Assembly (NCBI GenBank): GCA_023259135.1
Contig: JAHFQX010000004.1
Coordinates: 1-64,000 of the forward strand
Direction of reading: 5' to 3'
DNA: 64,000 bases
Origin: Betaproteobacteria bacterium
GTDB taxonomy: Bacteria; Pseudomonadota; Gammaproteobacteria; Burkholderiales; JAHFQX01
The position numbers and the translations under genes are program-made. Below, one piece after another: positions 1 to 64,000 of the stretch. The notes beneath the pieces were generated by a model that was not told the DNA's origin, did no database searches, and saw only the letters and a list, made by a program, of their open reading frames with translations. Positions within the stretch are counted from its first letter, which is position 1. Every line of letters starts with the position of its first letter.

Positions 1-1
1 C

Positions 2-391
2 ACCACCCTGTCGGGCGGCGAGGCCCAACGAGTCAAGCTGGCCTTGGAACTTTCCAAGCGGGACACCGGACGGACTCTATATATTCTGGACGAGCCCACC
101 ACCGGCCTGCATTTCCACGACATCGCCATGCTACTCAAGGTGCTGCACCGGTTGCGGGACCACGGCAACACGGTGGTGGTGATCGAGCACAATTTGGACG
201 TCATCAAGACCGCCGATTGGATCGTGGATCTGGGGCCGGAGGGGGGCAACGGCGGCGGCCGCATCGTTGCCGAAGGCCCGCCGGAAGCGGTGGCCGGCCA
301 TCCGACCAGCTACACCGGAGCCTACCTGGCCCCCTTGATTTTGATGCGGCCCGAGCCGCAAAAAAACCGCACGGCGAGTAAAGGGGCCTAG
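2..391 (+). CDS. uvrA: UvrA excinuclease ABC subunit A, C-terminal part (5' truncated by window edge)
   Basis: Frame open from base 2: [20 protein letters not shown] (ABC signature) then [57 protein letters not shown], typical UvrA C-terminus. Confidence 0.95.
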
Positions 392-466
392 AAAAAGCCT
401 GGATCAGCAGCGCGGTAGGGAAGTGCGGGACGCCCTCTCCGCGGCTCGAAACCTAATCGGAGCTTC

Positions 467-790
467 TCAACGCTCCAGCAAATCCTTCTTGTCTTTCCGC
501 TTCGCCCATTCATCGGCATCCGGCGGCGCATCCTTCTTCTCGATGATGGCCGGCCATTGCTTGGCCAGATCGGCATTGATCTGAATGAAGACGCGCTGAT
601 CCTCGGGGACGTCGTCCTCGGCAAAAATCGCTTCCACCGGGCATTCGGGCACGCACAGGGTGCAGTCGATGCACTCGTCCGGATCGATCACCAGGCAGTT
701 GGGGCCCTCGCGAAAGCAGTCCACCGGGCATACGTCGACGCAGTCGGTGTATTTGCACTTGATGCAGCTTTCGGTCACCACATAAGTCAT
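467..790 (-). CDS. fdxA: 7Fe ferredoxin (FdxA type)
   Basis: [56 protein letters not shown]: two Fe-S cluster Cys motifs, length 107 aa. Confidence 0.95.
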
Positions 791-850
791 GATTTTTGTT
801 CCTTAAGCAAACGGTACGGAAGGCCGGCATTCTACCAGAAACTCGCTCCC

Positions 851-1837
851 TCATTGGTCCGGCGCGTAATCCAGGCCAGCCAGCTTGGACCGACAGGCAG
901 CGAATTCTTGCCGCATCCGCGCCACCAGTTCCGCCGTGGTGGGAATATCTTGAATCGCCCCCACTCCCTGGCCGGCGCCCCAGATATCCTTCCACACCTT
1001 ATGGCGCTCGCCGCCGGCGCTCTTGAATCCGGACTTGCCTTTCTCGCTGGGAGGCAGGTTGTTGGGATCCAGACCCGCGTTGCGCACCGAGCGGGACAGA
1101 TAATTGGCGTGGATGTTGCTGAAAAGATCGGTGTATACCACCTCCTCGGCGGAGGATTCGACGATCATCCGCTTGTATTCGGGCACCGCATTGGCCTCTT
1201 GGGTGGCGATGAAGCGGGTGCCCATATAGGCCAGGTCCGCTCCCATGGCCAGGGCCGACAGCACGCCGCAGCCGTCGGAAATGGCTCCCGCCAGGATGAT
1301 GACGCCGCCGAAAAATTCCCGCACTTCGGGAATCAGCGCGAAGGGGCTCATGCGGCCGGCATGGCCGCCGCCGCCGGCGCACACCAGAATCAGGCCATCC
1401 ACTCCCGCTTCCGCCGCCTTGCGGGCATGACGCACGTTGATCACGTCGTGGAACACCACCCCGCCGTAGCGATGCACCGAATCCAGCACCGCCCGCTCGG
1501 GAGCTTTCAGGCTGGTAATGATCACCGGAACTTCGTGGCGCACCACCATTTCCAAGTCCTGCTCCAGCCGCTCGTTGCTGGGATGGACGATGAGATTGAC
1601 CCCAAAAGGAGCGACTTTGGCGGCCGGATGGGCGGCCTGGTAGGCGGCCAAATCGGTCTTGATGCGAGTCAGCCACACCTCCAGCTCCTCCACCGGACGG
1701 GCGTTCAGAGCCGGGAAAGTGCCGACGATGCCGGCCTGGCACTGGGCCAGCACCAGTTCCGGTCCGGAGACGATGAACATGGGGGAGCCGATGACCGGCA
1801 AGGTCAATTTTCCGGCCAGATTCGCGGAAATGGGCAT
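851..1837 (-). CDS. Nitronate monooxygenase / 2-nitropropane dioxygenase family
   Basis: LPVIGSPMFIVSGPELVLAQCQAGIVGTFPALNARP and CAGGGGHAGRMSPFALIPEVR motifs. Confidence 0.88.
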   Translation of the reverse strand: MPISANLAGKLTLPVIGSPMFIVSGPELVLAQCQAGIVGTFPALNARPVEELEVWLTRIKTDLAAYQAAHPAAKVAPFGVNLIVHPSNERLEQDLEMVVRHEVPVIITSLKAPERAVLDSVHRYGGVVFHDVINVRHARKAAEAGVDGLILVCAGGGGHAGRMSPFALIPEVREFFGGVIILAGAISDGCGVLSALAMGADLAYMGTRFIATQEANAVPEYKRMIVESSAEEVVYTDLFSNIHANYLSRSVRNAGLDPNNLPPSEKGKSGFKSAGGERHKVWKDIWGAGQGVGAIQDIPTTAELVARMRQEFAACRSKLAGLDYAPDQ

Positions 1838-1986
1838 GAAAAAACTCCTCTGAGTTTAAATTTGTCTGGACAAGCGGGTTTCGACTGCAAGGGTAGCAGC
1901 ATCCTGCCTGCCTCGCCAAGCCGGCCCCTAAACAGGTTTAGAATGACTAGCCTAAATCTGGCAGAGCGACTCGGGACACCCGGCTC

Positions 1987-3153
1987 ATGACTTCTTTGCC
2001 CTCACCCGGCCCCGCGGCCTTGGCCCACAGCCATCGGCTGGCCGCGGCCATTCAGGCCGAAATCGAAGCCAGCGGCGGCTGGTTGGATTTTGCCCGTTTC
2101 ATGGAGCGGGCCCTTTACGCCCCCGGCCTGGGGTATTACAGCGCGGGCAGCCGAAAAATTGGCGCCGAGGGCGACTTCGTCACGGCCCCGGAAATTTCCC
2201 CGCTATTCGGCCGCGCCCTGGCCCGGCAGGTGGCGGAAATCCTGGGCCGATCGGGAGGGGACGTACTGGAGCTGGGGGCCGGCTCGGGTCGGCTGGCGGT
2301 GGACCTACTGCGGGGCTTGGAGGAATGCGGCTGTCCTCTCCGGCATTACCTCATATTGGAAGTAAGCGCTGACCTGGCCGAGCGGCAGCGGAACCAAATT
2401 GCGCGGCAGGCCCCGGAGCATTTGCCCCGTTGCCGCTGGCTGGAGGCCTTGCCCGAAACCTTCGCCGGGGTGGTGCTGGCCAACGAGGTATTGGATGCGC
2501 TGCCGGTCCATTTGCTGGCCTGGCGAAAAGATGGCGTCTATGAGCGTGGAGCGGTCGTCGCCGGCGAGGGTTTTGGCTGGGAGGAGCGCCTCTTGGGTCC
2601 GGGCCCCTTGCGGGATAAAGCGCTGCGTTTGGGGCTGCCGACCGGTGCCGTGACCGAGATCGGGCTTGCCGCCCCGCGCTTGGTTCACACTTTGGGAAAA
2701 ATCCTGAAGCAGGGTGTTCTGCTGCTGCTGGACTATGGGTTCCCCGAGCGAGAGTATTACCACCCGCAGCGATCCGGCGGCACCTTGATGTGCCATTACC
2801 GGCACCGGACTCACGACGATCCGCTCTGGCTGCCGGGACTCCAGGACATCACCAGCCACGTGAACTTTACCGCCATCGGCGAAGCCGGGACCGCAGCCGG
2901 GCTGGAGTTGCTGGGCTATACCTCGCAGGCTCGATTTCTCATCAACTGCGGCATCGTCGATTTGCTGGCCCAGACCCCCGCGGAAGATATCCCGGCCTAT
3001 CTGCCCCAAGCCGGCGCGGTGCAGCGGCTGCTGAGCCCGGCGGAAATGGGCGAGCTTTTCAAGGTGATGGCCCTGGGCAAGGGCCGCATGGCCCCTTTGT
3101 TGGGTTTCGGGCAAGGGGATCGCCGCCGCAGCCTGGCCCCGGATGTGCGATAA
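1987..3153 (+). CDS. MidA/NDUFAF7-family SAM-dependent methyltransferase
   Basis: GDFVTAPEISPLFGRALARQVAEI and VLELGAGSGRLAVDLL motifs typical of the family. Confidence 0.85.
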   Translation: MTSLPSPGPAALAHSHRLAAAIQAEIEASGGWLDFARFMERALYAPGLGYYSAGSRKIGAEGDFVTAPEISPLFGRALARQVAEILGRSGGDVLELGAGSGRLAVDLLRGLEECGCPLRHYLILEVSADLAERQRNQIARQAPEHLPRCRWLEALPETFAGVVLANEVLDALPVHLLAWRKDGVYERGAVVAGEGFGWEERLLGPGPLRDKALRLGLPTGAVTEIGLAAPRLVHTLGKILKQGVLLLLDYGFPEREYYHPQRSGGTLMCHYRHRTHDDPLWLPGLQDITSHVNFTAIGEAGTAAGLELLGYTSQARFLINCGIVDLLAQTPAEDIPAYLPQAGAVQRLLSPAEMGELFKVMALGKGRMAPLLGFGQGDRRRSLAPDVR

Positions 3154-3188
3154 TTTTCCGACGGCCTACCCTCTCGAAAAGACTCGCC

Positions 3189-5852
3189 ATGGCGGAGTAC
3201 CCGGATCACGACCCCCAAGAAACCCAGGAGTGGCTGGAAGCTCTGGAGGCGGTGCTAAGCCGCGAAGGCCCGGAGCGCGCCCATTACCTGCTGGAAAAAT
3301 TGGTGGACAAGGCCCGCCGTTCCGGGGCTTATCTGCCCTACAGCGCCAACACCGCTTACATCAACACCCTCCCCCCCCACTTGGAGGAGAAATCCCCGGG
3401 GGACTTCGAGTTGGAACACCAGATTCGCTCCCTGGTGCGCTGGAACGCGGTGGCCATGGTGCTGCAAGCCAACAAGGACAGTTCGGAGCTGGGCGGACAT
3501 ATCGCCAGCTTCCAGTCCGCCGCCACTTTATATGATGTCGGCTTCGACCATTTCTTCCATGCGCCCAGCGAGGGCCACGGCGGCGATTTGGTTTACATCC
3601 AGGGCCATTCGGCCCCCGGGGTCTATGCTCGAGCCTATCTGGAAGGGCGCCTTACCGAGGAACAATTGAAAAATTTCCGCCGGGAGGTGGACGGCAAGGG
3701 GCTCCCATCCTATCCCCACCCCTGGCTGATGCCGGATTTCTGGCAATTTCCCACGGTGTCCATGGGGCTGGGGCCGCTGCTGGCGATTTATCAGGCTCGT
3801 TTCATGAAATATTTGCACGACCGGGGCTTGGCGGATACCGCCCCCCGCAAGGTGTGGGCTTTCATGGGGGACGGCGAGATGGACGAGCCCGAGGCCCTGG
3901 GGGCCATTTCCCTGGCGGGTCGGGAGCATCTGGACAATCTGATTTTCGTGGTCAACTGCAATTTGCAGCGCCTGGACGGCCCGGTGCGGGGCAACGGCAA
4001 AATCATTCAAGAATTGGAGTCGGATTTTCGCGGCGCCGGCTGGAACGTGATCAAGGTAATCTGGGGCCGCTACTGGGACCCGTTGCTGGCCCGGGACGCC
4101 CAGGGCATTCTGCAAAAGCGCATGGAAGAAGCCCTGGACGGGGATTATCAGAGCTATAAAGCCCACGACGGCGCCTTTGTCCGCAAGCACTTCTTCGGCA
4201 AGTATCCGGAATTGCTGGAGATGGTGTCCTCCATGAGCGACGACGATATCTGGCGGCTGAACCGCGGCGGCCATGATCCCCACAAGGTCTACCCCGCCTA
4301 CGCCGCGGCGGTGAAGCACCGGGGACAGCCCACGGTGATCCTGGCCAAGACTATCAAGGGCTACGGCATGGGGGCCGCCGGCGAGGGCCAGAACATCACC
4401 CATCAGCAGAAAAAGATGGGGGTGGAAGCCCTGAAGGCATTCCGCGACCGCTTCAAGATCCCCGTTCCCGACGAGGGTATTGCGGAGGCCCCCTTCTTCA
4501 AGCCCGCCGAGGACGATCCGGCGATGCGCTATCTCATGGAGCGCCGCAAGGCCCTGGGCGGTTTTTTGCCCGCCCGGCGGCGCACCGCGGAGCCCCTGCA
4601 AATCCCCGGCTTGTCGCAGTTCGAGACCCTGCTGGCCGGCACCGACAATCGGGAAATGTCCACCACCATGGGCTTTGTGCGCATCCTCTCGGCCCTGGTG
4701 CGGGACCCGCACATCGGCAAGCGGGTGGTGCCCATCGTCCCCGACGAATCCCGCACCTTCGGCATGGAAGGGATGTTCCGCCAATTGGGGATTTATTCAT
4801 CGGTGGGCCAGCTCTACGAGCCCCAGGACAAGGACCAACTGATGTTCTACCGGGAGGACAAGCAAGGCCAGATCCTCCAGGAAGGCATTTGCGAAGCGGG
4901 GGCCACCAGCTCGTGGATCGCCGCGGCCACTGCCTACAGCACCCACGGCCTCATCATGTTGCCCTTCTACATTTTCTACTCGATGTTCGGCTTCCAGCGG
5001 GTGGGAGATTTGCTCTGGGGGGCGGGAGATTGCCAGGCGCGGGGCTTCCTCATTGGCGGCACCTCGGGGCGCACCACCCTGGCGGGAGAGGGCTTGCAGC
5101 ACCAGGATGGCCATAGCCACCTGCTGGCGTCGGTCATTCCCAACTGCGTGGCTTACGACCCCACCTTCAATTACGAGTTGGCGGTAATCATCCAGGACGG
5201 TTTGCGGCGCATGGCCGGCGAGCAGGAAAACGTCTTCTATTACGTCACTGTCCTCAACGAAAACTATGCCCATCCCGCCATGCCGGAAGGCGTTCAGGAG
5301 GGCATTCTCCAGGGCATGTACCTGTTGCGGGAAACCCCCGCCTCCCGGACCGATGCGCCCACCGTGCAGTTGCTGGGCTGCGGCGCCATCCTGCGGGAAG
5401 TGCTGGCGGCGGCCGAATTGCTGCGGGAGGATTTCGGCATCGCCTCGGACGTCTGGAGCGTCACCAGTTTCACCCAACTGCGCCGCCAGGGCTTGGATGC
5501 CGAGCGCTGGAACACGCTGCATCCGGAGGTCCCGCCCCGCAAGAGCTACGTCGAGACCTGCCTGGCGCCCCGTGCCGGCCCGGTAGTGGCGGCCACCGAT
5601 TACATGAGGCTGTTCGCCGACCAGATTCGCCCCTTTGTGCCCCGCCGCTACCGGGTGCTGGGAACCGACGGTTTCGGCCGCTCCGACACCCGCCGGCAGT
5701 TGCGGAAGTTCTTCGAGGTGGATCGTTATTGGGTAACGGTGGCGGCCTTGCGAACCCTGGCCGAGGAAGGCGCCATCACCGCCGCCCAAGTGGCCGAGGC
5801 GATTCGCAAGTACGGGATCGACCCGGATAAGCCCAACCCCACCACCGTCTAA
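3189..5852 (+). CDS. aceE: Pyruvate dehydrogenase E1 component (homodimeric type)
   Basis: 888 codons from ATG 3189; [54 protein letters not shown] motif; followed by aceF. Confidence 0.96.
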
Positions 5853-5866
5853 GGAAGGAGTGTTCT

Positions 5867-7132
5867 TTGGCCGCCGTCAAGGAAGTCCGGGTGCCGGATA
5901 TCGGCAACTTCGTCAACGTGGATGTGATCGAGGTGTTCGTCAAGCCCGGCGACCGCGTGCATGCCGACCAATCCCTCATCACCCTGGAGTCCGACAAGGC
6001 CACAGTGGAAATCCCTGCCCCCGCAGACGGCGTGGTGCGGGAGCTGCTGGTCAAGGTGGGGGATAAAGTCTCCACCGGCTCCCCGGTGCTGACTTTGGAG
6101 GTGGAAGCAGACGCCGCCCGGACCGTCACCGCTTCACCCCCGCCGCCCGCCGCCCCGCAGCCGGCACCACCGGCAACTCCGCCGCCTGCGGCCGCGAGCG
6201 CCCCCGGGCCAATGCCGACAGCCCTATCCAGCTTTGCCCAGGTGCATGCCAGCCCCTCGGTGCGGCATTTCGCCCGGGAGCTGGGAGTGGATCTTTCCAA
6301 GGTGCGGGGGAGGGGGCCCAAGGAAAGAATCCTCAAGGAAGACGTCCAGGCTTACGTGAAAGGGGCGCTGGCTCAGCCGGCCGCGGCCGGGGGAGGGGCT
6401 TTCCCGCCGCCGCCCGAAGTGGATTTTTCCCGTTTCGGTCCCGTCGAAACGCAGGCATTGTCTCGGGTGAAAAAGCTGTCGGGGCCCCATCTGCACCGCA
6501 GTTGGGTCGGCATCCCCCACGTCACCCAGCATGATCTGGCGGACATCACCGAACTGGAAGCCTTCCGCAAAGCCATGGCCGAAGAAGCCCGGGCCCAAGG
6601 GGTGCGGCTCACTTTGCTGGCTTTCGTCATGAAGGCCAGCGTGGCCGCCCTCCAGCAGTTCCCGGAATTCAACGCTTCCCTGGCCGCGGATGGGCAGAGC
6701 CTGATCCTGAAGCGCTACTACCATCTGGGCTGCGCGGTGGATACTCCCGAAGGACTGGTGGTTCCGGTGATCCGCAACGTGGACCAGAAAAGCGTTCTGC
6801 AACTGGCCGGCGAGCTGGCGGCGTTGAGCGCCAAGGCGCGGGACCGCAAGCTGGCTCCCGACGACATTCAGGGCGGATGTTTTTCCATATCCAGCCTGGG
6901 GGGCATCGGCGGCACCGCCTTCACTCCCATCATCAACGCCCCGGAAGTGGCGATTCTCGGCATTTCCAAGTCCGCCATGCAGCCCATCTTCCGCGACGGG
7001 GCTTTCGTGCCGCGCCTGATGCTTCCCCTCTCCCTCTCCTACGATCACCGGGTCATAGACGGCGCGGCGGCGGCCCGCTTCACCACCTTGCTGGGATCCC
7101 TGTTGGGCGATCTGCGCCGCCTGGTTCTTTGA
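5867..7132 (+). CDS. aceF: Dihydrolipoamide acetyltransferase E2 of PDH, single lipoyl domain, TTG start likely
   Basis: Lipoyl domain [16 protein letters not shown]; Pro/Ala linker; peripheral-subunit binding domain; C-terminal [14 protein letters not shown] catalytic motif. Confidence 0.94.
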
Positions 7133-7175
7133 ACCCGGATCCGGCGGTCGGCCGCTTATCGCTTCGGAATCCGGC

Positions 7176-7841
7176 ATGAGTCTGTTGCCCATCGGCCTGT
7201 TGGGAGGCGCCTTCGACCCGATTCATTTCGGCCATCTGCGGCTGGGCCTGGAAGCCGCCGAGCGCCTGGGCCTGGAGCAAGTGCGCTTTATCCCCACCGG
7301 GATACCCCCCCACCGGGCGGCGCCCCGCACCTCGGCCCCGCACCGTTTCGAGATGACCCGCATCGCGGTGGCCGGAAACCCGCTGTTTTCCCTCGATGAC
7401 CGGGAAATCCGCCGCGCCGGCCCGTGCTATACGGTCGACACCCTGGAAGCGCTGCGCGCCGAACTGGGTTCCGCCCGGCCGCTGTGCCTACTGCTGGGCG
7501 GCGATGCCTTTCTCGGTTTGGCCACCTGGCATCGCTGGCGGGAATTGTTCGGCCTGTGCCACATCGTGGTGGCGAACCGGCCCGGCATCACCCTGGCGAC
7601 GCTGGAGCAAACCATGCCGGAAGCCTTGCGAAGCGAAACCCAAACCCGCCGGGACGCCGCGGCGACGTTACGGGCCCCCGCCGGAACAATAGTGCCGCTG
7701 CCCATCCCGTCGCTGGATATTTCCTCCACGGCCATCCGCGGCTTGTTGGCGGCGGGCCGCAGCCCGCGTTATTTGCTCCCCCACGGCGTTCTCGAATATA
7801 TTGGGCGTCATGGCTTATACCGGGAGAACAATGCAGTCTGA
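7176..7841 (+). CDS. nadD: Nicotinate-nucleotide adenylyltransferase
   Basis: GLLGGAFDPIHFGHLRLGLEAAE, SSTAIRGLLAAG; upstream of rsfS. Confidence 0.93.
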   Translation: MSLLPIGLLGGAFDPIHFGHLRLGLEAAERLGLEQVRFIPTGIPPHRAAPRTSAPHRFEMTRIAVAGNPLFSLDDREIRRAGPCYTVDTLEALRAELGSARPLCLLLGGDAFLGLATWHRWRELFGLCHIVVANRPGITLATLEQTMPEALRSETQTRRDAAATLRAPAGTIVPLPIPSLDISSTAIRGLLAAGRSPRYLLPHGVLEYIGRHGLYRENNAV

Positions 7842-8163
7842 CGCGCTGAAGCAAGCCGCCGTTGCGGCCCTGGAAGACATCAAGGCCCGCGATATCGCCG
7901 TTTTGGATACCCGCCGGCTCACTTCGCTGTTCGATTTCCTGATTGTCGCCACCGGCGATTCCAGCCGCCAGGTCAAGGCCTTGAGCACCCATCTCCAGGA
8001 ACGGATCAAATCCCTCGGGGCGCCGATTCACGGCGCGGAGGGCGAAAAAACCGGCGAGTGGATTTTGGTGGATCTGGGAGACGTGGTAGTGAACATCATG
8101 CTGCCCGCCAGCCGGGAATACTATAACCTCGAGGAATTGTGGACCGAGCCGGGGTCGGCTTAA
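7831..8163 (+). CDS. rsfS: Ribosomal silencing factor RsfS
   Basis: LFDFLIVATGDSSRQVKAL, GAEGEKTGEWILVDLGDVVVNIMLPASREYYNLEELW. Confidence 0.94.
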   Translation: MQSDALKQAAVAALEDIKARDIAVLDTRRLTSLFDFLIVATGDSSRQVKALSTHLQERIKSLGAPIHGAEGEKTGEWILVDLGDVVVNIMLPASREYYNLEELWTEPGSA

Positions 8164-8184
8164 CCCCGGGAGCGGCGCCGAGAC

Positions 8185-8652
8185 ATGAAACTCTACGTGG
8201 CGGCGGTTTGCCACCGGACACCGTCTTGGGTGGAGGAGGGCTTCCGGGAATATGCCGGGAGAATGCCCCGGGAAGCCCGCATCGAACTCGTCGAAATCAA
8301 GGCGCGGCGCAGAGGGGGGGAAGACCTGGCGCGAATGCTGGATCTCGAGGCGCAACGGATCGACGCCGCCTTGCCGCGCAGCGCCTGGCGAGTAGCGCTG
8401 GATGAACGGGGCGCGGCGCTATCCAGCCCCGACTTGGCCGGCAAGCTCAGCGCTTGGCGGGAGACCGGCCGGGATGTGGGCTTGATCATCGGCGGCTCCG
8501 ACGGACTGGCGCCGCGGATCCGGGAGTCAGCCCATTTCGTCTGGTCTTTATCCCCTTTGACCTTGCCCCATGGACTGGTCAGGATTCTAGTCGCCGAGCA
8601 GCTTTACCGGGCCCATACTATCCTGGCGGGTCATCCTTATCATCGAGATTGA
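8185..8652 (+). CDS. rlmH: 23S rRNA (pseudouridine1915-N3)-methyltransferase
   Basis: LIIGGSDGLAPRIRESAHFVWSLSPLTLPHGLVRILVAEQLYRAHTILAGHPYHRD. Confidence 0.95.
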   Translation: MKLYVAAVCHRTPSWVEEGFREYAGRMPREARIELVEIKARRRGGEDLARMLDLEAQRIDAALPRSAWRVALDERGAALSSPDLAGKLSAWRETGRDVGLIIGGSDGLAPRIRESAHFVWSLSPLTLPHGLVRILVAEQLYRAHTILAGHPYHRD

Positions 8653-8669
8653 GGGCGAAGGAAGCTTTG

Positions 8670-9281
8670 TTGACGCAAAAAATTTATCTGGCCTCGCGCA
8701 GCCCGCGGCGGCGCGAGCTGTTGCAGCAGATCGGGGTGCGCTTTGAAACCTTGTTGTTGCGGGAGCGCCCGCCGCGGGGAGCGGACGTGAACGAAGCGCC
8801 GCTGGCGGGGGAGGATCGGGCAAGCTATGTGACCCGTCTCGCCCGGCAGAAAGCCAAGTCCGGCTGGACCCGGGTGGAACAGCGCGGCTTGCCGGCCCGT
8901 CCGGTGCTGGCGGCCGATACGGCGGTGGTGTTGGACGGGGAGATTTTCGGCAAGCCGGACCATGCCGAGCATGCCGCGGCGATGCTGCGGCGTTTGTCCG
9001 GCCGGGAACATCAGGTGCTGACTGCCGTCGCCGTAGCCTTCGGACGGCGGGTGGAGATGGCCATGTCCGCTACCCTGGTGGAGTTCGGCGTCATCGAGGA
9101 GCCGGCAATCGCCGAGTACGTATTCACCGGCGAGCCGCTGGATAAAGCCGGTGGCTACGCAATTCAAGGGCGGGGCGGCGTATTCGTTAAGCGCTTATCC
9201 GGCAGCTATTCCGGCGTGGTGGGTCTGCCCCTGCTGGAAACCACCGTGCTGTTGCGCCGCTTTGAGGGGGGGCCGTCATGA
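8670..9281 (+). CDS. maf: Maf family nucleotide pyrophosphatase
   Basis: IYLASRSPRRRELLQQIGVRFETL, VLAADTAVVLDGEIFGKP, GGYAIQGRGGVFVKRLSGSYSGVVGLPLLET; TTG start inferred. Confidence 0.9.
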   Translation: MTQKIYLASRSPRRRELLQQIGVRFETLLLRERPPRGADVNEAPLAGEDRASYVTRLARQKAKSGWTRVEQRGLPARPVLAADTAVVLDGEIFGKPDHAEHAAAMLRRLSGREHQVLTAVAVAFGRRVEMAMSATLVEFGVIEEPAIAEYVFTGEPLDKAGGYAIQGRGGVFVKRLSGSYSGVVGLPLLETTVLLRRFEGGPS

Positions 9282-10723
9282 ACGAGCGCATCCTGATCAA
9301 CGTCACCCCCCAGGAAACCCGGGTAGCCGTTTTTCAGCACGGCGTCGCTCAAGAACTGCATATCGAGCGGGCCCGCAACCGAGGGCGGGTGGGCAACGTC
9401 TATATGGGCAAGGTGTCTCGGGTTTTGCCCGGCATGCAATCGGCGTTCATCAACATCGGCCTGGAGCGGGCCGCTTTTCTGCATGTGGCGGATTTGTGGG
9501 CGCCCCCCGGCGAGGCCCCGGCCCCCATCGAGAAGCGGCTGCGGGAAGGGCAAATTCTCATGGTCCAGGTGGCCAAGGATCCCATCGGCAGCAAGGGGGC
9601 GCGGCTCACCACCCAAATCAGCATCGCCGGCCGGCTGCTGGTCCATCTACCCCAGGAAAACCATATCGGGGTGTCGCAGAAGATCGAGGACGAGGCCGAG
9701 CGGCTGGCTCTGAAGGAGCGGTTGCAGCAGATCACGGCCTCAAGCAGCGGCGGATTTATCCTGCGCACCGTGGCGGAAGGGGCGAGCGACGCGGAATTGC
9801 GCACCGATGCCGAGTATTTGTGCAAGCTGTGGGGTGACCTGCTGGAGAGCTCCCGGACCGCCGAAGCCCCGGCGCTGCTCTATCAGGATCTGGATTTGGC
9901 CGTGCGGACCCTGCGGGATCTGGCCAGCGAGGAAACCGGCCGCATCGTGGTGGATTCCCGGGAAACTTTTCAGCGGGTGCTCGCCTTCGCCCAGCAATAC
10001 ACCCGAATTTTCGCCGACCGGATCGAGCACTATACCGGGGAGCGGCCGCTGTTCGATCTTTACGGAGTGGAAGAGGAGATCCAGCGCAGCCTGGCAAAGC
10101 GGGTGGAGCTAAAATCCGGCGGCTATCTCGTCATCGACCAAACCGAGGCCCTGACCACGGTGGACGTCAACACCGGCGGGTTCGTCGGAGAGCGTAGCTT
10201 CACCGACACCGTCTTCAAGACCAATCTGGAAGCCGCTCAAGTCATCGCCCGGCAATTGCGCCTGAGAAATCTGGGGGGGATGATCATCGTGGACTTCATC
10301 GACATGGACACCCCGGAACACCGGGAAGCGGTCCTGCAAGAATTCAAGAAAGCCCTGGCCCGCGATCGGACCCGGACCACCCTGAACGGATTCAGCCCCC
10401 TGGGCCTGGTGGAAATGACCCGCAAGCGCACCCGGGAGAGCCTGGCCCGCATCCTGTGCGAGCCGTGTCCCACCTGCCAAGGGCGAGGTGAAATCAAAAC
10501 CGCCCGGACGGTGTGTTACGAAATCCTCCGGGACTTGCTGCGGGAAGCGCGCCAGTTCGATGCCCGGGAATTCCGCATCCTGGCCTCCCAGTCGGTGATC
10601 GATTTGCTGCTGGACGAGGAATCCCAGGGCTTGGCGCAACTCGAGTATTTCATCGGCAAGCCCATTTCTCTCCAAGTGGAAAGCCAATACACCCAGGAAC
10701 TGTACGATGTCATCCTTATTTGA
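9278..10723 (+). CDS. rng: Ribonuclease G
   Basis: MNERILINVTPQETRVAVFQHGVAQELHIERARNRGRVGNVYMGKVSRVLPGMQSAFINIG; CxxC zinc link CEPCPTCQGRG. Confidence 0.95.
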   Translation: MNERILINVTPQETRVAVFQHGVAQELHIERARNRGRVGNVYMGKVSRVLPGMQSAFINIGLERAAFLHVADLWAPPGEAPAPIEKRLREGQILMVQVAKDPIGSKGARLTTQISIAGRLLVHLPQENHIGVSQKIEDEAERLALKERLQQITASSSGGFILRTVAEGASDAELRTDAEYLCKLWGDLLESSRTAEAPALLYQDLDLAVRTLRDLASEETGRIVVDSRETFQRVLAFAQQYTRIFADRIEHYTGERPLFDLYGVEEEIQRSLAKRVELKSGGYLVIDQTEALTTVDVNTGGFVGERSFTDTVFKTNLEAAQVIARQLRLRNLGGMIIVDFIDMDTPEHREAVLQEFKKALARDRTRTTLNGFSPLGLVEMTRKRTRESLARILCEPCPTCQGRGEIKTARTVCYEILRDLLREARQFDAREFRILASQSVIDLLLDEESQGLAQLEYFIGKPISLQVESQYTQELYDVILI

Positions 10724-11453
10724 GAAAACGCCGCATAAACCGGCGGGGGGCGCCGCGCAACGCGGCCATGGGCCCCGGGCGCTGCTCGCTTGCGTTACCC
10801 TCCTGGCGGCTGTCTCCGCTTGGGGGGAGTCGTGCCGGGTACTGGATCCGGAGCTTTCAGGGGTCTACGAAGGCGGCTGCAAGAACGGGCTGGCCCATGG
10901 ATTCGGCCAGGCCAAGGGAAGCAACGCCACCTACCACGGCTACTTCCGCGCCGGGATGAAGCACGGCAAGGGAATCAAGGTCTGGTCCCATGGCGATCGC
11001 TATGAAGGCGAATTTCGCAACGACCGGCGTAACGGCCAGGGGGTCTATACTTGGGGCGCCGCCACCCCTTGGGCGGGAGAAAAATATACCGGCGAATTCA
11101 AGAACGATTTACGCCAGGGCCACGGGGTGTACCAGTGGCCCAGCGGCGACCGTTTCGAGGGCCGGTGGGAGCAGGGCAACCGCCTGGGGCTCACGCCCAT
11201 GGAAAATCGCCAGCAGGCTGCCGCCAAAGCCCTGGCCGAAGCGTTCCGGCCGGGCACGGCGGTTTGCGCCGAAACGCCGTTGGGAATCGGCGGCGCCCGG
11301 CGCATCAAGGCCGCCGTGGAGGCCGTGCAGGATCGGAAAATCCGCGTGAAGGTGCTCGATCCCGGCGCAGGCGGGGAGCCTTATCAAGGGCAGCCGGTGG
11401 CCGGCGGGACGGTGTTGACGGACGATCTATATAATTGGACGCTTTGCCGATGA
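10707..11453 (+). CDS. Exported MORN-repeat protein
   Basis: Hydrophobic N-terminal segment; repeats YHGYFRAGMKHGKGIKVWSHGDRYEGEFRNDRRNGQGVY, YTGEFKNDLRQGHGVYQWPSGDRFEGRWEQG. Confidence 0.8.
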   Translation: MSSLFEKTPHKPAGGAAQRGHGPRALLACVTLLAAVSAWGESCRVLDPELSGVYEGGCKNGLAHGFGQAKGSNATYHGYFRAGMKHGKGIKVWSHGDRYEGEFRNDRRNGQGVYTWGAATPWAGEKYTGEFKNDLRQGHGVYQWPSGDRFEGRWEQGNRLGLTPMENRQQAAAKALAEAFRPGTAVCAETPLGIGGARRIKAAVEAVQDRKIRVKVLDPGAGGEPYQGQPVAGGTVLTDDLYNWTLCR

Positions 11454-11498
11454 TCGGCGGTTCCATTAACTTTTAACTTTTCGCGAAGAGGAAAAGCG

Positions 11499-12326
11499 AT
11501 GAAGCAGTTTTGGGTAGCATTGTTTTTGTTGACCCTCGGATCGGCGGCGAGCAGCGTCGAGGCCAAGCGGCTGGGCGGCGGCAAGAGCCTGGGCAAGCAA
11601 CGGGAATCCATCACCCAGCAGCAGGCGACCCGGCCTCCCGCGGCCCCCGTCGCCCCCTCGGCTCCGGCCCAGGGCGGCGCTGGGCGCTGGCTCGGCCCCT
11701 TGGCGGGACTGGCGGCCGGCGGGTTGCTGGCCAGCTTGCTGATGGGACACGGTTTCGAAGGGATCCGCCTCATGGACGTGGCGTTGGCATTGCTGCTGGC
11801 CGCGGGGGTGTTCGCGTTGTGGCGGATGCTGGCTCGCCCCGCGCCGCGCCGCGAGACGCTCCAATATGCCGGCCTGGGGGCGGAGGCCATGCCTTCCGGA
11901 GATCCGCGCGTCCTGCACACGGCCCCGGACCCTTCCGGGGCGCCGCGCTATCCGGCGGGGTTCGAGCCGGGGCCGTTTCTTAAGCACGCCAAGCTCTCCT
12001 TTTTGCGGCTGCAGGAAGCCCATGACCGAAAACAGCTCGATGCCTTGCAGGATTTGATGACGCCCGGGCTATTCGCCGCCGTGCAGGCCGAAATCCAGGG
12101 GCGGGGCGGGCTGGCCCAGAAAACCGAGGTGGTGTCTCTGGATGCCGAGTTGCTGGAAGTGGTCACCGAAGGCGAGACGGCGGTGGCCAGCGTGCGCTTC
12201 TCCGGCTTGGTGCGCGAATCCCTCGGCGGGGTGGCCGAACCCTTCGACGAAATCTGGCACGTGGAGAAATCCCTGGCCGGCTCCCGAACCGGCTGGCTGC
12301 TGGCCGGCATTCAGCAAATCGCTTAA
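11499..12326 (+). CDS. Tim44-like domain membrane protein
   Basis: Signal/TM segments, then FLRLQEAHDRKQLDALQDLMTPGLFAAVQAEIQ and FDEIWHVEKSLAGSRTGWLLAGIQQIA, typical of bacterial Tim44-domain proteins. Confidence 0.8.
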   Translation: MKQFWVALFLLTLGSAASSVEAKRLGGGKSLGKQRESITQQQATRPPAAPVAPSAPAQGGAGRWLGPLAGLAAGGLLASLLMGHGFEGIRLMDVALALLLAAGVFALWRMLARPAPRRETLQYAGLGAEAMPSGDPRVLHTAPDPSGAPRYPAGFEPGPFLKHAKLSFLRLQEAHDRKQLDALQDLMTPGLFAAVQAEIQGRGGLAQKTEVVSLDAELLEVVTEGETAVASVRFSGLVRESLGGVAEPFDEIWHVEKSLAGSRTGWLLAGIQQIA

Positions 12327-12358
12327 CCGCCCGTTAACCCATGATCCCGGATGGGGCC

Positions 12359-12394
12359 GCGCCAGGCTGATGGCCGGCAACGGCCGCCTGGCGC
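12359..12394. repeat. 14-bp bulged inverted repeat with GCAA tetraloop (candidate structured RNA or attenuator)
   Basis: GCGCCAGGC (12359-12367) TGAT GGCCG-GCAA-CGGCC (12372-12385) GCCTGGCGC (12386-12394). Confidence 0.7.
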
Positions 12395-12482
12395 CGAGCA
12401 GCGCGGCACCCCGCGGCTAATCAAGCACAGGTAGGCGCGCTTCCCCATCCACAACTCCTGACCCAGCCGAGCGCCTTTTCTC

Positions 12483-13994
12483 ATGCTTACCCTGCTGCGG
12501 TTTTTCAGGATCGTTTGGATCAGCGTCCGGTTCGGGCTGGATGAAGCCGTTTTGAGTCACGCCCGGTTCCGCTGGCTGCGCTCCCTGGTGAGCGGGCTGC
12601 TGTTTTGGCGGCGCTTGACGATTCCCCGCGCGGTGCGCCTGCGCTTGGCCCTGGAGAGCCTGGGTCCCATCTTCGTGAAGTTCGGCCAAGTGCTGTCCAC
12701 CCGCCGCGATTTGCTGCCTCCCGATATCGCCGACGAACTGGCGAAGCTGCAAGACCAGGTGCCCCCCTTTCCCAGCGCCCAGGTATTCGCCACCTTGGAG
12801 CGGGTCTACGGCCAGCCCCCCGGTGAAGTATTCCGCGGCTTCGAGGCGGAGCCGGTGGCCAGCGCTTCGGTGGCCCAAGTCCATTTCGCCGTGCTGCCCG
12901 ACGGCAAGGAAGTGGCGGTGAAGGTGCTGCGGCCGGGCATCGCCCGGGTGATCGCCGAGGACGTGGCCTTGCTCTACATCGGCGCCGCCGTGCTGGAGGC
13001 CGTGTGGCCCGGGGGCCGGCGCCTCAAGACCCGGGAAGTGGTGGGGGAGTTCGAGCGGCATCTGAGCGACGAGTTGGACCTCATTCGGGAAGCGTCCAAC
13101 GCCAGCCAGTTGCGGCGCAATTTTCTCGGTTCGCCGCTGCTGCGGATCCCGGAGATCCATTGGGATTACTGCACCCGCGACGTCATGGTGATGGAGCGCA
13201 TGCACGGCATCCCCATCAGCCAAGTAGATGCGCTGCGCGCCCAAGGAGTGGATATTCCCCGTCTGGCCCGGGCCGGGGTGGAGATCTTCTTCACCCAGGT
13301 GTTCCGGGACGGATTCTTCCACGCCGACATGCATCCCGGCAACATCTTCGTCGCCGCCGACGGCCGCTACATCGCCTTGGATTTCGGCATCATGGGGACC
13401 CTCAGCCGCGAGGACAAGAATTATCTGGCCCGCAATTTCCTGGCGTTCTTCCGCCGGGATTACCGGGGGGTGGCGGAGGCCCACGTGGAAGCCGGCTGGG
13501 TGCCCGCCGACACCCGGGTCGAGGAATTCGAGTCGGCCATCCGGGCGGTATGCGAGCCGATTTTCGACCGGCCCTTGAAGGAGATTTCCTTTGGCAAGGT
13601 ACTGCTGCGCCTGTTTCAAACTTCCCGCCGCTTCAACATGGAGATTCAACCGCAGCTGGTGCTGCTGCAAAAAACCCTGCTTAACGTGGAGGGGTTGGGG
13701 CGGCAACTGGATCCCGATTTGGATCTATGGAAAACCGCCAAGCCTTATCTGGAGCGCTGGATGTCCGAGCAACTGGGATGGCGCGGCTTGCTACGGGCCC
13801 TGAAAAACGAAGCGCCCCACTGGGCGGTGCTGCTGCCGCAATTGCCGCGCTTGGCCCACCAAGCCCTGACGCAACGCGCCGCCGCTCCCCAGGCCGACGA
13901 TACGGCCTTGCCGCGGCTGCGGCGGCAGAACCGCTGGCTGGCCCTGGCGGTCGGATTGCTGGCGCTGGCCTTGCTCGGAACGCTGCTGTCATGA
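12483..13994 (+). CDS. ubiB: UbiB-family ABC1/AarF atypical kinase
   Basis: [36 protein letters not shown] (KxGQ motif), [27 protein letters not shown]. Confidence 0.9.
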
Positions 13995-14200
13995 TTCGGG
14001 AGAGAGGCCCGGACGCGGCGCCCAATTCTCGTTGCGACCGGTGCGGGAGCCCATTTCACTGCGGCGTCGCGGACCCGGGGCCGTGCTGGTGCAGCGAGGA
14101 TTTCCCGCCGGCCCCGCCCCCGGACCCTTCAAGAGCCGCCTGTCTGTGCCGCCGCTGCTTGGCCGAATGCCTCGACGCTGGATCAGTTCAGCCCGAGTAG
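13991..14200 (+). CDS. Small cysteine-rich CWC-type protein
   Basis: ATGA overlap with the ubiB-like stop; [26 protein letters not shown]...[11 protein letters not shown]. Confidence 0.7.
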
Positions 14201-14967
14201 GCGTGGAGCGCCAGCGTTCCCAGCATCCAGCCCGAATAGATGCGCCGCAGGCGGCCGGCGGCGCCCAGCACCACCAACAGGGGCAGGTAATGATCGGGAG
14301 TGGGAACCGCCCGTCGGCCGAAGGGCAAGGACCCGGGCTTCAGCAAGGGAGCGCTCTCCCCTTGCTCGATGGCGGCGTCCACCGCCTGCATGAAAGCCGC
14401 CGCCCAACCGGCGGGGACGTCCTCCGGAGCGCTCCATTCCACGTCCCCCAGGTTATGGGTGATGCCGCCGCTGCCCACCAGCAGAATGCCCCGCTGCGCC
14501 AGAGGCGCCAAGGCCCGGCCGAGGGCCCAGTGCCAGGCGGGGTCCCGCCTCGGGCAGATCGACAATTGCAAAATGGGAAAAGCCGGCTCGGGCCACAGGG
14601 TCCGCAGCGGTACCCAAACGCCGTGATCGAAGGACCAGTCCCGATCCTCCTCCACCGCAATGCCGGCGTCCTCCAGAACGCTGACGACTTGCCCCGCCAG
14701 CTCCGCGCTGCCCGAAACCGGCCACGAAAGCCGGTACAGATCGGCAGGAAAGCCGTAGAAGTCGTGCTGAATGGCCGGCCGCGGATGGCCGCCCGCCAGC
14801 ATCGGCCCTTCGGTCATCCAGTGGGCGGACACGCACACCACCCCCTTGATCCCGTCGCCCCAGCGGGCGGGCAGGCTTTTCCAGAAGCGGGTGACGCGGC
14901 AATCCTCCACCGCCAGGGTGGGCGCGCCGTGGGAAAGAAACAGGGGGGCCGGGGGGAAGCGTTCCAT
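14188..14967 (-). CDS. Class III extradiol ring-cleavage dioxygenase, LigB/DODA (YgiD-like) family
   Basis: LFLSHGAPTLAVED, VCVSAHWMTEGP, SFDHGVWVPLRTLWPEPAFPILQLS, GSGGITHNLGD. Confidence 0.88.
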   Translation of the reverse strand: MERFPPAPLFLSHGAPTLAVEDCRVTRFWKSLPARWGDGIKGVVCVSAHWMTEGPMLAGGHPRPAIQHDFYGFPADLYRLSWPVSGSAELAGQVVSVLEDAGIAVEEDRDWSFDHGVWVPLRTLWPEPAFPILQLSICPRRDPAWHWALGRALAPLAQRGILLVGSGGITHNLGDVEWSAPEDVPAGWAAAFMQAVDAAIEQGESAPLLKPGSLPFGRRAVPTPDHYLPLLVVLGAAGRLRRIYSGWMLGTLALHAYSG

Positions 14968-15111
14968 CGGGCTTTTCGGTAAAGTTGCTTGGCGGGAGCG
15001 ACGTTCCTTAATGCGAATATGCCGAAACGAAACCCCGCCGGAGCAATATATTGAGTCGAGCCCAACCCGTCCAGCGGAATTTCTCGAACGGGTCATTCTA
15101 GGAAAACGAAC

Positions 15112-16023
15112 ATGCGCTTCAGTTTGGAGGATCTCGCGGTGCTGGATGCCATCGCCCGCCGGGGTAGTTTCGCCGCCGCCGCGGAGGAATTGCACCGGGT
15201 TCCTTCCAGCGTCACCTATGCGGTGAAAAACTTGGAGCAGAGCTTGGGTTTCCCGGTGTTCGTGCGCCAGGGGCGCCGCGCCCTGCTTACCCCCGCCGGG
15301 GAAACCCTGTTGGAGGAAGGCCGGGCCTTGCTGCACCAGGCCCAGGAAGTGGCGCGCCGGGTGGAACGGGTGGCCGGGGGCTGGGAGTCGGAGCTGTGCA
15401 TCGCCGTCACCGACCTGATTCCCCAGCCTCGTCTGTTTCCCTTGATCCGGGAGTTCGAGACCGTCTCGGCGCAAACCCGTTTGCGGCTTTCCACCGAAGT
15501 CTTCGGCGGCGTTTGGGATGCCCTGCTGGAAGGGAGGGCTGATCTGGGAGTGGGCGCTCCGGGAGATATCCCTCCCACCGCCGGATGCGCCGTCCAGCCG
15601 TTGGGGGAAGCGAGCTTCCTGTTCGTGGTGGCCTCCCGTCACCCCCTGGCAAGTCATCCGGAGCCGATTCCGGAGCGCGTCATCCGCCTTCACCAGGCCG
15701 TGGCCGCCGCCGACTCTTCCCGTCACCTGCCGGCCCGCACCACCCGACTGTTGCCCGGCCAGCAGGTGCTGACGGTGGGCGATCAAAGCGCCAAGCGGGC
15801 CGCCATCCTGGCCGGATTGGGGATCGGACATTTGCCCAGCCACATGATCCAAGCCGATCTGGCCGCCGGCCGCTTGGTGGCGAAGGCGTTGGAGGGCAAC
15901 GGCGTGGCCCTGCACAACTTGGTGGTGGCTTGGCGCAGCGGCCACCGGGGCAAGGCGCTGGCCTGGTTCCGCGCCCGGCTGGCGGAGATGGGGCCGGAAC
16001 TGCTGGCCGCGGGCCCGCCATAA
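15112..16023 (+). CDS. LysR-family transcriptional regulator, divergent from the dioxygenase
   Basis: MRFSLEDLAVLDAIARRGSFAAAAEELHRVPSSVTYAVKNLEQSLGFPVFVRQGRRALLTPAG HTH. Confidence 0.92.
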   Translation: MRFSLEDLAVLDAIARRGSFAAAAEELHRVPSSVTYAVKNLEQSLGFPVFVRQGRRALLTPAGETLLEEGRALLHQAQEVARRVERVAGGWESELCIAVTDLIPQPRLFPLIREFETVSAQTRLRLSTEVFGGVWDALLEGRADLGVGAPGDIPPTAGCAVQPLGEASFLFVVASRHPLASHPEPIPERVIRLHQAVAAADSSRHLPARTTRLLPGQQVLTVGDQSAKRAAILAGLGIGHLPSHMIQADLAAGRLVAKALEGNGVALHNLVVAWRSGHRGKALAWFRARLAEMGPELLAAGPP

Positions 16024-16029
16024 AGGGGC

Positions 16030-16195
16030 CGCTATCCCATGGCATTACCTTGGCAAGAATGACCGCATTGCCCTGACGCACAACCAACGGATACGCCACG
16101 CGCCCCAATGTCTCCCGGCTCGGCCTGCTCGATTACGTCGGATAGTTTACTTCCGAGGCTCTCAGGGTCGGCAGGGGAAGGATACGAGCCTTGAC
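16030..16195 (-). pseudogene. Possible frameshifted Phd/YefM-like antitoxin remnant
   Basis: Minus-strand pieces in three frames: ILPLPTLRASEV / SKLSDVIEQAEPGD / AYPLVVRQGNAVILAKVMPWDS, which read in order like a Phd/YefM antitoxin. Confidence 0.35.
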
Positions 16196-16269
16196 TGAAA
16201 CCTGTTGGGTTGTGCAAGACGGTGCTTTGCCGGTAGCATGAGGCCGATTGCGGCTTTCGACAATGGCCG

Positions 16270-17508
16270 GTGGAGGTGATGGGGATGGCGACGGCGGCAA
16301 AAAAAGGCACAAAAGGCACAAAGGAATACGCCTTCGTTTGGGAAGGCAAGGATCGATCCGGCAAGATCGTCAAAGGCGACATGCGGGCCGCCGGCCAGGC
16401 GGTGGTCAATGCCACGCTGCGCCGCCAAGGCATATCGGTTATCAAGGTGAAGCGCCAGCGCACCGGCGGCGGCAGCGTCTCCGACAAGGACATCACCCTG
16501 TTCACCCGGCAGTTGGCCACCATGATGAAATCCGGAGTGCCGTTGCTGCAAGCTTTCGATATCGTCGGCAAGGGCCACAGCAACCCGGCGGTGGGCCGGT
16601 TGCTGATGGACATCAAGACCGACGTGGAAACCGGCAACAGCCTCAACCAGGCTTTCCGCAAATATCCGCTCTATTTCGATGCGTTATTCTGCAATCTGGT
16701 GGGGGCCGGCGAGCAGGCCGGCATTCTGGACAGCTTGCTGGACCGGCTGGCGACCTACAAGGAAAAAATTCTCGCCATCAAGAGCAAGATCAAGTCGGCA
16801 TTGTTCTACCCGATTTCCATCATCGTGGTGGCGTTTGTCATTACCGCGGTCATCATGATTTTCGTTATTCCCGCCTTCAAGGAGGTGTTCAAGAGCTTCG
16901 GCGCCGATTTGCCGGCCCCGACCCTGGTCGTGATGGCCATCTCCGAATTCTTCGTGAATTATTGGTACCTGATTTTCGGATCGGTGGGCGGCGGAGTCTA
17001 TGGATTCTTCTACGCCTGGAAGCGCTCGGTTCCGGTGCAGATCTTCATGGACCGGGTGCTGCTCAAGCTGCCCATCTTCGGCGACATCATCCGCAAGGCC
17101 ACGGTGGCCCGCTGGACCCGCACCCTGTCCACCATGTTCGCCGCCGGGGTGCCGCTGGTGGAGGCGCTGGATTCGGTGGCCGGGGCGGCCGGCAACTACG
17201 TGTATTTCCAGGCCACCAAGAGGATCCAAAGCGAGGTCAGCACCGGCACCAACCTGACGGTGGCGATGCAAAACTCCGAGGTGTTTCCCAACATGGTGCT
17301 GCAAATGGTCTCCATCGGCGAGGAATCGGGGTCTTTGGACGCCATGCTGAGCAAGGTCGCGGACTTCTACGAGGCGGAGGTGGACGACGCCGTGGAAGCG
17401 CTTTCCAGCCTGATGGAGCCGATCATCATGGTGGTGCTGGGAACCCTGATCGGCGGCATGGTGATAGCCATGTACCTGCCTATCTTTAAAATGGGGTCGG
17501 TGGTTTAA
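16270..17508 (+). CDS. pilC: Type IV pilus inner-membrane platform protein
   Basis: FTRQLATMMKSGVPLLQAFDIVGKGHSNP, TLSTMFAAGVPLVEALDSVAGAAGN, GEESGSLDAMLSKVADFYEAEVDD. Confidence 0.95.
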   Translation: MEVMGMATAAKKGTKGTKEYAFVWEGKDRSGKIVKGDMRAAGQAVVNATLRRQGISVIKVKRQRTGGGSVSDKDITLFTRQLATMMKSGVPLLQAFDIVGKGHSNPAVGRLLMDIKTDVETGNSLNQAFRKYPLYFDALFCNLVGAGEQAGILDSLLDRLATYKEKILAIKSKIKSALFYPISIIVVAFVITAVIMIFVIPAFKEVFKSFGADLPAPTLVVMAISEFFVNYWYLIFGSVGGGVYGFFYAWKRSVPVQIFMDRVLLKLPIFGDIIRKATVARWTRTLSTMFAAGVPLVEALDSVAGAAGNYVYFQATKRIQSEVSTGTNLTVAMQNSEVFPNMVLQMVSIGEESGSLDAMLSKVADFYEAEVDDAVEALSSLMEPIIMVVLGTLIGGMVIAMYLPIFKMGSVV

Positions 17509-17516
17509 GCTGACCG

Positions 17517-18389
17517 ATGGCATCGCTTCCGCTGCTGGCGTCCGCGAATCCCCTGCCGTTTGTGATCCTGTGCCTGGTTTTGGGGCTGGTGGTGGGAAGT
17601 TTCCTGAATGTGGTGATTCATCGCCTGCCGAAGATGATGGAGCGGGACTGGCGGCGGCAATGCGTCGAACTAGAAGGCCGGGAAGCTCCCGCCGAACCCC
17701 GTTACAACCTCTGGACCCCGGCATCGGCCTGTCCGGCCTGTGGGGCGCCGGTCACCGCTTTGCGGAACATCCCGTTGATCAGCTATGTCTTGCTGGGAGG
17801 CCGGTGCGCTGCCTGCCGAGCCCCGATCTCCCTGCGCTATCCCGTGGTGGAACTGTTGAGCGGCATACTGGCGGCTTACGCGGGCTGGCGCTACGGCGCG
17901 ACTTGGGCGACGCTGGGCGTCGCGTGTTTTGCCTTGGCCCTGGTGACCTTGACCTGCATCGACTTGGATACCCAATTGTTGCCGGATTCCATCACCTTGC
18001 CGCTGTTGTGGCTGGGGTTGCTGTTCAATGTCGGGGGGACCTTCGCCGATTTGCCCGCGGCGGTGTGGGGGGCCGCGGCCGGCTACCTGTCGCTGTGGGG
18101 CGTCTATTGGTTGTTCAAGCTGGCCACCGGCAAGGAGGGCATGGGTTATGGGGATTTCAAGCTACTGGCGGCCATCGGTGCGTGGCTGGGGTGGCAGATG
18201 CTGCCCCTGGTGATCCTGCTGTCTTCGGCGGCGGGAGCGGTGGTGGGGATAACGCTGATGATTTTCGGCGGCCGTCACCGGGACACGCCCCTGCCCTTCG
18301 GGCCTTACCTGGCGGCCGGGGGCGTGATCGGGATGTTCTGGGGGGCAAGCTGGATGGCGGCGTATTTACGGTGGGGGGTGGCAGGGTGA
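17517..18389 (+). CDS. pilD: Prepilin peptidase
   Basis: VLGLVVGSFLNVVIHRLPKMMERDW, two CxxC pairs (CPACGAPV, CAACRAP), GMGYGDFKLLAAIGAWLGW. Confidence 0.96.
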   Translation: MASLPLLASANPLPFVILCLVLGLVVGSFLNVVIHRLPKMMERDWRRQCVELEGREAPAEPRYNLWTPASACPACGAPVTALRNIPLISYVLLGGRCAACRAPISLRYPVVELLSGILAAYAGWRYGATWATLGVACFALALVTLTCIDLDTQLLPDSITLPLLWLGLLFNVGGTFADLPAAVWGAAAGYLSLWGVYWLFKLATGKEGMGYGDFKLLAAIGAWLGWQMLPLVILLSSAAGAVVGITLMIFGGRHRDTPLPFGPYLAAGGVIGMFWGASWMAAYLRWGVAG

Positions 18390-19009
18390 GCTATATCGTG
18401 GGACTGACCGGGGGCATCGGCAGCGGTAAAAGCGCCGCCGCCGATTTATTCGCCGAGAAGGGCATCGTCGTGGTGGATGCCGATGCCATCGCGCATAGCG
18501 TGACCGGCCCGGGACATCCCGCCCTGGAACAAATTCGCGCCGCCTTCGGAGCGGAGTATGTAATTCCCGGGGGGGGCATGGATCGCGTGCGGATGCGCCA
18601 GCGGGTGTTTTCCGATGCCGAGGCGAAGCGGCGGCTGGAGGGGATTCTCCACCCCATCATCCGCCAGGAAGTGCGGACCCGGCTGGCCGAGGTTTCCTCC
18701 CCCTACGTCATTCTGATGGTGCCCTTGCTGTTAGAGACCGGGGCTTATCGGGACATCATCCGCCGGCTGGTGGTGGTGGACTGCTCCGAGGAAACTCAGG
18801 TGAGGCGCACCATCGCCCGCAGCAAGTTGACCCGGCAGGAAGTTTTGGCCATCATGGCGAATCAAATCGACCGCGCTTCCCGCCTGAGCCAGGCGGACGA
18901 CGTGTTGTCCAACGACGACGGTCTGGAGGAATTGGGGCGCCGGGTGGAGGCTCTGCACCGGCGCTATTTGGTGCTGGCCGAAGAAATGCAGCCGCCGGCC
19001 GTCGGGTAA
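18386..19009 (+). CDS. coaE: Dephospho-CoA kinase (GTG start)
   Basis: YIVGLTGGIGSGKSAAADLFAEKGIVVVDADAIAH. Confidence 0.95.
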   Translation: MSYIVGLTGGIGSGKSAAADLFAEKGIVVVDADAIAHSVTGPGHPALEQIRAAFGAEYVIPGGGMDRVRMRQRVFSDAEAKRRLEGILHPIIRQEVRTRLAEVSSPYVILMVPLLLETGAYRDIIRRLVVVDCSEETQVRRTIARSKLTRQEVLAIMANQIDRASRLSQADDVLSNDDGLEELGRRVEALHRRYLVLAEEMQPPAVG

Positions 19010-19069
19010 AGGCGGTTACGCGCCCATTCGCAACCTTGTACCGTCATTGCCAGGGGTAGCCCCGCGGCC

Positions 19070-19837
19070 ATGTCTACGTCGATGATCAGCTACGAGCATC
19101 CCCTCAACGAGCGGATCCGGACCTTGCTGCGGCTGGAGGATCTGTACGACCGGGTGGCGAGGTTCGCCGGCCGGGAGGAGGCCGCGGATCATCACGTGGC
19201 CCTGCTTTCCTTGTTTGAGGTTCTAGAAGTGGCCAGCCGGGCGGACCTAAAGTCCGATCTGCTCCAGGAATTGGAGCGGCAAAAGCAATCCCTGGAATCC
19301 CTGCGCTATAACCCGGCGATTTCGGAAACCGCGTTGGACGACGTGCTGGCCCAGATTGACCGGGCCACCACCCGGCTGCTGGCCCTTTCCGGCAAGATCG
19401 GCCAGCACCTGCGGGACAACGAGTGGCTCATGGCTATCAAGCAGCGCGCCGCGCTGCCCGGCGGGGTGTGCGAATTCGACCTGCCTTCCTATCACTATTG
19501 GCTGCATCTGCCGGCCGACGAACGCCGCCGGGACCTGCAAGGGTGGCTCACTCCTTTTCTGCCGATTCAGGAAGGGCTGGCCATCGTGCTCCACATTCTG
19601 CGGGACAGCGGCCGAGCGTCCCGTCAGGTGGCTCACGGCGGCTCGTTCCAGCAGATGCAGGGCGGCCGGTTGGCGCAGATGCTCTGCGTGCGGTTCGACC
19701 GGGAATCTCGCTGCATTCCGGAAATCAGCGCCAACAAATACGCCCTGAACATCCGCTTTACCCTGCAATCGCCGGGGCAGCGCCCCAAGGGGTGCGAAAC
19801 GGATGTGGAATTCGATCTGATCTATTACAACCTGTGA
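19070..19837 (+). CDS. zapD: Cell division protein ZapD
   Basis: [47 protein letters not shown]; coaE-zapD-yacG order. Confidence 0.93.
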
Positions 19838-20040
19838 ATCGGGAACCTGGGCAGCGCGCTCCTCAGCGCACCGTAAGCTGTCCCCGTTGCGGCAAGCTTG
19901 TCGTGTGGGATGGCGCCAACCGTTATCGTCCGTTTTGCTCGGAGCGCTGCAAGCTGATCGACCTGGGCCAGTGGGCCGAAGAGCGCTACCGCATCCCGGA
20001 CGAAACCCCGAAAGATCCGCCACCCGATAGCCATGGGTAG
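19834..20040 (+). CDS. yacG: DNA gyrase inhibitor YacG (zinc-binding)
   Basis: GTG start; [42 protein letters not shown]. Confidence 0.93.
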
Positions 20041-20071
20041 AGATTAAGAGATCGGGCTCAGCTCTTGTCTA

Positions 20072-21043
20072 TCACCAGGCCCCGTGCTTCATGGCAATGC
20101 CGTGGGCGCCTTGCCGATAGGCGGTCGAAAGATCGGCCTCGGTCAGCCCCCCCAAGGCAAATATCGGCACAGGCGAGTCCTGCGCCAACGTGCGAAAGGC
20201 GTCCCACCCCAGGGGCCGGGCCGCGGGGTGGCTGAGGGTGGCCGTCACCGGCCCCAGCACGATAAAGTCCAGGCCCAGGGCGGCCGCATGATCCAACTCC
20301 GCGCGGTTATGACAAGAAGCCGCGCAGAGTCCCGCGTCCGGCCGGGTCGCGGCGGCCATGAGCCGGGCGGCGGTGAGATGGACGCCGTCGGCTTTGAGTT
20401 GCCGGGCCAATTCCGGGGCGCCGTTGACCAGGACCCGGGCTCCGTGCCGATGGGCCAAGGCAATGGCCTGCCGGGCCAGCCGTTGCGGCGGTTCCGCGAG
20501 CCGCGGCTCGCGTAGTTGCACGAGCCGTAGACCGCGCCGCAGCGCTGCTTCCAGGCGGGCCAGGAACAGGGCCTCGCCCAGCTCTTCGGCGGCGCTGATG
20601 GCATAGACCGAAGGCAGTTGCAGGGCCCGCAGAATGGGGCCGTTGGCGGGCAGCAACGGGGACACGCGGCAGGCGTGAAGCGCTTCCCAGGACAGGGCCT
20701 GGCCTTCCCGGCCTTTGGGCGCTCCACCCCATTCCATGACCCGGAAAAAACACAAGCGCACCGTGGCATGGGGATAAACGAACGTCTGGGTGAGCCAAGG
20801 ATGGGCGCGATGCACCCGGATGCCCAATTCCTCTTCCAATTCCCGGACCAAGGCAACGGCGGCGGTTTCCCCGGCCTCTACCTTGCCTCCGGGAAACTCC
20901 CAGTAGCCGGCATAGGGCTTGCCCGCCGGGCGCCGGGTCAGCAGCACCCGGCCGTCGGGAGCCAGGACCACGGCGACCGCCACCTCGACAGGGGGTTCAC
21001 CGAGATATTTCATGGGAAGAAGAACCCCGGCAGCGGGGGTCAA
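20072..21043 (-). CDS. Fused Nudix hydrolase (MutT-like) - thiamine phosphate synthase-like (ThiE/TenI) protein
   Basis: N-terminal Nudix box GGKVEAGETAAVALVRELEEELGI; C-terminal TIM barrel LRLVQLREPRL, DFIVLGPVTATLSHP, PIFALGGLTEAD. Confidence 0.93.
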   Translation of the reverse strand: MTPAAGVLLPMKYLGEPPVEVAVAVVLAPDGRVLLTRRPAGKPYAGYWEFPGGKVEAGETAAVALVRELEEELGIRVHRAHPWLTQTFVYPHATVRLCFFRVMEWGGAPKGREGQALSWEALHACRVSPLLPANGPILRALQLPSVYAISAAEELGEALFLARLEAALRRGLRLVQLREPRLAEPPQRLARQAIALAHRHGARVLVNGAPELARQLKADGVHLTAARLMAAATRPDAGLCAASCHNRAELDHAAALGLDFIVLGPVTATLSHPAARPLGWDAFRTLAQDSPVPIFALGGLTEADLSTAYRQGAHGIAMKHGAW

Positions 21044-21070
21044 GCGATGTTCAACGCTTCGACGTGGGCA

Positions 21071-22309
21071 TCAATAGGAGCGGGGCAGCCCCATCACCTT
21101 CTCGCCGATGTAGTTGAGCACCAGTTCCCGGTTGAGAGGGGCGGTGCGCAGCAGCCGCACCACGGGATAGATGTCGAAAATGCCGTATTCCTTGGTGAAG
21201 CCGTTGCCGCCGAAACATTGCAGGGACGCGTCCACCGCGTGAATCGCCGCCTCCGCCCCGGCGTACTTGGCCATGTTGGAAAATTCCCCGGCCGGCAGGC
21301 CGCGGTCGAAAGTGGACGCAGCCTTGTAGGTCATCAACCCGGCTTGCTCGATTTCGGTTTTGGCCACCGCCAGAGGATGCTGGAGCCCTTGGTAGGCGCC
21401 GATGGGGGTATTGCTGAACACGCGGCGCTGGTTGGCGTATTCCACGGCCCTGCCTAACGCGTAGCGACCCAGGCCGACGCACATGGCGGAAAGAATGATG
21501 CGTTCCGGGTTGAGGGTGTCGAACAGGATTTCGAAGCCGCGGCCCACTCCCCCCAGGGCATCCGCTTCGGTCACCGGGACGTTGTCGAAAAACAACTGCC
21601 ACTGGGATTCCGGCATGGGGAGGCTCATGGGAATGAGGTGTTTCTCCACCCCTTTGTCGCGCATATCGACGATGAACAGGGTAAAGCCATCGGTCTTGCG
21701 CTGCACCAGGGTGTGGGGCGTGGTGCGGGCCACGACCAGGGCGTAGTCGGCGGTATTGGCGTCGGTAATGAAGGTTTTTTGGCCGCTCAAGGAAAATGCG
21801 CCCGGGCCCTGGGGCTTGCCCAGGGTGGTGATCTCGATGGTGTTGGAGCCGGCATTGGGCTCGGTGATGGCAAAGCAGAATTTCGTCTTGCCGGCGCAGG
21901 CCGACGGCAGGTATTTTTTCTTCTGCTCCTCGGTGCCGTGCTTGGCGATGAGTCCCAGCGACATGGTGGAATTCACCACCAAGCTCAGCAGCGGAATGCC
22001 GTTGTTGGCCAGGCCCTCCATGAACAGAGCCATCTCCAGCATGCCTTGGCCGGCGCCGCCGTAAGCCTCGGGGACCATCATTCCCAGGAAACCGTCGTCG
22101 GCCACCTGCCGGAATAACTCCTTGGGAGTTTCGTGCCGTTCGGCGTAATCCATCCAATACTTGCGGTCGTACTTGTTGGCGACGTTGTCGCCGTATTGGT
22201 AAATCATGCGCTGTTCTTGGCTAAGCTCGAAATCCACGATGGGCTCTCCTGCTGGTTGAACGATGGGCGGCGGAACGGGCTGGCGTCCCCGTTTCCGGAC
22301 TTCGATCAT
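21071..22309 (-). CDS. Acyl-CoA dehydrogenase family protein
   Basis: FAITEPNAGSNTIEITT, YTKAAS-like helix region, QCFGGNGFTKEYGIFDIYPVVRLLRTAPLNRELVLNYI. Confidence 0.9.
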   Translation of the reverse strand: MIEVRKRGRQPVPPPIVQPAGEPIVDFELSQEQRMIYQYGDNVANKYDRKYWMDYAERHETPKELFRQVADDGFLGMMVPEAYGGAGQGMLEMALFMEGLANNGIPLLSLVVNSTMSLGLIAKHGTEEQKKKYLPSACAGKTKFCFAITEPNAGSNTIEITTLGKPQGPGAFSLSGQKTFITDANTADYALVVARTTPHTLVQRKTDGFTLFIVDMRDKGVEKHLIPMSLPMPESQWQLFFDNVPVTEADALGGVGRGFEILFDTLNPERIILSAMCVGLGRYALGRAVEYANQRRVFSNTPIGAYQGLQHPLAVAKTEIEQAGLMTYKAASTFDRGLPAGEFSNMAKYAGAEAAIHAVDASLQCFGGNGFTKEYGIFDIYPVVRLLRTAPLNRELVLNYIGEKVMGLPRSY

Positions 22310-22388
22310 ACCATCATGGCGGGCCCAGGCACGCCGCCTTTCCCGTTATGATATCGTTGTGCAAGACGGTCGCGGTTTCGGAACGGGC

Positions 22389-23684
22389 ATGGATAAAGTC
22401 GGTAAATACAAAATACTCAAGGAGCTCGGCAGGGGGGCCACCAGCGTGGTCTACCTTGCCTTGGACGCCTTCGGCCAGCGGGAAGTGGCGCTGAAGGTGC
22501 TGTTTCCCGACGCCCTGGACAACCCCGATTACGGCAAGCGCTACAAGAAACTGTTCGTTACCGAAGCCTCCTTGGCCGGCAAGTTGTCCCATCCCCATAT
22601 CGTGGCCATCTACGATGCCGGGGAGAGCGAGGGGGTCAGCTACATCGTCATGGAGTATGTGCCCGGGGAAACCCTGGAGGCCTATTGCCGCGCCGAGCGC
22701 CTGCTGCCGATCCATCAGGTGCTAGAGATCGCCTTCAAGTGCTGCAAAGCCTTGGATTATGCCCATAGGATGGGGGTCATCCATCGCGACATCAAACCCG
22801 CCAACATCCTGATGAACCGCCAGGGCGACATCAAGATTTCCGATTTCGGCGCGGCCCTCACGGCCAGCGCCGAAAGTACCCAAGTGAGCGGCATCGGCTC
22901 CCCGGCCTATATGTCGCCGGAGCAGATTCAGGAACGCTCCCTGACCCACCAGACGGACATCTACTCGCTGGGGGTGGTGGTGTACCAGTTGCTGACCGGC
23001 ACCTTGCCGTTCAAGGCCACCAATAATTACAGCATGATCTACCAGATCCTCAACGTGGATCCACAGCCCTCCAGCGTGTTTCGGCCCGAAATCCCTGCCG
23101 CCGTGGATGTGATCGTCAAGCAGGCTCTGCAAAAAGATTCGGCGGCCCGCTACCGGACCTGGGATGAGTTTGCCCAGGCGCTCTCCAGCGTATTTCAGAA
23201 TTTGGCGGCGCCGGCCGAAGTCGTTCCGGATGCGGAAAAATTCAATGTCTTGCGCGGCTTGTCGTTCTTTCGCCAGTTCGGCGATGTGGAACTATGGGAG
23301 GTGCTGCGGATCGCGATCTGGAATAAATATTCCTCGGCCGCTCCCATCGTCCGGGAGGGCGAGGTTGGGCGAGTGTTCTATGTGCTGGCGGCCGGCGACG
23401 TGAAAGTCACCAAGGAAGGCAAGTTGCTCAATATCCTGAAACCCGGCGAGTGCTTCGGAGAAATGGCCTATCTGGGAAAACGCAAATTTCAGCGCACCGC
23501 CAGCGTGGCCACCGCCGGGCCGGCGACGGTCATCGAGATCGACCCTGAAGCCCTGGCGGCGGCCTCGGAAGGCTGCCGGCATCGCTTTACCGAAGCGTTT
23601 CTGGAAATTCTGGTGGACCGGCTGGCCATGGCCAACACGCGGCTTTCCCAACTGCTGCTGGACCGCAATATCAGCTTTTTTTGA
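22389..23684 (+). CDS. Ser/Thr protein kinase with C-terminal cyclic-nucleotide-binding domain
   Basis: Kinase: ELGRGATSVVYLAL, VALKVL, VIHRDIKPANIL, SDFGAA, YMSPEQ. C-terminal CAP/cNMP fold: VREGEVGRVFYVLAAGDVKV...LKPGECFGEMAYLGKRKFQRTASV. Confidence 0.92.
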   Translation: MDKVGKYKILKELGRGATSVVYLALDAFGQREVALKVLFPDALDNPDYGKRYKKLFVTEASLAGKLSHPHIVAIYDAGESEGVSYIVMEYVPGETLEAYCRAERLLPIHQVLEIAFKCCKALDYAHRMGVIHRDIKPANILMNRQGDIKISDFGAALTASAESTQVSGIGSPAYMSPEQIQERSLTHQTDIYSLGVVVYQLLTGTLPFKATNNYSMIYQILNVDPQPSSVFRPEIPAAVDVIVKQALQKDSAARYRTWDEFAQALSSVFQNLAAPAEVVPDAEKFNVLRGLSFFRQFGDVELWEVLRIAIWNKYSSAAPIVREGEVGRVFYVLAAGDVKVTKEGKLLNILKPGECFGEMAYLGKRKFQRTASVATAGPATVIEIDPEALAAASEGCRHRFTEAFLEILVDRLAMANTRLSQLLLDRNISFF

Positions 23685-24855
23685 TCTCCCGCAAGCGCAG
23701 CAGCAGGATCGCGCAACCGGCCACCGGCAGCGCTATTAGGGCAAATCCGGCGCCGTAGCTGCCGGTGGCGGTGACGATTCCGCCGAACAGCAGCGGATTC
23801 ACCACCATGCCCAAGTAGGTGAAGAACAAGGTTCCCCCGGTGGCGGCGCTGACTTCCTGCCGGGGCACCAGCCGCGCCACTTCGGCCAGGTACACGCCGT
23901 TCCAGCCGATGGCGGTGGCGCCGAACAACGCCGCCACCCCCGCGATCAAAGCGGTGGGCCATTGGGACGTCATCGCTGCCGTGAGCAGCGCCGATGCCGC
24001 CATTCCCAGTCCTAGCAAGCCCAGCAGCAGCCGAGAGCGAATCCAGCGCTCCGCCGCCACGCCCCATACCAGGCGGGAAATAATTCCGCCCAGTTGCGCC
24101 AGGGTCAGCATGCCTCCGGCAGCGGCCAGGCTCATGCCGAAATCCGCGGTGAGATAGCTGACGATATAAGTCACGAAGCAATGCTGCATTCCGGCGAAGA
24201 AAAACGATCCCACCGCCATGCCGGCCAGCAGCCGGCTGGACGCCACGATCCGCAGCCCATCCCAGATTCGGCCCGGCGGGCCCGGCTGCTTGGAACCTTG
24301 ATCCAAGCGGGCTCTCAGAGGCTGGATGGCGGCCGCCAGCACCGTGCAATACGCCGAGACCGCCAGCAACGCGCCACGCCAGCCGAAGCCCGCCACCAGC
24401 AGAGGGACGAAGATTCCCGCCAGGGCCACGCCGATGGGCACTCCGGTTTGCCGCACCGAGAAGGTAAAAGACATGAGCTGGGCCGGAGCCGTCCGGATCA
24501 GCACATGGGCGCTGGCGGGGGTGGTCGGCCCTAGGCCGGCGCCCACCACCACCGCGGATAACGCCAGTGCGGCGAAATTTCCCGCGGTGCCGATGGCCAG
24601 CCCGGCAGCGCATAAGCCGAGGCAGATTTGGCTCATCCGGATGGGGCCGAAGCGCTCCACCAGCCGTCCCCCCGGCAGGGTGGTCATGGTGGCGGTGGCG
24701 TAGGCCAGGGCGGCGTAGTAACCCACCAGGATGGCTGGCCCCCCCAATTCCTCGCCGATCTTCGGAGCCAGCACCGGCACGGTGGCCATGGCCATGGTGA
24801 CCAGGGCCTGGATGCCGGTGGTGACCAGCAGATAGAAGATATGGGCCGGCATCAA
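23671..24855 (-). CDS. Major facilitator superfamily transporter
   Basis: About 12 hydrophobic segments, GYYAALAYATATMTTLPGGRLVERFGPIRMSQ loop motif. Confidence 0.85.
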   Translation of the reverse strand: MMPAHIFYLLVTTGIQALVTMAMATVPVLAPKIGEELGGPAILVGYYAALAYATATMTTLPGGRLVERFGPIRMSQICLGLCAAGLAIGTAGNFAALALSAVVVGAGLGPTTPASAHVLIRTAPAQLMSFTFSVRQTGVPIGVALAGIFVPLLVAGFGWRGALLAVSAYCTVLAAAIQPLRARLDQGSKQPGPPGRIWDGLRIVASSRLLAGMAVGSFFFAGMQHCFVTYIVSYLTADFGMSLAAAGGMLTLAQLGGIISRLVWGVAAERWIRSRLLLGLLGLGMAASALLTAAMTSQWPTALIAGVAALFGATAIGWNGVYLAEVARLVPRQEVSAATGGTLFFTYLGMVVNPLLFGGIVTATGSYGAGFALIALPVAGCAILLLRLREIKKS

Positions 24856-24861
24856 CTGAAA

Positions 24862-25560
24862 CTAGCGCCGCACGGTATCGGCGCTTTGTCCGAACAGGAC
24901 GCTGCTGGATTCCGGGGTGACGGTGGGCCCGGCGGCAATGGCCTTGCCCTTGGCGTAGGCGCGCTGGGTGGCCGGCCGGGCTTGGATGGTTGAGAACCAG
25001 CATTGGAGGTGAGGAAAATCCTCGAGTTTTTGCCCCTGGCGCTGGTGGGGCACGATCCACGGATAGCAGGCCATGTCGGCGATGGAGTAGCTTCCGGCGA
25101 TGAACTCCCGGTCCGCCAGCCGCTTGTCCAGCACGGCATAGAGCCGGGAGGTTTCCTTGACGTAGCGCTCGATGGCGTAGGGAATTTTTTCCGGGGCGTA
25201 CTGGCTGAAGTGATGGTTCTGCCCGGCCATGGGCCCCAGCCCCCCCATCTGCCAGAACAACCATTGCAGCGCGTCGTGGCGGCCGCGCAACTCGGCGGGC
25301 AGGAATTGCCCGGTCTTTTCCGCCAGATACAGCAATATCGCGCCGGATTCGAACACCGACAGCGGCGCCCCGCCATCCGCCGGAGCGCGGTCGACGATGG
25401 CGGGAATGCGGTTGTTGGGAGCGATGGCGAGAAACTCCGGACGGAATTGCTCTCCCTGGGAGATGTTCACCGGAATCAGGGCATAAGGCAGTCCCGCTTC
25501 CTCCAGAAACAGGGCTACTTTGTGGCCGTTGGGGGTGGGCCAGTAGTAAAGCTCGATCAT
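24862..25560 (-). CDS. Glutathione S-transferase family protein (YghU/YfcG-like)
   Basis: MIELYYWPTPNGHKVALFLEEAGLPYALIPVNISQGEQFRPEFLAIAPNNRIPAIVD. Confidence 0.92.
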   Translation of the reverse strand: MIELYYWPTPNGHKVALFLEEAGLPYALIPVNISQGEQFRPEFLAIAPNNRIPAIVDRAPADGGAPLSVFESGAILLYLAEKTGQFLPAELRGRHDALQWLFWQMGGLGPMAGQNHHFSQYAPEKIPYAIERYVKETSRLYAVLDKRLADREFIAGSYSIADMACYPWIVPHQRQGQKLEDFPHLQCWFSTIQARPATQRAYAKGKAIAAGPTVTPESSSVLFGQSADTVRR

Positions 25561-25578
25561 GCATCCCTCCGTAAAATT

Positions 25579-26265
25579 TTATGTAGTCAGGCTAAAGGGC
25601 GTGAAATGGGTTTTCCGGTCGTAGTAATCCTCGTGCTCGGCCCGCTTGAGCCAGCCGACGAGCCGATAGGTGAGCGGTGTCGCCGCCGCTTCCCAGCCGA
25701 CTTTCAGAAAATAGTTGGTGACGGTGACCGAGACCAGCAAGTCCATTCCCCATACGCCGTAAAACGCCAGCGGATAGAAGATCAGGGAATCCACCGCTTC
25801 CCCGCAAATCGTCGAGCCGATGGTGCGCATCCAGAGAAACCGCCCCTCGGTGCGGACCTTGAGCTTGGCCAGCACGTAGGAATTGACGAACTCCCCCGCC
25901 AGGAAAGCGATCAGGGACGCCGCGACGATCCGCGGCGTCTGGCCGAACACGGTTGCGTAGGCGGGCTGATGGGGCCAGCCCGCCGCCGGGGGCAGGGCCA
26001 CCACCACCGTAGCCATGAAGGAGGCGAAAGCCAGGGCCGCGAAGCCGCTCCACACCACCCTGCGGGCCCGGGCATAGCCGTAGACTTCGGTAAGAATGTC
26101 GCCGAACAGGTAAGAAATGGGAAAGAACAAGACCCCGGCGCCGAAAGTGAATCCGGCCATGCCCACCACCTTGCCCGGCCCGATGAGATTGGCGCACAGA
26201 ATCACCATGACGAAGGCCGCCATGACGAAATCGTAATACCGGTAGCTCTGGCGGTGGCGCGGCAC
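25579..26265 (-). CDS. Queuosine precursor transporter (YhhQ/VUT family); GTG start at 26265 inferred
   Basis: MAGFTFGAGVLFFPISYLFGDILTEVYGYARARRVVWSGF; LKVRTEGRFLWMRTIGSTICGEAVDSLIFYPLAF. Confidence 0.9.
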   Translation of the reverse strand: MPRHRQSYRYYDFVMAAFVMVILCANLIGPGKVVGMAGFTFGAGVLFFPISYLFGDILTEVYGYARARRVVWSGFAALAFASFMATVVVALPPAAGWPHQPAYATVFGQTPRIVAASLIAFLAGEFVNSYVLAKLKVRTEGRFLWMRTIGSTICGEAVDSLIFYPLAFYGVWGMDLLVSVTVTNYFLKVGWEAAATPLTYRLVGWLKRAEHEDYYDRKTHFTPFSLTT

Positions 26266-26305
26266 GGTTCTAGCGGCCCGGTTTATAGCGTTGCGAAACC
26301 AGCCT

Positions 26306-27076
26306 TCAGTCTTCCCGGTCCGGCATCTGCCACTCCCGGCGCAGCCGCATCGCATAGCTGAAGCGGTCAGCCGGGTGGATGCTCATCGACACCTCCAGCA
26401 TTTTGTCGTCTTCTCCCAGGTAGTGCCGGGTGATGCGCAGGCCCGGAGCGCCGGGCTCGGTTTGCAGCATGGCGGCGAGGGATTCGGGGATCGTCACGGC
26501 GCTGATGTCCTGTTTCACTTCCGCGATGTGCTCGCCGTATTGCTGCTCCACCAGGGCGTAGACCGGCAGTTGGGCGCCGATGAGCTTGCGGATGCCCTTA
26601 TAGGCCTTGCTGACATAGAGCTCGGTATAAGAAATCGGCACGCTTTCTCCCACCACGTAGCGCAGGGCTTCGGCCTTGAGCCAGCGTTGCCCCGGCTTGC
26701 ACCAGAGGAGTTGCGCCAGATCCTCGTCGGCGGTCAGCTCCCGGGTTTTTTGCACCTCCAGCCGGGTGTTCTTGGCATATTGAAACATATCGGCGATGGA
26801 GCCGATGCTTTGCACGTACCGGGTCGTTGCCGCCTTGGCCTTGACCCGGGTGCCGATGCCCTGGTGGCGCGTCACCAACCCCATTTCCCGCAGCCGCCGC
26901 ACCGCTTCCCGCACCGTATGGCGGCTGACCCCGAACTGTTCGCACAGCTCCAGTTCGGTGGGCAGCAGGCTGCCCACTGGATAGCGCCCGGTGTCGATAT
27001 CCTGGATCAAGTCCTGGGCCAGCAGCAGATAGCGGGGCTGACCCCGGCCCAACCGGGAACGGTCGTTTTTTTTCAT
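26306..27076 (-). CDS. GntR-family regulator with UTRA domain
   Basis: YLLLAQDLIQDIDTGRYPVGSLLPTELELCEQFGVSRHTVREAVRRLREMGLVTRHQGIGTRV. Confidence 0.93.
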   Translation of the reverse strand: MKKNDRSRLGRGQPRYLLLAQDLIQDIDTGRYPVGSLLPTELELCEQFGVSRHTVREAVRRLREMGLVTRHQGIGTRVKAKAATTRYVQSIGSIADMFQYAKNTRLEVQKTRELTADEDLAQLLWCKPGQRWLKAEALRYVVGESVPISYTELYVSKAYKGIRKLIGAQLPVYALVEQQYGEHIAEVKQDISAVTIPESLAAMLQTEPGAPGLRITRHYLGEDDKMLEVSMSIHPADRFSYAMRLRREWQMPDRED

Positions 27077-28263
27077 ATCACCCCCTGATGCTTGAGCGCG
27101 AGAATGCGGGGATCATCGTAGCCTAAACTCTTGAGCAGCGCCTCGGTATCGGCTCCCATGGCGGGGGCGGCGCGACTCGGCAGCGGGACTCCGGGGCAGC
27201 GCACGGGGTTGCCGACCAGCCGCACCGGAGCGCCGTCGGGGCGGTGGAACGGGATAACTCGCCCTGCCTCCGCCACAAACGGATTATCCAGGGCCTGGGC
27301 CACGTCGTAAACGGGGGCCGCGGGCACTTGGCCGGTAAAATGCCCTAGCCACTCGTCGGTGGACCGCTGCTGCAACACCGCATCCAGCATTTCGGTGAGA
27401 CGCTCTCGATGCGCGAGCCGCGCCTTGAAATCGCGGAAATCCGGATCCTCGGCCCATTCGGGATGGCCCATGCGTTCCGCCAGCACCGGCCAGAATTTTT
27501 CCTTGTTGCACATGATGAAAATCCAGCCGTCCCGAGTGCGGAACAATTGGCTGGGGGTCAGGGAAGGATGGGCGCCCCGGGGCTCCCGGCCCTGCATGAC
27601 CCCGCCGTTGAGATACCAGGTGGCCAGGTAGCTCAGGTTGTGCAGCGCGACGTCGAACAGGCTGACGTCCAAGTCCCTTCCCATGCCGCTGGCCCGGGCG
27701 CCGACGATGCCGGACACCAGGGCGTAGGCGGCGGTGAGCCCGGTCATGAAATCTACGATGGAGATGCCGTAGCGGGTGGGGGGGCCGTCGGGCTCCCCGG
27801 TCAAGGACAGATGGCCGGCTTCCGCTTGCATCAGGTAATCGTAGCCCGGCCACGCCGCCCGGGAGTTGTCCCGGCCGTAGGCCGACAGATGCACGCAGAC
27901 CAGGGCGGGATGGAGGTGCTTGAGGCGCTCGTAGGTGAGTCCCAGCTTCTCCGGCAAATCGCCCCGCAGATTGTCCAGCACGGCATCGGCGGTGCGCGCC
28001 AGGTCGTGGAATATCCGCAATCCTTCGGGATGCTTGAGATCCAGGGTCAGGCTTTTCTTATTGCGGTTGAAGGTTTGAAAGAAGTGGCTGTCGCCGGGAG
28101 AAAAGAAATGCGGTCCCACATGGCGGCCCACGTCGCCGCCGTCCCGCGGATTTTCGATCTTGATGATCTCGGCGCCCAAGTCGGCCAGATGCAGGGTGCC
28201 GAAGGGCCCGGCGCCGTACTGCTCCACCGCCAGCACCCGCACCCCGGACAGCGGCAGGCTCAT
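27073..28263 (-). CDS. CaiB/BaiF-type CoA transferase
   Basis: LPLSGVRVLAVEQYGAGPFGTLHLADLGAEIIKIENPRDGGDVGRHVGP; NRNKKSLTLDLKHPEG. Confidence 0.93.
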   Translation of the reverse strand: MSLPLSGVRVLAVEQYGAGPFGTLHLADLGAEIIKIENPRDGGDVGRHVGPHFFSPGDSHFFQTFNRNKKSLTLDLKHPEGLRIFHDLARTADAVLDNLRGDLPEKLGLTYERLKHLHPALVCVHLSAYGRDNSRAAWPGYDYLMQAEAGHLSLTGEPDGPPTRYGISIVDFMTGLTAAYALVSGIVGARASGMGRDLDVSLFDVALHNLSYLATWYLNGGVMQGREPRGAHPSLTPSQLFRTRDGWIFIMCNKEKFWPVLAERMGHPEWAEDPDFRDFKARLAHRERLTEMLDAVLQQRSTDEWLGHFTGQVPAAPVYDVAQALDNPFVAEAGRVIPFHRPDGAPVRLVGNPVRCPGVPLPSRAAPAMGADTEALLKSLGYDDPRILALKHQGVI

Positions 28264-29402
28264 GCCGGAAACCTCGCCAGCAGTTGCCGGGCGATGATGA
28301 TGCGCTGCATCTCGTTGGTGCCTTCGCCGATGACCATCAGGGGGGCGTCCCGATAATAGCGCTCGATGTCGAGCTCCTTGGAATAGCCGTAGGCGCCATG
28401 GATGCGCATGGCCTCGGTGGCGTTGGCCAGCGCCGCCTCGCTGGCGAACAGCTTGGCCATGCCGGCCTCCAGATCGCAGCGCTCGCCGCTGTCGTAGGCC
28501 CGCGCCGCGGCCTCCACCAGCAGCCGGGACGCCTCCACCCGGGTGGCCATGTCGGCGAGTTTCAATTGAATCGCCTGGTGCTGGGCGATGGGCTGGCCGA
28601 AGGTCTTGCGCAGTTGAGCGTAGCGCAGGGCATCTTGCAACGCCGCCCGGGCCACGCCCACGCCCCGGGCGGCGACGTTGATGCGTCCCAGGGCCAAGCC
28701 GGAAAGAATCTGCTGCAAGCCCTTGCCTTCCACGCCGCCGATCAGCCGATCCCGGGGCACCCGGTAATTCTCCAGGGCAAATTCGGCGGTATCCACCCCC
28801 CGATAGCCCAGCTTTTCCAGCTTGCGAGGCGCCGCGAAGCCGGGGCCCTTCTCGGCGATCAACAGGCTCATGCCCTTGTGGGCAGGCCGGGCATTGGGGT
28901 CGGTCTTTACCAGCAGGGCCACGCAGTTGCCGTAGTAGGCATTGGTGATCCAAGTCTTGGCGCCGTTCACCACGTAGCCGTCCCCGTCCGGCCGCGCCGT
29001 GGTGCGGATGGCTTGCAGATCGGTGCCGCAATCGGGCTCGGTGAGGGCGATGCCGCCCCGCAGTTCGCCGCTGGCGAAGCGGGGCAGGAAGCGTTGCTTT
29101 TGTTCCTCGGTGCCGTCCCGCTGCACGGTGGCGGCCATGATGAGGTGGGAATTGACGATGCCCGACAAGGACATCCACACCGCGGAAATCCGCTCGATGA
29201 CCTTGGTGTAGGTCGAAGCCGACAGCCCCAGCCCGCCGTACTCCTCGGCGATGATGGCGCCGAACAGCCCCATGGCCTTCATCTTCTCGACGATCTCGGC
29301 GGGGTAGACGTCCTGTTGCTCCATGGCTCGCGCCACCGGCCGCACCTCTTTTTCCATGAAGCGTTCCACGGCTTCCAGGATCAGGCTGTCTTTTTCTTCC
29401 AT
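28260..29402 (-). CDS. Acyl-CoA dehydrogenase
   Basis: MEEKDSLILEAVERFMEKEVRPVA; IALTEPDCGTDLQAIRTTA; RIHGAYGYSKELDIERYYRDAPLMVIGEGTNEMQRIIIARQLL. Confidence 0.94.
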   Translation of the reverse strand: MEEKDSLILEAVERFMEKEVRPVARAMEQQDVYPAEIVEKMKAMGLFGAIIAEEYGGLGLSASTYTKVIERISAVWMSLSGIVNSHLIMAATVQRDGTEEQKQRFLPRFASGELRGGIALTEPDCGTDLQAIRTTARPDGDGYVVNGAKTWITNAYYGNCVALLVKTDPNARPAHKGMSLLIAEKGPGFAAPRKLEKLGYRGVDTAEFALENYRVPRDRLIGGVEGKGLQQILSGLALGRINVAARGVGVARAALQDALRYAQLRKTFGQPIAQHQAIQLKLADMATRVEASRLLVEAAARAYDSGERCDLEAGMAKLFASEAALANATEAMRIHGAYGYSKELDIERYYRDAPLMVIGEGTNEMQRIIIARQLLARFPA

Positions 29403-29472
29403 GGGCGCACTCAACTCCAACGATGATCGGCAAAGCACCACCGGCAGCCCCCGCTGCCGGCGCCGCAAAGAG

Positions 29473-29637
29473 TCAATCGGTGCCGGCGAGAATCTGAGCC
29501 AGGGCCGGCCCGGTGCGGCCGTCCAAATCGAGGATCGCGTCCCGTAGGGCCTGGGCCCGGGATGCGGATACCGTCAGTCGGGCATTGTCCAGGAATCTGG
29601 CTTCGATTTCCGCCTCGCCGATCGGCAGAGCAGGCAT
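29473..29637 (-). CDS. 54-aa small ORF resembling the C-terminal tail of MmgE/PrpD-family proteins
   Basis: MPALPIGEAEIEARFLDNARLTVSASRAQALRDAILDLDGRTGPALAQILAGTD; sits between the thiolase and acyl-CoA dehydrogenase genes. Confidence 0.4.
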   Translation of the reverse strand: MPALPIGEAEIEARFLDNARLTVSASRAQALRDAILDLDGRTGPALAQILAGTD

Positions 29638-29674
29638 GACCGGGCTTCCCTTGCTTGTTTTTTGGGTTTGGGCT

Positions 29675-30877
29675 TCAGGCGCCGTAACGGCCGATAACCG
29701 AGATGCCGCACACGTTCTGGTGGGGAAAGCCGCCGATATTCTGGGTCAGCCCAAAACGCGGGTTCGGCAATTGGCGCGGTCCGGCACGGCCCAGCAATTG
29801 CAGGTAAATCTCGTAGATCATGCGGATGCCCGAGGCGCCGATGGGATGACCGAAGCACTTGAGGCCGCCGTCGATCTGGCAAGGCACGGGGCCGTCGGAA
29901 TTGTAGAAGCCGTCCATGACGTCCTTGACCGCATGGCCCGGCGGGGAAATGTGCAGATCCTCCATGGTCACCAGCTCCGTGATGGAGAAGCAATCGTGGA
30001 CCTCGATCATGGACAGCTCTTCCCGCGGATTCTTGATTCCGGCTTCTTCGTAGGCGCGCTGGGCGGCCAGCCGAGTGGTGGCGAAGTAAGAGCCGTCCCA
30101 GGAGTTGTGGCCGGCTTCGGTGCCGTCGCTCACGGCGATTTGCAGCGCCTTCACCGCCACCAAATCCTTCTTCCCGAGGGAGCGGGCAAGCTCGGGAGTG
30201 GTGACGATGGCGCAGGCCGCCCCGTCACTGACCCCGCAGCAATCGAACAGCCCCAAGGGCTCGGCGATCATCGGCGAGGCCAGGATCTGCTCCACGGAAA
30301 CGGGCTTTTGCAAATGGGCCTTGGGATTCTTGGCGCCGTTGTCGTGGCTCTTGGCGGAGATCTGGGCCATGGCCCGCTTCACGTCCTGAGCGCTCTTGCC
30401 ATATTTGGCCACGTAGGCGCTGGCCAACTGGGCGAAGGCGCCAGGGGCCGACACGTTGGCCCACCACAGCGGCGGCATGGTGCCGATGTCCAGTCCCGGC
30501 AGGCCGCCGTAGCCGGTGTCCTTGAGTTTCTCGGCGCCCAGTGCCAGGGCGAAGTCGCAGGCTCCGGAAGCCACCGCGTAGACCGCTCCGCGGAACGCCT
30601 CCGAGCCGCTGGCGCAGTAGTTTTCCACCCGGGTCACCGGAATGTTGCTGAGCCGCAGCGTCATGGCCAGCGGCAGGGCGGATTTGCCCACGTTGATCTC
30701 GTCCAGGCAACTAGCGAGCCAAGCGGCCTGGATTTCGCCCGGCGGGATGCCGGCATCGGCGATGCATTCCCGGAAGGCTTCCAGCATCAGCTCTTCCTCG
30801 CCCACATCCCAACGCTCCCCGAAGCGGGAGCACCCCATCCCCAGCACGACGACTTTATCCCGGATTCCCGTGGCCAT
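29675..30877 (-). CDS. Thiolase family (SCP2-like) acetyl-CoA acetyltransferase
   Basis: ENYCASGSEAFRGAVYAVASG, EVHDCFSITELVTMEDL, GGLKCFGHPIGASGIRMIYEIYLQLLG. Confidence 0.92.
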   Translation of the reverse strand: MATGIRDKVVVLGMGCSRFGERWDVGEEELMLEAFRECIADAGIPPGEIQAAWLASCLDEINVGKSALPLAMTLRLSNIPVTRVENYCASGSEAFRGAVYAVASGACDFALALGAEKLKDTGYGGLPGLDIGTMPPLWWANVSAPGAFAQLASAYVAKYGKSAQDVKRAMAQISAKSHDNGAKNPKAHLQKPVSVEQILASPMIAEPLGLFDCCGVSDGAACAIVTTPELARSLGKKDLVAVKALQIAVSDGTEAGHNSWDGSYFATTRLAAQRAYEEAGIKNPREELSMIEVHDCFSITELVTMEDLHISPPGHAVKDVMDGFYNSDGPVPCQIDGGLKCFGHPIGASGIRMIYEIYLQLLGRAGPRQLPNPRFGLTQNIGGFPHQNVCGISVIGRYGA

Positions 30878-30880
30878 GGC

Positions 30881-32344
30881 TCAATCCTCCTTGTCCGCGG
30901 CGATGGGCGCCGCCTTCCAAAAATAACGGGTCATGCCCCGCTCCTCGTCCTTGCCGCGAATGCGGAACACCATCCGCACCGGCATGCCGACCTGCACCTG
31001 ACCCACGTCATAGTCGGTGAAATCCGCCATGAACTGCCCGCCGCCGTCGAACCGCACCATGCCGTAATGGGCCGGCGGGTCGACGGTGTAGGTCAGGTTG
31101 TCGGCGGACCAGGAATTGACGCGGGCCGGCCGGTCGGCGAACAGATAATCTTCCTGGGGGCCCAAGGCCCGGCATTGCGGATTGACGCAAACCTCGGCCT
31201 TGGGGAATTGGGGAGTGCGGCACTTCGGGCAGCAGCCTCCCACCAGGCCCAGGAGCATTCCGCGCTTGCGGTACAGCACGCTCAAGGCGGTCTGGGGATT
31301 GCGCTCGGCCCGCAGCCCGCGTTCCTGAAGCACCAATTGGTTGAAGGTGAGAAACTTCATGTAGTTGGTTTCTTCCTTGCGGCGGGCCAGATAGCCCTTG
31401 ACCCCCAGGGGCGGGACGCAGTGGGCGACGCGGTCGGTGGCGCGGAACACCAGCACGTCGGCGCCCTGGCCGAAGCCGGCCGCCACCAGAATCTGACCGG
31501 GGACCGCCTCCTGCAAGGCTTGGGCCAGCATCACCAGGACATGGGCGGCGCCGGTCTCGCCGCAGACCGCCGCCAGATTGTCCCGCACCGCCTCCGGCCG
31601 GATGCCGGCTTTTTTCGCCACGCCGGCGGCCACTCCGCCGTAGACGCAGGGCAATGCGAAGTGGGCCACCTGCTCGGGCTTGACGCCGGTTTTTTCCAGG
31701 GCGCGGATCACCGCCGGGGGAACGATCTTGCCGTAGCCCTCGTCGCGAATCCAGCGTTCTTCCCAGGTGTAATCGAAGGCGCGGTTCTGGCCCCGGTAAT
31801 GATCCACGAAGTCCACGGAAACCGAATGCCCGCCGAGGAATTCCGCCGCCACTGCTCCGGATCCCAGCAACAGCGCCGCGGCGCCGTCGCCGAATTGCAT
31901 TTCCTGGGCGCAGGCCGCCTTGGTGCGGCGCTTGTCGGCGGCCGCCAGCAGCACGGTCTGAACGGCGCCGGCCTTGACGGCGTTGAGGGCCGCCAGCAGG
32001 CCCGAAGTGGCGGCTTTCTGCGAGGCGCCGAGGTCCAGGGTGGCGATTTGCTCGGAAAGATTCAGCGCCCCCGCCACGATGCCGGCGTTTTGCCGATCGG
32101 CGAAGGGCGGCGAGGTGGACGCCAGATACAGCGCCCCTACCCGGCCGCGATCCTGGCCGGCCAAGCAATCCCGGGCGGCTTCCACCGCCATGGTGACGCT
32201 GTCCTCATCCCAGTTGGCCATGGCCCGCTCGCCTTTGGCATGGGCCAGCAGGGCCGGATCCATCCAGGCGTTGGCCATGGCGATGGCTTTTTTGTTGAGC
32301 CGCAGCCGGGGCAAGTAGGCTCCGTAGGAGACGATGCCGATCAT
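30881..32344 (-). CDS. HMG-CoA synthase-like protein fused to zinc-ribbon/OB-fold (DUF35) domain
   Basis: IGIVSYGAYLPRLRL, FGDGAAALLLG; C-terminal CCPKCRTPQFPKAEVCVNPQC then OB-fold. Confidence 0.85.
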   Translation of the reverse strand: MIGIVSYGAYLPRLRLNKKAIAMANAWMDPALLAHAKGERAMANWDEDSVTMAVEAARDCLAGQDRGRVGALYLASTSPPFADRQNAGIVAGALNLSEQIATLDLGASQKAATSGLLAALNAVKAGAVQTVLLAAADKRRTKAACAQEMQFGDGAAALLLGSGAVAAEFLGGHSVSVDFVDHYRGQNRAFDYTWEERWIRDEGYGKIVPPAVIRALEKTGVKPEQVAHFALPCVYGGVAAGVAKKAGIRPEAVRDNLAAVCGETGAAHVLVMLAQALQEAVPGQILVAAGFGQGADVLVFRATDRVAHCVPPLGVKGYLARRKEETNYMKFLTFNQLVLQERGLRAERNPQTALSVLYRKRGMLLGLVGGCCPKCRTPQFPKAEVCVNPQCRALGPQEDYLFADRPARVNSWSADNLTYTVDPPAHYGMVRFDGGGQFMADFTDYDVGQVQVGMPVRMVFRIRGKDEERGMTRYFWKAAPIAADKED

Positions 32345-32474
32345 TTTGGGGGTCCTCCTCTGGAAATTACCGGGTCATGAGTCGTCCGCTCCATCATAGC
32401 ATGGGCCATGGACGCGGCCCAAAGCCCGGCGGGTGATAAACGCTGACTCCGGAGCCGGTTTAAATCGGCACGCT

Positions 32475-33335
32475 TCAGCGAGGTTCGGCGGCGAGCGGCG
32501 GGAGCGAGCGCAGGTAGGCCATCAATGCCGCGAGGTCTGCGGCCGTGAGCCGGCTGGTGGTGTTGCGGATTACCTCGCCCATGGTTTCAGCGGCGACGTC
32601 GCCATCCGGAGTGAGGCCGGTTTGCAGGAAATCCCCCAATTCGCGATCATCCCATTTCTTGAGCCGCGCCGGCGTCAGATTGGGTATGCTCTTGCCGTCG
32701 GGTCCTTTTCCCCCGGCGAGAAACCGGTCCCGCTTCGGGCCGCCGAGGAAGTTGCGCGGCGTGTGGCATTCGCCGCAATGGCCGAGGGCCTGGACCAGGT
32801 AAGCGCCGCGATTGATCTGCTGGGAGAGCCGTGGGTCGCTCACGAAGGGGCCTGGGGTGAAGAATAGCGTCTTCCAGATGGCGACCAGGAAGCGCCAGCC
32901 GTAGGGAAACTTCAGGTCATGCGCCTGGCTTGCCCGGCTGCTCGGCGCAAGCGTGCGCAGGTAGGCCCAGAGGTCGCGCAAGTCCCCGTCGGAAATCCGC
33001 GTGAACGACGAGTAGGGGAACGCGGGGAAGTAATCGGCGCCATCAGGACGTTCGCCATGGCGCATGGCGCGGATGAAATCGGCCTCGGTCCAGCGCCCGA
33101 TTCCCGCTTGCGGATCCGGCGTGATATTCGGCCCGTAGAAGGTTCCGAAAGGCGTCTTGAGCGGGCGTCCGCCCGCAAAGGGCGCGGCGCCCTTCTTGTC
33201 TTCCGTGTGGCAAGCGAGGCAGCCCCCGGCCTGCGCCAGGTATTGCCCCCGCTTGGCGTCACCCTGCGCCCCGGCGTTGCCGCTTGCCGCGCCGAGCAGC
33301 AGGATAAACAGGACTGCCGGCAGCGCCGATCGCAT
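32475..33335 (-). CDS. Periplasmic diheme cytochrome c
   Basis: Signal peptide MRSALPAVLFILLLGAASGNAGAQ; CLACHT and CGECHT heme motifs; FAGGRPLKTPFGTFYGPNITPD. Confidence 0.9.
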   Translation of the reverse strand: MRSALPAVLFILLLGAASGNAGAQGDAKRGQYLAQAGGCLACHTEDKKGAAPFAGGRPLKTPFGTFYGPNITPDPQAGIGRWTEADFIRAMRHGERPDGADYFPAFPYSSFTRISDGDLRDLWAYLRTLAPSSRASQAHDLKFPYGWRFLVAIWKTLFFTPGPFVSDPRLSQQINRGAYLVQALGHCGECHTPRNFLGGPKRDRFLAGGKGPDGKSIPNLTPARLKKWDDRELGDFLQTGLTPDGDVAAETMGEVIRNTTSRLTAADLAALMAYLRSLPPLAAEPR

Positions 33336-33370
33336 CCGCGCCAACGCGATTTCAGCGTCCAAGAAAAGCT

Positions 33371-33396
33371 AACAACCCCGCTGCCGCAGGGTTGTT
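33371..33396 (-). terminator. Hairpin between the two cytochrome genes (weak terminator or attenuator)
   Basis: Perfect 8-bp inverted repeat AACAACCC-N10-GGGTTGTT; short T-rich stretch downstream on the minus strand. Confidence 0.5.
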
Positions 33397-33411
33397 AGGA
33401 ACCCCGGCCTA

Positions 33412-33870
33412 TTACTGTTTCTCGCGGAATGTCTCGTGGCAGCCGCCGCAAGTCTTTCCGGTCGCGACGAGTTGCGCTTTCACGGCCGCCTCGGCGCCGC
33501 CCTTGCTTACGGCAACAAGCTTGGAGACCTCGCTTTGCAGCCGGTCCTGAGCCTCCTTGAACTTGGCGGTATCCGTAAAGACTGCCGGCAGGGCTGCGCT
33601 TTTCACGTCTTTCGTGCTGGGCGCGAAGCCATCCCAAGGCATCTTGCTCAGCGCTTCGAGAAAACCCGCATTGCGGGCCACCACGGTCGCGTCATAAGGA
33701 ACCTTGCCTTGGGCCATGCCGCCCAGAGGACCCCAGTACTTGCCCTGCAAGATCATCGCCGCCTGGCGCTGTTTGACCAAGGTTTCGGGCTTCACCTGCG
33801 AGAACGCCGTGAGCGAATAAGCCGCGCCCAGCATCAGGGCAAGACCGATCGAAAAAATCCTTTTGTTCAT
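33412..33870 (-). CDS. Cytochrome c' -like protein (C-terminal CxxCH)
   Basis: Signal peptide MNKRIFSIGLALMLGAAYSLTAFS; four-helix c' pattern; GKTCGGCHETFREKQ. Confidence 0.88.
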   Translation of the reverse strand: MNKRIFSIGLALMLGAAYSLTAFSQVKPETLVKQRQAAMILQGKYWGPLGGMAQGKVPYDATVVARNAGFLEALSKMPWDGFAPSTKDVKSAALPAVFTDTAKFKEAQDRLQSEVSKLVAVSKGGAEAAVKAQLVATGKTCGGCHETFREKQ

Positions 33871-33907
33871 TTGCTTCTCCTTAAAATTTAGGATCGACAT
33901 ACCTGTA

Positions 33908-33920
33908 ACATGCAGCATGT
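33908..33920. promoter_or_regulatory. Candidate operator palindrome upstream of cytochrome c'
   Basis: ACATGC-A-GCATGT, perfect 6-bp dyad 38 bp upstream of the start codon. Confidence 0.35.
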
Positions 33921-34150
33921 CTGCGCCGCAAGCTGGATGCTATAACAGGCGCCGACGGCAGTCTATTCCATGAGTCCGGCAGCGATTATCCTCGCCGCGT
34001 GGTGTGCAGGAGATTTATTTGCGATTGACAGGGCCAACAAGCCCGGCGGGCGACGCCTGAAAGGCCTGAATAAGCGAGCGAGGCCGGTGCCGCGCATGCC
34101 AGGGACCGGCCAGGTTTTTCGACAGGCCGGTTGCTGATACACTGGAATTC

Positions 34151-34387
34151 ATGAAATTCACCAGGTGCTTCCTCGCAATGCGGGAGCGGCCGGACCGCGC
34201 CGCGATTGAGATGGCTTGGATTCAGCGGGTGATCGAGCATCGCGTAAAGGAGACGGTTCAACGGGGCGGCCGCGTTCGACGCTGGGCGCCCATTTCGCAA
34301 GCGGGTGGCAAAGCCCCGCGGGCTGTACTATTAGCCGACGGGCAAACGGGTCACAACGCGTTTTTCGACCGAGGGTTCGCGCCATGA
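34151..34387 (+). CDS. Small protein, DUF4258-like (partner of DUF2283)
   Basis: MKFTRCFLAMRERPDRAAIEMAWIQRVIEHRVKETVQRGGRVRRWAPI...VLLADGQTGHNAFFDRGF; ATGA overlap with next gene. Confidence 0.6.
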   Translation: MKFTRCFLAMRERPDRAAIEMAWIQRVIEHRVKETVQRGGRVRRWAPISQAGGKAPRAVLLADGQTGHNAFFDRGFAP

Positions 34388-34569
34388 AGATCAGGTATTT
34401 CCAGGATGCGGATACTCTATACATCGAGTTCCGAAGCGCAGAGGTCGCCGAGACTGGCAATCTGGACGAGAACAGGCTGCTTGACCTGGATGCGCATGGA
34501 GAGATTTGCGGCATGACCAGCGAGCGCGCCGACCTTCCGCACTTTTCCTTTGAGCAGATTGCGGCCTGA
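34384..34569 (+). CDS. DUF2283 domain protein
   Basis: MKIRYFQDADTLYIEFRSAEVAETGNLDENRLLDLDAHGEICGM. Confidence 0.85.
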   Translation: MKIRYFQDADTLYIEFRSAEVAETGNLDENRLLDLDAHGEICGMTSERADLPHFSFEQIAA

Positions 34570-34631
34570 TGAACGGGCCTCGAATAGTCGGGGACAGCCT
34601 CCCCTGACTGATCGAGCGCCCACCGCTCGCC

Positions 34632-35756
34632 ATGGAATTCATCAATCCGGCCCGTTTGAGCCTGACCGTCGCGTTGCTGGGACTCGCTCTGGGGGCGGTG
34701 TTCGGGGCGGTGGGCCGCCGCACTCATTTCTGCGCTCTGGGGGCGGTCTCCGACATCGTCGCCATGGGGGACTGGAACCGCATGCGCATGTGGCTGCTGG
34801 CCATCGCCGTGGCGATGCTGGGGGCCAATGGGCTGGAGCTGGCGGGGGTTGTGGATCTTTTCAAATCCATCTACCGTAATCCATCGTTGCCGTGGCTGTC
34901 GCATATCGTGGGCGGCGGGATGTTCGGGGCGGGGATGGTTCTGGGATCGGGGTGCGGCAGCAAATCCTTGATCCGGGCGGGGGCCGGAAATCTAAAATCC
35001 TGGGTGGTATTGGCGTTTCTGGCCATTTCGGCCTATGCCACCCTGAAGGGGTGGCCGGCGGTTTGGCGAGCGGCCTACTTGGATCCTCTGGCCTTGCCGC
35101 TGGCGGCCCATGGCATTGCCGGGCAGGACGTGCCGAGCCTATTGGCCCATTTCACCGGGGTGGAGCGGTTCGGATTGCAGGCGGGAGTCAGCCTTGCGAT
35201 AGCCGGCGGGTTGCTGTTTTTAGTGCTGCATCGGCGGAAATTTCGCAGCTTCGGGGTTCTGCTGGGCGGGACGACGGTGGGGTTGCTGGTGGCCGCCGGC
35301 TGGTGGGTGACCGGCTATTGGGGTTATGGGGAAAATCCTGAAACCCTGGAGATGGTTTTCTTCGGCACCAATAGCCGCGGTCCGGAGTCTCTGACCCTCG
35401 TGGCGCCGGTGGCCTATACCCTGGAATGGTGGATGCTGGGGTCGGACAAATCCCTACACCTGACTTTCGGCATCGGGGTCACGCTGGGCATTGTCCTGGG
35501 GTCGTTTTGCGATGCGATGGCCAGCCGCTCCTTCCGCTGGGAGGGATTCGCTTCTCCCGCGGATACGGCGCGGCATATCATTGGCGGTATATTGATGGGG
35601 GTAGGCGGAGTGCTGGCGCTGGGCTGCACCATCGGGCAAGGCATCACCGGCCTGTCCACTCTGGCGCTGGGCTCGTTCATCGCTTTTTTTGCTATCGTGG
35701 CGGGGGCGGTGGCCACCTTGAAGATCGAGTATTGGAAAATTAGCCGAGCGGCTTAA
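34632..35756 (+). CDS. YeeE/YedE (TsuA-like) family permease, putative thiosulfate/sulfur-compound transporter
   Basis: Multiple TM segments with hallmark Cys motifs RTHFCALGA, LGSGCGSKSLIRAGAGNLKSW, LALGCTIGQGITG. Confidence 0.88.
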   Translation: MEFINPARLSLTVALLGLALGAVFGAVGRRTHFCALGAVSDIVAMGDWNRMRMWLLAIAVAMLGANGLELAGVVDLFKSIYRNPSLPWLSHIVGGGMFGAGMVLGSGCGSKSLIRAGAGNLKSWVVLAFLAISAYATLKGWPAVWRAAYLDPLALPLAAHGIAGQDVPSLLAHFTGVERFGLQAGVSLAIAGGLLFLVLHRRKFRSFGVLLGGTTVGLLVAAGWWVTGYWGYGENPETLEMVFFGTNSRGPESLTLVAPVAYTLEWWMLGSDKSLHLTFGIGVTLGIVLGSFCDAMASRSFRWEGFASPADTARHIIGGILMGVGGVLALGCTIGQGITGLSTLALGSFIAFFAIVAGAVATLKIEYWKISRAA

Positions 35757-35806
35757 GCGGTTGGGGCTCATCCGCCGGTTGCCGCAAGATTCGAGGAGGA
35801 CGCGAT

Positions 35807-37513
35807 ATGGATCGACGAGAATTTTTGCGGGCGCTGGCGGTGGGGGCGGCATCCGGCTTGGCCCTGGATAGCAAGGAAGCGCTGTCCGCCAAGGGCGGGA
35901 TTTATGATTTGCTGAATTTCGGCAACAACGTCACCTTGCTGCACCTCACCGATTGCCACGCCCAGTTGCAACCCCTCTATTACCGGGAGCCCAGCGTCAA
36001 CCTCGGCATGGGCAAGGATGCCGGCAAGCTCCCTCACCTGGTGGGGGAGGCCTTGCTGAAAAGCTTCAACATGCAGCGCGGCAACCGCCTCAGCCATGCC
36101 TTCAGCCATCTGGATTTCGAACACGCCGCCCGCACCTTCGGCAAGATGGGAGGCTTCGCCCATTTGGCCGCCTTGGTGAAAAAAGTTCGCGAGCAGCGCC
36201 CCGGCGCCTTGCTGCTGGACGGCGGGGATAGCTGGCAAGGATCGGCCACCGCCTTGTGGACCCGCGGAGCGGACATGGCCTCGGCCAGCAAACTGTTGGG
36301 AGTGGACGTGATGACCGGCCACTGGGAGTTCACCTTGGGGGCCGAGCGGGTGCAGGAGCTGGTCACCCAGGAACTCAAGGGCCGCATCGATTTCGTCGCC
36401 CACAACGTCAAGACCGGCGATTTCGGCGATCCGGTATTTCCGCCCTACGTCATCAAGGAGATGAACGGCGTGGCGATAGCCATTATCGGCCAGGCCTATC
36501 CTTACACTCCTGTCGCCCATCCGCGCCGCCTGGCGCCGGATTGGACTTTCGGAATACAGGAAATCGAACTGCAGAAAGTGGTGAACGAGGTCGAGATCAA
36601 GGGCGTGGATCTCATCGTGCTGCTATCCCATAATGGCATGGACGTGGATTTGAAGCTCGCTTCCCGGATTTTGGGGATCGACGTGATCCTGGGGGGGCAT
36701 ACCCACGACGCCGTTCCCAATCCGGTGCTGGTGAAGAACCACCGGGGCCATACCCTCGTCACCAATGCCGGCAGCCACGGCAAGTTCCTGGGCGTGCTGG
36801 ACTTGCAGGTGAAGAACCGGAGCGTGGCCGGATACCAGTATTCCTTGCTGCCGGTATTTTCCAATCTGCTGCCGCCGGACAAGCCCATGGACGAGGCGAT
36901 CCGGCGCATCCGGGCGCCTTTCGAAAAGAAGCTGGGAGAGCGGCTCGCCACCACCGAGGGGCTGCTGTACCGGCGGGGCAATTTCACCGGTACTTTCGAT
37001 CAGGTCATCCTCGACGCCTTGATGGAAGTGAAAGATGCCGAGATCGCTTTTTCTCCCGGCTTTCGCTGGGGGGCCACGTTGCTGCCCCAGCAGGCCATCA
37101 CCTTGGAAGACGTGATGAATCAGACCGCCATCAGCTACCCCGAAACGGTGGTGACGGAAATGACCGGGGAGGCCATCAAGAATTTTCTCGAAGACGTGGC
37201 CGACAACCTGTTTAACCCCGATCCGTATTATCGGCAAGGCGGGGATATGGTTCGCGTCGGCGGACTGCGTTATGTCTTCGATCCCGGCGCCGCCATGGGG
37301 CGCCGGGTGAGCGGCCTGAGTTTGCGCGGCCAGCCCCTGGAGGCCGGCAAGCGCTATAAAGTCGCCAGTTGGGCGCCGCTGGCGGAGGGGACGAAGGGCG
37401 AGCCGGTCTGGGACGTGGTGGCCAGTTACCTCAAGGCCAAGAAAGTGATTCGCGCCCCGCAACCGAACCAACCGCGGCTGGCGGGAGTGGAGGGGAACCC
37501 CGGCTTGGCTTAA
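35807..37513 (+). CDS. soxB: Thiosulfohydrolase SoxB
   Basis: Tat-like RREFLRALAVGAASG leader; LLHLTDCHAQLQPLYYREPSVNLG; GGDSWQGSATALWT; GGHTHDAVPNP. Confidence 0.93.
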   Translation: MDRREFLRALAVGAASGLALDSKEALSAKGGIYDLLNFGNNVTLLHLTDCHAQLQPLYYREPSVNLGMGKDAGKLPHLVGEALLKSFNMQRGNRLSHAFSHLDFEHAARTFGKMGGFAHLAALVKKVREQRPGALLLDGGDSWQGSATALWTRGADMASASKLLGVDVMTGHWEFTLGAERVQELVTQELKGRIDFVAHNVKTGDFGDPVFPPYVIKEMNGVAIAIIGQAYPYTPVAHPRRLAPDWTFGIQEIELQKVVNEVEIKGVDLIVLLSHNGMDVDLKLASRILGIDVILGGHTHDAVPNPVLVKNHRGHTLVTNAGSHGKFLGVLDLQVKNRSVAGYQYSLLPVFSNLLPPDKPMDEAIRRIRAPFEKKLGERLATTEGLLYRRGNFTGTFDQVILDALMEVKDAEIAFSPGFRWGATLLPQQAITLEDVMNQTAISYPETVVTEMTGEAIKNFLEDVADNLFNPDPYYRQGGDMVRVGGLRYVFDPGAAMGRRVSGLSLRGQPLEAGKRYKVASWAPLAEGTKGEPVWDVVASYLKAKKVIRAPQPNQPRLAGVEGNPGLA

Positions 37514-37564
37514 GAGGCCGCTACGGATTGACCGCGCTGCCGGAAAATTTGGGAGGAGGATGGC

Positions 37565-38707
37565 ATGATCGGTTTGGGCCGACGAGGGATGGGGCTGGCC
37601 GCGGTGGCGCTGATCGCGGTGGCGGGGGTTTATGGCCTGCTGCGCTGGCGCGCCGCTCAGGAGGCGATTCCGCGCTTTCAGACCCAGGAGGTCGGACGGG
37701 GCGACATCGTCCGCACGGTCACCGCCAACGGCACTCTCAACCCGGTGGTGTTGGTGAACGTGGGGACCCAGATTTCCGGAACGATCCTCAAGCTCTATGT
37801 CGACTTCAATCAGCGGGTACGAGCCGGGGAGGTGTTGGCCGAACTGGATCCCGCGCTCATCCTTGCCCAAGTCCGCGTGCAGGAGAGCGGGCTGCAAAAT
37901 GCCCAGGCCACTTTGAAGCTGGCGCGCCTGAAGGAACAGCGGAGCCGGGTGCTGGTGGAGCGGAAATTCGTGACCGAATCCCAATTGGAGGAGGCGGTTC
38001 AGGCTCGCGAAGCCGCCGAGGCGCAAGTCGCCTCGGCATCGGCCCAGTTGGAGCGGGAGCGCGCCAATTTGCGCTATACCGTGATCCGCTCTCCGGTTTC
38101 CGGAGTGGTGGTGTCCCGCAGCGTGGATTTGGGGCAGACGGTGGCGGCCAGTTTCCAGACCCCCACGCTGTTTCAGATCGCCCAGGATCTACGGCAAATG
38201 CAGATCGACACCAGCGTGGCGGAAGCCGATATCGGCGGCATCGTGGTGGGCTCGCCGGTGCGTTTTAATGTCGATGCCTACCCCGAGCGGCAGTTTCAGG
38301 GGCAGGTGCGGCAGATTCGCTTGAACCCCACCATTCAGCAGAACGTGGTGACCTACAACGTGGTGGTGGCGGTGGACAATGCCGAGAGCCTGCTGATTCC
38401 CGGCATGACCGCCCACGCCCGCTTCAACGCCGGCTCCCGGCGGGATGCGCTGCGGATCCCCAATACCGCGCTGCGTTACCGACCCGCCCGGAAGGATGTT
38501 GCGCGGCCGCGCCCGCCTAATGGCGCGATCGTCTACCGGCTGGCCGGCGACCGGCCCGAGGGGGTGGCGGTGAAGACCGGGCTGTCCGATGCCCAATACA
38601 CCGAGGTGCTGGAAGGCCCGTTGCGAATCGGCGACCGTTTGATCGTTGAAGAGACCGGGCCAAAGGGCGAAAAACCGGGCGGCAGATTTGGCTTGAGGCT
38701 GTTCTGA
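37565..38707 (+). CDS. macA: MacA-like periplasmic adaptor (membrane fusion protein)
   Basis: VGRGDIVRTVTANGTLNPVVLVNVGTQISGTI, long helical hairpin, IRSPVSGVVVSRSVDLGQTVAASFQTP. Confidence 0.88.
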   Translation: MIGLGRRGMGLAAVALIAVAGVYGLLRWRAAQEAIPRFQTQEVGRGDIVRTVTANGTLNPVVLVNVGTQISGTILKLYVDFNQRVRAGEVLAELDPALILAQVRVQESGLQNAQATLKLARLKEQRSRVLVERKFVTESQLEEAVQAREAAEAQVASASAQLERERANLRYTVIRSPVSGVVVSRSVDLGQTVAASFQTPTLFQIAQDLRQMQIDTSVAEADIGGIVVGSPVRFNVDAYPERQFQGQVRQIRLNPTIQQNVVTYNVVVAVDNAESLLIPGMTAHARFNAGSRRDALRIPNTALRYRPARKDVARPRPPNGAIVYRLAGDRPEGVAVKTGLSDAQYTEVLEGPLRIGDRLIVEETGPKGEKPGGRFGLRLF

Positions 38708-39405
38708 TGGCGGAACTGCTCAAGGCGGCGCGGGTTTGCAAACGCTATCCCGGCGGCATGGCGGAAACCCCGCCGGCGGTGGAAGAAGTCAGCCTGGAGG
38801 TGGCCGAAGGGGAGTTCATCGCCATCGTGGGGGCCTCCGGCTCGGGCAAATCCACTTTCCTGAACTTGCTGGGATGCCTCGATGTTCCCAGCTCCGGCGC
38901 CTATTTCGTCGGCGGCGAGGACACCGGCAAACTCCCCGAGCCGGAACTGGCCCGGTTGCGCAACCGGACTTTCGGTTTCGTATTCCAAGGGTTCCATTTA
39001 CTCAGCCGGGTCAGCGCCGTGGACAACGTGGCGCTGCCTTTGCTGTATTGCCGGGTGCCCCGCCGCCGGCGGCGGGAAAAGGCTCAGGCGCTGCTGGAGC
39101 AATTGGGCTTGGGGGCCTTGGGGCACCGTTTCCCCAATCAATTGTCCGGCGGCCAGCAACAGCGAGTGGCCATCGCCCGGGCAATGGTCAACGATCCCCG
39201 GGTGATTCTGGCCGACGAGCCCACCGGCAGCCTGGACAGCAAAACCGGCCGCGAGGTGATGGACATTCTGCGGGACATGAACCAGCGCCTGGGGATGACC
39301 GTGGTGCTGGTGACCCATGCCCCGGAAGTCGCGGAATACGCCCGGCGCCTGGTGCGTTTCGTCGACGGGCGGGTGCTGGAAGATCGGCGGGTGGGCGCCC
39401 CATGA
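38707..39405 (+). CDS. MacB/LolD-type ABC transporter ATPase
   Basis: Walker A GASGSGKSTFLNLLG, LSGGQQQRVAIARAMVNDPRVILADEPTGSLDS. Confidence 0.94.
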   Translation: MAELLKAARVCKRYPGGMAETPPAVEEVSLEVAEGEFIAIVGASGSGKSTFLNLLGCLDVPSSGAYFVGGEDTGKLPEPELARLRNRTFGFVFQGFHLLSRVSAVDNVALPLLYCRVPRRRRREKAQALLEQLGLGALGHRFPNQLSGGQQQRVAIARAMVNDPRVILADEPTGSLDSKTGREVMDILRDMNQRLGMTVVLVTHAPEVAEYARRLVRFVDGRVLEDRRVGAP

Positions 39406-40622
39406 AGCCCCTGGAATTGTTTTTCGAGGCATTGCGGGCCATGGCCATCAACCCCTTGCGCACCGGGCTGGCCATGCTGGGGATGATCATCGGGGTGGGC
39501 GCGGTGGTCCTGATGCTGGCCATCGGCCAGGGCGCCCAAGTGACGGTGCGGGAGGCCATCGCCACCATGGGCGGCGATTTGTTCATCGTGCTGTCCGGCG
39601 CCACCACCACGGGGGGGCTGCGCACCGGCTCCGGGAGCGCTCCCACCCTGACCCTCGGGGATGCCGAGGCCCTGGGAACCTTGCCCAGCATCGAGGCATC
39701 GGCGCCGGTGCAGACCGGCATCGCCCAGATGACCCATGCTTCGTCGAACTGGAGCACGGTGGTCAACGGCGTAACCCCCGCCTATTTCTCGGCGCGCAGT
39801 TGGCCCGTGGAAATCGGCCAGCCCCTGGATGAATCCGATGTCCGCAACGCCTCTCGGACCGCGGTGCTGGGACAAACCGTGGTGGAAAACCTGTTCGCCG
39901 GGGAAAATCCGGTGGGCCAGATCATCAACATCAAGGGCAAGCCCTTCGTGGTGGCCGGGGTGCTGGCCCGCAAGGGCCAAAGCCTGGACGGACGGGATCA
40001 GGACGACACGGTGTTGGTGCCCATCAGTACCGCTCAGCGCCAATTGTTCGCCAACCCGTTTCCCGGCACGGTGCGGTTCATCATGGTGCGGGCCCGCTCC
40101 GAATTCAAGGACCGGGCGGATGCCGACATGGGTCAATTGCTGCGCCAGCGGCACCGCATCCAGGAAGGCCAGGAGGCCGATTTCGGGATCCGGGACTTGA
40201 GCGCCGCGGCCCAAAGCGCCGCCGCCAGCGCCCAGGCCATGTCGCTGATGCTGGGGGCCATCGCCTCCATATCCCTGGTGGTAGGGGGGATCGGCATCAT
40301 GAACGTGATGCTGATGTCGGTGACCGAGCGCACCCGCGAGATCGGCCTGCGCATGGCCATAGGGGCGCGCCGCCGGGACATCCTGGCCCAGTTTCTGGTG
40401 GAGGCGCTGCTGGTCTGCCTGCTGGGAGGGGCGGTGGGGACGGGGCTGGGGGTCGGAATCGCTTGGGGGGTGTCCCGCGTCGCGGAAATGGTCGTCGTGG
40501 TGACCGGATCCGCGCTGCTGTTGGCTTTCGGTTTCGCCGCCGCCACCGGCCTGTTTTTCGGCTATGCCCCGGCCCGCCGGGCGGCGCGCTTGCATCCGGT
40601 GGAAGCGCTCCGGCACGAGTAA
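39402..40622 (+). CDS. MacB-type ABC transporter permease
   Basis: MKPLELFFEALRAMAINPLRTGLAMLGMIIGVGAVVLMLAIGQGAQ; IGIMNVMLMSVTERTREIGLRMAIGARRRDILAQFLVEA. Confidence 0.92.
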   Translation: MKPLELFFEALRAMAINPLRTGLAMLGMIIGVGAVVLMLAIGQGAQVTVREAIATMGGDLFIVLSGATTTGGLRTGSGSAPTLTLGDAEALGTLPSIEASAPVQTGIAQMTHASSNWSTVVNGVTPAYFSARSWPVEIGQPLDESDVRNASRTAVLGQTVVENLFAGENPVGQIINIKGKPFVVAGVLARKGQSLDGRDQDDTVLVPISTAQRQLFANPFPGTVRFIMVRARSEFKDRADADMGQLLRQRHRIQEGQEADFGIRDLSAAAQSAAASAQAMSLMLGAIASISLVVGGIGIMNVMLMSVTERTREIGLRMAIGARRRDILAQFLVEALLVCLLGGAVGTGLGVGIAWGVSRVAEMVVVVTGSALLLAFGFAAATGLFFGYAPARRAARLHPVEALRHE

Positions 40623-40640
40623 TTCCAATGGGAATTTTTC
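40621..40640 (+). terminator. Putative terminator after the ABC permease gene
   Basis: AATTCC-AATG-GGAATT hairpin followed by TTTC. Confidence 0.5.
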
Positions 40641-40672
40641 GTGGGTTGGATTGGGCGAAGCCGTAACACAAC
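40641..40672. repeat. Degenerate REP-like element (GTGGGTTGGATTGGGCGAAGCCGTAACACAAC)
   Basis: Matches the common intergenic GTAGGTTGGG...GCGAAGC...CCCAAC palindrome type; single copy seen. Confidence 0.45.
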
Positions 40673-40683
40673 GCGGAGCGGGG

Positions 40684-42339
40684 CTACTGCCCCCCAAGCT
40701 CCCGGTAACGGTCGCAGGCGGTGGGCATTTCCAGTTGGCAGGCTGTTCGGAAGTCTTGCCGGGCCCCCGGCCGGTCTCCCAGCGCCAGCCGGCTGATGCC
40801 GCGGCCCAGGTAGCTCTTGCGGTTGTCGGGCAGTAGGCCCAGGGCCGCGTCGAACTCCGCCAAGGCTTCCGGATGCCGCCCCAGCTCCGCCAGCACCACC
40901 GCCCGGTTGTGATGAATGTGGCCGTCCTTGGAATTGATTTTAAAGGCCGCATCGTAGTCCGCCAGGGCCTCGTCGAAGCGGCGCAGGCGCTGGTATTCGA
41001 CTCCCCGGTTGTAAAGGATGCGCTCGGTTCCCGGCGGGTTGGCGCGGCGCTGGGCCAGAATCGCGGCGTCGTCCCAGAGCAGCAGCGGATGGGAGAAGGT
41101 CCGCAGCCGGTCCGCCGCCGCCAGGGCCAGCAGCGCCGCCGCGATGCCGACCACCCAGCGGCTACGGACGGCCCCCAACGGGGCCAGGATCCAGGGCAAC
41201 GCGGCCAGCGCTCCGCCCATCCACAGATAACCGCGATACAGCACGAAGGGTTCCTGAATCCTGACGGCGGCCAGCTCGGTGGCGAACAGCAGCCAAGGGA
41301 ACAGCAGGGCGAAACCCAGCAGCCGGAGTTTCTCGGTGCGCAGCAGCAGCCCCATCGCCGTTACGCCGAACGCGACGAAGCCCGCCAGCCCCGCCACATA
41401 AGGCCAAGCCAGCAGGCTGGGAGCGAGGGGCTCCCGCATGTCCACCGACATCCAGTAGGGATAGGGAAACATCCACAGCCCGAGATACTTGAAGAACAAG
41501 GTGGCCTGGGTGGCGATGCTGGCGGCATAGGGGTTTCCGGAAGGAGCGCCCGGCATGGCCTCCAGCATACCTTGGGCGAAGGGTTCGTAGGATGCGCCCA
41601 ACAGGCCCTTGATTTTGAGCACCATGAATCCGGCGATGATGCCGTAAGCAAGGAATGCTCCCCAAGGGATGCGCCGCGCCGCGCCGGCGGGCAGCAAGGC
41701 GGTCAGAGCCAAGGCTACGGCGGGAACCATGATGGCGTGCTCTTTGGAGAACAGCGCGAAAAAATACCCGGCCACGGCGGCGGCGAACCATTTTGTTTTG
41801 CCGGTAGTCAGTCCCCGCCAGTGGAACAGCAAGGTCAGCCAGGCTCCCAAGGTGGCCATGACGGTGCTGCGCTGGGTCAGATAGGCCACCGCGTAGACCG
41901 AAACCGGATGCAGCAGGAACAGCAAGGCGCAGCAAAAAGCCCAAGCGTCGGGGGACAGCGTCGAATCGGAGCGGAATCCGAAGGAGGGAAGCGGCGCCGC
42001 GGCGAACAATTGCCGCAGCAGGGCGAATAAAGCGATTCCCACCCCGCCGTGCAGCAGCAGATTCCCCAGCCGGAACCAGATGAGGTCCTGGCCCAGCCCG
42101 TTCCAGGTCCAGCCGAAGCTGGCATAGGCAAACCAGCGCCGGCCGAAATCGAACAGCGCGCCGGCGGCCGCCGGGGCCTTGCCGTCGAAGAAATACATGT
42201 CGTCGAAGACCAGCGGGCTCCATAGAAAAGGCCCATAGAGCAAGGCCGCGGCCAGCAGAAGCAGTCCCGCCCAGCGGAAAAAGGGGCGGCGTGACGGGCC
42301 GGAAGCGGGCAGCGGTGTTGCGGCGGGTTGGAAGGGCAT
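40684..42339 (-). CDS. Polytopic membrane protein with C-terminal TPRs (TMTC/PMT-like putative glycosyltransferase)
   Basis: Many hydrophobic helices, PLVFDDMYFFDG luminal motif, then TPRs LAEFDAALGLLPDNRKSYLGRGISRLALGD. Confidence 0.75.
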   Translation of the reverse strand: MPFQPAATPLPASGPSRRPFFRWAGLLLLAAALLYGPFLWSPLVFDDMYFFDGKAPAAAGALFDFGRRWFAYASFGWTWNGLGQDLIWFRLGNLLLHGGVGIALFALLRQLFAAAPLPSFGFRSDSTLSPDAWAFCCALLFLLHPVSVYAVAYLTQRSTVMATLGAWLTLLFHWRGLTTGKTKWFAAAVAGYFFALFSKEHAIMVPAVALALTALLPAGAARRIPWGAFLAYGIIAGFMVLKIKGLLGASYEPFAQGMLEAMPGAPSGNPYAASIATQATLFFKYLGLWMFPYPYWMSVDMREPLAPSLLAWPYVAGLAGFVAFGVTAMGLLLRTEKLRLLGFALLFPWLLFATELAAVRIQEPFVLYRGYLWMGGALAALPWILAPLGAVRSRWVVGIAAALLALAAADRLRTFSHPLLLWDDAAILAQRRANPPGTERILYNRGVEYQRLRRFDEALADYDAAFKINSKDGHIHHNRAVVLAELGRHPEALAEFDAALGLLPDNRKSYLGRGISRLALGDRPGARQDFRTACQLEMPTACDRYRELGGQ

Positions 42340-42398
42340 GGGAGGATCTCTAAAAATTCTCCGCTTTTACGGGCGCGAACGGTGTCTTGGTATTCAAG

Positions 42399-42704
42399 CT
42401 ACTGTTTCTGGGCCAATCGCAGCACCAGTTCCCGGGTGCGGGTTTCCACGAACGCTTCCGTGTAACCCCGCTCCTTCAAGCCCCATTTGAAGGCGTTGCC
42501 CAGCCGAGCCTTGCCTAGCAGGCCGAGCCGGCGTTCGCGCCGGAACTTGGCGGCCCGCAGATAGGTTTCCTCCAGGGCGGCGGCGAGCCGCTTGGATTGC
42601 CGCGCCTGGCCGTCGGGGGGCGGGCAGCGCTTGGCCAGATCGGCCACCAACACTTGGGCGAATGCCTCGATGTCCTGGCGGAAAAGCTTGGCGAAAATGT
42701 TCAT
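42399..42704 (-). CDS. Conserved-looking hypothetical protein, very basic
   Basis: 101-aa ORF MNIFAKLFRQDIEAFAQVLVADLAKRCPP...LRAAKFRRERRLGLLGKARLGNAFKWGLKERGY; located between pilA and the TPR membrane protein. Confidence 0.65.
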   Translation of the reverse strand: MNIFAKLFRQDIEAFAQVLVADLAKRCPPPDGQARQSKRLAAALEETYLRAAKFRRERRLGLLGKARLGNAFKWGLKERGYTEAFVETRTRELVLRLAQKQ

Positions 42705-42781
42705 GGCCGCTACGCAAAAGAACCGATCATAGCAATTTTCCCGGTCTCGGCGGGCAGGCCGGAGCTGTGAAACCCGCCCAT

Positions 42782-42803
42782 AAAAAACCCCTCCGAAGAG
42801 GGG
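42782..42803 (-). terminator. Intrinsic terminator downstream of pilA
   Basis: Minus strand CCCCTC-TTCG-GAGGGG-TTTTTT, perfect stem with UUCG loop and T-tract. Confidence 0.93.
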
Positions 42804-42824
42804 CTCTGCGAGGCATGGGGCTAT

Positions 42825-43253
42825 TTAGCACTTGATGCCGCGAGAGGCATCGCATGCGCTGCCGGTCAGGGACCAAGCGATGGCCGGGGTGCCCAGGGTG
42901 GGGGTCATGGTCAGGGCCATGTTGGTGCCGGCGGCGGTGGTGGCTTCCAGGGTGGGGGCGGAAATCACTCCGTCGGTCACCGTGACGCCGCCAGTGATGT
43001 ATTTGATGCTGCCCGCCGCGGAAGAAGCCGGCACGCCGTTGGAGCCGTTGGTGCAGCCGGTCAGGGTTCCCAGTTCCTGGGCGCACATGGCCACCGCGGT
43101 CTTCAGGGATCCCAGGCCGGTCAGAGCGCCCGCCGCCTTGGTGCGCTGGGTGTAGTCCTGGTAAGCCGGGATGGCCACCGCCGCCAGAATGCCGATGATC
43201 GCCACTACGATCATCAATTCGATCAAGGTAAAGCCTTTTTGCAGTTGTTTCAT
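42825..43253 (-). CDS. pilA: Type IV major pilin-like protein
   Basis: [45 protein letters not shown]-terminal Cys loop [10 protein letters not shown]. Confidence 0.95.
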
Positions 43254-43312
43254 GATGAAGCTCCCGTGAAAGTTGGAAAAGCATCCGGAAAGACCCGGAC
43301 TGAGGCCGGCGC

Positions 43313-43328
43313 TGCAATTATTGTGCCA
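43313..43328 (-). promoter_or_regulatory. Sigma-54 (RpoN) -24/-12 promoter of pilA
   Basis: Minus strand TGGCACAATAATTGCA: GG-N10-GC spacing and full TGGCAC/TTGCA consensus, about 60 bp upstream of the pilA ATG. Confidence 0.9.
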
Positions 43329-43474
43329 TTACTGCCGAAGCTCCCGAGGGCCCGGCCGCTAAGGTCCCCCAGAAGGGGCAAGCCGGGCTACGCCGGAGGG
43401 GGTTGGCGGGCCCTGTGCGGCGTAGCCGCTTGCTGGGGGGATGGGCAAGAGATGGCATAAAGTGACGAACTGCG

Positions 43475-45529
43475 TCAGTTTATGGTTTCCTGGACGGGAG
43501 TCGCGGTTCGTTCCGCCACCCAGCGTTCCAGTTCTTGGCGCAAGCGGGCAATGACCGGCTCCCACTGGCCCGGCGCCTCCTGGCGGAAAATCCGCAGGGT
43601 CGGATACCAGGGGCTGTCTTCCCGGTCCAGCAGCCAGCGCCAGCAGCCGTCGAAGCGGGACAGCATCCAGGTGGGCTTGCCCAGGGCTCCCGCCAGGTGG
43701 GCCATCGAGGTATCCACGGTGATGACGAGGTCCAGGTGGGCGGCCAGCGCCGCGGTATCGGCGAAATCCGTCACTTCGTCCATCCAATCGAGCATGGCGC
43801 GGGCCTCCGCAACCTCGGGCCGCTGTTGGGCCGGGGTGCCTTTTTGCAGGCTGACCCAGGAAATGCCGGGGATGGAAAAAAGCGGGACGAGCTGGTCCAG
43901 CCGCAGGCTGCGCCGGCGGTCCACCCGGTGGGCGTCCGGCAGGTTCTTGCGGGCTTCCCCGGCCCACACCAGCCCGACCCGCGGGCCCCCGGAGGGGGGC
44001 AAGCGCTTACCCCATTGGGCGGTCCGTTCCGGGGCCGGGAACAGATACGGCACGGCGGCGGGAATAGTTTCCAGGGTGGTGCCCAGAACCAGGGGCAAGC
44101 TCAGCAGGGGGCACTGGAGGTCGAATTTCGGCAGCGGCTCCCCTTCCGCGAGTACCGCGGCCGGCCCTGGCACGGTGGCCAGCAGGCGCTTCAAGGGCGG
44201 CTGGCATTCCAGCAGAACCCGCCCGCCCTGCTTCGCCACCAAGGCGGCGTAGCGCACGAATTGCAGGGTGTCGCCAAATCCTTGCTCGGCCCAGAGCAGC
44301 AGGGTTTTTCCCTGCAAGGGGCCCCCGTCCCAGCGGGGCTCGCGGAACTCGCGGGGATAGACGCGCAGCCGCCGGGTTTCCTGCCAGCGGGCTTCGTATT
44401 CCGGCCACCCTTCCCGATAACGTCCTTGTAACAACAAGGCCGTGGCGTAGTTGAAGCGGGCCAGATGGAAATCCGGGTCCAGTTTCAAGGCCCGGCTGTA
44501 GCAGGCGATGGCTTCGTCTACCCGCCGCTGGGATTGAAAAGCGATTCCCAGGTTATTGTGGGGGGCTGCATTATTAGGCTGGAGGGTGATCGCTTTTTGA
44601 AAGTATTCGATTGCGACGTGGTATTGACCTTCGTCCCAAAGCGCGCTTCCCAGGTTGTTATAAACGTCCCACATCTTCGGATTGAGGGCCAGGGCTTTCC
44701 GGTAATGGGCAATAGCGTCAGCCGAAGCGCCTTGGTCCCGCAAGGCGTTGCCCAGGTTGTTGTGGACGGCATCCAGTTCGGGGTTGCCTTGTAGCGCCAG
44801 GCGATAGCAGGCGATGGCGTCGGCCGTCTTGCCTTGATCCCGCAGGGCGTTGCCCAGATTGTTGTGGGCAGCGTAAAGGTCCGGCTTGATTTCCAGGGCC
44901 CGCCGGAAACAGGCCACCGCCTCGTCGAGCCTATCCAGTTCGGAAAGCACCAAGCCCAAATTATTGTGGGCCTCGAAAAGCCGGGGCTCCAGTTCGAGGG
45001 CCTGCCGGAAGCAGGCTTCGGCGGCGGCCCATTGACGCTGATCCATGAGGATATCGCCCAGCCGGCGGTGGGCTGGGGCAAAATCGGGGGCGTGGATCAA
45101 GGCCCGCCGATAGCAAGCCGCGGCTTTTTCTTGCTCCCCTTGATCGGCATGAAGATTTCCTAGATTGAAATAGGCTTGGTACAGATCGGGCTTGAGCGCC
45201 AGGGCGGCCTCGAAACACGCCTTGGCTTCATCGGGCCGTCCCAGGTCGACCAGCGCCAGCCCCAGATTGTTGTGGGCCCGATAAGCCGTCGGCTTGAGGG
45301 CCAGCGCCTTGCGGAAGCCGGCGGCCGCGGCTTCCAGTTGTCCCAGATCCTGTTGGGTGTCGGCGAGCCGGTACCAGGCTTCCCACCAGCCCGGAGCCCG
45401 GGCCACTGCCCGCCGGAAACGCCGGAGGGCTTCTTCCGGATTGGCGATCCGCTGCGCCCCCCCCTGCCGTATTTGCCAGCGGGCCGCCAGCTTGGCCATG
45501 CCGGGAATCTTTTCTAAAAAGCCGATCAT
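43475..45529 (-). CDS. TPR protein with C-terminal glycosyltransferase family 9-like domain
   Basis: About 10 TPRs (AHNNLGNALRDQGKTADAIACYR...), then LLLWAEQGFGDTLQFVRYAALVAKQGGRVLLECQPPLKRLL, DLVITVDTSMAHLAGALGKPTWML. Confidence 0.88.
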   Translation of the reverse strand: MIGFLEKIPGMAKLAARWQIRQGGAQRIANPEEALRRFRRAVARAPGWWEAWYRLADTQQDLGQLEAAAAGFRKALALKPTAYRAHNNLGLALVDLGRPDEAKACFEAALALKPDLYQAYFNLGNLHADQGEQEKAAACYRRALIHAPDFAPAHRRLGDILMDQRQWAAAEACFRQALELEPRLFEAHNNLGLVLSELDRLDEAVACFRRALEIKPDLYAAHNNLGNALRDQGKTADAIACYRLALQGNPELDAVHNNLGNALRDQGASADAIAHYRKALALNPKMWDVYNNLGSALWDEGQYHVAIEYFQKAITLQPNNAAPHNNLGIAFQSQRRVDEAIACYSRALKLDPDFHLARFNYATALLLQGRYREGWPEYEARWQETRRLRVYPREFREPRWDGGPLQGKTLLLWAEQGFGDTLQFVRYAALVAKQGGRVLLECQPPLKRLLATVPGPAAVLAEGEPLPKFDLQCPLLSLPLVLGTTLETIPAAVPYLFPAPERTAQWGKRLPPSGGPRVGLVWAGEARKNLPDAHRVDRRRSLRLDQLVPLFSIPGISWVSLQKGTPAQQRPEVAEARAMLDWMDEVTDFADTAALAAHLDLVITVDTSMAHLAGALGKPTWMLSRFDGCWRWLLDREDSPWYPTLRIFRQEAPGQWEPVIARLRQELERWVAERTATPVQETIN

Positions 45530-47556
45530 CGGGTTTTTTCCCCGGTATTGGATTCATTCGTCAGCCATGAGCGGTAAAGATTTTCCAGGCCGCCGACGAA
45601 CCGGGTCCCATCCAGCAAGGGGGAAGCTGCCAAGCGGGGGCGCAAGGCGCGGCGCCATTCCGCCAGGGTCGGGAGGTCGGCGGCGAGGGTCTGGCCGATC
45701 CGCGCGTAGCCGTCGGCATCCTCGGCGATCCAGGCTTCGAGACCGGCGGCGCGGAGGAGGGAGGCCCCCATCCGGGAAGCATGCCGCCGCCCCGGCCAGG
45801 TGATCACCGGCACCCCCATCCACAGGGCTTCGCAGGTGGTGGCGGCGCCGCCGTAGGGGTGGGTGTCCAGGGCGATGTCCACTTCCCGGTAGGCCGACAG
45901 GTGGGCGTGCCGGGTCGAGACCCAGGCCGACAAGCCGATCCGCTCCGGAGCGACGCCCTCGGCCTCGAACAAATCGAGGACGGCTTTCCGCAAGGCCGGA
46001 TCCGCCAGGCTCTGAGCTTTCAGAATCAGGCGGGAGCGGGGCACGCCCCGCAAAATCCTGGCCCACAGCCGCAGCAACTCCGGGTGGATCTTGGCGAAGT
46101 TGCCGAAGCAGCCGAAGCTCACGAAGCCTTGAGCCAGGGCCGGACTGGGTCCCGGCTGCGGCGCGTCTGCCGCGGGCCGATAGCAGAAATAACTGCCGGG
46201 CAGCCGGGCCAGGGTTTCGGTGCCGAGACGATCCGCTTCGCCTGCCGGATCGGCGACGCCGTCGGTGATGCGGTAATCCATGTTGAAAAGCCCGGTGGTG
46301 TTGGGGTAACCCAGGTAGCTGGCCTGGATGGGCGCCGCCCGCCGAGCGAAAACCCGCAGCCGGTTGCCGGCGGTATGGCCCGCCAAATCCACCAGAATCC
46401 CCACTCCGTCCCGGCGGATGCGATCCCATAGCGCATCGTCGCTCATCCCGGCGCAGGCCACCCATTGATGGCCGGTGCTCATCAAGCGCCGGCTGACGGC
46501 ATCGGGGGCGCCGTGTACATCATAGCAATAGATCTCGAATTGGCGGCGGTCGTGATGCCGCAGAATGGGCTCGATGAAATAAGCGACGCTGTGCTCCCGA
46601 AAATCCGCCGAGACATAGCCTACCCGTACCGGGATTGCGGAGGCTGGGGGCGCGGCTTTGGATGGGGCAGTTTCTTGCTCCAGCCAAGCGCCAAATTCCC
46701 GATGGGCGGCGAAAATTTGCTCCTCGCTCCATCGAGGGGCGTAGTTGGCCGCCAGCAACCGGTTGCTGCGGGGCTCCGCCCAGTCGGGGCGCAGTGCCGC
46801 AGCCTGTTCGAAGGCGGCAATGGCCGCTTCCACCCGTCCTTGCGGGAGCAAGGCGTTGCCCAGGTTGTAGTGGAACACCGCGTTGTCGGGCCGGTGCGCC
46901 AGCAATTCCCGGTAGCAGGCTTCGGCCCCGCCATAGTTTCCCTGGGCGCCCAGCGCCATCCCCAGGTTGCTGCGGGCCTCCAGAAAGTCCGGTTGAATTT
47001 CCGCCGCCCGCCGGAAATGATGTTCGGCTTCGGCTAGGCGCTCGGCATCGTGGAGCAGATTGCCCAGCAAAAAATGCAGCCGGGAGTTTTGCGGGTCCTC
47101 TTGCAGGGCTTGCCGGTAAAGGGGCTCGGCCTCGTCGGCGCGCCCCAGGTCGGCCAGGGCCCGGGCCAGACCCTCCCGCGCCGGGGCGAGCGCCGGCTCC
47201 GCCTCCAGGGCTTGCCGGAAACAGGCCGCCGCTTCCTCAAGCCGGCCCTGAGCCCGCACTACGTTGCCCAGGTTGTAGTGGAGTGGGGCGATGGCCGGAG
47301 CCAGGGCCACCGCCCGGCGAAACGCCGCTTCCGCCTCCGCCGTCCGGCCCGCCGCCTGACAGGCCAAGCCCATGCCGTTGTGGGCCTCGAAGCCGCCGGG
47401 GAAAAGCGCCGCCGCTTCCCGGAAGCGGGCCTGGGCTTCGGCGTGCCGGCCGGCGCCGCGCAGCGCTTCCCCTGCGGCGCAGAGATTTTCATAGAGGGAC
47501 GGGGGCGCCTGTTTGACCCCCAAGACTTCCCGGATGATTTTGAGCAATAAGCTCAT
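45526..47556 (-). CDS. TPR + OGT-like (SPINDLY-type) glycosyltransferase
   Basis: TPRs, then VRVGYVSADFREHSVAYFIEPILRHHD, ILVDLAGHTAGNRLRVFARRAAPIQASYLGYPNTTGL, DIALDTHPYGGAATTCEALWMGVPVITWPG. Confidence 0.93.
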   Translation of the reverse strand: MSLLLKIIREVLGVKQAPPSLYENLCAAGEALRGAGRHAEAQARFREAAALFPGGFEAHNGMGLACQAAGRTAEAEAAFRRAVALAPAIAPLHYNLGNVVRAQGRLEEAAACFRQALEAEPALAPAREGLARALADLGRADEAEPLYRQALQEDPQNSRLHFLLGNLLHDAERLAEAEHHFRRAAEIQPDFLEARSNLGMALGAQGNYGGAEACYRELLAHRPDNAVFHYNLGNALLPQGRVEAAIAAFEQAAALRPDWAEPRSNRLLAANYAPRWSEEQIFAAHREFGAWLEQETAPSKAAPPASAIPVRVGYVSADFREHSVAYFIEPILRHHDRRQFEIYCYDVHGAPDAVSRRLMSTGHQWVACAGMSDDALWDRIRRDGVGILVDLAGHTAGNRLRVFARRAAPIQASYLGYPNTTGLFNMDYRITDGVADPAGEADRLGTETLARLPGSYFCYRPAADAPQPGPSPALAQGFVSFGCFGNFAKIHPELLRLWARILRGVPRSRLILKAQSLADPALRKAVLDLFEAEGVAPERIGLSAWVSTRHAHLSAYREVDIALDTHPYGGAATTCEALWMGVPVITWPGRRHASRMGASLLRAAGLEAWIAEDADGYARIGQTLAADLPTLAEWRRALRPRLAASPLLDGTRFVGGLENLYRSWLTNESNTGEKTR

Positions 47557-49670
47557 GGCAGCCGCGAGATCATGGCTTCCAGCTCGCGCCGCAAGGCCCG
47601 GGCGAAGCGGGGCCCGTCGCATAGCGGCGAAGCCGCCATGCGCTGGCGCAGGCCGGCCCGCAATTTTGCCAGCGCCGCTGGATCGGCGGCCCGTTGCGCC
47701 GCCCGTTCGACGTAATCGGCGGGATTCCGGGCGACCCATTCATGCAGTCCCAGGTTGGCGAGGGTGCTGAGGGAGTGGCGAGCGGGAAAAGTCTGCCCCG
47801 GCCAAGTCAGCACCGGAACGCCCATCCACAGAGCTTCCAGGGTGGTGGTGCTGCCGGTGAAGGGGAAGGGGTCCAGGGCGATGTCCACCGCCTCGTAACG
47901 CGCCAAATGGGCCGCGTGGGGGGAGCGGCCTTCGATGAGCAGCCGGTCTTCGCCGATGCCGTGCTGCCGGAACTGGTCCGTATAGCGCTGCCGGGTCGCG
48001 GAACATTCCAGCGCCGGGGTCTTGAGAAGCAGCCGGGAGCCCGATACCCGATGGAGAACCTCGCTCCACACGGCGACCACCTGGGGAGTGATTTTGCTCA
48101 GGATGTTGAAGCTGCCGAAGGTGATGCAGCCCGTTGCCAGGCAAGGCGGCGGCGCCACAGCCGGGGCATAGGCGGGGGGATCGTAGCAGATGAAGGCGTC
48201 GGGCATGCGCACCAGCCGCTCCGCGTAGTCGGCACAGGCCGAGGCCGGGGTTTCGTGGTCGTCGGTAATCAGGTAATCCATCGCGTCTAGCCCGGTGGTG
48301 GCCATGTAGCCCGCCCAACTGATCTGAATGGGGGCGGGTTTGCGGGCGAAGGCCGGCAGCCGGTTGCGGGCATTGTGGCCGGTCAGATCGAACAGAATGT
48401 CCACCCGGTCTTCTCGGATCAACTCCGCCAGGGCCGCATCGTCCATGCCCAGGACATTGCGCCAGGCGTCGGCGGCAGCCATGAAACGGCGGGTGAGATC
48501 GTCTTCCTCCCACTGATTGGCGTAGCAAATGATTTCGCACCAGGGCAGTCCCAGGGCTTCCTTGATGCGTCCCCGCAAGGAGGGTGCCGGACCGGCGCGG
48601 CGCAAGGCTTCCAGGGGGCGGATAACCAAGTGGCCCACCGGATGGGTGCGGAAATCTCCCGAAACGAAACCGATGCGCGGTCGGCGGCGACGGCGGTTGA
48701 GAAAGGGGGGCGGCGCGATATCCCCGCATTCCCCGTGGCGTTCGTTCCATTCCCGATGCTGGCGCAGCACCGTTGCCGGGGTGGTTTCCGGCAAGAACAA
48801 GGCCGAGTAGATCAGATTGCTGTGGGCCATGGAGAAATCCGGGCGCACGGCCAGGGCGTGACGGAAAGCCTCCAGAGCCTCGCCCATTCTGCCTTGGGTT
48901 TTGAGGGTGCTGCCGAGGTTGTTCCAGGCTTCCGCGTACTCGGGACGCAATGCTATCGCCCGGCGGTAGCAAGCCGTCGCCGCTTCCAGCCGGTGGGTCT
49001 CGCGCAGGGCGTTGCCCAGGTTGTAGTGGGCCTCCGGATAGTTCTCGTCGAAGCCGATGGCGGCCCGGTAGCTTTGAATCGCGCGGGCATAATCGCCATC
49101 CTGCTGATGGGCGTGGCCCAAACTGTTGTGAGCCGCGGCCCAATCGGGCCGTAGCCCCAGGCAGCGTTGCCAATGGGCGGCCGCCTCTTGCCAATCGCCG
49201 CCGTCGGCCAGCGTCAAGCCCAGGTTGTAATAGGCTTCGGCGAAACTCGGGCGCAGCGCCACGGCGTCCCGGTAGCAAGCGATGGCTCCGTGGCTGTCGC
49301 CTTGTTCCCGCAGCAGGTTCCCAAGCTTGTAACGGGCATCCGCATCCTCGGGAGCCGCGGCGATGAGCCGACGGTAGCAATTTTCCAAGGTTGGCGCGGG
49401 ACCGGCCCGACTCAGGATCAGGGCGTAGTTGCTGAGCATGTCCGGAACTTCTCCGGACCCCGCCAAGGCTTGTTCCAGGAGTTGTCGGGCGGTGGCGAGG
49501 TCGCCCTGCTGATAAGCGATCACGCCCAGCATGTGCAGGGCATCGAAGCAATGCGGGTTTTGCGCCAGCGCTTCTCGATAGACGGCCGCGGCCTGTTCCA
49601 GTTGCCCGGCTTGGTGATACCGGGTGGCAATGACAAGAAGATTCTCGGTGGACGGAGGAGCGACGCTCAT
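47553..49670 (-). CDS. TPR + OGT-like (SPINDLY-type) glycosyltransferase, paralogue of the downstream gene
   Basis: TPRs, then RIGFVSGDFRTHPVGHLV, ILFDLTGHNARNRLPAFARKPAPIQISWAGYMATTGL, DIALDPFPFTGSTTTLEALWMGVPVLTWPG. Confidence 0.93.
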   Translation of the reverse strand: MSVAPPSTENLLVIATRYHQAGQLEQAAAVYREALAQNPHCFDALHMLGVIAYQQGDLATARQLLEQALAGSGEVPDMLSNYALILSRAGPAPTLENCYRRLIAAAPEDADARYKLGNLLREQGDSHGAIACYRDAVALRPSFAEAYYNLGLTLADGGDWQEAAAHWQRCLGLRPDWAAAHNSLGHAHQQDGDYARAIQSYRAAIGFDENYPEAHYNLGNALRETHRLEAATACYRRAIALRPEYAEAWNNLGSTLKTQGRMGEALEAFRHALAVRPDFSMAHSNLIYSALFLPETTPATVLRQHREWNERHGECGDIAPPPFLNRRRRRPRIGFVSGDFRTHPVGHLVIRPLEALRRAGPAPSLRGRIKEALGLPWCEIICYANQWEEDDLTRRFMAAADAWRNVLGMDDAALAELIREDRVDILFDLTGHNARNRLPAFARKPAPIQISWAGYMATTGLDAMDYLITDDHETPASACADYAERLVRMPDAFICYDPPAYAPAVAPPPCLATGCITFGSFNILSKITPQVVAVWSEVLHRVSGSRLLLKTPALECSATRQRYTDQFRQHGIGEDRLLIEGRSPHAAHLARYEAVDIALDPFPFTGSTTTLEALWMGVPVLTWPGQTFPARHSLSTLANLGLHEWVARNPADYVERAAQRAADPAALAKLRAGLRQRMAASPLCDGPRFARALRRELEAMISRLP

Positions 49671-49700
49671 GGGCGTGGGGCTGCGGGGTAGCCACCGATG

Positions 49701-51326
49701 CTACGGCCGGTAGCCGGGAATGGCCGTAACGTCCACCGCGTCGATTTGGTGAGGATCGAGGAACTGTTCGGCGTATCGGAGGTAGACCTGGTCGCGGACG
49801 AAGATGTCGAAGAGGTCCGGATCGATGTGGCCGTTGAGCTTGAATTTGCCCAGGATGGCGAGGGCCTCGGTCAGGGATTTGCCTTTTTTATAGGGCCGGT
49901 CCTTGGCGGTGAGGGCCTCGAAGATGTCGGCGATGGCCATGATCCGCGCCTGCACCGACATCTGCTCCCGAGTGAGGCCTCGGGGATAGCCTTTTCCGTC
50001 CATGCGCTCGTGGTGGCCGCCGGCGTATTCGGGAACGTTGCGCAGATGGTTGGGCCAAGGCAGCGATTCGAGCATGGTGATGGTGACTTCGATGTGATGG
50101 TTGATCACCTGGCGCTCCTCGGCGGTCAGGGTTCCGGAGCGGATGGCAAGATTGGCGACCTCCTCCTCGGTAAGGAAGGGGGCGTCCTTTCCGTGGGGAT
50201 CTTTCCATCGATAGCGCTGGGCGAGGGTGCGGATGCGCTCGACATCCTCGTCGCGCATGGCTTCGGAGCCGATATTGCAATGCCGGAGGAACTCCCGGTC
50301 CAAATCGTACTGCCGCAGCCGTTCCTTGAAATCTTGCTCCAGCCGGGACAAGGTATCGACGTCGCCCTGGGCGGCGGCGCCGGCCCGCAGCCACTCGATC
50401 TCGGCGTCCCGCTTGAGCACCTCGAAGCGGGTGTCGATCAGGTGGATGCGGTCGAACAGGGTTTGCAGCTTGGTGGCTTTGTCCACCACATGCACCGGAG
50501 TGGTGACCTTGCCGCAATCGTGGAGCAGGCTGGCGATTTTAAGCTCATGCCGGTCCAGGTCGCTCATCCTGAAATCCTTGAAGGCGCCGATGGATGCGTC
50601 GTTGACGGCCTCCGCCAGCAGCATGGTGAGCTCCGGCACCCGCTGGCAATGGCCCCCGGTGTAGGGGGACTTGTCGTCGATGGCGGCGTTGATCAATTGG
50701 ATAAACGCCTCGAACAGCTCTTCCAGTTGATTGATGAGCAGCCGGTTGGTCAGCGCGACGGCGGCCTGGGAGGCGAGGGATTCGGCCAGATGCTGATCGG
50801 CCTCGGAGAACGGCGCGATCTCGCCGGAGGCCGGATGGCGGGCGTTGATGAGCTGCAACACGCCGATCACCTGATTCTCGTGATTCTTCATCGGCACCGT
50901 CAGGAAGGATTTCGACCGGTAGCCGGTATTTTGGTCGAAGCGCTGGGTGCCGCTGAAATCGAAGCCTGCCTCGGTGTAGGCGTCGGCGATGTTGACGGTT
51001 TTCTCGTTCAGGGCGGAGTAGGCCGCCACCATGCTGTTGTTGGGACGCCCTTCGGCGTCGTAAAGCGGCAGCGGGGGAAAGGGAATGGGCCGGCCCGAGG
51101 TTCCCCCCATGGCGATTCCCAGGCTGTCGGTGCGCATGATTTCGAAGCGCAGTTGTCCATTCACTGCCCGGTACAGGGTGCCGCCGTCGGCGTGGGTGAT
51201 GGTCTTGGCGGCCACCAGAATGTTCTCCAGCAGCCGGTCGATATTCCTTTCCTGGGAAAGAGCAGTGCCGATGCGGGTGAGCTGCTCCAGGCGATAGAAC
51301 AGGTCGGCGAAGGGGGGGCGGTCCAT
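49701..51326 (-). CDS. GAF + HD-GYP domain protein (putative c-di-GMP phosphodiesterase)
   Basis: GAF NTGYRSKSFLTVPMKNHENQVIGVLQLINA; HDCGK; HHERMDGKGYPRGLTREQM; ADIFEALTAKDRPYKKG. Confidence 0.92.
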   Translation of the reverse strand: MDRPPFADLFYRLEQLTRIGTALSQERNIDRLLENILVAAKTITHADGGTLYRAVNGQLRFEIMRTDSLGIAMGGTSGRPIPFPPLPLYDAEGRPNNSMVAAYSALNEKTVNIADAYTEAGFDFSGTQRFDQNTGYRSKSFLTVPMKNHENQVIGVLQLINARHPASGEIAPFSEADQHLAESLASQAAVALTNRLLINQLEELFEAFIQLINAAIDDKSPYTGGHCQRVPELTMLLAEAVNDASIGAFKDFRMSDLDRHELKIASLLHDCGKVTTPVHVVDKATKLQTLFDRIHLIDTRFEVLKRDAEIEWLRAGAAAQGDVDTLSRLEQDFKERLRQYDLDREFLRHCNIGSEAMRDEDVERIRTLAQRYRWKDPHGKDAPFLTEEEVANLAIRSGTLTAEERQVINHHIEVTITMLESLPWPNHLRNVPEYAGGHHERMDGKGYPRGLTREQMSVQARIMAIADIFEALTAKDRPYKKGKSLTEALAILGKFKLNGHIDPDLFDIFVRDQVYLRYAEQFLDPHQIDAVDVTAIPGYRP

Positions 51327-51382
51327 GGTCGAGCGCTGGCCAGTGAAAGAGGCTTCGAGTCCCGGGGTGGCCGACCGGCAAA

Positions 51383-53755
51383 CTATTTGATGCAGACCGC
51401 CCGCACCTGGAGCATGTCGGTGATGCCCTGCAGCACCTTCTCGACCCCGTCCTGCTTCAAGGTGTGCAATCCTTCTTCCAGGGCGGTCACCAGCATTTCC
51501 GCCACCCGGGCGTGCTCCTGGATGTTTTTCTTGATGGCGTCGGTGCCGATCAAGAGCTCGTGGAGCCCCACCCGGCCCTTGTAGCCGCTGCCGTTACAGG
51601 TCTCGCAGCCCACCGGGGCGTAGAGGGTGAATTGGCCTTGTTCGTTGGCGAACAAGCGAACCCAGTCTTTATAAATGCGCTCATAAGCGGCTTTGGGATC
51701 TTGTTGCCAGCTCGGAAGATTTTTCAGTTCCTGGCAGTACTCCTCCAGCAACAGATGAATTTCCTCCTCGCTGGCGACATGAGGTTGCTTGCACTTGGCG
51801 CAGAGCCGCTTGGCCAGGCGCTGGGCCAATATGCCGAGCAGCGCGTCGGCGAAGTTGAAGGGGTCCATGCCCATGTCCAACAGCCGGATAATGCTTTCCG
51901 TGGCGCTGTTGGTGTGCAGAGTGGCGAACACCAAGTGTCCGGTGAGGGAGGCTTCGATGCCGATGGAGGTGGTTTCCTTGTCGCGCATCTCGCCGACCAT
52001 GATGATGTCGGGATCGGCCCGCAGGAATGCCTTCATGGCGGTGGCGAAGTTGAGACCCGCCTTGGGGTTCATCTGCACTTGGCGCAGGCCTTTTTGGGTG
52101 ATCTCCACCGGGTCTTCGGCGGTCCAGATTTTGTTCTCCGGGGTGTTGAGATAGCCCAGCACCGAGTGCAGCGTGGTGGTCTTGCCGGAGCCGGTGGGGC
52201 CGCACACGAAGAACAGCCCGTAGGGCTTGTCGACGGTTTCCTTGACCAGCTTGGCGTTGCGCTCGCTCAAACCCAGCTTGTCCAGGGGGATGGGCTCGCC
52301 GGCGGCCAGGATCCGCATCACGATGTCCTCCACCCCGCCCTGGGACGGAATGGTGGCCACCCGCAGCTCGATGTCCAGCGGGCCGAATTTCTTGAATTTG
52401 ATCTTGCCGTCCTGGGGCTTGCGCTTCTCCGAAATATCCAGATCGCACATGATCTTGATGCGGGCGACGATGGCGTTGCGGTAGCTGGCCGGCACCGAAA
52501 TGTAGGGAGCCAGGGAGCCGTCCTTGCGGAAGCGGATTTCGGTCTTGGCTTTGCCGGGGTAGGGCTCGATGTGGATGTCCGAAGCCCCTTGATGGTAGGC
52601 ATCGACGACGATCTTGTTGACCAGCTTGACCAGTTCGTTGTCGGCCGCGGCGGAAGCTTCGTCGGCGGCGCCGGGGCCCTCCTCGGATTCGTCGTCCATG
52701 TTCGACAGCAGATCGCCGATGGAGGTGGTGTCCATGGAATCGGCGCCGCCGAAGAGCAAATCCAGGGTGGCGATGAACTCGCGATGGGAGCAAACCCGGT
52801 ATAGCAGTTTGTTTTTCGGAAAGACGTTGTTGACCACCTTGGAACTTTTCGCCCGCTCCGGATCGGTGGTCAGGATCACCAAGCCGTCCTTGGTATCATC
52901 CACCGGCACCCACTGGCTGCTTTCGGCGTAATCGCGCTTGAGGTTTTTCAGCAGATCCACGGGCTTGACGCGGTCGGCCCGAAAGGGCTCGTAGGGCACC
53001 TGGAAAAACTTGCCGAGCGCCTCGCCCAGGGCTTGGGGTTTGATTTGGAATTCGTCCAACAGGACGTCTTCCACCGTCAGCCCTTTTCTCCGGGCGGAAC
53101 GGGTGGCCAGCTCCAGCTCGTCGGCGGACAGCACGGCATCGGCAACCAGGTAATCATATTTGCCCCTGATAACGTCCTGGGCCTTCTGGCGCTGGCGGAA
53201 AGCGATGGCCAGGGTTTCCGCCAATTGAACAATGCCTTCTTCGCACAACGGCGAGAAAGGGGCGCCCGATTTGCTGTTGATGAGCTGCACCACCCCGATC
53301 AGATCCTGATTGCCGGCATCCACCACGGGAGCCACCAGCATCTGCTTGGTGCGATATCCGGTGCGCCGGTCCACTTCCTTGAGGAATCTTAGATGGGGGC
53401 TGAGCCGGGCTAGCTCTTGGTCGTCGTAGACATCCCGAATATGGATGGTCTTTTTGTTGACGGCGACGAATCCGGCGACGCTCTGTTCGTTGATGGGCAG
53501 GCGCAGATCCTTGAAGGAATTCAGGCCGGTCTTGACCTTGGAGACGATGGATTGATTGTCTTCGCCCACTACGTATATGGTGAGCCGGTCGGCATCGAAG
53601 AGGGCGCAGACATCCTGGCTCACCTCCAACATGATTTCGTCGATGTTGTTGGTGGCGTGGATTTTGTTGGCGACCGCCTGCAATCTCCGGGAAAACTCCA
53701 GCTTCTCGGTCAGATTATCGGCAGGGGCGGGACGGGTTTCCAGTACGCTACTCAT
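51383..53755 (-). CDS. GAF-fused type II/IV secretion ATPase (PilB/GspE-like)
   Basis: GAF RRTGYRTKQMLVAPVVDAGNQDLIGVVQLINSKSG; Walker A CGPTGSGKTTTLHSVLG; DPDIIMVGEMRDKETTSIGIEASLTGHLVFATLHTNSA; Cys4 C..C/C..C zinc motif. Confidence 0.94.
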   Translation of the reverse strand: MSSVLETRPAPADNLTEKLEFSRRLQAVANKIHATNNIDEIMLEVSQDVCALFDADRLTIYVVGEDNQSIVSKVKTGLNSFKDLRLPINEQSVAGFVAVNKKTIHIRDVYDDQELARLSPHLRFLKEVDRRTGYRTKQMLVAPVVDAGNQDLIGVVQLINSKSGAPFSPLCEEGIVQLAETLAIAFRQRQKAQDVIRGKYDYLVADAVLSADELELATRSARRKGLTVEDVLLDEFQIKPQALGEALGKFFQVPYEPFRADRVKPVDLLKNLKRDYAESSQWVPVDDTKDGLVILTTDPERAKSSKVVNNVFPKNKLLYRVCSHREFIATLDLLFGGADSMDTTSIGDLLSNMDDESEEGPGAADEASAAADNELVKLVNKIVVDAYHQGASDIHIEPYPGKAKTEIRFRKDGSLAPYISVPASYRNAIVARIKIMCDLDISEKRKPQDGKIKFKKFGPLDIELRVATIPSQGGVEDIVMRILAAGEPIPLDKLGLSERNAKLVKETVDKPYGLFFVCGPTGSGKTTTLHSVLGYLNTPENKIWTAEDPVEITQKGLRQVQMNPKAGLNFATAMKAFLRADPDIIMVGEMRDKETTSIGIEASLTGHLVFATLHTNSATESIIRLLDMGMDPFNFADALLGILAQRLAKRLCAKCKQPHVASEEEIHLLLEEYCQELKNLPSWQQDPKAAYERIYKDWVRLFANEQGQFTLYAPVGCETCNGSGYKGRVGLHELLIGTDAIKKNIQEHARVAEMLVTALEEGLHTLKQDGVEKVLQGITDMLQVRAVCIK

Positions 53756-53854
53756 GGCCGTCTACCTCCTTTGCTCGGACAAATTCGCCCCATCCGCGAG
53801 CCGGGAACAAGTCTTGCCCGACTTGGCGAGCCTAGGGGCGGGATCCATCGTTCA

Positions 53855-54619
53855 TCAGAACTCGAAAATGTCCCCATTGCGGAGCATTCTGGGGTGGTGG
53901 GCGCCGGCGTCACGCTCTACCTCGCTCATGGTGAGCTCTATCTCGCTGGGCTTCAAGTGGGTAATGTAGATTTCGGCCGGACGCCGGAGCTTGGCCAACT
54001 CCTCGGCCAGCATGCTCGGACAAAGATGCATGGAGTCTATCGCCAGGCCTTTTTCCCTATTGCAGAAAGCCGTTTCGATGATCAAGTAGCGCAGATTGTC
54101 GATCCGGTTCACTTCGTCCCACAAGGCATCGTTGGTGGTGGTGTCCCCGCTAAACACCAGGCTGGCAGCCCCGCTGTCGATACGGTATCCGACCGCGGGA
54201 ACGACGTGCTTGGCGGGGAGCGGCGTGATTTTCCGCTTGCCGAGGCGCACCGTTTGCCCCAGCGCCACCGCGCTGTAGCGCATGAAGGGATTTTCGGGAT
54301 TGGGGATGCGGGTGAAATCCGGCCATAGCTTCCAATTGAACAGATGCTCCCGAAGAATCTCCAGGGTCGGATCTATGGCATGCACCGTAATGGGCCGGTT
54401 CCGCATGCAGCCGACGGTATCCACCAGGAAGGGAATGCAAGCGACGTGGTCCAAATGGGAATGGGTGACGAAGACATGACCGATCCGGGCCAAGGCATCG
54501 AGGGGCAAATTCCCCACCCCCGTTCCGGCATCGATCAGGATGTCATCGTCCAGCAGCATGGACGTCGTCCGAAGCTCTCCGCCGATGCCGCCGCTGCAAC
54601 CCAGTATGCGCAGTTTCAT
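53855..54619 (-). CDS. Class II-like 3',5'-cyclic-nucleotide phosphodiesterase (metallo-beta-lactamase fold)
   Basis: VFVTHSHLDHVACIPFLVD; FSGDTTTNDALWDE; ETAFCNREKGLAIDSMHLCPSMLAEELAKLRRPAEIYITHLKPSE. Confidence 0.82.
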   Translation of the reverse strand: MKLRILGCSGGIGGELRTTSMLLDDDILIDAGTGVGNLPLDALARIGHVFVTHSHLDHVACIPFLVDTVGCMRNRPITVHAIDPTLEILREHLFNWKLWPDFTRIPNPENPFMRYSAVALGQTVRLGKRKITPLPAKHVVPAVGYRIDSGAASLVFSGDTTTNDALWDEVNRIDNLRYLIIETAFCNREKGLAIDSMHLCPSMLAEELAKLRRPAEIYITHLKPSEIELTMSEVERDAGAHHPRMLRNGDIFEF

Positions 54620-54625
54620 GAATGG

Positions 54626-56848
54626 TTATTTGGTTTCGAATGTGAAAACCCCATCCCAGTCCGCCCCCGGGGGGGCGGCGCGGAAATGGGCGATACGCTC
54701 AAGGTAAAGGGCGTACAGCGTTGCCTGGGGGGCTGCCTTTTGCAGGTTCAGGAGTTGCAGTTCGGCCATGTCCCACTCTTGACGCCGATAATGCCGCAGC
54801 GCCTTGGCGAAAAGCTCCAGCTCATCCAGCCGGCCTTGCTCCACTTCGCCGATCAAGCCGATGGGCTCGAAGATGGCCACCGGCTCTTCCTTGCCCTTGA
54901 CCTTGACCCGGTCGATCTCCCGGAACGCCATGTCGGGCACCCAGGCGCGGGTCTGTTCGCCGACTATCATACCCACCCCGTACTGTTTTGTGATCCCCTC
55001 CAGCCGGGAAGCCAGGTTCACGGCATCTCCCATCACCGTGTAGGCCAGGCGGATTTCCGAGCCCATGTTGCCCACGCTCATGCGGCCGCTGTTGACCCCG
55101 ACGCCGACGCGGATTTCCGGCCAGCCTTCGGCCTTGAAATGGGGCTGCAGCGCGTCCAGCGTGGCTTGCAGCTCCATGCCCGCCAGCACGGCGTTGCGGG
55201 CATGATCGGGATCGGCCAGCGGCGCTCCCCAGAATGCCATGATGCAATCCCCCATGTATTTGTCGATGGTGCCCCGATGCTTATAGATGACCCGGGTCAG
55301 GGGAGTCAGGAACTCGTTCATCAAACGACTCAGTTCCTTCGGGTCCAGGCCCTCCGAAATGGTGGTGAAGCCCCGGACATCGGAGAACAGCACCGACATC
55401 TCCCGGCTTTCCCCTTCCATGGAGAAGCTTTCCGGATTCTGGCTCATCTCGTCCACCAATTCGGGGGGCACGTACTGGCCGAACAGCCCGGTGATTTGCC
55501 GCTTGGCCCGGGTTTCGACGAAGAACCCGTAGGACATGTTGAAAGCGAACAACAGAAAAATCATCAGGATTCCCGAGGCGATGGGCAGCACGATATTGCC
55601 GTAGTGCCAAGCCGCGACGTTGACGACCAGGGCGCCCCCGAGCACGATGCAAGTGACCAGCGATCCCTTGAAGGGGCTCAGAACCGGCAGCAACAAGGCG
55701 AGCAGCAGGCCAGAAACGAACAGCGACGCTACTTCGGCGCCGATGACGTAGGGGGGTTTTTGGGGAATCTTCTGATCCAGCATCCCGGCGATGAGATTAG
55801 CGTGAATTTCCACTCCCGGATAGACCGGCGCCACCGGGGTAGAACGCAGGTCCAGCAGCCCCGGCGCGGTGGTGCCGATCAAGGCGATCTTGCCTTTCAA
55901 GGCCGCTACCGGGACCCGCTCCCGCAGCACATCGGAGACGGAGATGTACGGAAAGCTTCCTTGGGGACCCCGGTAAGGAACCAGGGTGGAAACGATTTCG
56001 TCAACGGGAATCCGTATCGGGCCGACTTCCAGCCACTCTAGCCCGGTGTAGTCCTGGGAAGCGGCTTCCTCGGTGAACCCCGGCACCACCGGAGGGGAAC
56101 CCAGCAAGGCGCGGATCACGGCCAGCGACAAGGATTCGTAATAGGCGCCTTGATATTCCGCCAGCATGGGAACCCGCCGGGAAACCCCGTCTTCGTCCAC
56201 CCACGGATTGAAGTGCCCGGCTCCGGCCGCGTTCTTGACGAACTCGGGAAGATTTGAGCCATAGCCCGACCAAGTGGTGAAACCGACGGGGCGGCCGGCG
56301 AAAGCATCGGGCCCTAAAACGGGCGGGGGCAGCAGGCCGGATTTGGTGCCCTGGCCGGGAGCGTCGCCACTGCTAAAATAATAGCCCAGCACCACTTTGC
56401 GCCCCCGCATTTTTCTGGCGAACACCTCGTCATGCTGGAGACCGGGGCGCACCGCGCTCAAGGCCGACTGGAATTCCTTCACCCCCTTGAGCTGCTTGCG
56501 TCCCAGGTCTTCCAGGACTTTCAGGCCAGAACTTTCGTCTCGCTCGGCGAAAACCACGTCAAAACCGACGACGGCGATGCCGTAGTGGTCGAACAGCTTG
56601 TCCAGCAGTAATCCGAGGCGGTCCCGGCGCCAAGGCCAGCGGCCCTCCTCGGCCAGGCTTTTTTCGTCGATATCTAGAACGACTACGCGCTGATCCACGG
56701 TGCGCGGCATGGTCAGGCGAACCCGCGCGTCGTAGGCGATAGCCTCCAGCCGGCGGATCAATGGAGCGTCGTAGATTTTCGCGGCGTAGCCGACGAATAG
56801 GGCGACGATGATCAGCCCCCCGACAATGCGGATCAGATGCTTCTTCAT
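54626..56848 (-). CDS. CHASE2-domain class III adenylate cyclase
   Basis: N-terminal TM + CHASE2 (VVVLDIDEKSLAEEGRWPWRRDRLGLLLDKL), 3 TM, cyclase LFSDVRGFTTISEGLDPKELSRLMNEFLTPL, GTIDKYMGDCIMAFWGAPLADPDHA, AYTVMGDAVNLASRLEGITKQYG. Confidence 0.94.
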   Translation of the reverse strand: MKKHLIRIVGGLIIVALFVGYAAKIYDAPLIRRLEAIAYDARVRLTMPRTVDQRVVVLDIDEKSLAEEGRWPWRRDRLGLLLDKLFDHYGIAVVGFDVVFAERDESSGLKVLEDLGRKQLKGVKEFQSALSAVRPGLQHDEVFARKMRGRKVVLGYYFSSGDAPGQGTKSGLLPPPVLGPDAFAGRPVGFTTWSGYGSNLPEFVKNAAGAGHFNPWVDEDGVSRRVPMLAEYQGAYYESLSLAVIRALLGSPPVVPGFTEEAASQDYTGLEWLEVGPIRIPVDEIVSTLVPYRGPQGSFPYISVSDVLRERVPVAALKGKIALIGTTAPGLLDLRSTPVAPVYPGVEIHANLIAGMLDQKIPQKPPYVIGAEVASLFVSGLLLALLLPVLSPFKGSLVTCIVLGGALVVNVAAWHYGNIVLPIASGILMIFLLFAFNMSYGFFVETRAKRQITGLFGQYVPPELVDEMSQNPESFSMEGESREMSVLFSDVRGFTTISEGLDPKELSRLMNEFLTPLTRVIYKHRGTIDKYMGDCIMAFWGAPLADPDHARNAVLAGMELQATLDALQPHFKAEGWPEIRVGVGVNSGRMSVGNMGSEIRLAYTVMGDAVNLASRLEGITKQYGVGMIVGEQTRAWVPDMAFREIDRVKVKGKEEPVAIFEPIGLIGEVEQGRLDELELFAKALRHYRRQEWDMAELQLLNLQKAAPQATLYALYLERIAHFRAAPPGADWDGVFTFETK

Positions 56849-56967
56849 TCGCTAAGGCAACCGCGGCGTTGCGTGTTTTGCCAAGGCGGCGGTCATTGGC
56901 AGGCGGCGCGCGCCCGGCATCCGATGCTTGGGGCCGCAACGCATCTCACGGAGATGGCTTCTGGACA

Positions 56968-57636
56968 CTATGAGTTCTTGAGGAAGAATTCCATCTTGAC
57001 CCCGGCCAGTTCGATGACGTCATGGTCGTTCAAGGGATGGGCCTGGGCGTCCAGATTCTGGCCGTTGACGATGGGGAAGTGAGTTCCTTCCACGTGGGTG
57101 ATGAAATAACCATGGGGCCGGCGGGCGATCACCGCCACCTGCACGCCGGGTTTCCCGAGGGTGGTCAAGTTCTTGGTGAGGACCAGTTCCTTGCCCACTC
57201 CCGGCCCGCTGATAATCTGGATGGCGGCCAACGGGGGTTCGGCAGCCTGGGCGGCGGGGGTTGCCGTGCTGGAAGGCGTGGCATGGGCCGCGGCGGGGGG
57301 GCGCAGTATCATGGTCTTCTCGAAATCCTCCGCCGCCGGCTTGACGGCAGTGTCGCCGATGTACTTGAGCTTGTATTTGCCGATTTCGATGACGTCGTTG
57401 TTTTGCAGAAAGTGTTTCTTGATGGGGTTGCCGTTGACCAGGGTGCCGTTGGTGCTGTTGAGATCCTCCAAAAACGAATCGTGCAGGATCGTCGTCACCG
57501 CCGCATGGTCGCCGCTGACCGCCAGGTTGTCGATGATCACATCGCTGGTGGGTTTCCGGCCGATGACGACCCGCTCCTTGTCGAGAGGTACTTCCCGGAT
57601 CACCATGTCGTCAATGCTGAGAATCAGTTTTGCCAT
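56968..57636 (-). CDS. FHA-domain protein (one canonical, one degenerate FHA)
   Basis: VVIGRKPTSDVIIDNLAVSGDHAAV...DLNSTNGTLVNGNPI; second C-terminal FHA-like segment lacks the conserved R/S/H residues. Confidence 0.9.
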   Translation of the reverse strand: MAKLILSIDDMVIREVPLDKERVVIGRKPTSDVIIDNLAVSGDHAAVTTILHDSFLEDLNSTNGTLVNGNPIKKHFLQNNDVIEIGKYKLKYIGDTAVKPAAEDFEKTMILRPPAAAHATPSSTATPAAQAAEPPLAAIQIISGPGVGKELVLTKNLTTLGKPGVQVAVIARRPHGYFITHVEGTHFPIVNGQNLDAQAHPLNDHDVIELAGVKMEFFLKNS

Positions 57637-57652
57637 GAGGGAACCTCGTTCG

Positions 57653-58477
57653 CTACTTGAGCCAGGATAAAAAGCGGCGCAACCAACCATCGTCCGCGGG
57701 GAAAGGGTGAAGAATCTTGACCAGCACGGCGGACACGTTGTCCTTGCCGCCATTATCGTTGGCGGCCTGTATGAGCCGATTCGCCGCCAATTGCGGGTCG
57801 GCGCCGAAATGCCGCAGGGTTTCGCCCATGCGCTCATCCTCCACCATGTCATTCAGTCCGTCGGAGCACAGCAAGTAAATATCTTCCGGCCTGGTGTCAT
57901 GGGTGTGAATTTCCGGCTCCACTGCGGGATCCACGCCCAGGGCGCGCGTGACCAGATTTTTGTTCCGGGACAGCCGGGCGTCCTCCTGGGTGATAAGCCC
58001 GCTGTCGATTTGCTCCTGAAGCAAGGAGTGATCCCGCGTCAATTGCCGCAGTTCCCCCGCGCGCAGCCGGTAAAGCCGGGAGTCCCCGATGTGGGCGACG
58101 CTCAACTGATTATCGTAGAACAAGGCGGCCACCAGGGTGGTCCCCATCCCGGCGTATTGAGGGCGGCTTTGGGCCGCTCGGTAGATGTAATCGTTGGCTT
58201 GGACGACTTTGTCCCGCAACAGATGTTCGATGTCTTTTTGCTCGGCATGGCGCGGAATGTGGCCATTCCACTCGTCGAATTGTCGATTCATTTCTTCCCG
58301 CAGCACCGCCACCGCCATGCCGCTGGCCACTTCTCCGGCATTGTAGCCCCCCATGCCGTCGGCCAGCACCACGAAGCCGATTTCCGCGTTCCAGCCTATG
58401 GCGTCCTCGTTGTGGGCGCGGACCAGCCCGGTATGGGTGGCGCTGGCGATGCGCAAAGCGTGTCCGACGCCGGCCAT
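57653..58477 (-). CDS. PP2C-family Ser/Thr phosphatase (Stp1 type)
   Basis: ASATHTGLVRAHNEDAIGWNAEIGFVVLADGMGGYNAGEVAS; HIGDSRLYRLRAGELRQLTRDHSLL; LCSDGLNDMV; KDNVSAVLV. Confidence 0.95.
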   Translation of the reverse strand: MAGVGHALRIASATHTGLVRAHNEDAIGWNAEIGFVVLADGMGGYNAGEVASGMAVAVLREEMNRQFDEWNGHIPRHAEQKDIEHLLRDKVVQANDYIYRAAQSRPQYAGMGTTLVAALFYDNQLSVAHIGDSRLYRLRAGELRQLTRDHSLLQEQIDSGLITQEDARLSRNKNLVTRALGVDPAVEPEIHTHDTRPEDIYLLCSDGLNDMVEDERMGETLRHFGADPQLAANRLIQAANDNGGKDNVSAVLVKILHPFPADDGWLRRFLSWLK

Positions 58478-58483
58478 GGGCCT

Positions 58484-61015
58484 TTATCCTTGGCCTTGGG
58501 GGGGGAGCGTGGCGGCGCAGTGCCGCAACGCTTGGGCCAATTCGCCGCCGGTCTGGTAGCGCTGCCCGGGATCCTTGGCCAGCGCTTTGTCGATGATCTG
58601 GGCCACGCAAGGAGGCGTATCGGGATGCAACTGGCGAATGTCGGGATGGGGTTCGTTGGCGATCTTGAACATCAATTGCGCCATGGAATCTCCCTGGAAC
58701 GGGAGTTGCCCGCAGGTCAATTGATATAAAGTCACCCCCAGAGAGAACAGGTCGGAACTCCCCCCCACCTTCTTGCCGGAAAGCTGTTCGGGAGACATGT
58801 AGGAGGGGGTGCCCAGCACCATGCCGGTCTTGGTTTTGCTGGAATCGGTGATGCGGGCGATGCCGAAGTCGGTGACCTTGACGGCGTCGCCGGCGGCTTC
58901 ATACATGATGTTGGCTGGCTTGATATCCCGATGCACGACGTTCAAACCATGGGCATAATCCAGGGCATCGGCGACCCGGGCGACGATGCTCAGCACCACG
59001 GGCAGCGACAGCAGTTGGCCCGGCTTGGTATGGGGCGCCAAATCGTGGCCTTTGAGGAACTCCATGGCGATGTAGGCGAGATCGTGCTCCTCGCCGGCAT
59101 CGAAGATCGTCACGATATTGGGATGGTTAAGACGGCCGGCGGTTTCGGCTTCGCGGAAAAAGCGGCTTTTCGCTTCTTCCAATTCGTCGGCCTCGAATTC
59201 CTGGGATAGGGCCATGGTTTTGATGGCCACCACCCGCCCGATTTTCGGGTCCTTGCCGAGATACACCACTCCCATGGCCCCCTTGCCCAATTCCTTCTCC
59301 ACTTGATAGCGCCCCAGCATGGGTTTTTCCACCGCGCCGCTTTCAGGGGTCAGGATGCTGGCGTTGGAGCGGGGGTTGCTGCCTCCCAGAATCACCGTTT
59401 CGGCCATGGCCTTGGCGCGGGACAGGCGTTGCTCCAAATCCCGGAATTTGGGGTTGTGGTCCGACATGTAGCGGAATACCGCCTCGGCTTTGTTGAATTG
59501 CCGCTTGCGCTCGAAGTCCAAGGCCAGATTGTAGAGGCTGTCCAGTAGCGTGTCGTCCACCGGGCATTTGCGGAATTTGTCGAAGGCCATGTCCAACTGG
59601 CCCTGCCCCTGAAAAGCGAGACCCAGCATCCGGTTGCTTTCCGCCGAGTCTGCGTCGGACTTGAGCTTGCCGCGCTCGGTCACCAAGAAGCGCTTGGTGG
59701 TCAGCACCAGGTGGCCGACGACCAGTAAGGTGGCGGGAACCATCAGTTGCAGCCACATGAGCTGGGTCGCCAGCAAGGAGAACTGGGCCGCCAACACGGC
59801 GATCAACAATGCCGCGGTGAGGGCCGCGCCGGCGCCGGCCTGCAAGCGGGGCAGCAGCAGGATGATGTAGAGCGCCACCAGTAGAAAGGCGGCTTTCTCC
59901 GCCCAAACCGCCCACGCCGGAGCGGTGACGAAATCGCCCTTGAGAATGCTGGAGACCGCGTGGGCCAGAGTCAGTACCGGGGCCATCGCCGGAGAGACGG
60001 GGGTGACCATGTGGGTACCGATGCCGGTGGCGGTGGCGCCGACGAGGACGATTTTATCCCGGTATTTTTCGGGGGCGATTTTTCCCGTATAGACGTCGTA
60101 AAAAGAATCCACCTGGAACGCGGGCCGTCCTTCCGAGCCGCGGTAATAATAGGTATACATCTGGGAGTAGGGGTCGGTGGCGATCTTGATCTGGCCCAAG
60201 GCCACTTCTTCTCCCAGCCGCACCCGCAGGTCTTGCGTGTCCAGGTTGGCGGCTTTGGCCGCCAGCATGAGGGACAGGGAGGGAAAATACTGGTTGTAGT
60301 ACCGGACCAACAGGGGTTCGCTGCGCACCGCGCCGTCCACGTCGGGAATCGCGTTGACGTGGCCCAGCCCGGCGGCCTGCTGTCCCAATGCTTCCAAGGG
60401 ATAGAGGATGGACGTGGCCGGCGGGGGAAGCAAGCCGTTGGCGATGGCCCCCCCGGGGTCGGCAACCTGGGTCGCGGCGCGGCTTGCCACCCAGCCGGGC
60501 AAGGGGCGGTCCGGGTTGCCCGCGGGCTCTCCCAGGCGAAATTGCATTGCCATCAAAACGCGCCCGGAACGGCTCAGGGATTCGGCCAGTTTGCGGTCAG
60601 TGTTGAGAGTCTGCTCCGCTTCCTGAAGGGTGCTGCCGAATTCGCCGTTGGGGTGCGGGGCGGCCTCTTGCAGGGCCATCAGCCGATTGATGTAGGCCAA
60701 TCCCCGGTCGACTTCCGGTTCGGAATAGAGCACCGTCAACCCGATCGCCTTGGCTTGAGCGGCGGACAGCAGATCCACCATTTTGGCCTGGATGTCCCGG
60801 GGCCAGGGCCACCGGCCGAGGTTGGCGATGCTGGGGTCGTCGATGGCGATGACCGCCACCTGGGGGCTGGGCTGCCGTTGGGACAGGCCAATGCCGATAT
60901 CGTAGGCTTTGCGTTCCAGGCTCTGCAGCAGATCGGTTCCCGAGGTCAGCAGCAACACCAGGGAAAGGATCACTCCCGCGAACCAGTCGGTTTTCCAAAA
61001 GCCGGTCTTGCCCAT
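58484..61015 (-). CDS. CHASE2-sensor transmembrane Ser/Thr protein kinase
   Basis: CHASE2 (VAVIAIDDPSIANLGRWPWPRDIQAKMVDLL), 3 TM, TPR-like linker, kinase GRYQVEKELGKGAMGVVYLGKD, VVHRDIKPANIM, TDFGIARI, YMSPEQLSG. Confidence 0.95.
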   Translation of the reverse strand: MGKTGFWKTDWFAGVILSLVLLLTSGTDLLQSLERKAYDIGIGLSQRQPSPQVAVIAIDDPSIANLGRWPWPRDIQAKMVDLLSAAQAKAIGLTVLYSEPEVDRGLAYINRLMALQEAAPHPNGEFGSTLQEAEQTLNTDRKLAESLSRSGRVLMAMQFRLGEPAGNPDRPLPGWVASRAATQVADPGGAIANGLLPPPATSILYPLEALGQQAAGLGHVNAIPDVDGAVRSEPLLVRYYNQYFPSLSLMLAAKAANLDTQDLRVRLGEEVALGQIKIATDPYSQMYTYYYRGSEGRPAFQVDSFYDVYTGKIAPEKYRDKIVLVGATATGIGTHMVTPVSPAMAPVLTLAHAVSSILKGDFVTAPAWAVWAEKAAFLLVALYIILLLPRLQAGAGAALTAALLIAVLAAQFSLLATQLMWLQLMVPATLLVVGHLVLTTKRFLVTERGKLKSDADSAESNRMLGLAFQGQGQLDMAFDKFRKCPVDDTLLDSLYNLALDFERKRQFNKAEAVFRYMSDHNPKFRDLEQRLSRAKAMAETVILGGSNPRSNASILTPESGAVEKPMLGRYQVEKELGKGAMGVVYLGKDPKIGRVVAIKTMALSQEFEADELEEAKSRFFREAETAGRLNHPNIVTIFDAGEEHDLAYIAMEFLKGHDLAPHTKPGQLLSLPVVLSIVARVADALDYAHGLNVVHRDIKPANIMYEAAGDAVKVTDFGIARITDSSKTKTGMVLGTPSYMSPEQLSGKKVGGSSDLFSLGVTLYQLTCGQLPFQGDSMAQLMFKIANEPHPDIRQLHPDTPPCVAQIIDKALAKDPGQRYQTGGELAQALRHCAATLPPQGQG

Positions 61016-61154
61016 TTTCCTCGTCCGTTCCCCGCTACCGACCGATCCGCGCCGGTTGCCGCTTATTCTAAAACATTACCGAAAAAGCTGTTGATTTTTT
61101 TAAGAAAGCGCTATGACGTCCAGGTTCCGGATGTGTTGGGATGGAAAAGCGGGG

Positions 61155-61583
61155 TTATTTCACCAAAAGCACCGGGACGTCGGAGAAATGGATGACCTTG
61201 GTCGCGACCGAGCCCAAGACCGCGTTCGCCACGGCACCCATGCCCCGGGTGCCTATGACGATCTGTTGGCATTGCTGGTCCTTGGCGTACCGGGCGATGG
61301 TTTCCGGCACCTCGCCCACGCCGATGTGGAAAACGTAAGATACTCCGGCGGCGTCCAGTAAATCCCGCGCCGATTTCAGTCCGGCGAGCCCTTCGTCATG
61401 GTAGTAGCGCTGAATTTCCTCGTGGCCGATGAATTTTTTCACCGCTCCGGAGGCGATGGGCCACTGCACGTTGAGCAGATGGATTTCCAAGGGTTCCTTG
61501 TAGAGGCCCGTTTTCCGTATCAGAAACTCCACCGCCCGGTCGGAATTGGCGGAACCGTCCACCGGCACCAAGACTTTCAGCAT
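61155..61583 (-). CDS. Universal stress protein (UspA family)
   Basis: MLKVLVPVDGSANSDRAVEFLI; IVIGTRGMGAVANAVLGSVATKVIHFSDVPVLLVK. Confidence 0.95.
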   Translation of the reverse strand: MLKVLVPVDGSANSDRAVEFLIRKTGLYKEPLEIHLLNVQWPIASGAVKKFIGHEEIQRYYHDEGLAGLKSARDLLDAAGVSYVFHIGVGEVPETIARYAKDQQCQQIVIGTRGMGAVANAVLGSVATKVIHFSDVPVLLVK

Positions 61584-61604
61584 GGCATGCTCCTTATGGG
61601 TGAG

Positions 61605-62357
61605 CTAGACGGACGCCTGATTCTTGCGGGGAGCGCCGGGCTGCTCTTCCGCCGTGGCCAGATCCGCCGGATGTTCCTTTGCCGTTGGGGATGCGGCCCG
61701 GGAGGCCAGCCACTTGCCCATCGCCACCACCGCCAACGCGCCGGCGATGGGTACCGCCGTGTGCAGGAACGGTCCTTGGGCGGACACCCACGCGGCGATG
61801 GCCGGGTCCGTGATCAGCATCTCTCCGGCCACGTAGCCCAGCAGCGCGGCCCCCAAGGTGATGATGATGGGGAAGCGATCCATCAGCCGCAAGATAACGG
61901 TGCTGCCGAAGATTATGAGGGGAATGCTGATGGCCAGCCCGATCACCAGCAGCAGCAAACTACCCTTGGCGGCGGCGGCGACTCCCAGTACGTTGTCGAG
62001 ACTCATCACCAGGTCGGCGATCAGAATGGTGCGGATGGCGGCCAGCATATTTCCGCTGGCCGACATGTGGCCGTCCTCGCTCTCCGGCAGCAACAGTTGA
62101 ATGCCGATCCACAGCAGCAGCACGCTGCCGACGATCTTGAGGTAGGGCAGGGAGAGCAAGCTCACCGCCACCACGGTGAGCACGATCCGCATCACGATGG
62201 CGGCGGCGCTGCCCCACAACACGGCTTGGCGGCGCTGGGCGGGGGGCAGGGAGTGGGCGGCCAGGGCGATGACGACGGCGTTGTCACCGCTCAATATGAT
62301 GTTGATCCCGATGATTTGCATGAGCCCAATCCAGAATTCGGGAGATACGGGATTCAC
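61605..62357 (-). CDS. TerC-family integral membrane protein; GTG start inferred
   Basis: FWIGLMQIIGINIILSGDNAVVIALAAHSLPPAQRRQAVLWGS; ILIADLVMSLDNVLGVAAAAKG. Confidence 0.92.
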   Translation of the reverse strand: MNPVSPEFWIGLMQIIGINIILSGDNAVVIALAAHSLPPAQRRQAVLWGSAAAIVMRIVLTVVAVSLLSLPYLKIVGSVLLLWIGIQLLLPESEDGHMSASGNMLAAIRTILIADLVMSLDNVLGVAAAAKGSLLLLVIGLAISIPLIIFGSTVILRLMDRFPIIITLGAALLGYVAGEMLITDPAIAAWVSAQGPFLHTAVPIAGALAVVAMGKWLASRAASPTAKEHPADLATAEEQPGAPRKNQASV

Positions 62358-62482
62358 TTGAGTCCTCCTAACGGCTGATTCGAGATTCTTGTCAAAAGAC
62401 GGCCACCCGCCTCGGGGCCCGGAAATCTGGGGTGCATCATAGGGGCACCCGGCGGACGCCGCAAGGGTTCGGTATCCAGACA

Positions 62483-62896
62483 TCAAAACGGCTTCACCAC
62501 CGCCAGTATCACGATGCCGATCAGCATGAGCACCGGAAACTCGTTGAGCCAGCGATAATACCCCTGCCCGTGACGATTGCGATCCCGCTTGAAATCCAGC
62601 AGCAATTTGCCGCAATAGCCGTGATAGGCCAGCAAAATTCCCACCAGCGCCAGCTTGGCATACAGCCAGCCGCCCGCCATGCCGTATCCCAGCCAGAGCC
62701 ACAAACCGAAAGCGAGGGTGAGGACCGCCCCCGGCGTCATGATGCCGAGGAACAGCTTGCGCTCCATGATCTTGAAGCGCTCGATCCCCGCCGCATCCTC
62801 GGTCATGGCGTGGTAGACGAACAAGCGGGGCAGATAAAACAGCCCGGCGAACCAGGTGACCATGAACACGATATGCAACGCTTTGACCCACGGCAT
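62483..62896 (-). CDS. hemJ: Protoporphyrinogen oxidase HemJ (UPF0093)
   Basis: MPWVKALHIVFMVTWFAGLFYLPRLFVYHA; RWLNEFPVLMLIGIVILAVVKPF. Confidence 0.92.
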   Translation of the reverse strand: MPWVKALHIVFMVTWFAGLFYLPRLFVYHAMTEDAAGIERFKIMERKLFLGIMTPGAVLTLAFGLWLWLGYGMAGGWLYAKLALVGILLAYHGYCGKLLLDFKRDRNRHGQGYYRWLNEFPVLMLIGIVILAVVKPF

Positions 62897-62938
62897 GGCG
62901 GCTATTCCCTCATCCTGGGGCGGCGCGGGCGGGAAAAT

Positions 62939-63544
62939 TCAACGGCACGCATCGCCCACGATCCGCTTGAGTTCCACCAGATAGCCATGGAAGAAATGCC
63001 CGGCTCCGGGCAGCACCACCACCGGCAGCTTTTGCGGCCGGGCCCAGTCCAGCACATCCGCCAAGGGCACCACGTCGTCCTGCTCGCCGTGGATCACCAA
63101 AGTCCCCGCGGGGACGGTCCCCACCTGGAAGCGATTGACCGCCGCTCCCACCAGCACCAGTTTTTTGGCCCCGGTGCGCTCGGCCACCCGGGTCTGGACA
63201 AAGGAGCCGAAGGAAAAGCCGGCCAGCGTTACCGGAATGTCTCCCAGTTCCCGGCGGCAGAATTCCAGCACCGCCACGGCATCGTCGGTTTCGCCGCGAC
63301 CTTCGTCATGGCTACCCTCGCTGCGGCCGACGCCGCGAAAATTGAAGCGGATGGCGGCGTAGCCCAATCCGACAAAAGCCTTCGCCAGGGTTTGCACCAC
63401 CTTGTTGTCCATGGCGCCGCCATACAGCGGGTGGGGATGGGCGACCAGGGCGATGCCCCGGGGCGGCTCGCCGGGCAGGCTCCAGGCGGTTTCGATTTGC
63501 CCGGCGGGGCCGGGCACCAGGCGCTCGATGGTTCGCGGATTCAA
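62939..63544 (-). CDS. Alpha/beta hydrolase (dienelactone hydrolase-like)
   Basis: IALVAHPHPLYGGAMDNKVVQTLAKAFVGLGYAAIRFNFRGVGRSEGSHD; LAGFSFGSFV; GEQDDVVP. Confidence 0.9.
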   Translation of the reverse strand: MNPRTIERLVPGPAGQIETAWSLPGEPPRGIALVAHPHPLYGGAMDNKVVQTLAKAFVGLGYAAIRFNFRGVGRSEGSHDEGRGETDDAVAVLEFCRRELGDIPVTLAGFSFGSFVQTRVAERTGAKKLVLVGAAVNRFQVGTVPAGTLVIHGEQDDVVPLADVLDWARPQKLPVVVLPGAGHFFHGYLVELKRIVGDACR

Positions 63545-63849
63545 ATTCGCAACCGCTCCACCACGCGGCCATGAACCAGATGCTCGTCGATGATCTCGTC
63601 AATGTCTTCTTGATCGATGTAGGTGTACCAGACCGCCTCCGGATACACCACCAGCAGGGGGCCCTCGGCGCAGCGGTCCAGGCACCCGGCGGAATTGATG
63701 CGGACCTTGCCGGCCCCGTTCAAGTCCAGCGCTTTGAGGCGTTGCTTGGCGCGCTCCCGCATGGCCTCGGCATTGTGTTGGCCGCAGCACTGCACTCCCG
63801 GCTCGCGCTGGTTGAGGCAAAAAAAGACGTGCCGCTGATAGTGGCTCAT
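63541..63849 (-). CDS. Thioredoxin-fold (2Fe-2S) ferredoxin
   Basis: HVFFCLNQREPGVQCCGQHNAEAMRERAKQRLKALDLNGAGKVRINSAGCLDRCAEGPLLVVYPEAVWYTYIDQEDIDEIIDEHL. Confidence 0.93.
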   Translation of the reverse strand: MSHYQRHVFFCLNQREPGVQCCGQHNAEAMRERAKQRLKALDLNGAGKVRINSAGCLDRCAEGPLLVVYPEAVWYTYIDQEDIDEIIDEHLVHGRVVERLRI

Positions 63850-63918
63850 AAGACTCTCCCAAAGACTGCTTGGATTATCCTAAATTCGACGATTGGATGG
63901 GAAAAATCCGTCCAGGCT

Positions 63919-64000
63919 TCAGAGCGCCATCCCCAACCGGGTGCCTTCGCGAATGGCATAAAGGGCATCCAGTTCCGCGGCTTTCTCGGCGCCGCCGATG
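63919..64000 (-). CDS. C-terminal end of an unassigned CDS running off the window
   Basis: Open frame to window edge: IGGAEKAAELDALYAIREGTRLGMAL then TGA. Confidence 0.55.
   Translation of the reverse strand, partial: IGGAEKAAELDALYAIREGTRLGMAL

Follow-up and report, generated by a model that had tools for sequence, protein, structure and literature searches.

A GAF-Containing Assembly ATPase of Betaproteobacteria as a Candidate cAMP-Gated Pilus Motor

A gene located at positions 51383..53755 of the window, which is the whole 64,000-nucleotide stretch of DNA that was analyzed, encodes an assembly ATPase of the GspE/PilB type in which the motor domain is preceded by a GAF domain and a degenerate MshEN domain. 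This protein, called here GAF-ATPase, is probably an orphan motor of the type IV pilus (T4P)/T2SS class in which the second messenger has been swapped relative to MshE. In other words, the c-di-GMP motif has been lost, and the GAF domain would bind a cyclic mononucleotide, most likely cAMP. Direct control of assembly ATPases by second messengers is so far known, in the literature searched, only for c-di-GMP in proteins of the MshE type. If the proposal is true, the T4P motor would be switched faster than transcription allows, and this can be tested directly on one purified protein.

Domain Architecture and ATPase Motifs

The 790 aa open reading frame is encoded on the minus strand and begins with an ATG at 53755, while the plus strand of 51383-53755 is not the coding strand for this protein. 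According to Pfam, the product consists of a GAF domain at residues 38-185 (42.8 bits, cut-off 22.4), an MshEN domain at residues 252-340 (36.3 bits, cut-off 23.1), and a T2SSE domain at residues 371-784 (387 bits). This agrees with the original prediction, made for the same segment, of a secretion/pilus ATPase with an N-terminal GAF of the phosphodiesterase (PDE) type. The GAF segment quoted at that time, RRTGYRTKQMLVAPVVDAGNQDLIGVVQLINSKSGAPFSPLCEE, is present at residues 130-173. The fusion is not a chance event: 77 aligned orthologues have an ATPase with the same GAF subtype, which also occurs in 28 of 60 relatives, always as one copy per genome and in an open reading frame of about 790 aa or longer.

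The T2SSE domain (51404..52645, minus strand) was delimited by Pfam and by motif conservation. In an alignment of 78 sequences, composed of the window protein and the 77 orthologues, the Walker A motif, the Asp box, the Walker B motif with its catalytic Glu, and the His box are invariant or nearly so, and the zinc-site tetracysteine (Cys652/655/717/720) is kept. Conservation of all these motifs suggests that GAF-ATPase should hydrolyze ATP. At the same time, its NCBIfam scores lie under the cut-offs of the PilB equivalog TIGR02538 (488 bits, cut-off 676), the GspE equivalog TIGR02533 (439 bits, cut-off 630), and TfpB, NF053534 (380 bits, cut-off 850); therefore, it belongs to none of these named subfamilies. 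An AF2 model of the full-length protein, built from 34 aligned sequences, reached a mean pLDDT of 65, with the ATPase part under 50, and a pTM of 0.32, and it was used solely for the secondary structure of the N-terminal half.

The GAF Pocket and the Degenerate MshEN Domain

The GAF domain of the motor (53201..53644, minus strand) is of the cyclic-nucleotide type, as judged by Pfam, a PDB sequence search, AF2, and Foldseek. When residues 1-193 were compared by phmmer with all PDB sequences, CyaB2 was the best match (2e-28), and further matches were PDE10A, PDE2A, PDE5A, PDE6, PmGH, and cAMP-bound Lcd1. The sole match outside the cyclic-nucleotide (cNMP) group was one sensor kinase at the edge of the list. 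A profile of the GAF family returned the PDB matches in the same order. The AF2 model of this domain is confident (pLDDT 86.5, pTM 0.82), and its top Foldseek matches were CyaB2, PmGH, PDE5A, PDE2A, PDE10A, PDE6, and the Lcd1-cAMP complex. Thus, the resemblance to cNMP-binding GAFs of phosphodiesterases and CyaB-type cyclases, noticed earlier from the sequence alone, holds for both sequence and fold. PmGH (4mcw), the GAF of a Persephonella HD-GYP protein, stands among the nearest relatives by both measures and may itself be a cNMP receptor.

The GAF-B domain of CyaB2 touches cAMP through R291, T293, I308, D356, and N359 (PMC4411481), and sequence alignment places R57, T59, V74, D129, and T132 of the motor at these positions. 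The first two, which correspond to adenine contacts, lie in the R57-L58-T59 segment (53579..53587, minus strand). V74 (53534..53536, minus strand) takes the place of the ring contact I308 and is V, I, or L in 77 of 78 sequences and Y in one, a conservative replacement that leaves this fifth position hydrophobic. D129 and T132 belong to the lid helix D129-R-R-T132-G133 (53357..53371, minus strand). Pocket conservation had been set beforehand as the test able to refute the original prediction, and R57, T59, D129, and T132 proved invariant in 78/78 sequences, as did G133. In effect, four of the five contact positions are invariant, compared with 21 of 148 GAF positions overall (P = 0.0014). The R, T, and D extend to eight gammaproteobacterial GAF-ATPases, in which T132 is T or S and an aromatic residue occurs at V74. 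Between orthologues, conservation amounts to 66% in the GAF versus 60% in the MshEN-like part.

A different reading is that the GAF is mainly a dimerization or docking module, which shapes the hexamer or its localization and has no ligand in the cell. GAF domains of CyaB2 and PDEs dimerize, and the long C-terminal GAF helix of the AF2 model could serve dimerization or docking as well. However, few positions of the domain are as conserved as those that line the pocket, which is unexpected for a pure scaffold, and this reading is quite improbable.

The NKFDE region (residues 160-172; 53240..53278, minus strand) is incomplete. N160, F167, and E172 are kept, while K is replaced by S161 and D by C171, in line with the earlier remark that only part of this motif was present. 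Across the betaproteobacterial family, K is changed to S or N and D to C, A, M, or V, and the complete motif is not found. NKFDE occurs in most, but not all, characterized cyclic-nucleotide GAFs (PMC4411481). Residues of the K/D type make no contact with the ligand, yet PDE2 and PDE5 mutated at such residues bind cGMP less well or not at all (PMC11977230). With its incomplete motif, the motor GAF is not filed here as a proven cyclic-nucleotide-binding GAF. Additionally, residues 113-123 in the lid region form a family-specific insertion relative to CyaB2.

The loss of the salt-bridge residues of NKFDE and the lid insertion would fit a second reading, in which a PDE-like pocket holds some other small ligand, a nucleotide or a metabolite, and the neighboring proteins act by phosphorylation and not through cAMP. 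For instance, a GDP-binding GAF was reported in DcpA (PMC8846402). Against this stand the nearest structures, almost all of which are cNMP-GAFs, and the invariance of the contact residues of the CyaB2 type; another ligand is therefore considered unlikely. An attempt to tell cAMP from cGMP by the pocket was rejected, as the R is present in GAFs for cAMP (CyaB2, PDE10) as well as for cGMP (PDE5). As this residue is common to both, only the cyclase signature described below points to cAMP. The genome encodes eight GAFs at the Pfam threshold, and the family GAF model matches only the two of this operon.

The MshEN-like domain (residues 196-335; 52751..53170, minus strand) presents the other half of the proposed exchange, as its 24-residue c-di-GMP motif, searched with the regular expression of PMC5013675, is destroyed. 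In its relaxed form, this motif reads RLGxx(L/V/I)2xxG(L/V/I)2xxxxLxxxLxxQ, and a c-di-GMP receptor has two copies of it (PMC5013675). No copy was found in any of 79 betaproteobacterial or eight gammaproteobacterial GAF-ATPases, whereas the motif is present in 12/12 full-length sister ATPases with another N-terminal region and no GAF (L010-L029). The ATPases encoded on contigs C31 and C39 of the same genome, used as positive controls, have two copies each. In L030 (a 465-aa open frame) and the other PilB-type entries listed below it, neither a GAF nor the MshEN motif was detected. In the gammaproteobacterial sisters L010, L012, L016, L021, L022, L024, L027, and L029, two small repeats plus MshEN repeats replace the GAF, and this N-terminal region is unrelated to it.

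In the tree of ATPase domains, the gammaproteobacterial GAF group falls outside a strongly supported clade composed of the non-GAF sisters and the betaproteobacterial GAF clade. This topology indicates that the sensor swap happened once or a few times. With so few independent events, the contrast between proteins with GAF and without the motif, on the one hand, and their sisters, on the other, is suggestive and does not amount to statistical proof. Many independent losses of the c-di-GMP motif together with gain of GAF were also considered and rejected, as the tree allows only few events. A dual sensor, responding to c-di-GMP via MshEN in addition to cAMP, was rejected too; the motif is gone, and the wording 'dual cAMP/c-di-GMP sensor' is thus refuted.

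A Conserved Operon with a Class III Cyclase

In 80 orthologous loci, the recurrent gene order of this betaproteobacterial operon is CHASE2-kinase, PP2C, FHA, CHASE2-cyclase, hydrolase, GAF-ATPase, and GAF-HD-GYP. Among loci with enough flanking DNA, GAF-ATPase is linked to the hydrolase in 67/78, to HD-GYP in 63/73, to FHA in 58/66, to PP2C in 55/64, to the cyclase in 55/69, and to the kinase in 44/60. Even in the rearranged loci L109 and L110, the cyclase, HD-GYP, and hydrolase genes adjoin the ATPase, in opposite direction. In L048, L055, L058, L063, L068, L070, L074, and others, the hydrolase and ATPase genes are separated by about 1 kb, a gap that the window does not have.

In the window, all genes of the operon are on the minus strand. 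The first encodes a CHASE2-Ser/Thr kinase (58484..61015, Pfam), and it is followed by a Ser/Thr phosphatase of the PP2C (Stp1) type (57653..58477; NCBIfam, 254 bits, cut-off 230) and an FHA-domain protein (56968..57675), the start of which is uncertain within a longer open reading frame, 56968-57852. The likely role of these three proteins is to adjust either the cyclase or the motor. Next comes a CHASE2-class III nucleotidyl cyclase with a K/T (adenylyl) signature (54626..56848), assigned by Pfam and motif conservation. Its motifs FSD, DKYMGD, YTVMGD, VN, and SR are conserved in 59/59 sequences. They contain the two metal-binding Asp residues, the substrate Lys, the adenine-specifying Asp/Thr, and the transition-state Asn and Arg. 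Lys and Thr at the base-recognizing positions, together with all catalytic residues, constitute a class IIIb adenylyl signature, and the predicted product of this enzyme is cAMP.

Between cyclase and motor lies the gene for a hydrolase of the metallo-beta-lactamase fold, a candidate class II cAMP phosphodiesterase (53855..54619, Pfam). The PDEase_II match (43.0 bits, cut-off 23.7) extends over 60 residues only, Lactamase_B_2 scores 69.5, NF041851 reaches 44 bits against a cut-off of 400, and RNase Z-like matches are higher, also under cut-off. The metal motifs of the hydrolase are intact and conserved, and its role as a cAMP phosphodiesterase is plausible. Hence, the cyclase and the phosphodiesterase-like gene do lie immediately upstream of the motor and on the same strand, as had been pointed out before.

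Downstream of the motor, a 541 aa GAF-HD-GYP protein (49701..51326; Pfam HD_5, 148 bits) contains the second cyclic-nucleotide-type GAF of the operon as well as the HDCGK and HHERMDGKGYP motifs. PDE5 and CyaB2 are the closest PDB matches of this GAF, which also include PmGH. The position of CyaB2 R291 is occupied there by G or A, and its pocket therefore differs from that of the motor GAF. Just downstream of the operon, at 43475-49670 on the minus strand, three large TPR proteins are encoded in a row, each with a C-terminus resembling O-GlcNAc-transferase (SPINDLY), and similar proteins come after the operon in many orthologous loci.

Co-occurrence was assessed within the order to which the window belongs, in 60 genomes, of which 28 have this GAF and 32 lack it. 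A class III cyclase is present in 28/28 genomes with the GAF versus 17/32 without (Fisher 1.1e-5). The association persists with one genome per family (6e-5), to which the control for phylogeny was limited, and for genomes of at least 2.5 Mb (0.002). The cyclase lies within 6 kb of GAF-ATPase in at least 18 of the 28 genomes. In the loci of Nitrosomonas and Methylophilaceae it is unlinked, and all those genomes encode class III cyclases elsewhere; a lack of any cyclase there would have spoken against cAMP as the ligand. Operon conservation and cyclase co-occurrence thus support a cyclic-nucleotide ligand of the motor GAF. The reading with another small ligand could draw on the orthologues without a linked cyclase and on the kinase, phosphatase, and FHA genes, which are linked to the motor too, but it has to face the strict co-occurrence with class III cyclases.

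It was also considered whether gammaproteobacterial GAF-ATPases share the operon. This was rejected, as a cyclase or hydrolase/HD-GYP gene is nearby in 2/8 of them versus 1/12 non-GAF loci, and most of these proteins do not adjoin a cyclase. The genome of the window has nine CRP-type cNMP domains over the cut-off, which means that cAMP has other receptors there. The window itself contains one CRP-type cNMP_binding domain (about 23325-23561, plus strand; 54.7 bits), which is part of a 474-aa open frame.

Taken together, the suggestion that the motor is gated by a cyclic nucleotide is favored by the pocket, the operon, and the cyclase co-occurrence as far as the ligand is concerned, while the missing K/D pair of NKFDE, the lid insertion, the loci without a linked cyclase, and the other cAMP receptors of the genome speak against it.

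The Machine Served, the Proposed Switch, and Known Systems

The genome inventory comprises four assembly-type ATPases, three PilT/PilU-type ATPases, and three platform proteins. No platform gene lies beside GAF-ATPase, which makes it an orphan. The C31 and C39 ATPases each adjoin platform genes and pilin-like genes, the ATPase on contig C70 is TfpB (908 bits, cut-off 850), and none of the ATPases of the genome is a PilB over the curated cut-off. A pilC-like platform protein is encoded in the window at 16285..17508 on the plus strand with no adjacent assembly ATPase, and it is a candidate site of motor action. Therefore, TfpB and GAF-ATPase are the candidates for PilC. The pilC-pilD pair is followed by coaE- and zapD-like genes (16285-18389, plus strand), and pilB is absent upstream, where the genes resemble a dioxygenase gene and encode a regulator of the LysR type, respectively.

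All 30 genomes with orthologues encode platform proteins and PilT-family proteins over the cut-off. Canonical PilB is absent from 15 of the 28 PilT-positive relatives that have GAF-ATPase and from 3 of the 25 that do not (P = 0.0017; P = 0.003 with one genome per family). A genome counted as lacking PilB when nothing scored over the curated cut-off, below which a divergent PilB could hide. This enrichment supports, without proving, a role as a T4P extension motor. A less probable alternative is that the GAF does sense cAMP but the ATPase works with a platform of the T2SS or MSHA type, or dominantly regulates other assembly ATPases, and is no extension motor at PilC. The orphan gene, scores under both the PilB and the GspE cut-off, and the chance that the C31 and C39 platforms are shared despite their own ATPases would suit such an arrangement. 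However, these two platforms already have adjacent ATPases and pilC has none, and GAF-ATPase is enriched in just those genomes that possess PilT and lack PilB. The presence of TfpB, a second orphan that could serve PilC, counts against assigning GAF-ATPase to PilC. On balance, the 'secretion/pilus' label of the original prediction can be narrowed, and the type IV pilus appears the likelier machine, given this enrichment and the lone pilC.

The T4P motor reading can be formulated as a sequence of steps. CHASE2 sensing would raise the level of cAMP, made by the CHASE2-adenylyl cyclase encoded two genes upstream of the motor, and binding of cAMP would close the lid of the motor GAF. Lid closure could then shift the C-terminal GAF helix (residues 169-195), and through it the change would reach the MshEN-like domain and the ATPase domain of the hexamer. 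This shift would switch either hexamer activity, by activation or inhibition, or docking on the platform, most likely PilC. The metallohydrolase encoded between cyclase and motor may remove cAMP and end the signal, and the same cAMP pulse may be felt by the GAF-HD-GYP c-di-GMP phosphodiesterase encoded downstream, lowering c-di-GMP in parallel.

A broader version may tentatively be put forward. In many Betaproteobacteria, the T4P extension motor would be a cAMP-gated GAF-ATPase instead of PilB, c-di-GMP control would have been exchanged for control by cAMP, and the CHASE2 cyclase operon would set both pilus extension and the c-di-GMP level, bypassing Vfr/CRP. If true, this would provide an extension motor for many betaproteobacterial genomes with PilT and without canonical PilB, as well as a post-translational route from cAMP to the pilus.

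No pilus motor fused to a GAF or gated by cAMP is described in the open literature searched, and an earlier mention in a genome survey is possible. GAF domains go unmentioned in a 2024 review of PilB control, which presents cAMP solely as a transcriptional input via Vfr (PMC11656802). In the Pil-Chp/CyaB/Vfr system of Pseudomonas aeruginosa, type IV pili are likewise under cAMP control, but cAMP acts there through the transcription factor Vfr (PMC11656802), whereas a direct post-translational input is predicted here. TfpB, the second extension motor of Acinetobacter baylyi, is similarly an orphan assembly ATPase not located beside pilC, and it works on T4P (PMC8213720); unlike GAF-ATPase, it has no GAF, and a separate TfpB exists in this genome.

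On the sensor side, the Anabaena adenylyl cyclases CyaB1 and CyaB2 (1YKD; PMC4411481) provide the closest GAF by sequence and fold, with the R, T, hydrophobic, and D contacts kept. GAF-ATPase differs from them in its single GAF, its pilus/secretion-type ATPase output, the lost K and D of NKFDE, and the lid insertion. Single-GAF bacterial proteins activated by cAMP are known, namely Lcd1 (GAF-GGDEF) and Tlr0485 (GAF-HD-GYP) (PMC8846402). The latter has the same architecture as the product of the gene downstream of the motor. The outputs of both are c-di-GMP enzymes, while the output here is a motor.

The nearest precedent on the motor side is MshE of Vibrio cholerae (PMC5013675), which is also a PilB/GspE ATPase with an N-terminal receptor domain for a second messenger, and the MshEN fold is still recognizable in GAF-ATPase. 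In contrast to MshE, the protein described here has no c-di-GMP motif, and a cNMP-type GAF is placed in front. The parts are thus known from c-di-GMP-gated MshE ATPases and from cAMP-gated GAF enzymes such as CyaB2, Lcd1, and Tlr0485; what would be new, in the open literature searched, is the proposed GAF-gated assembly ATPase.
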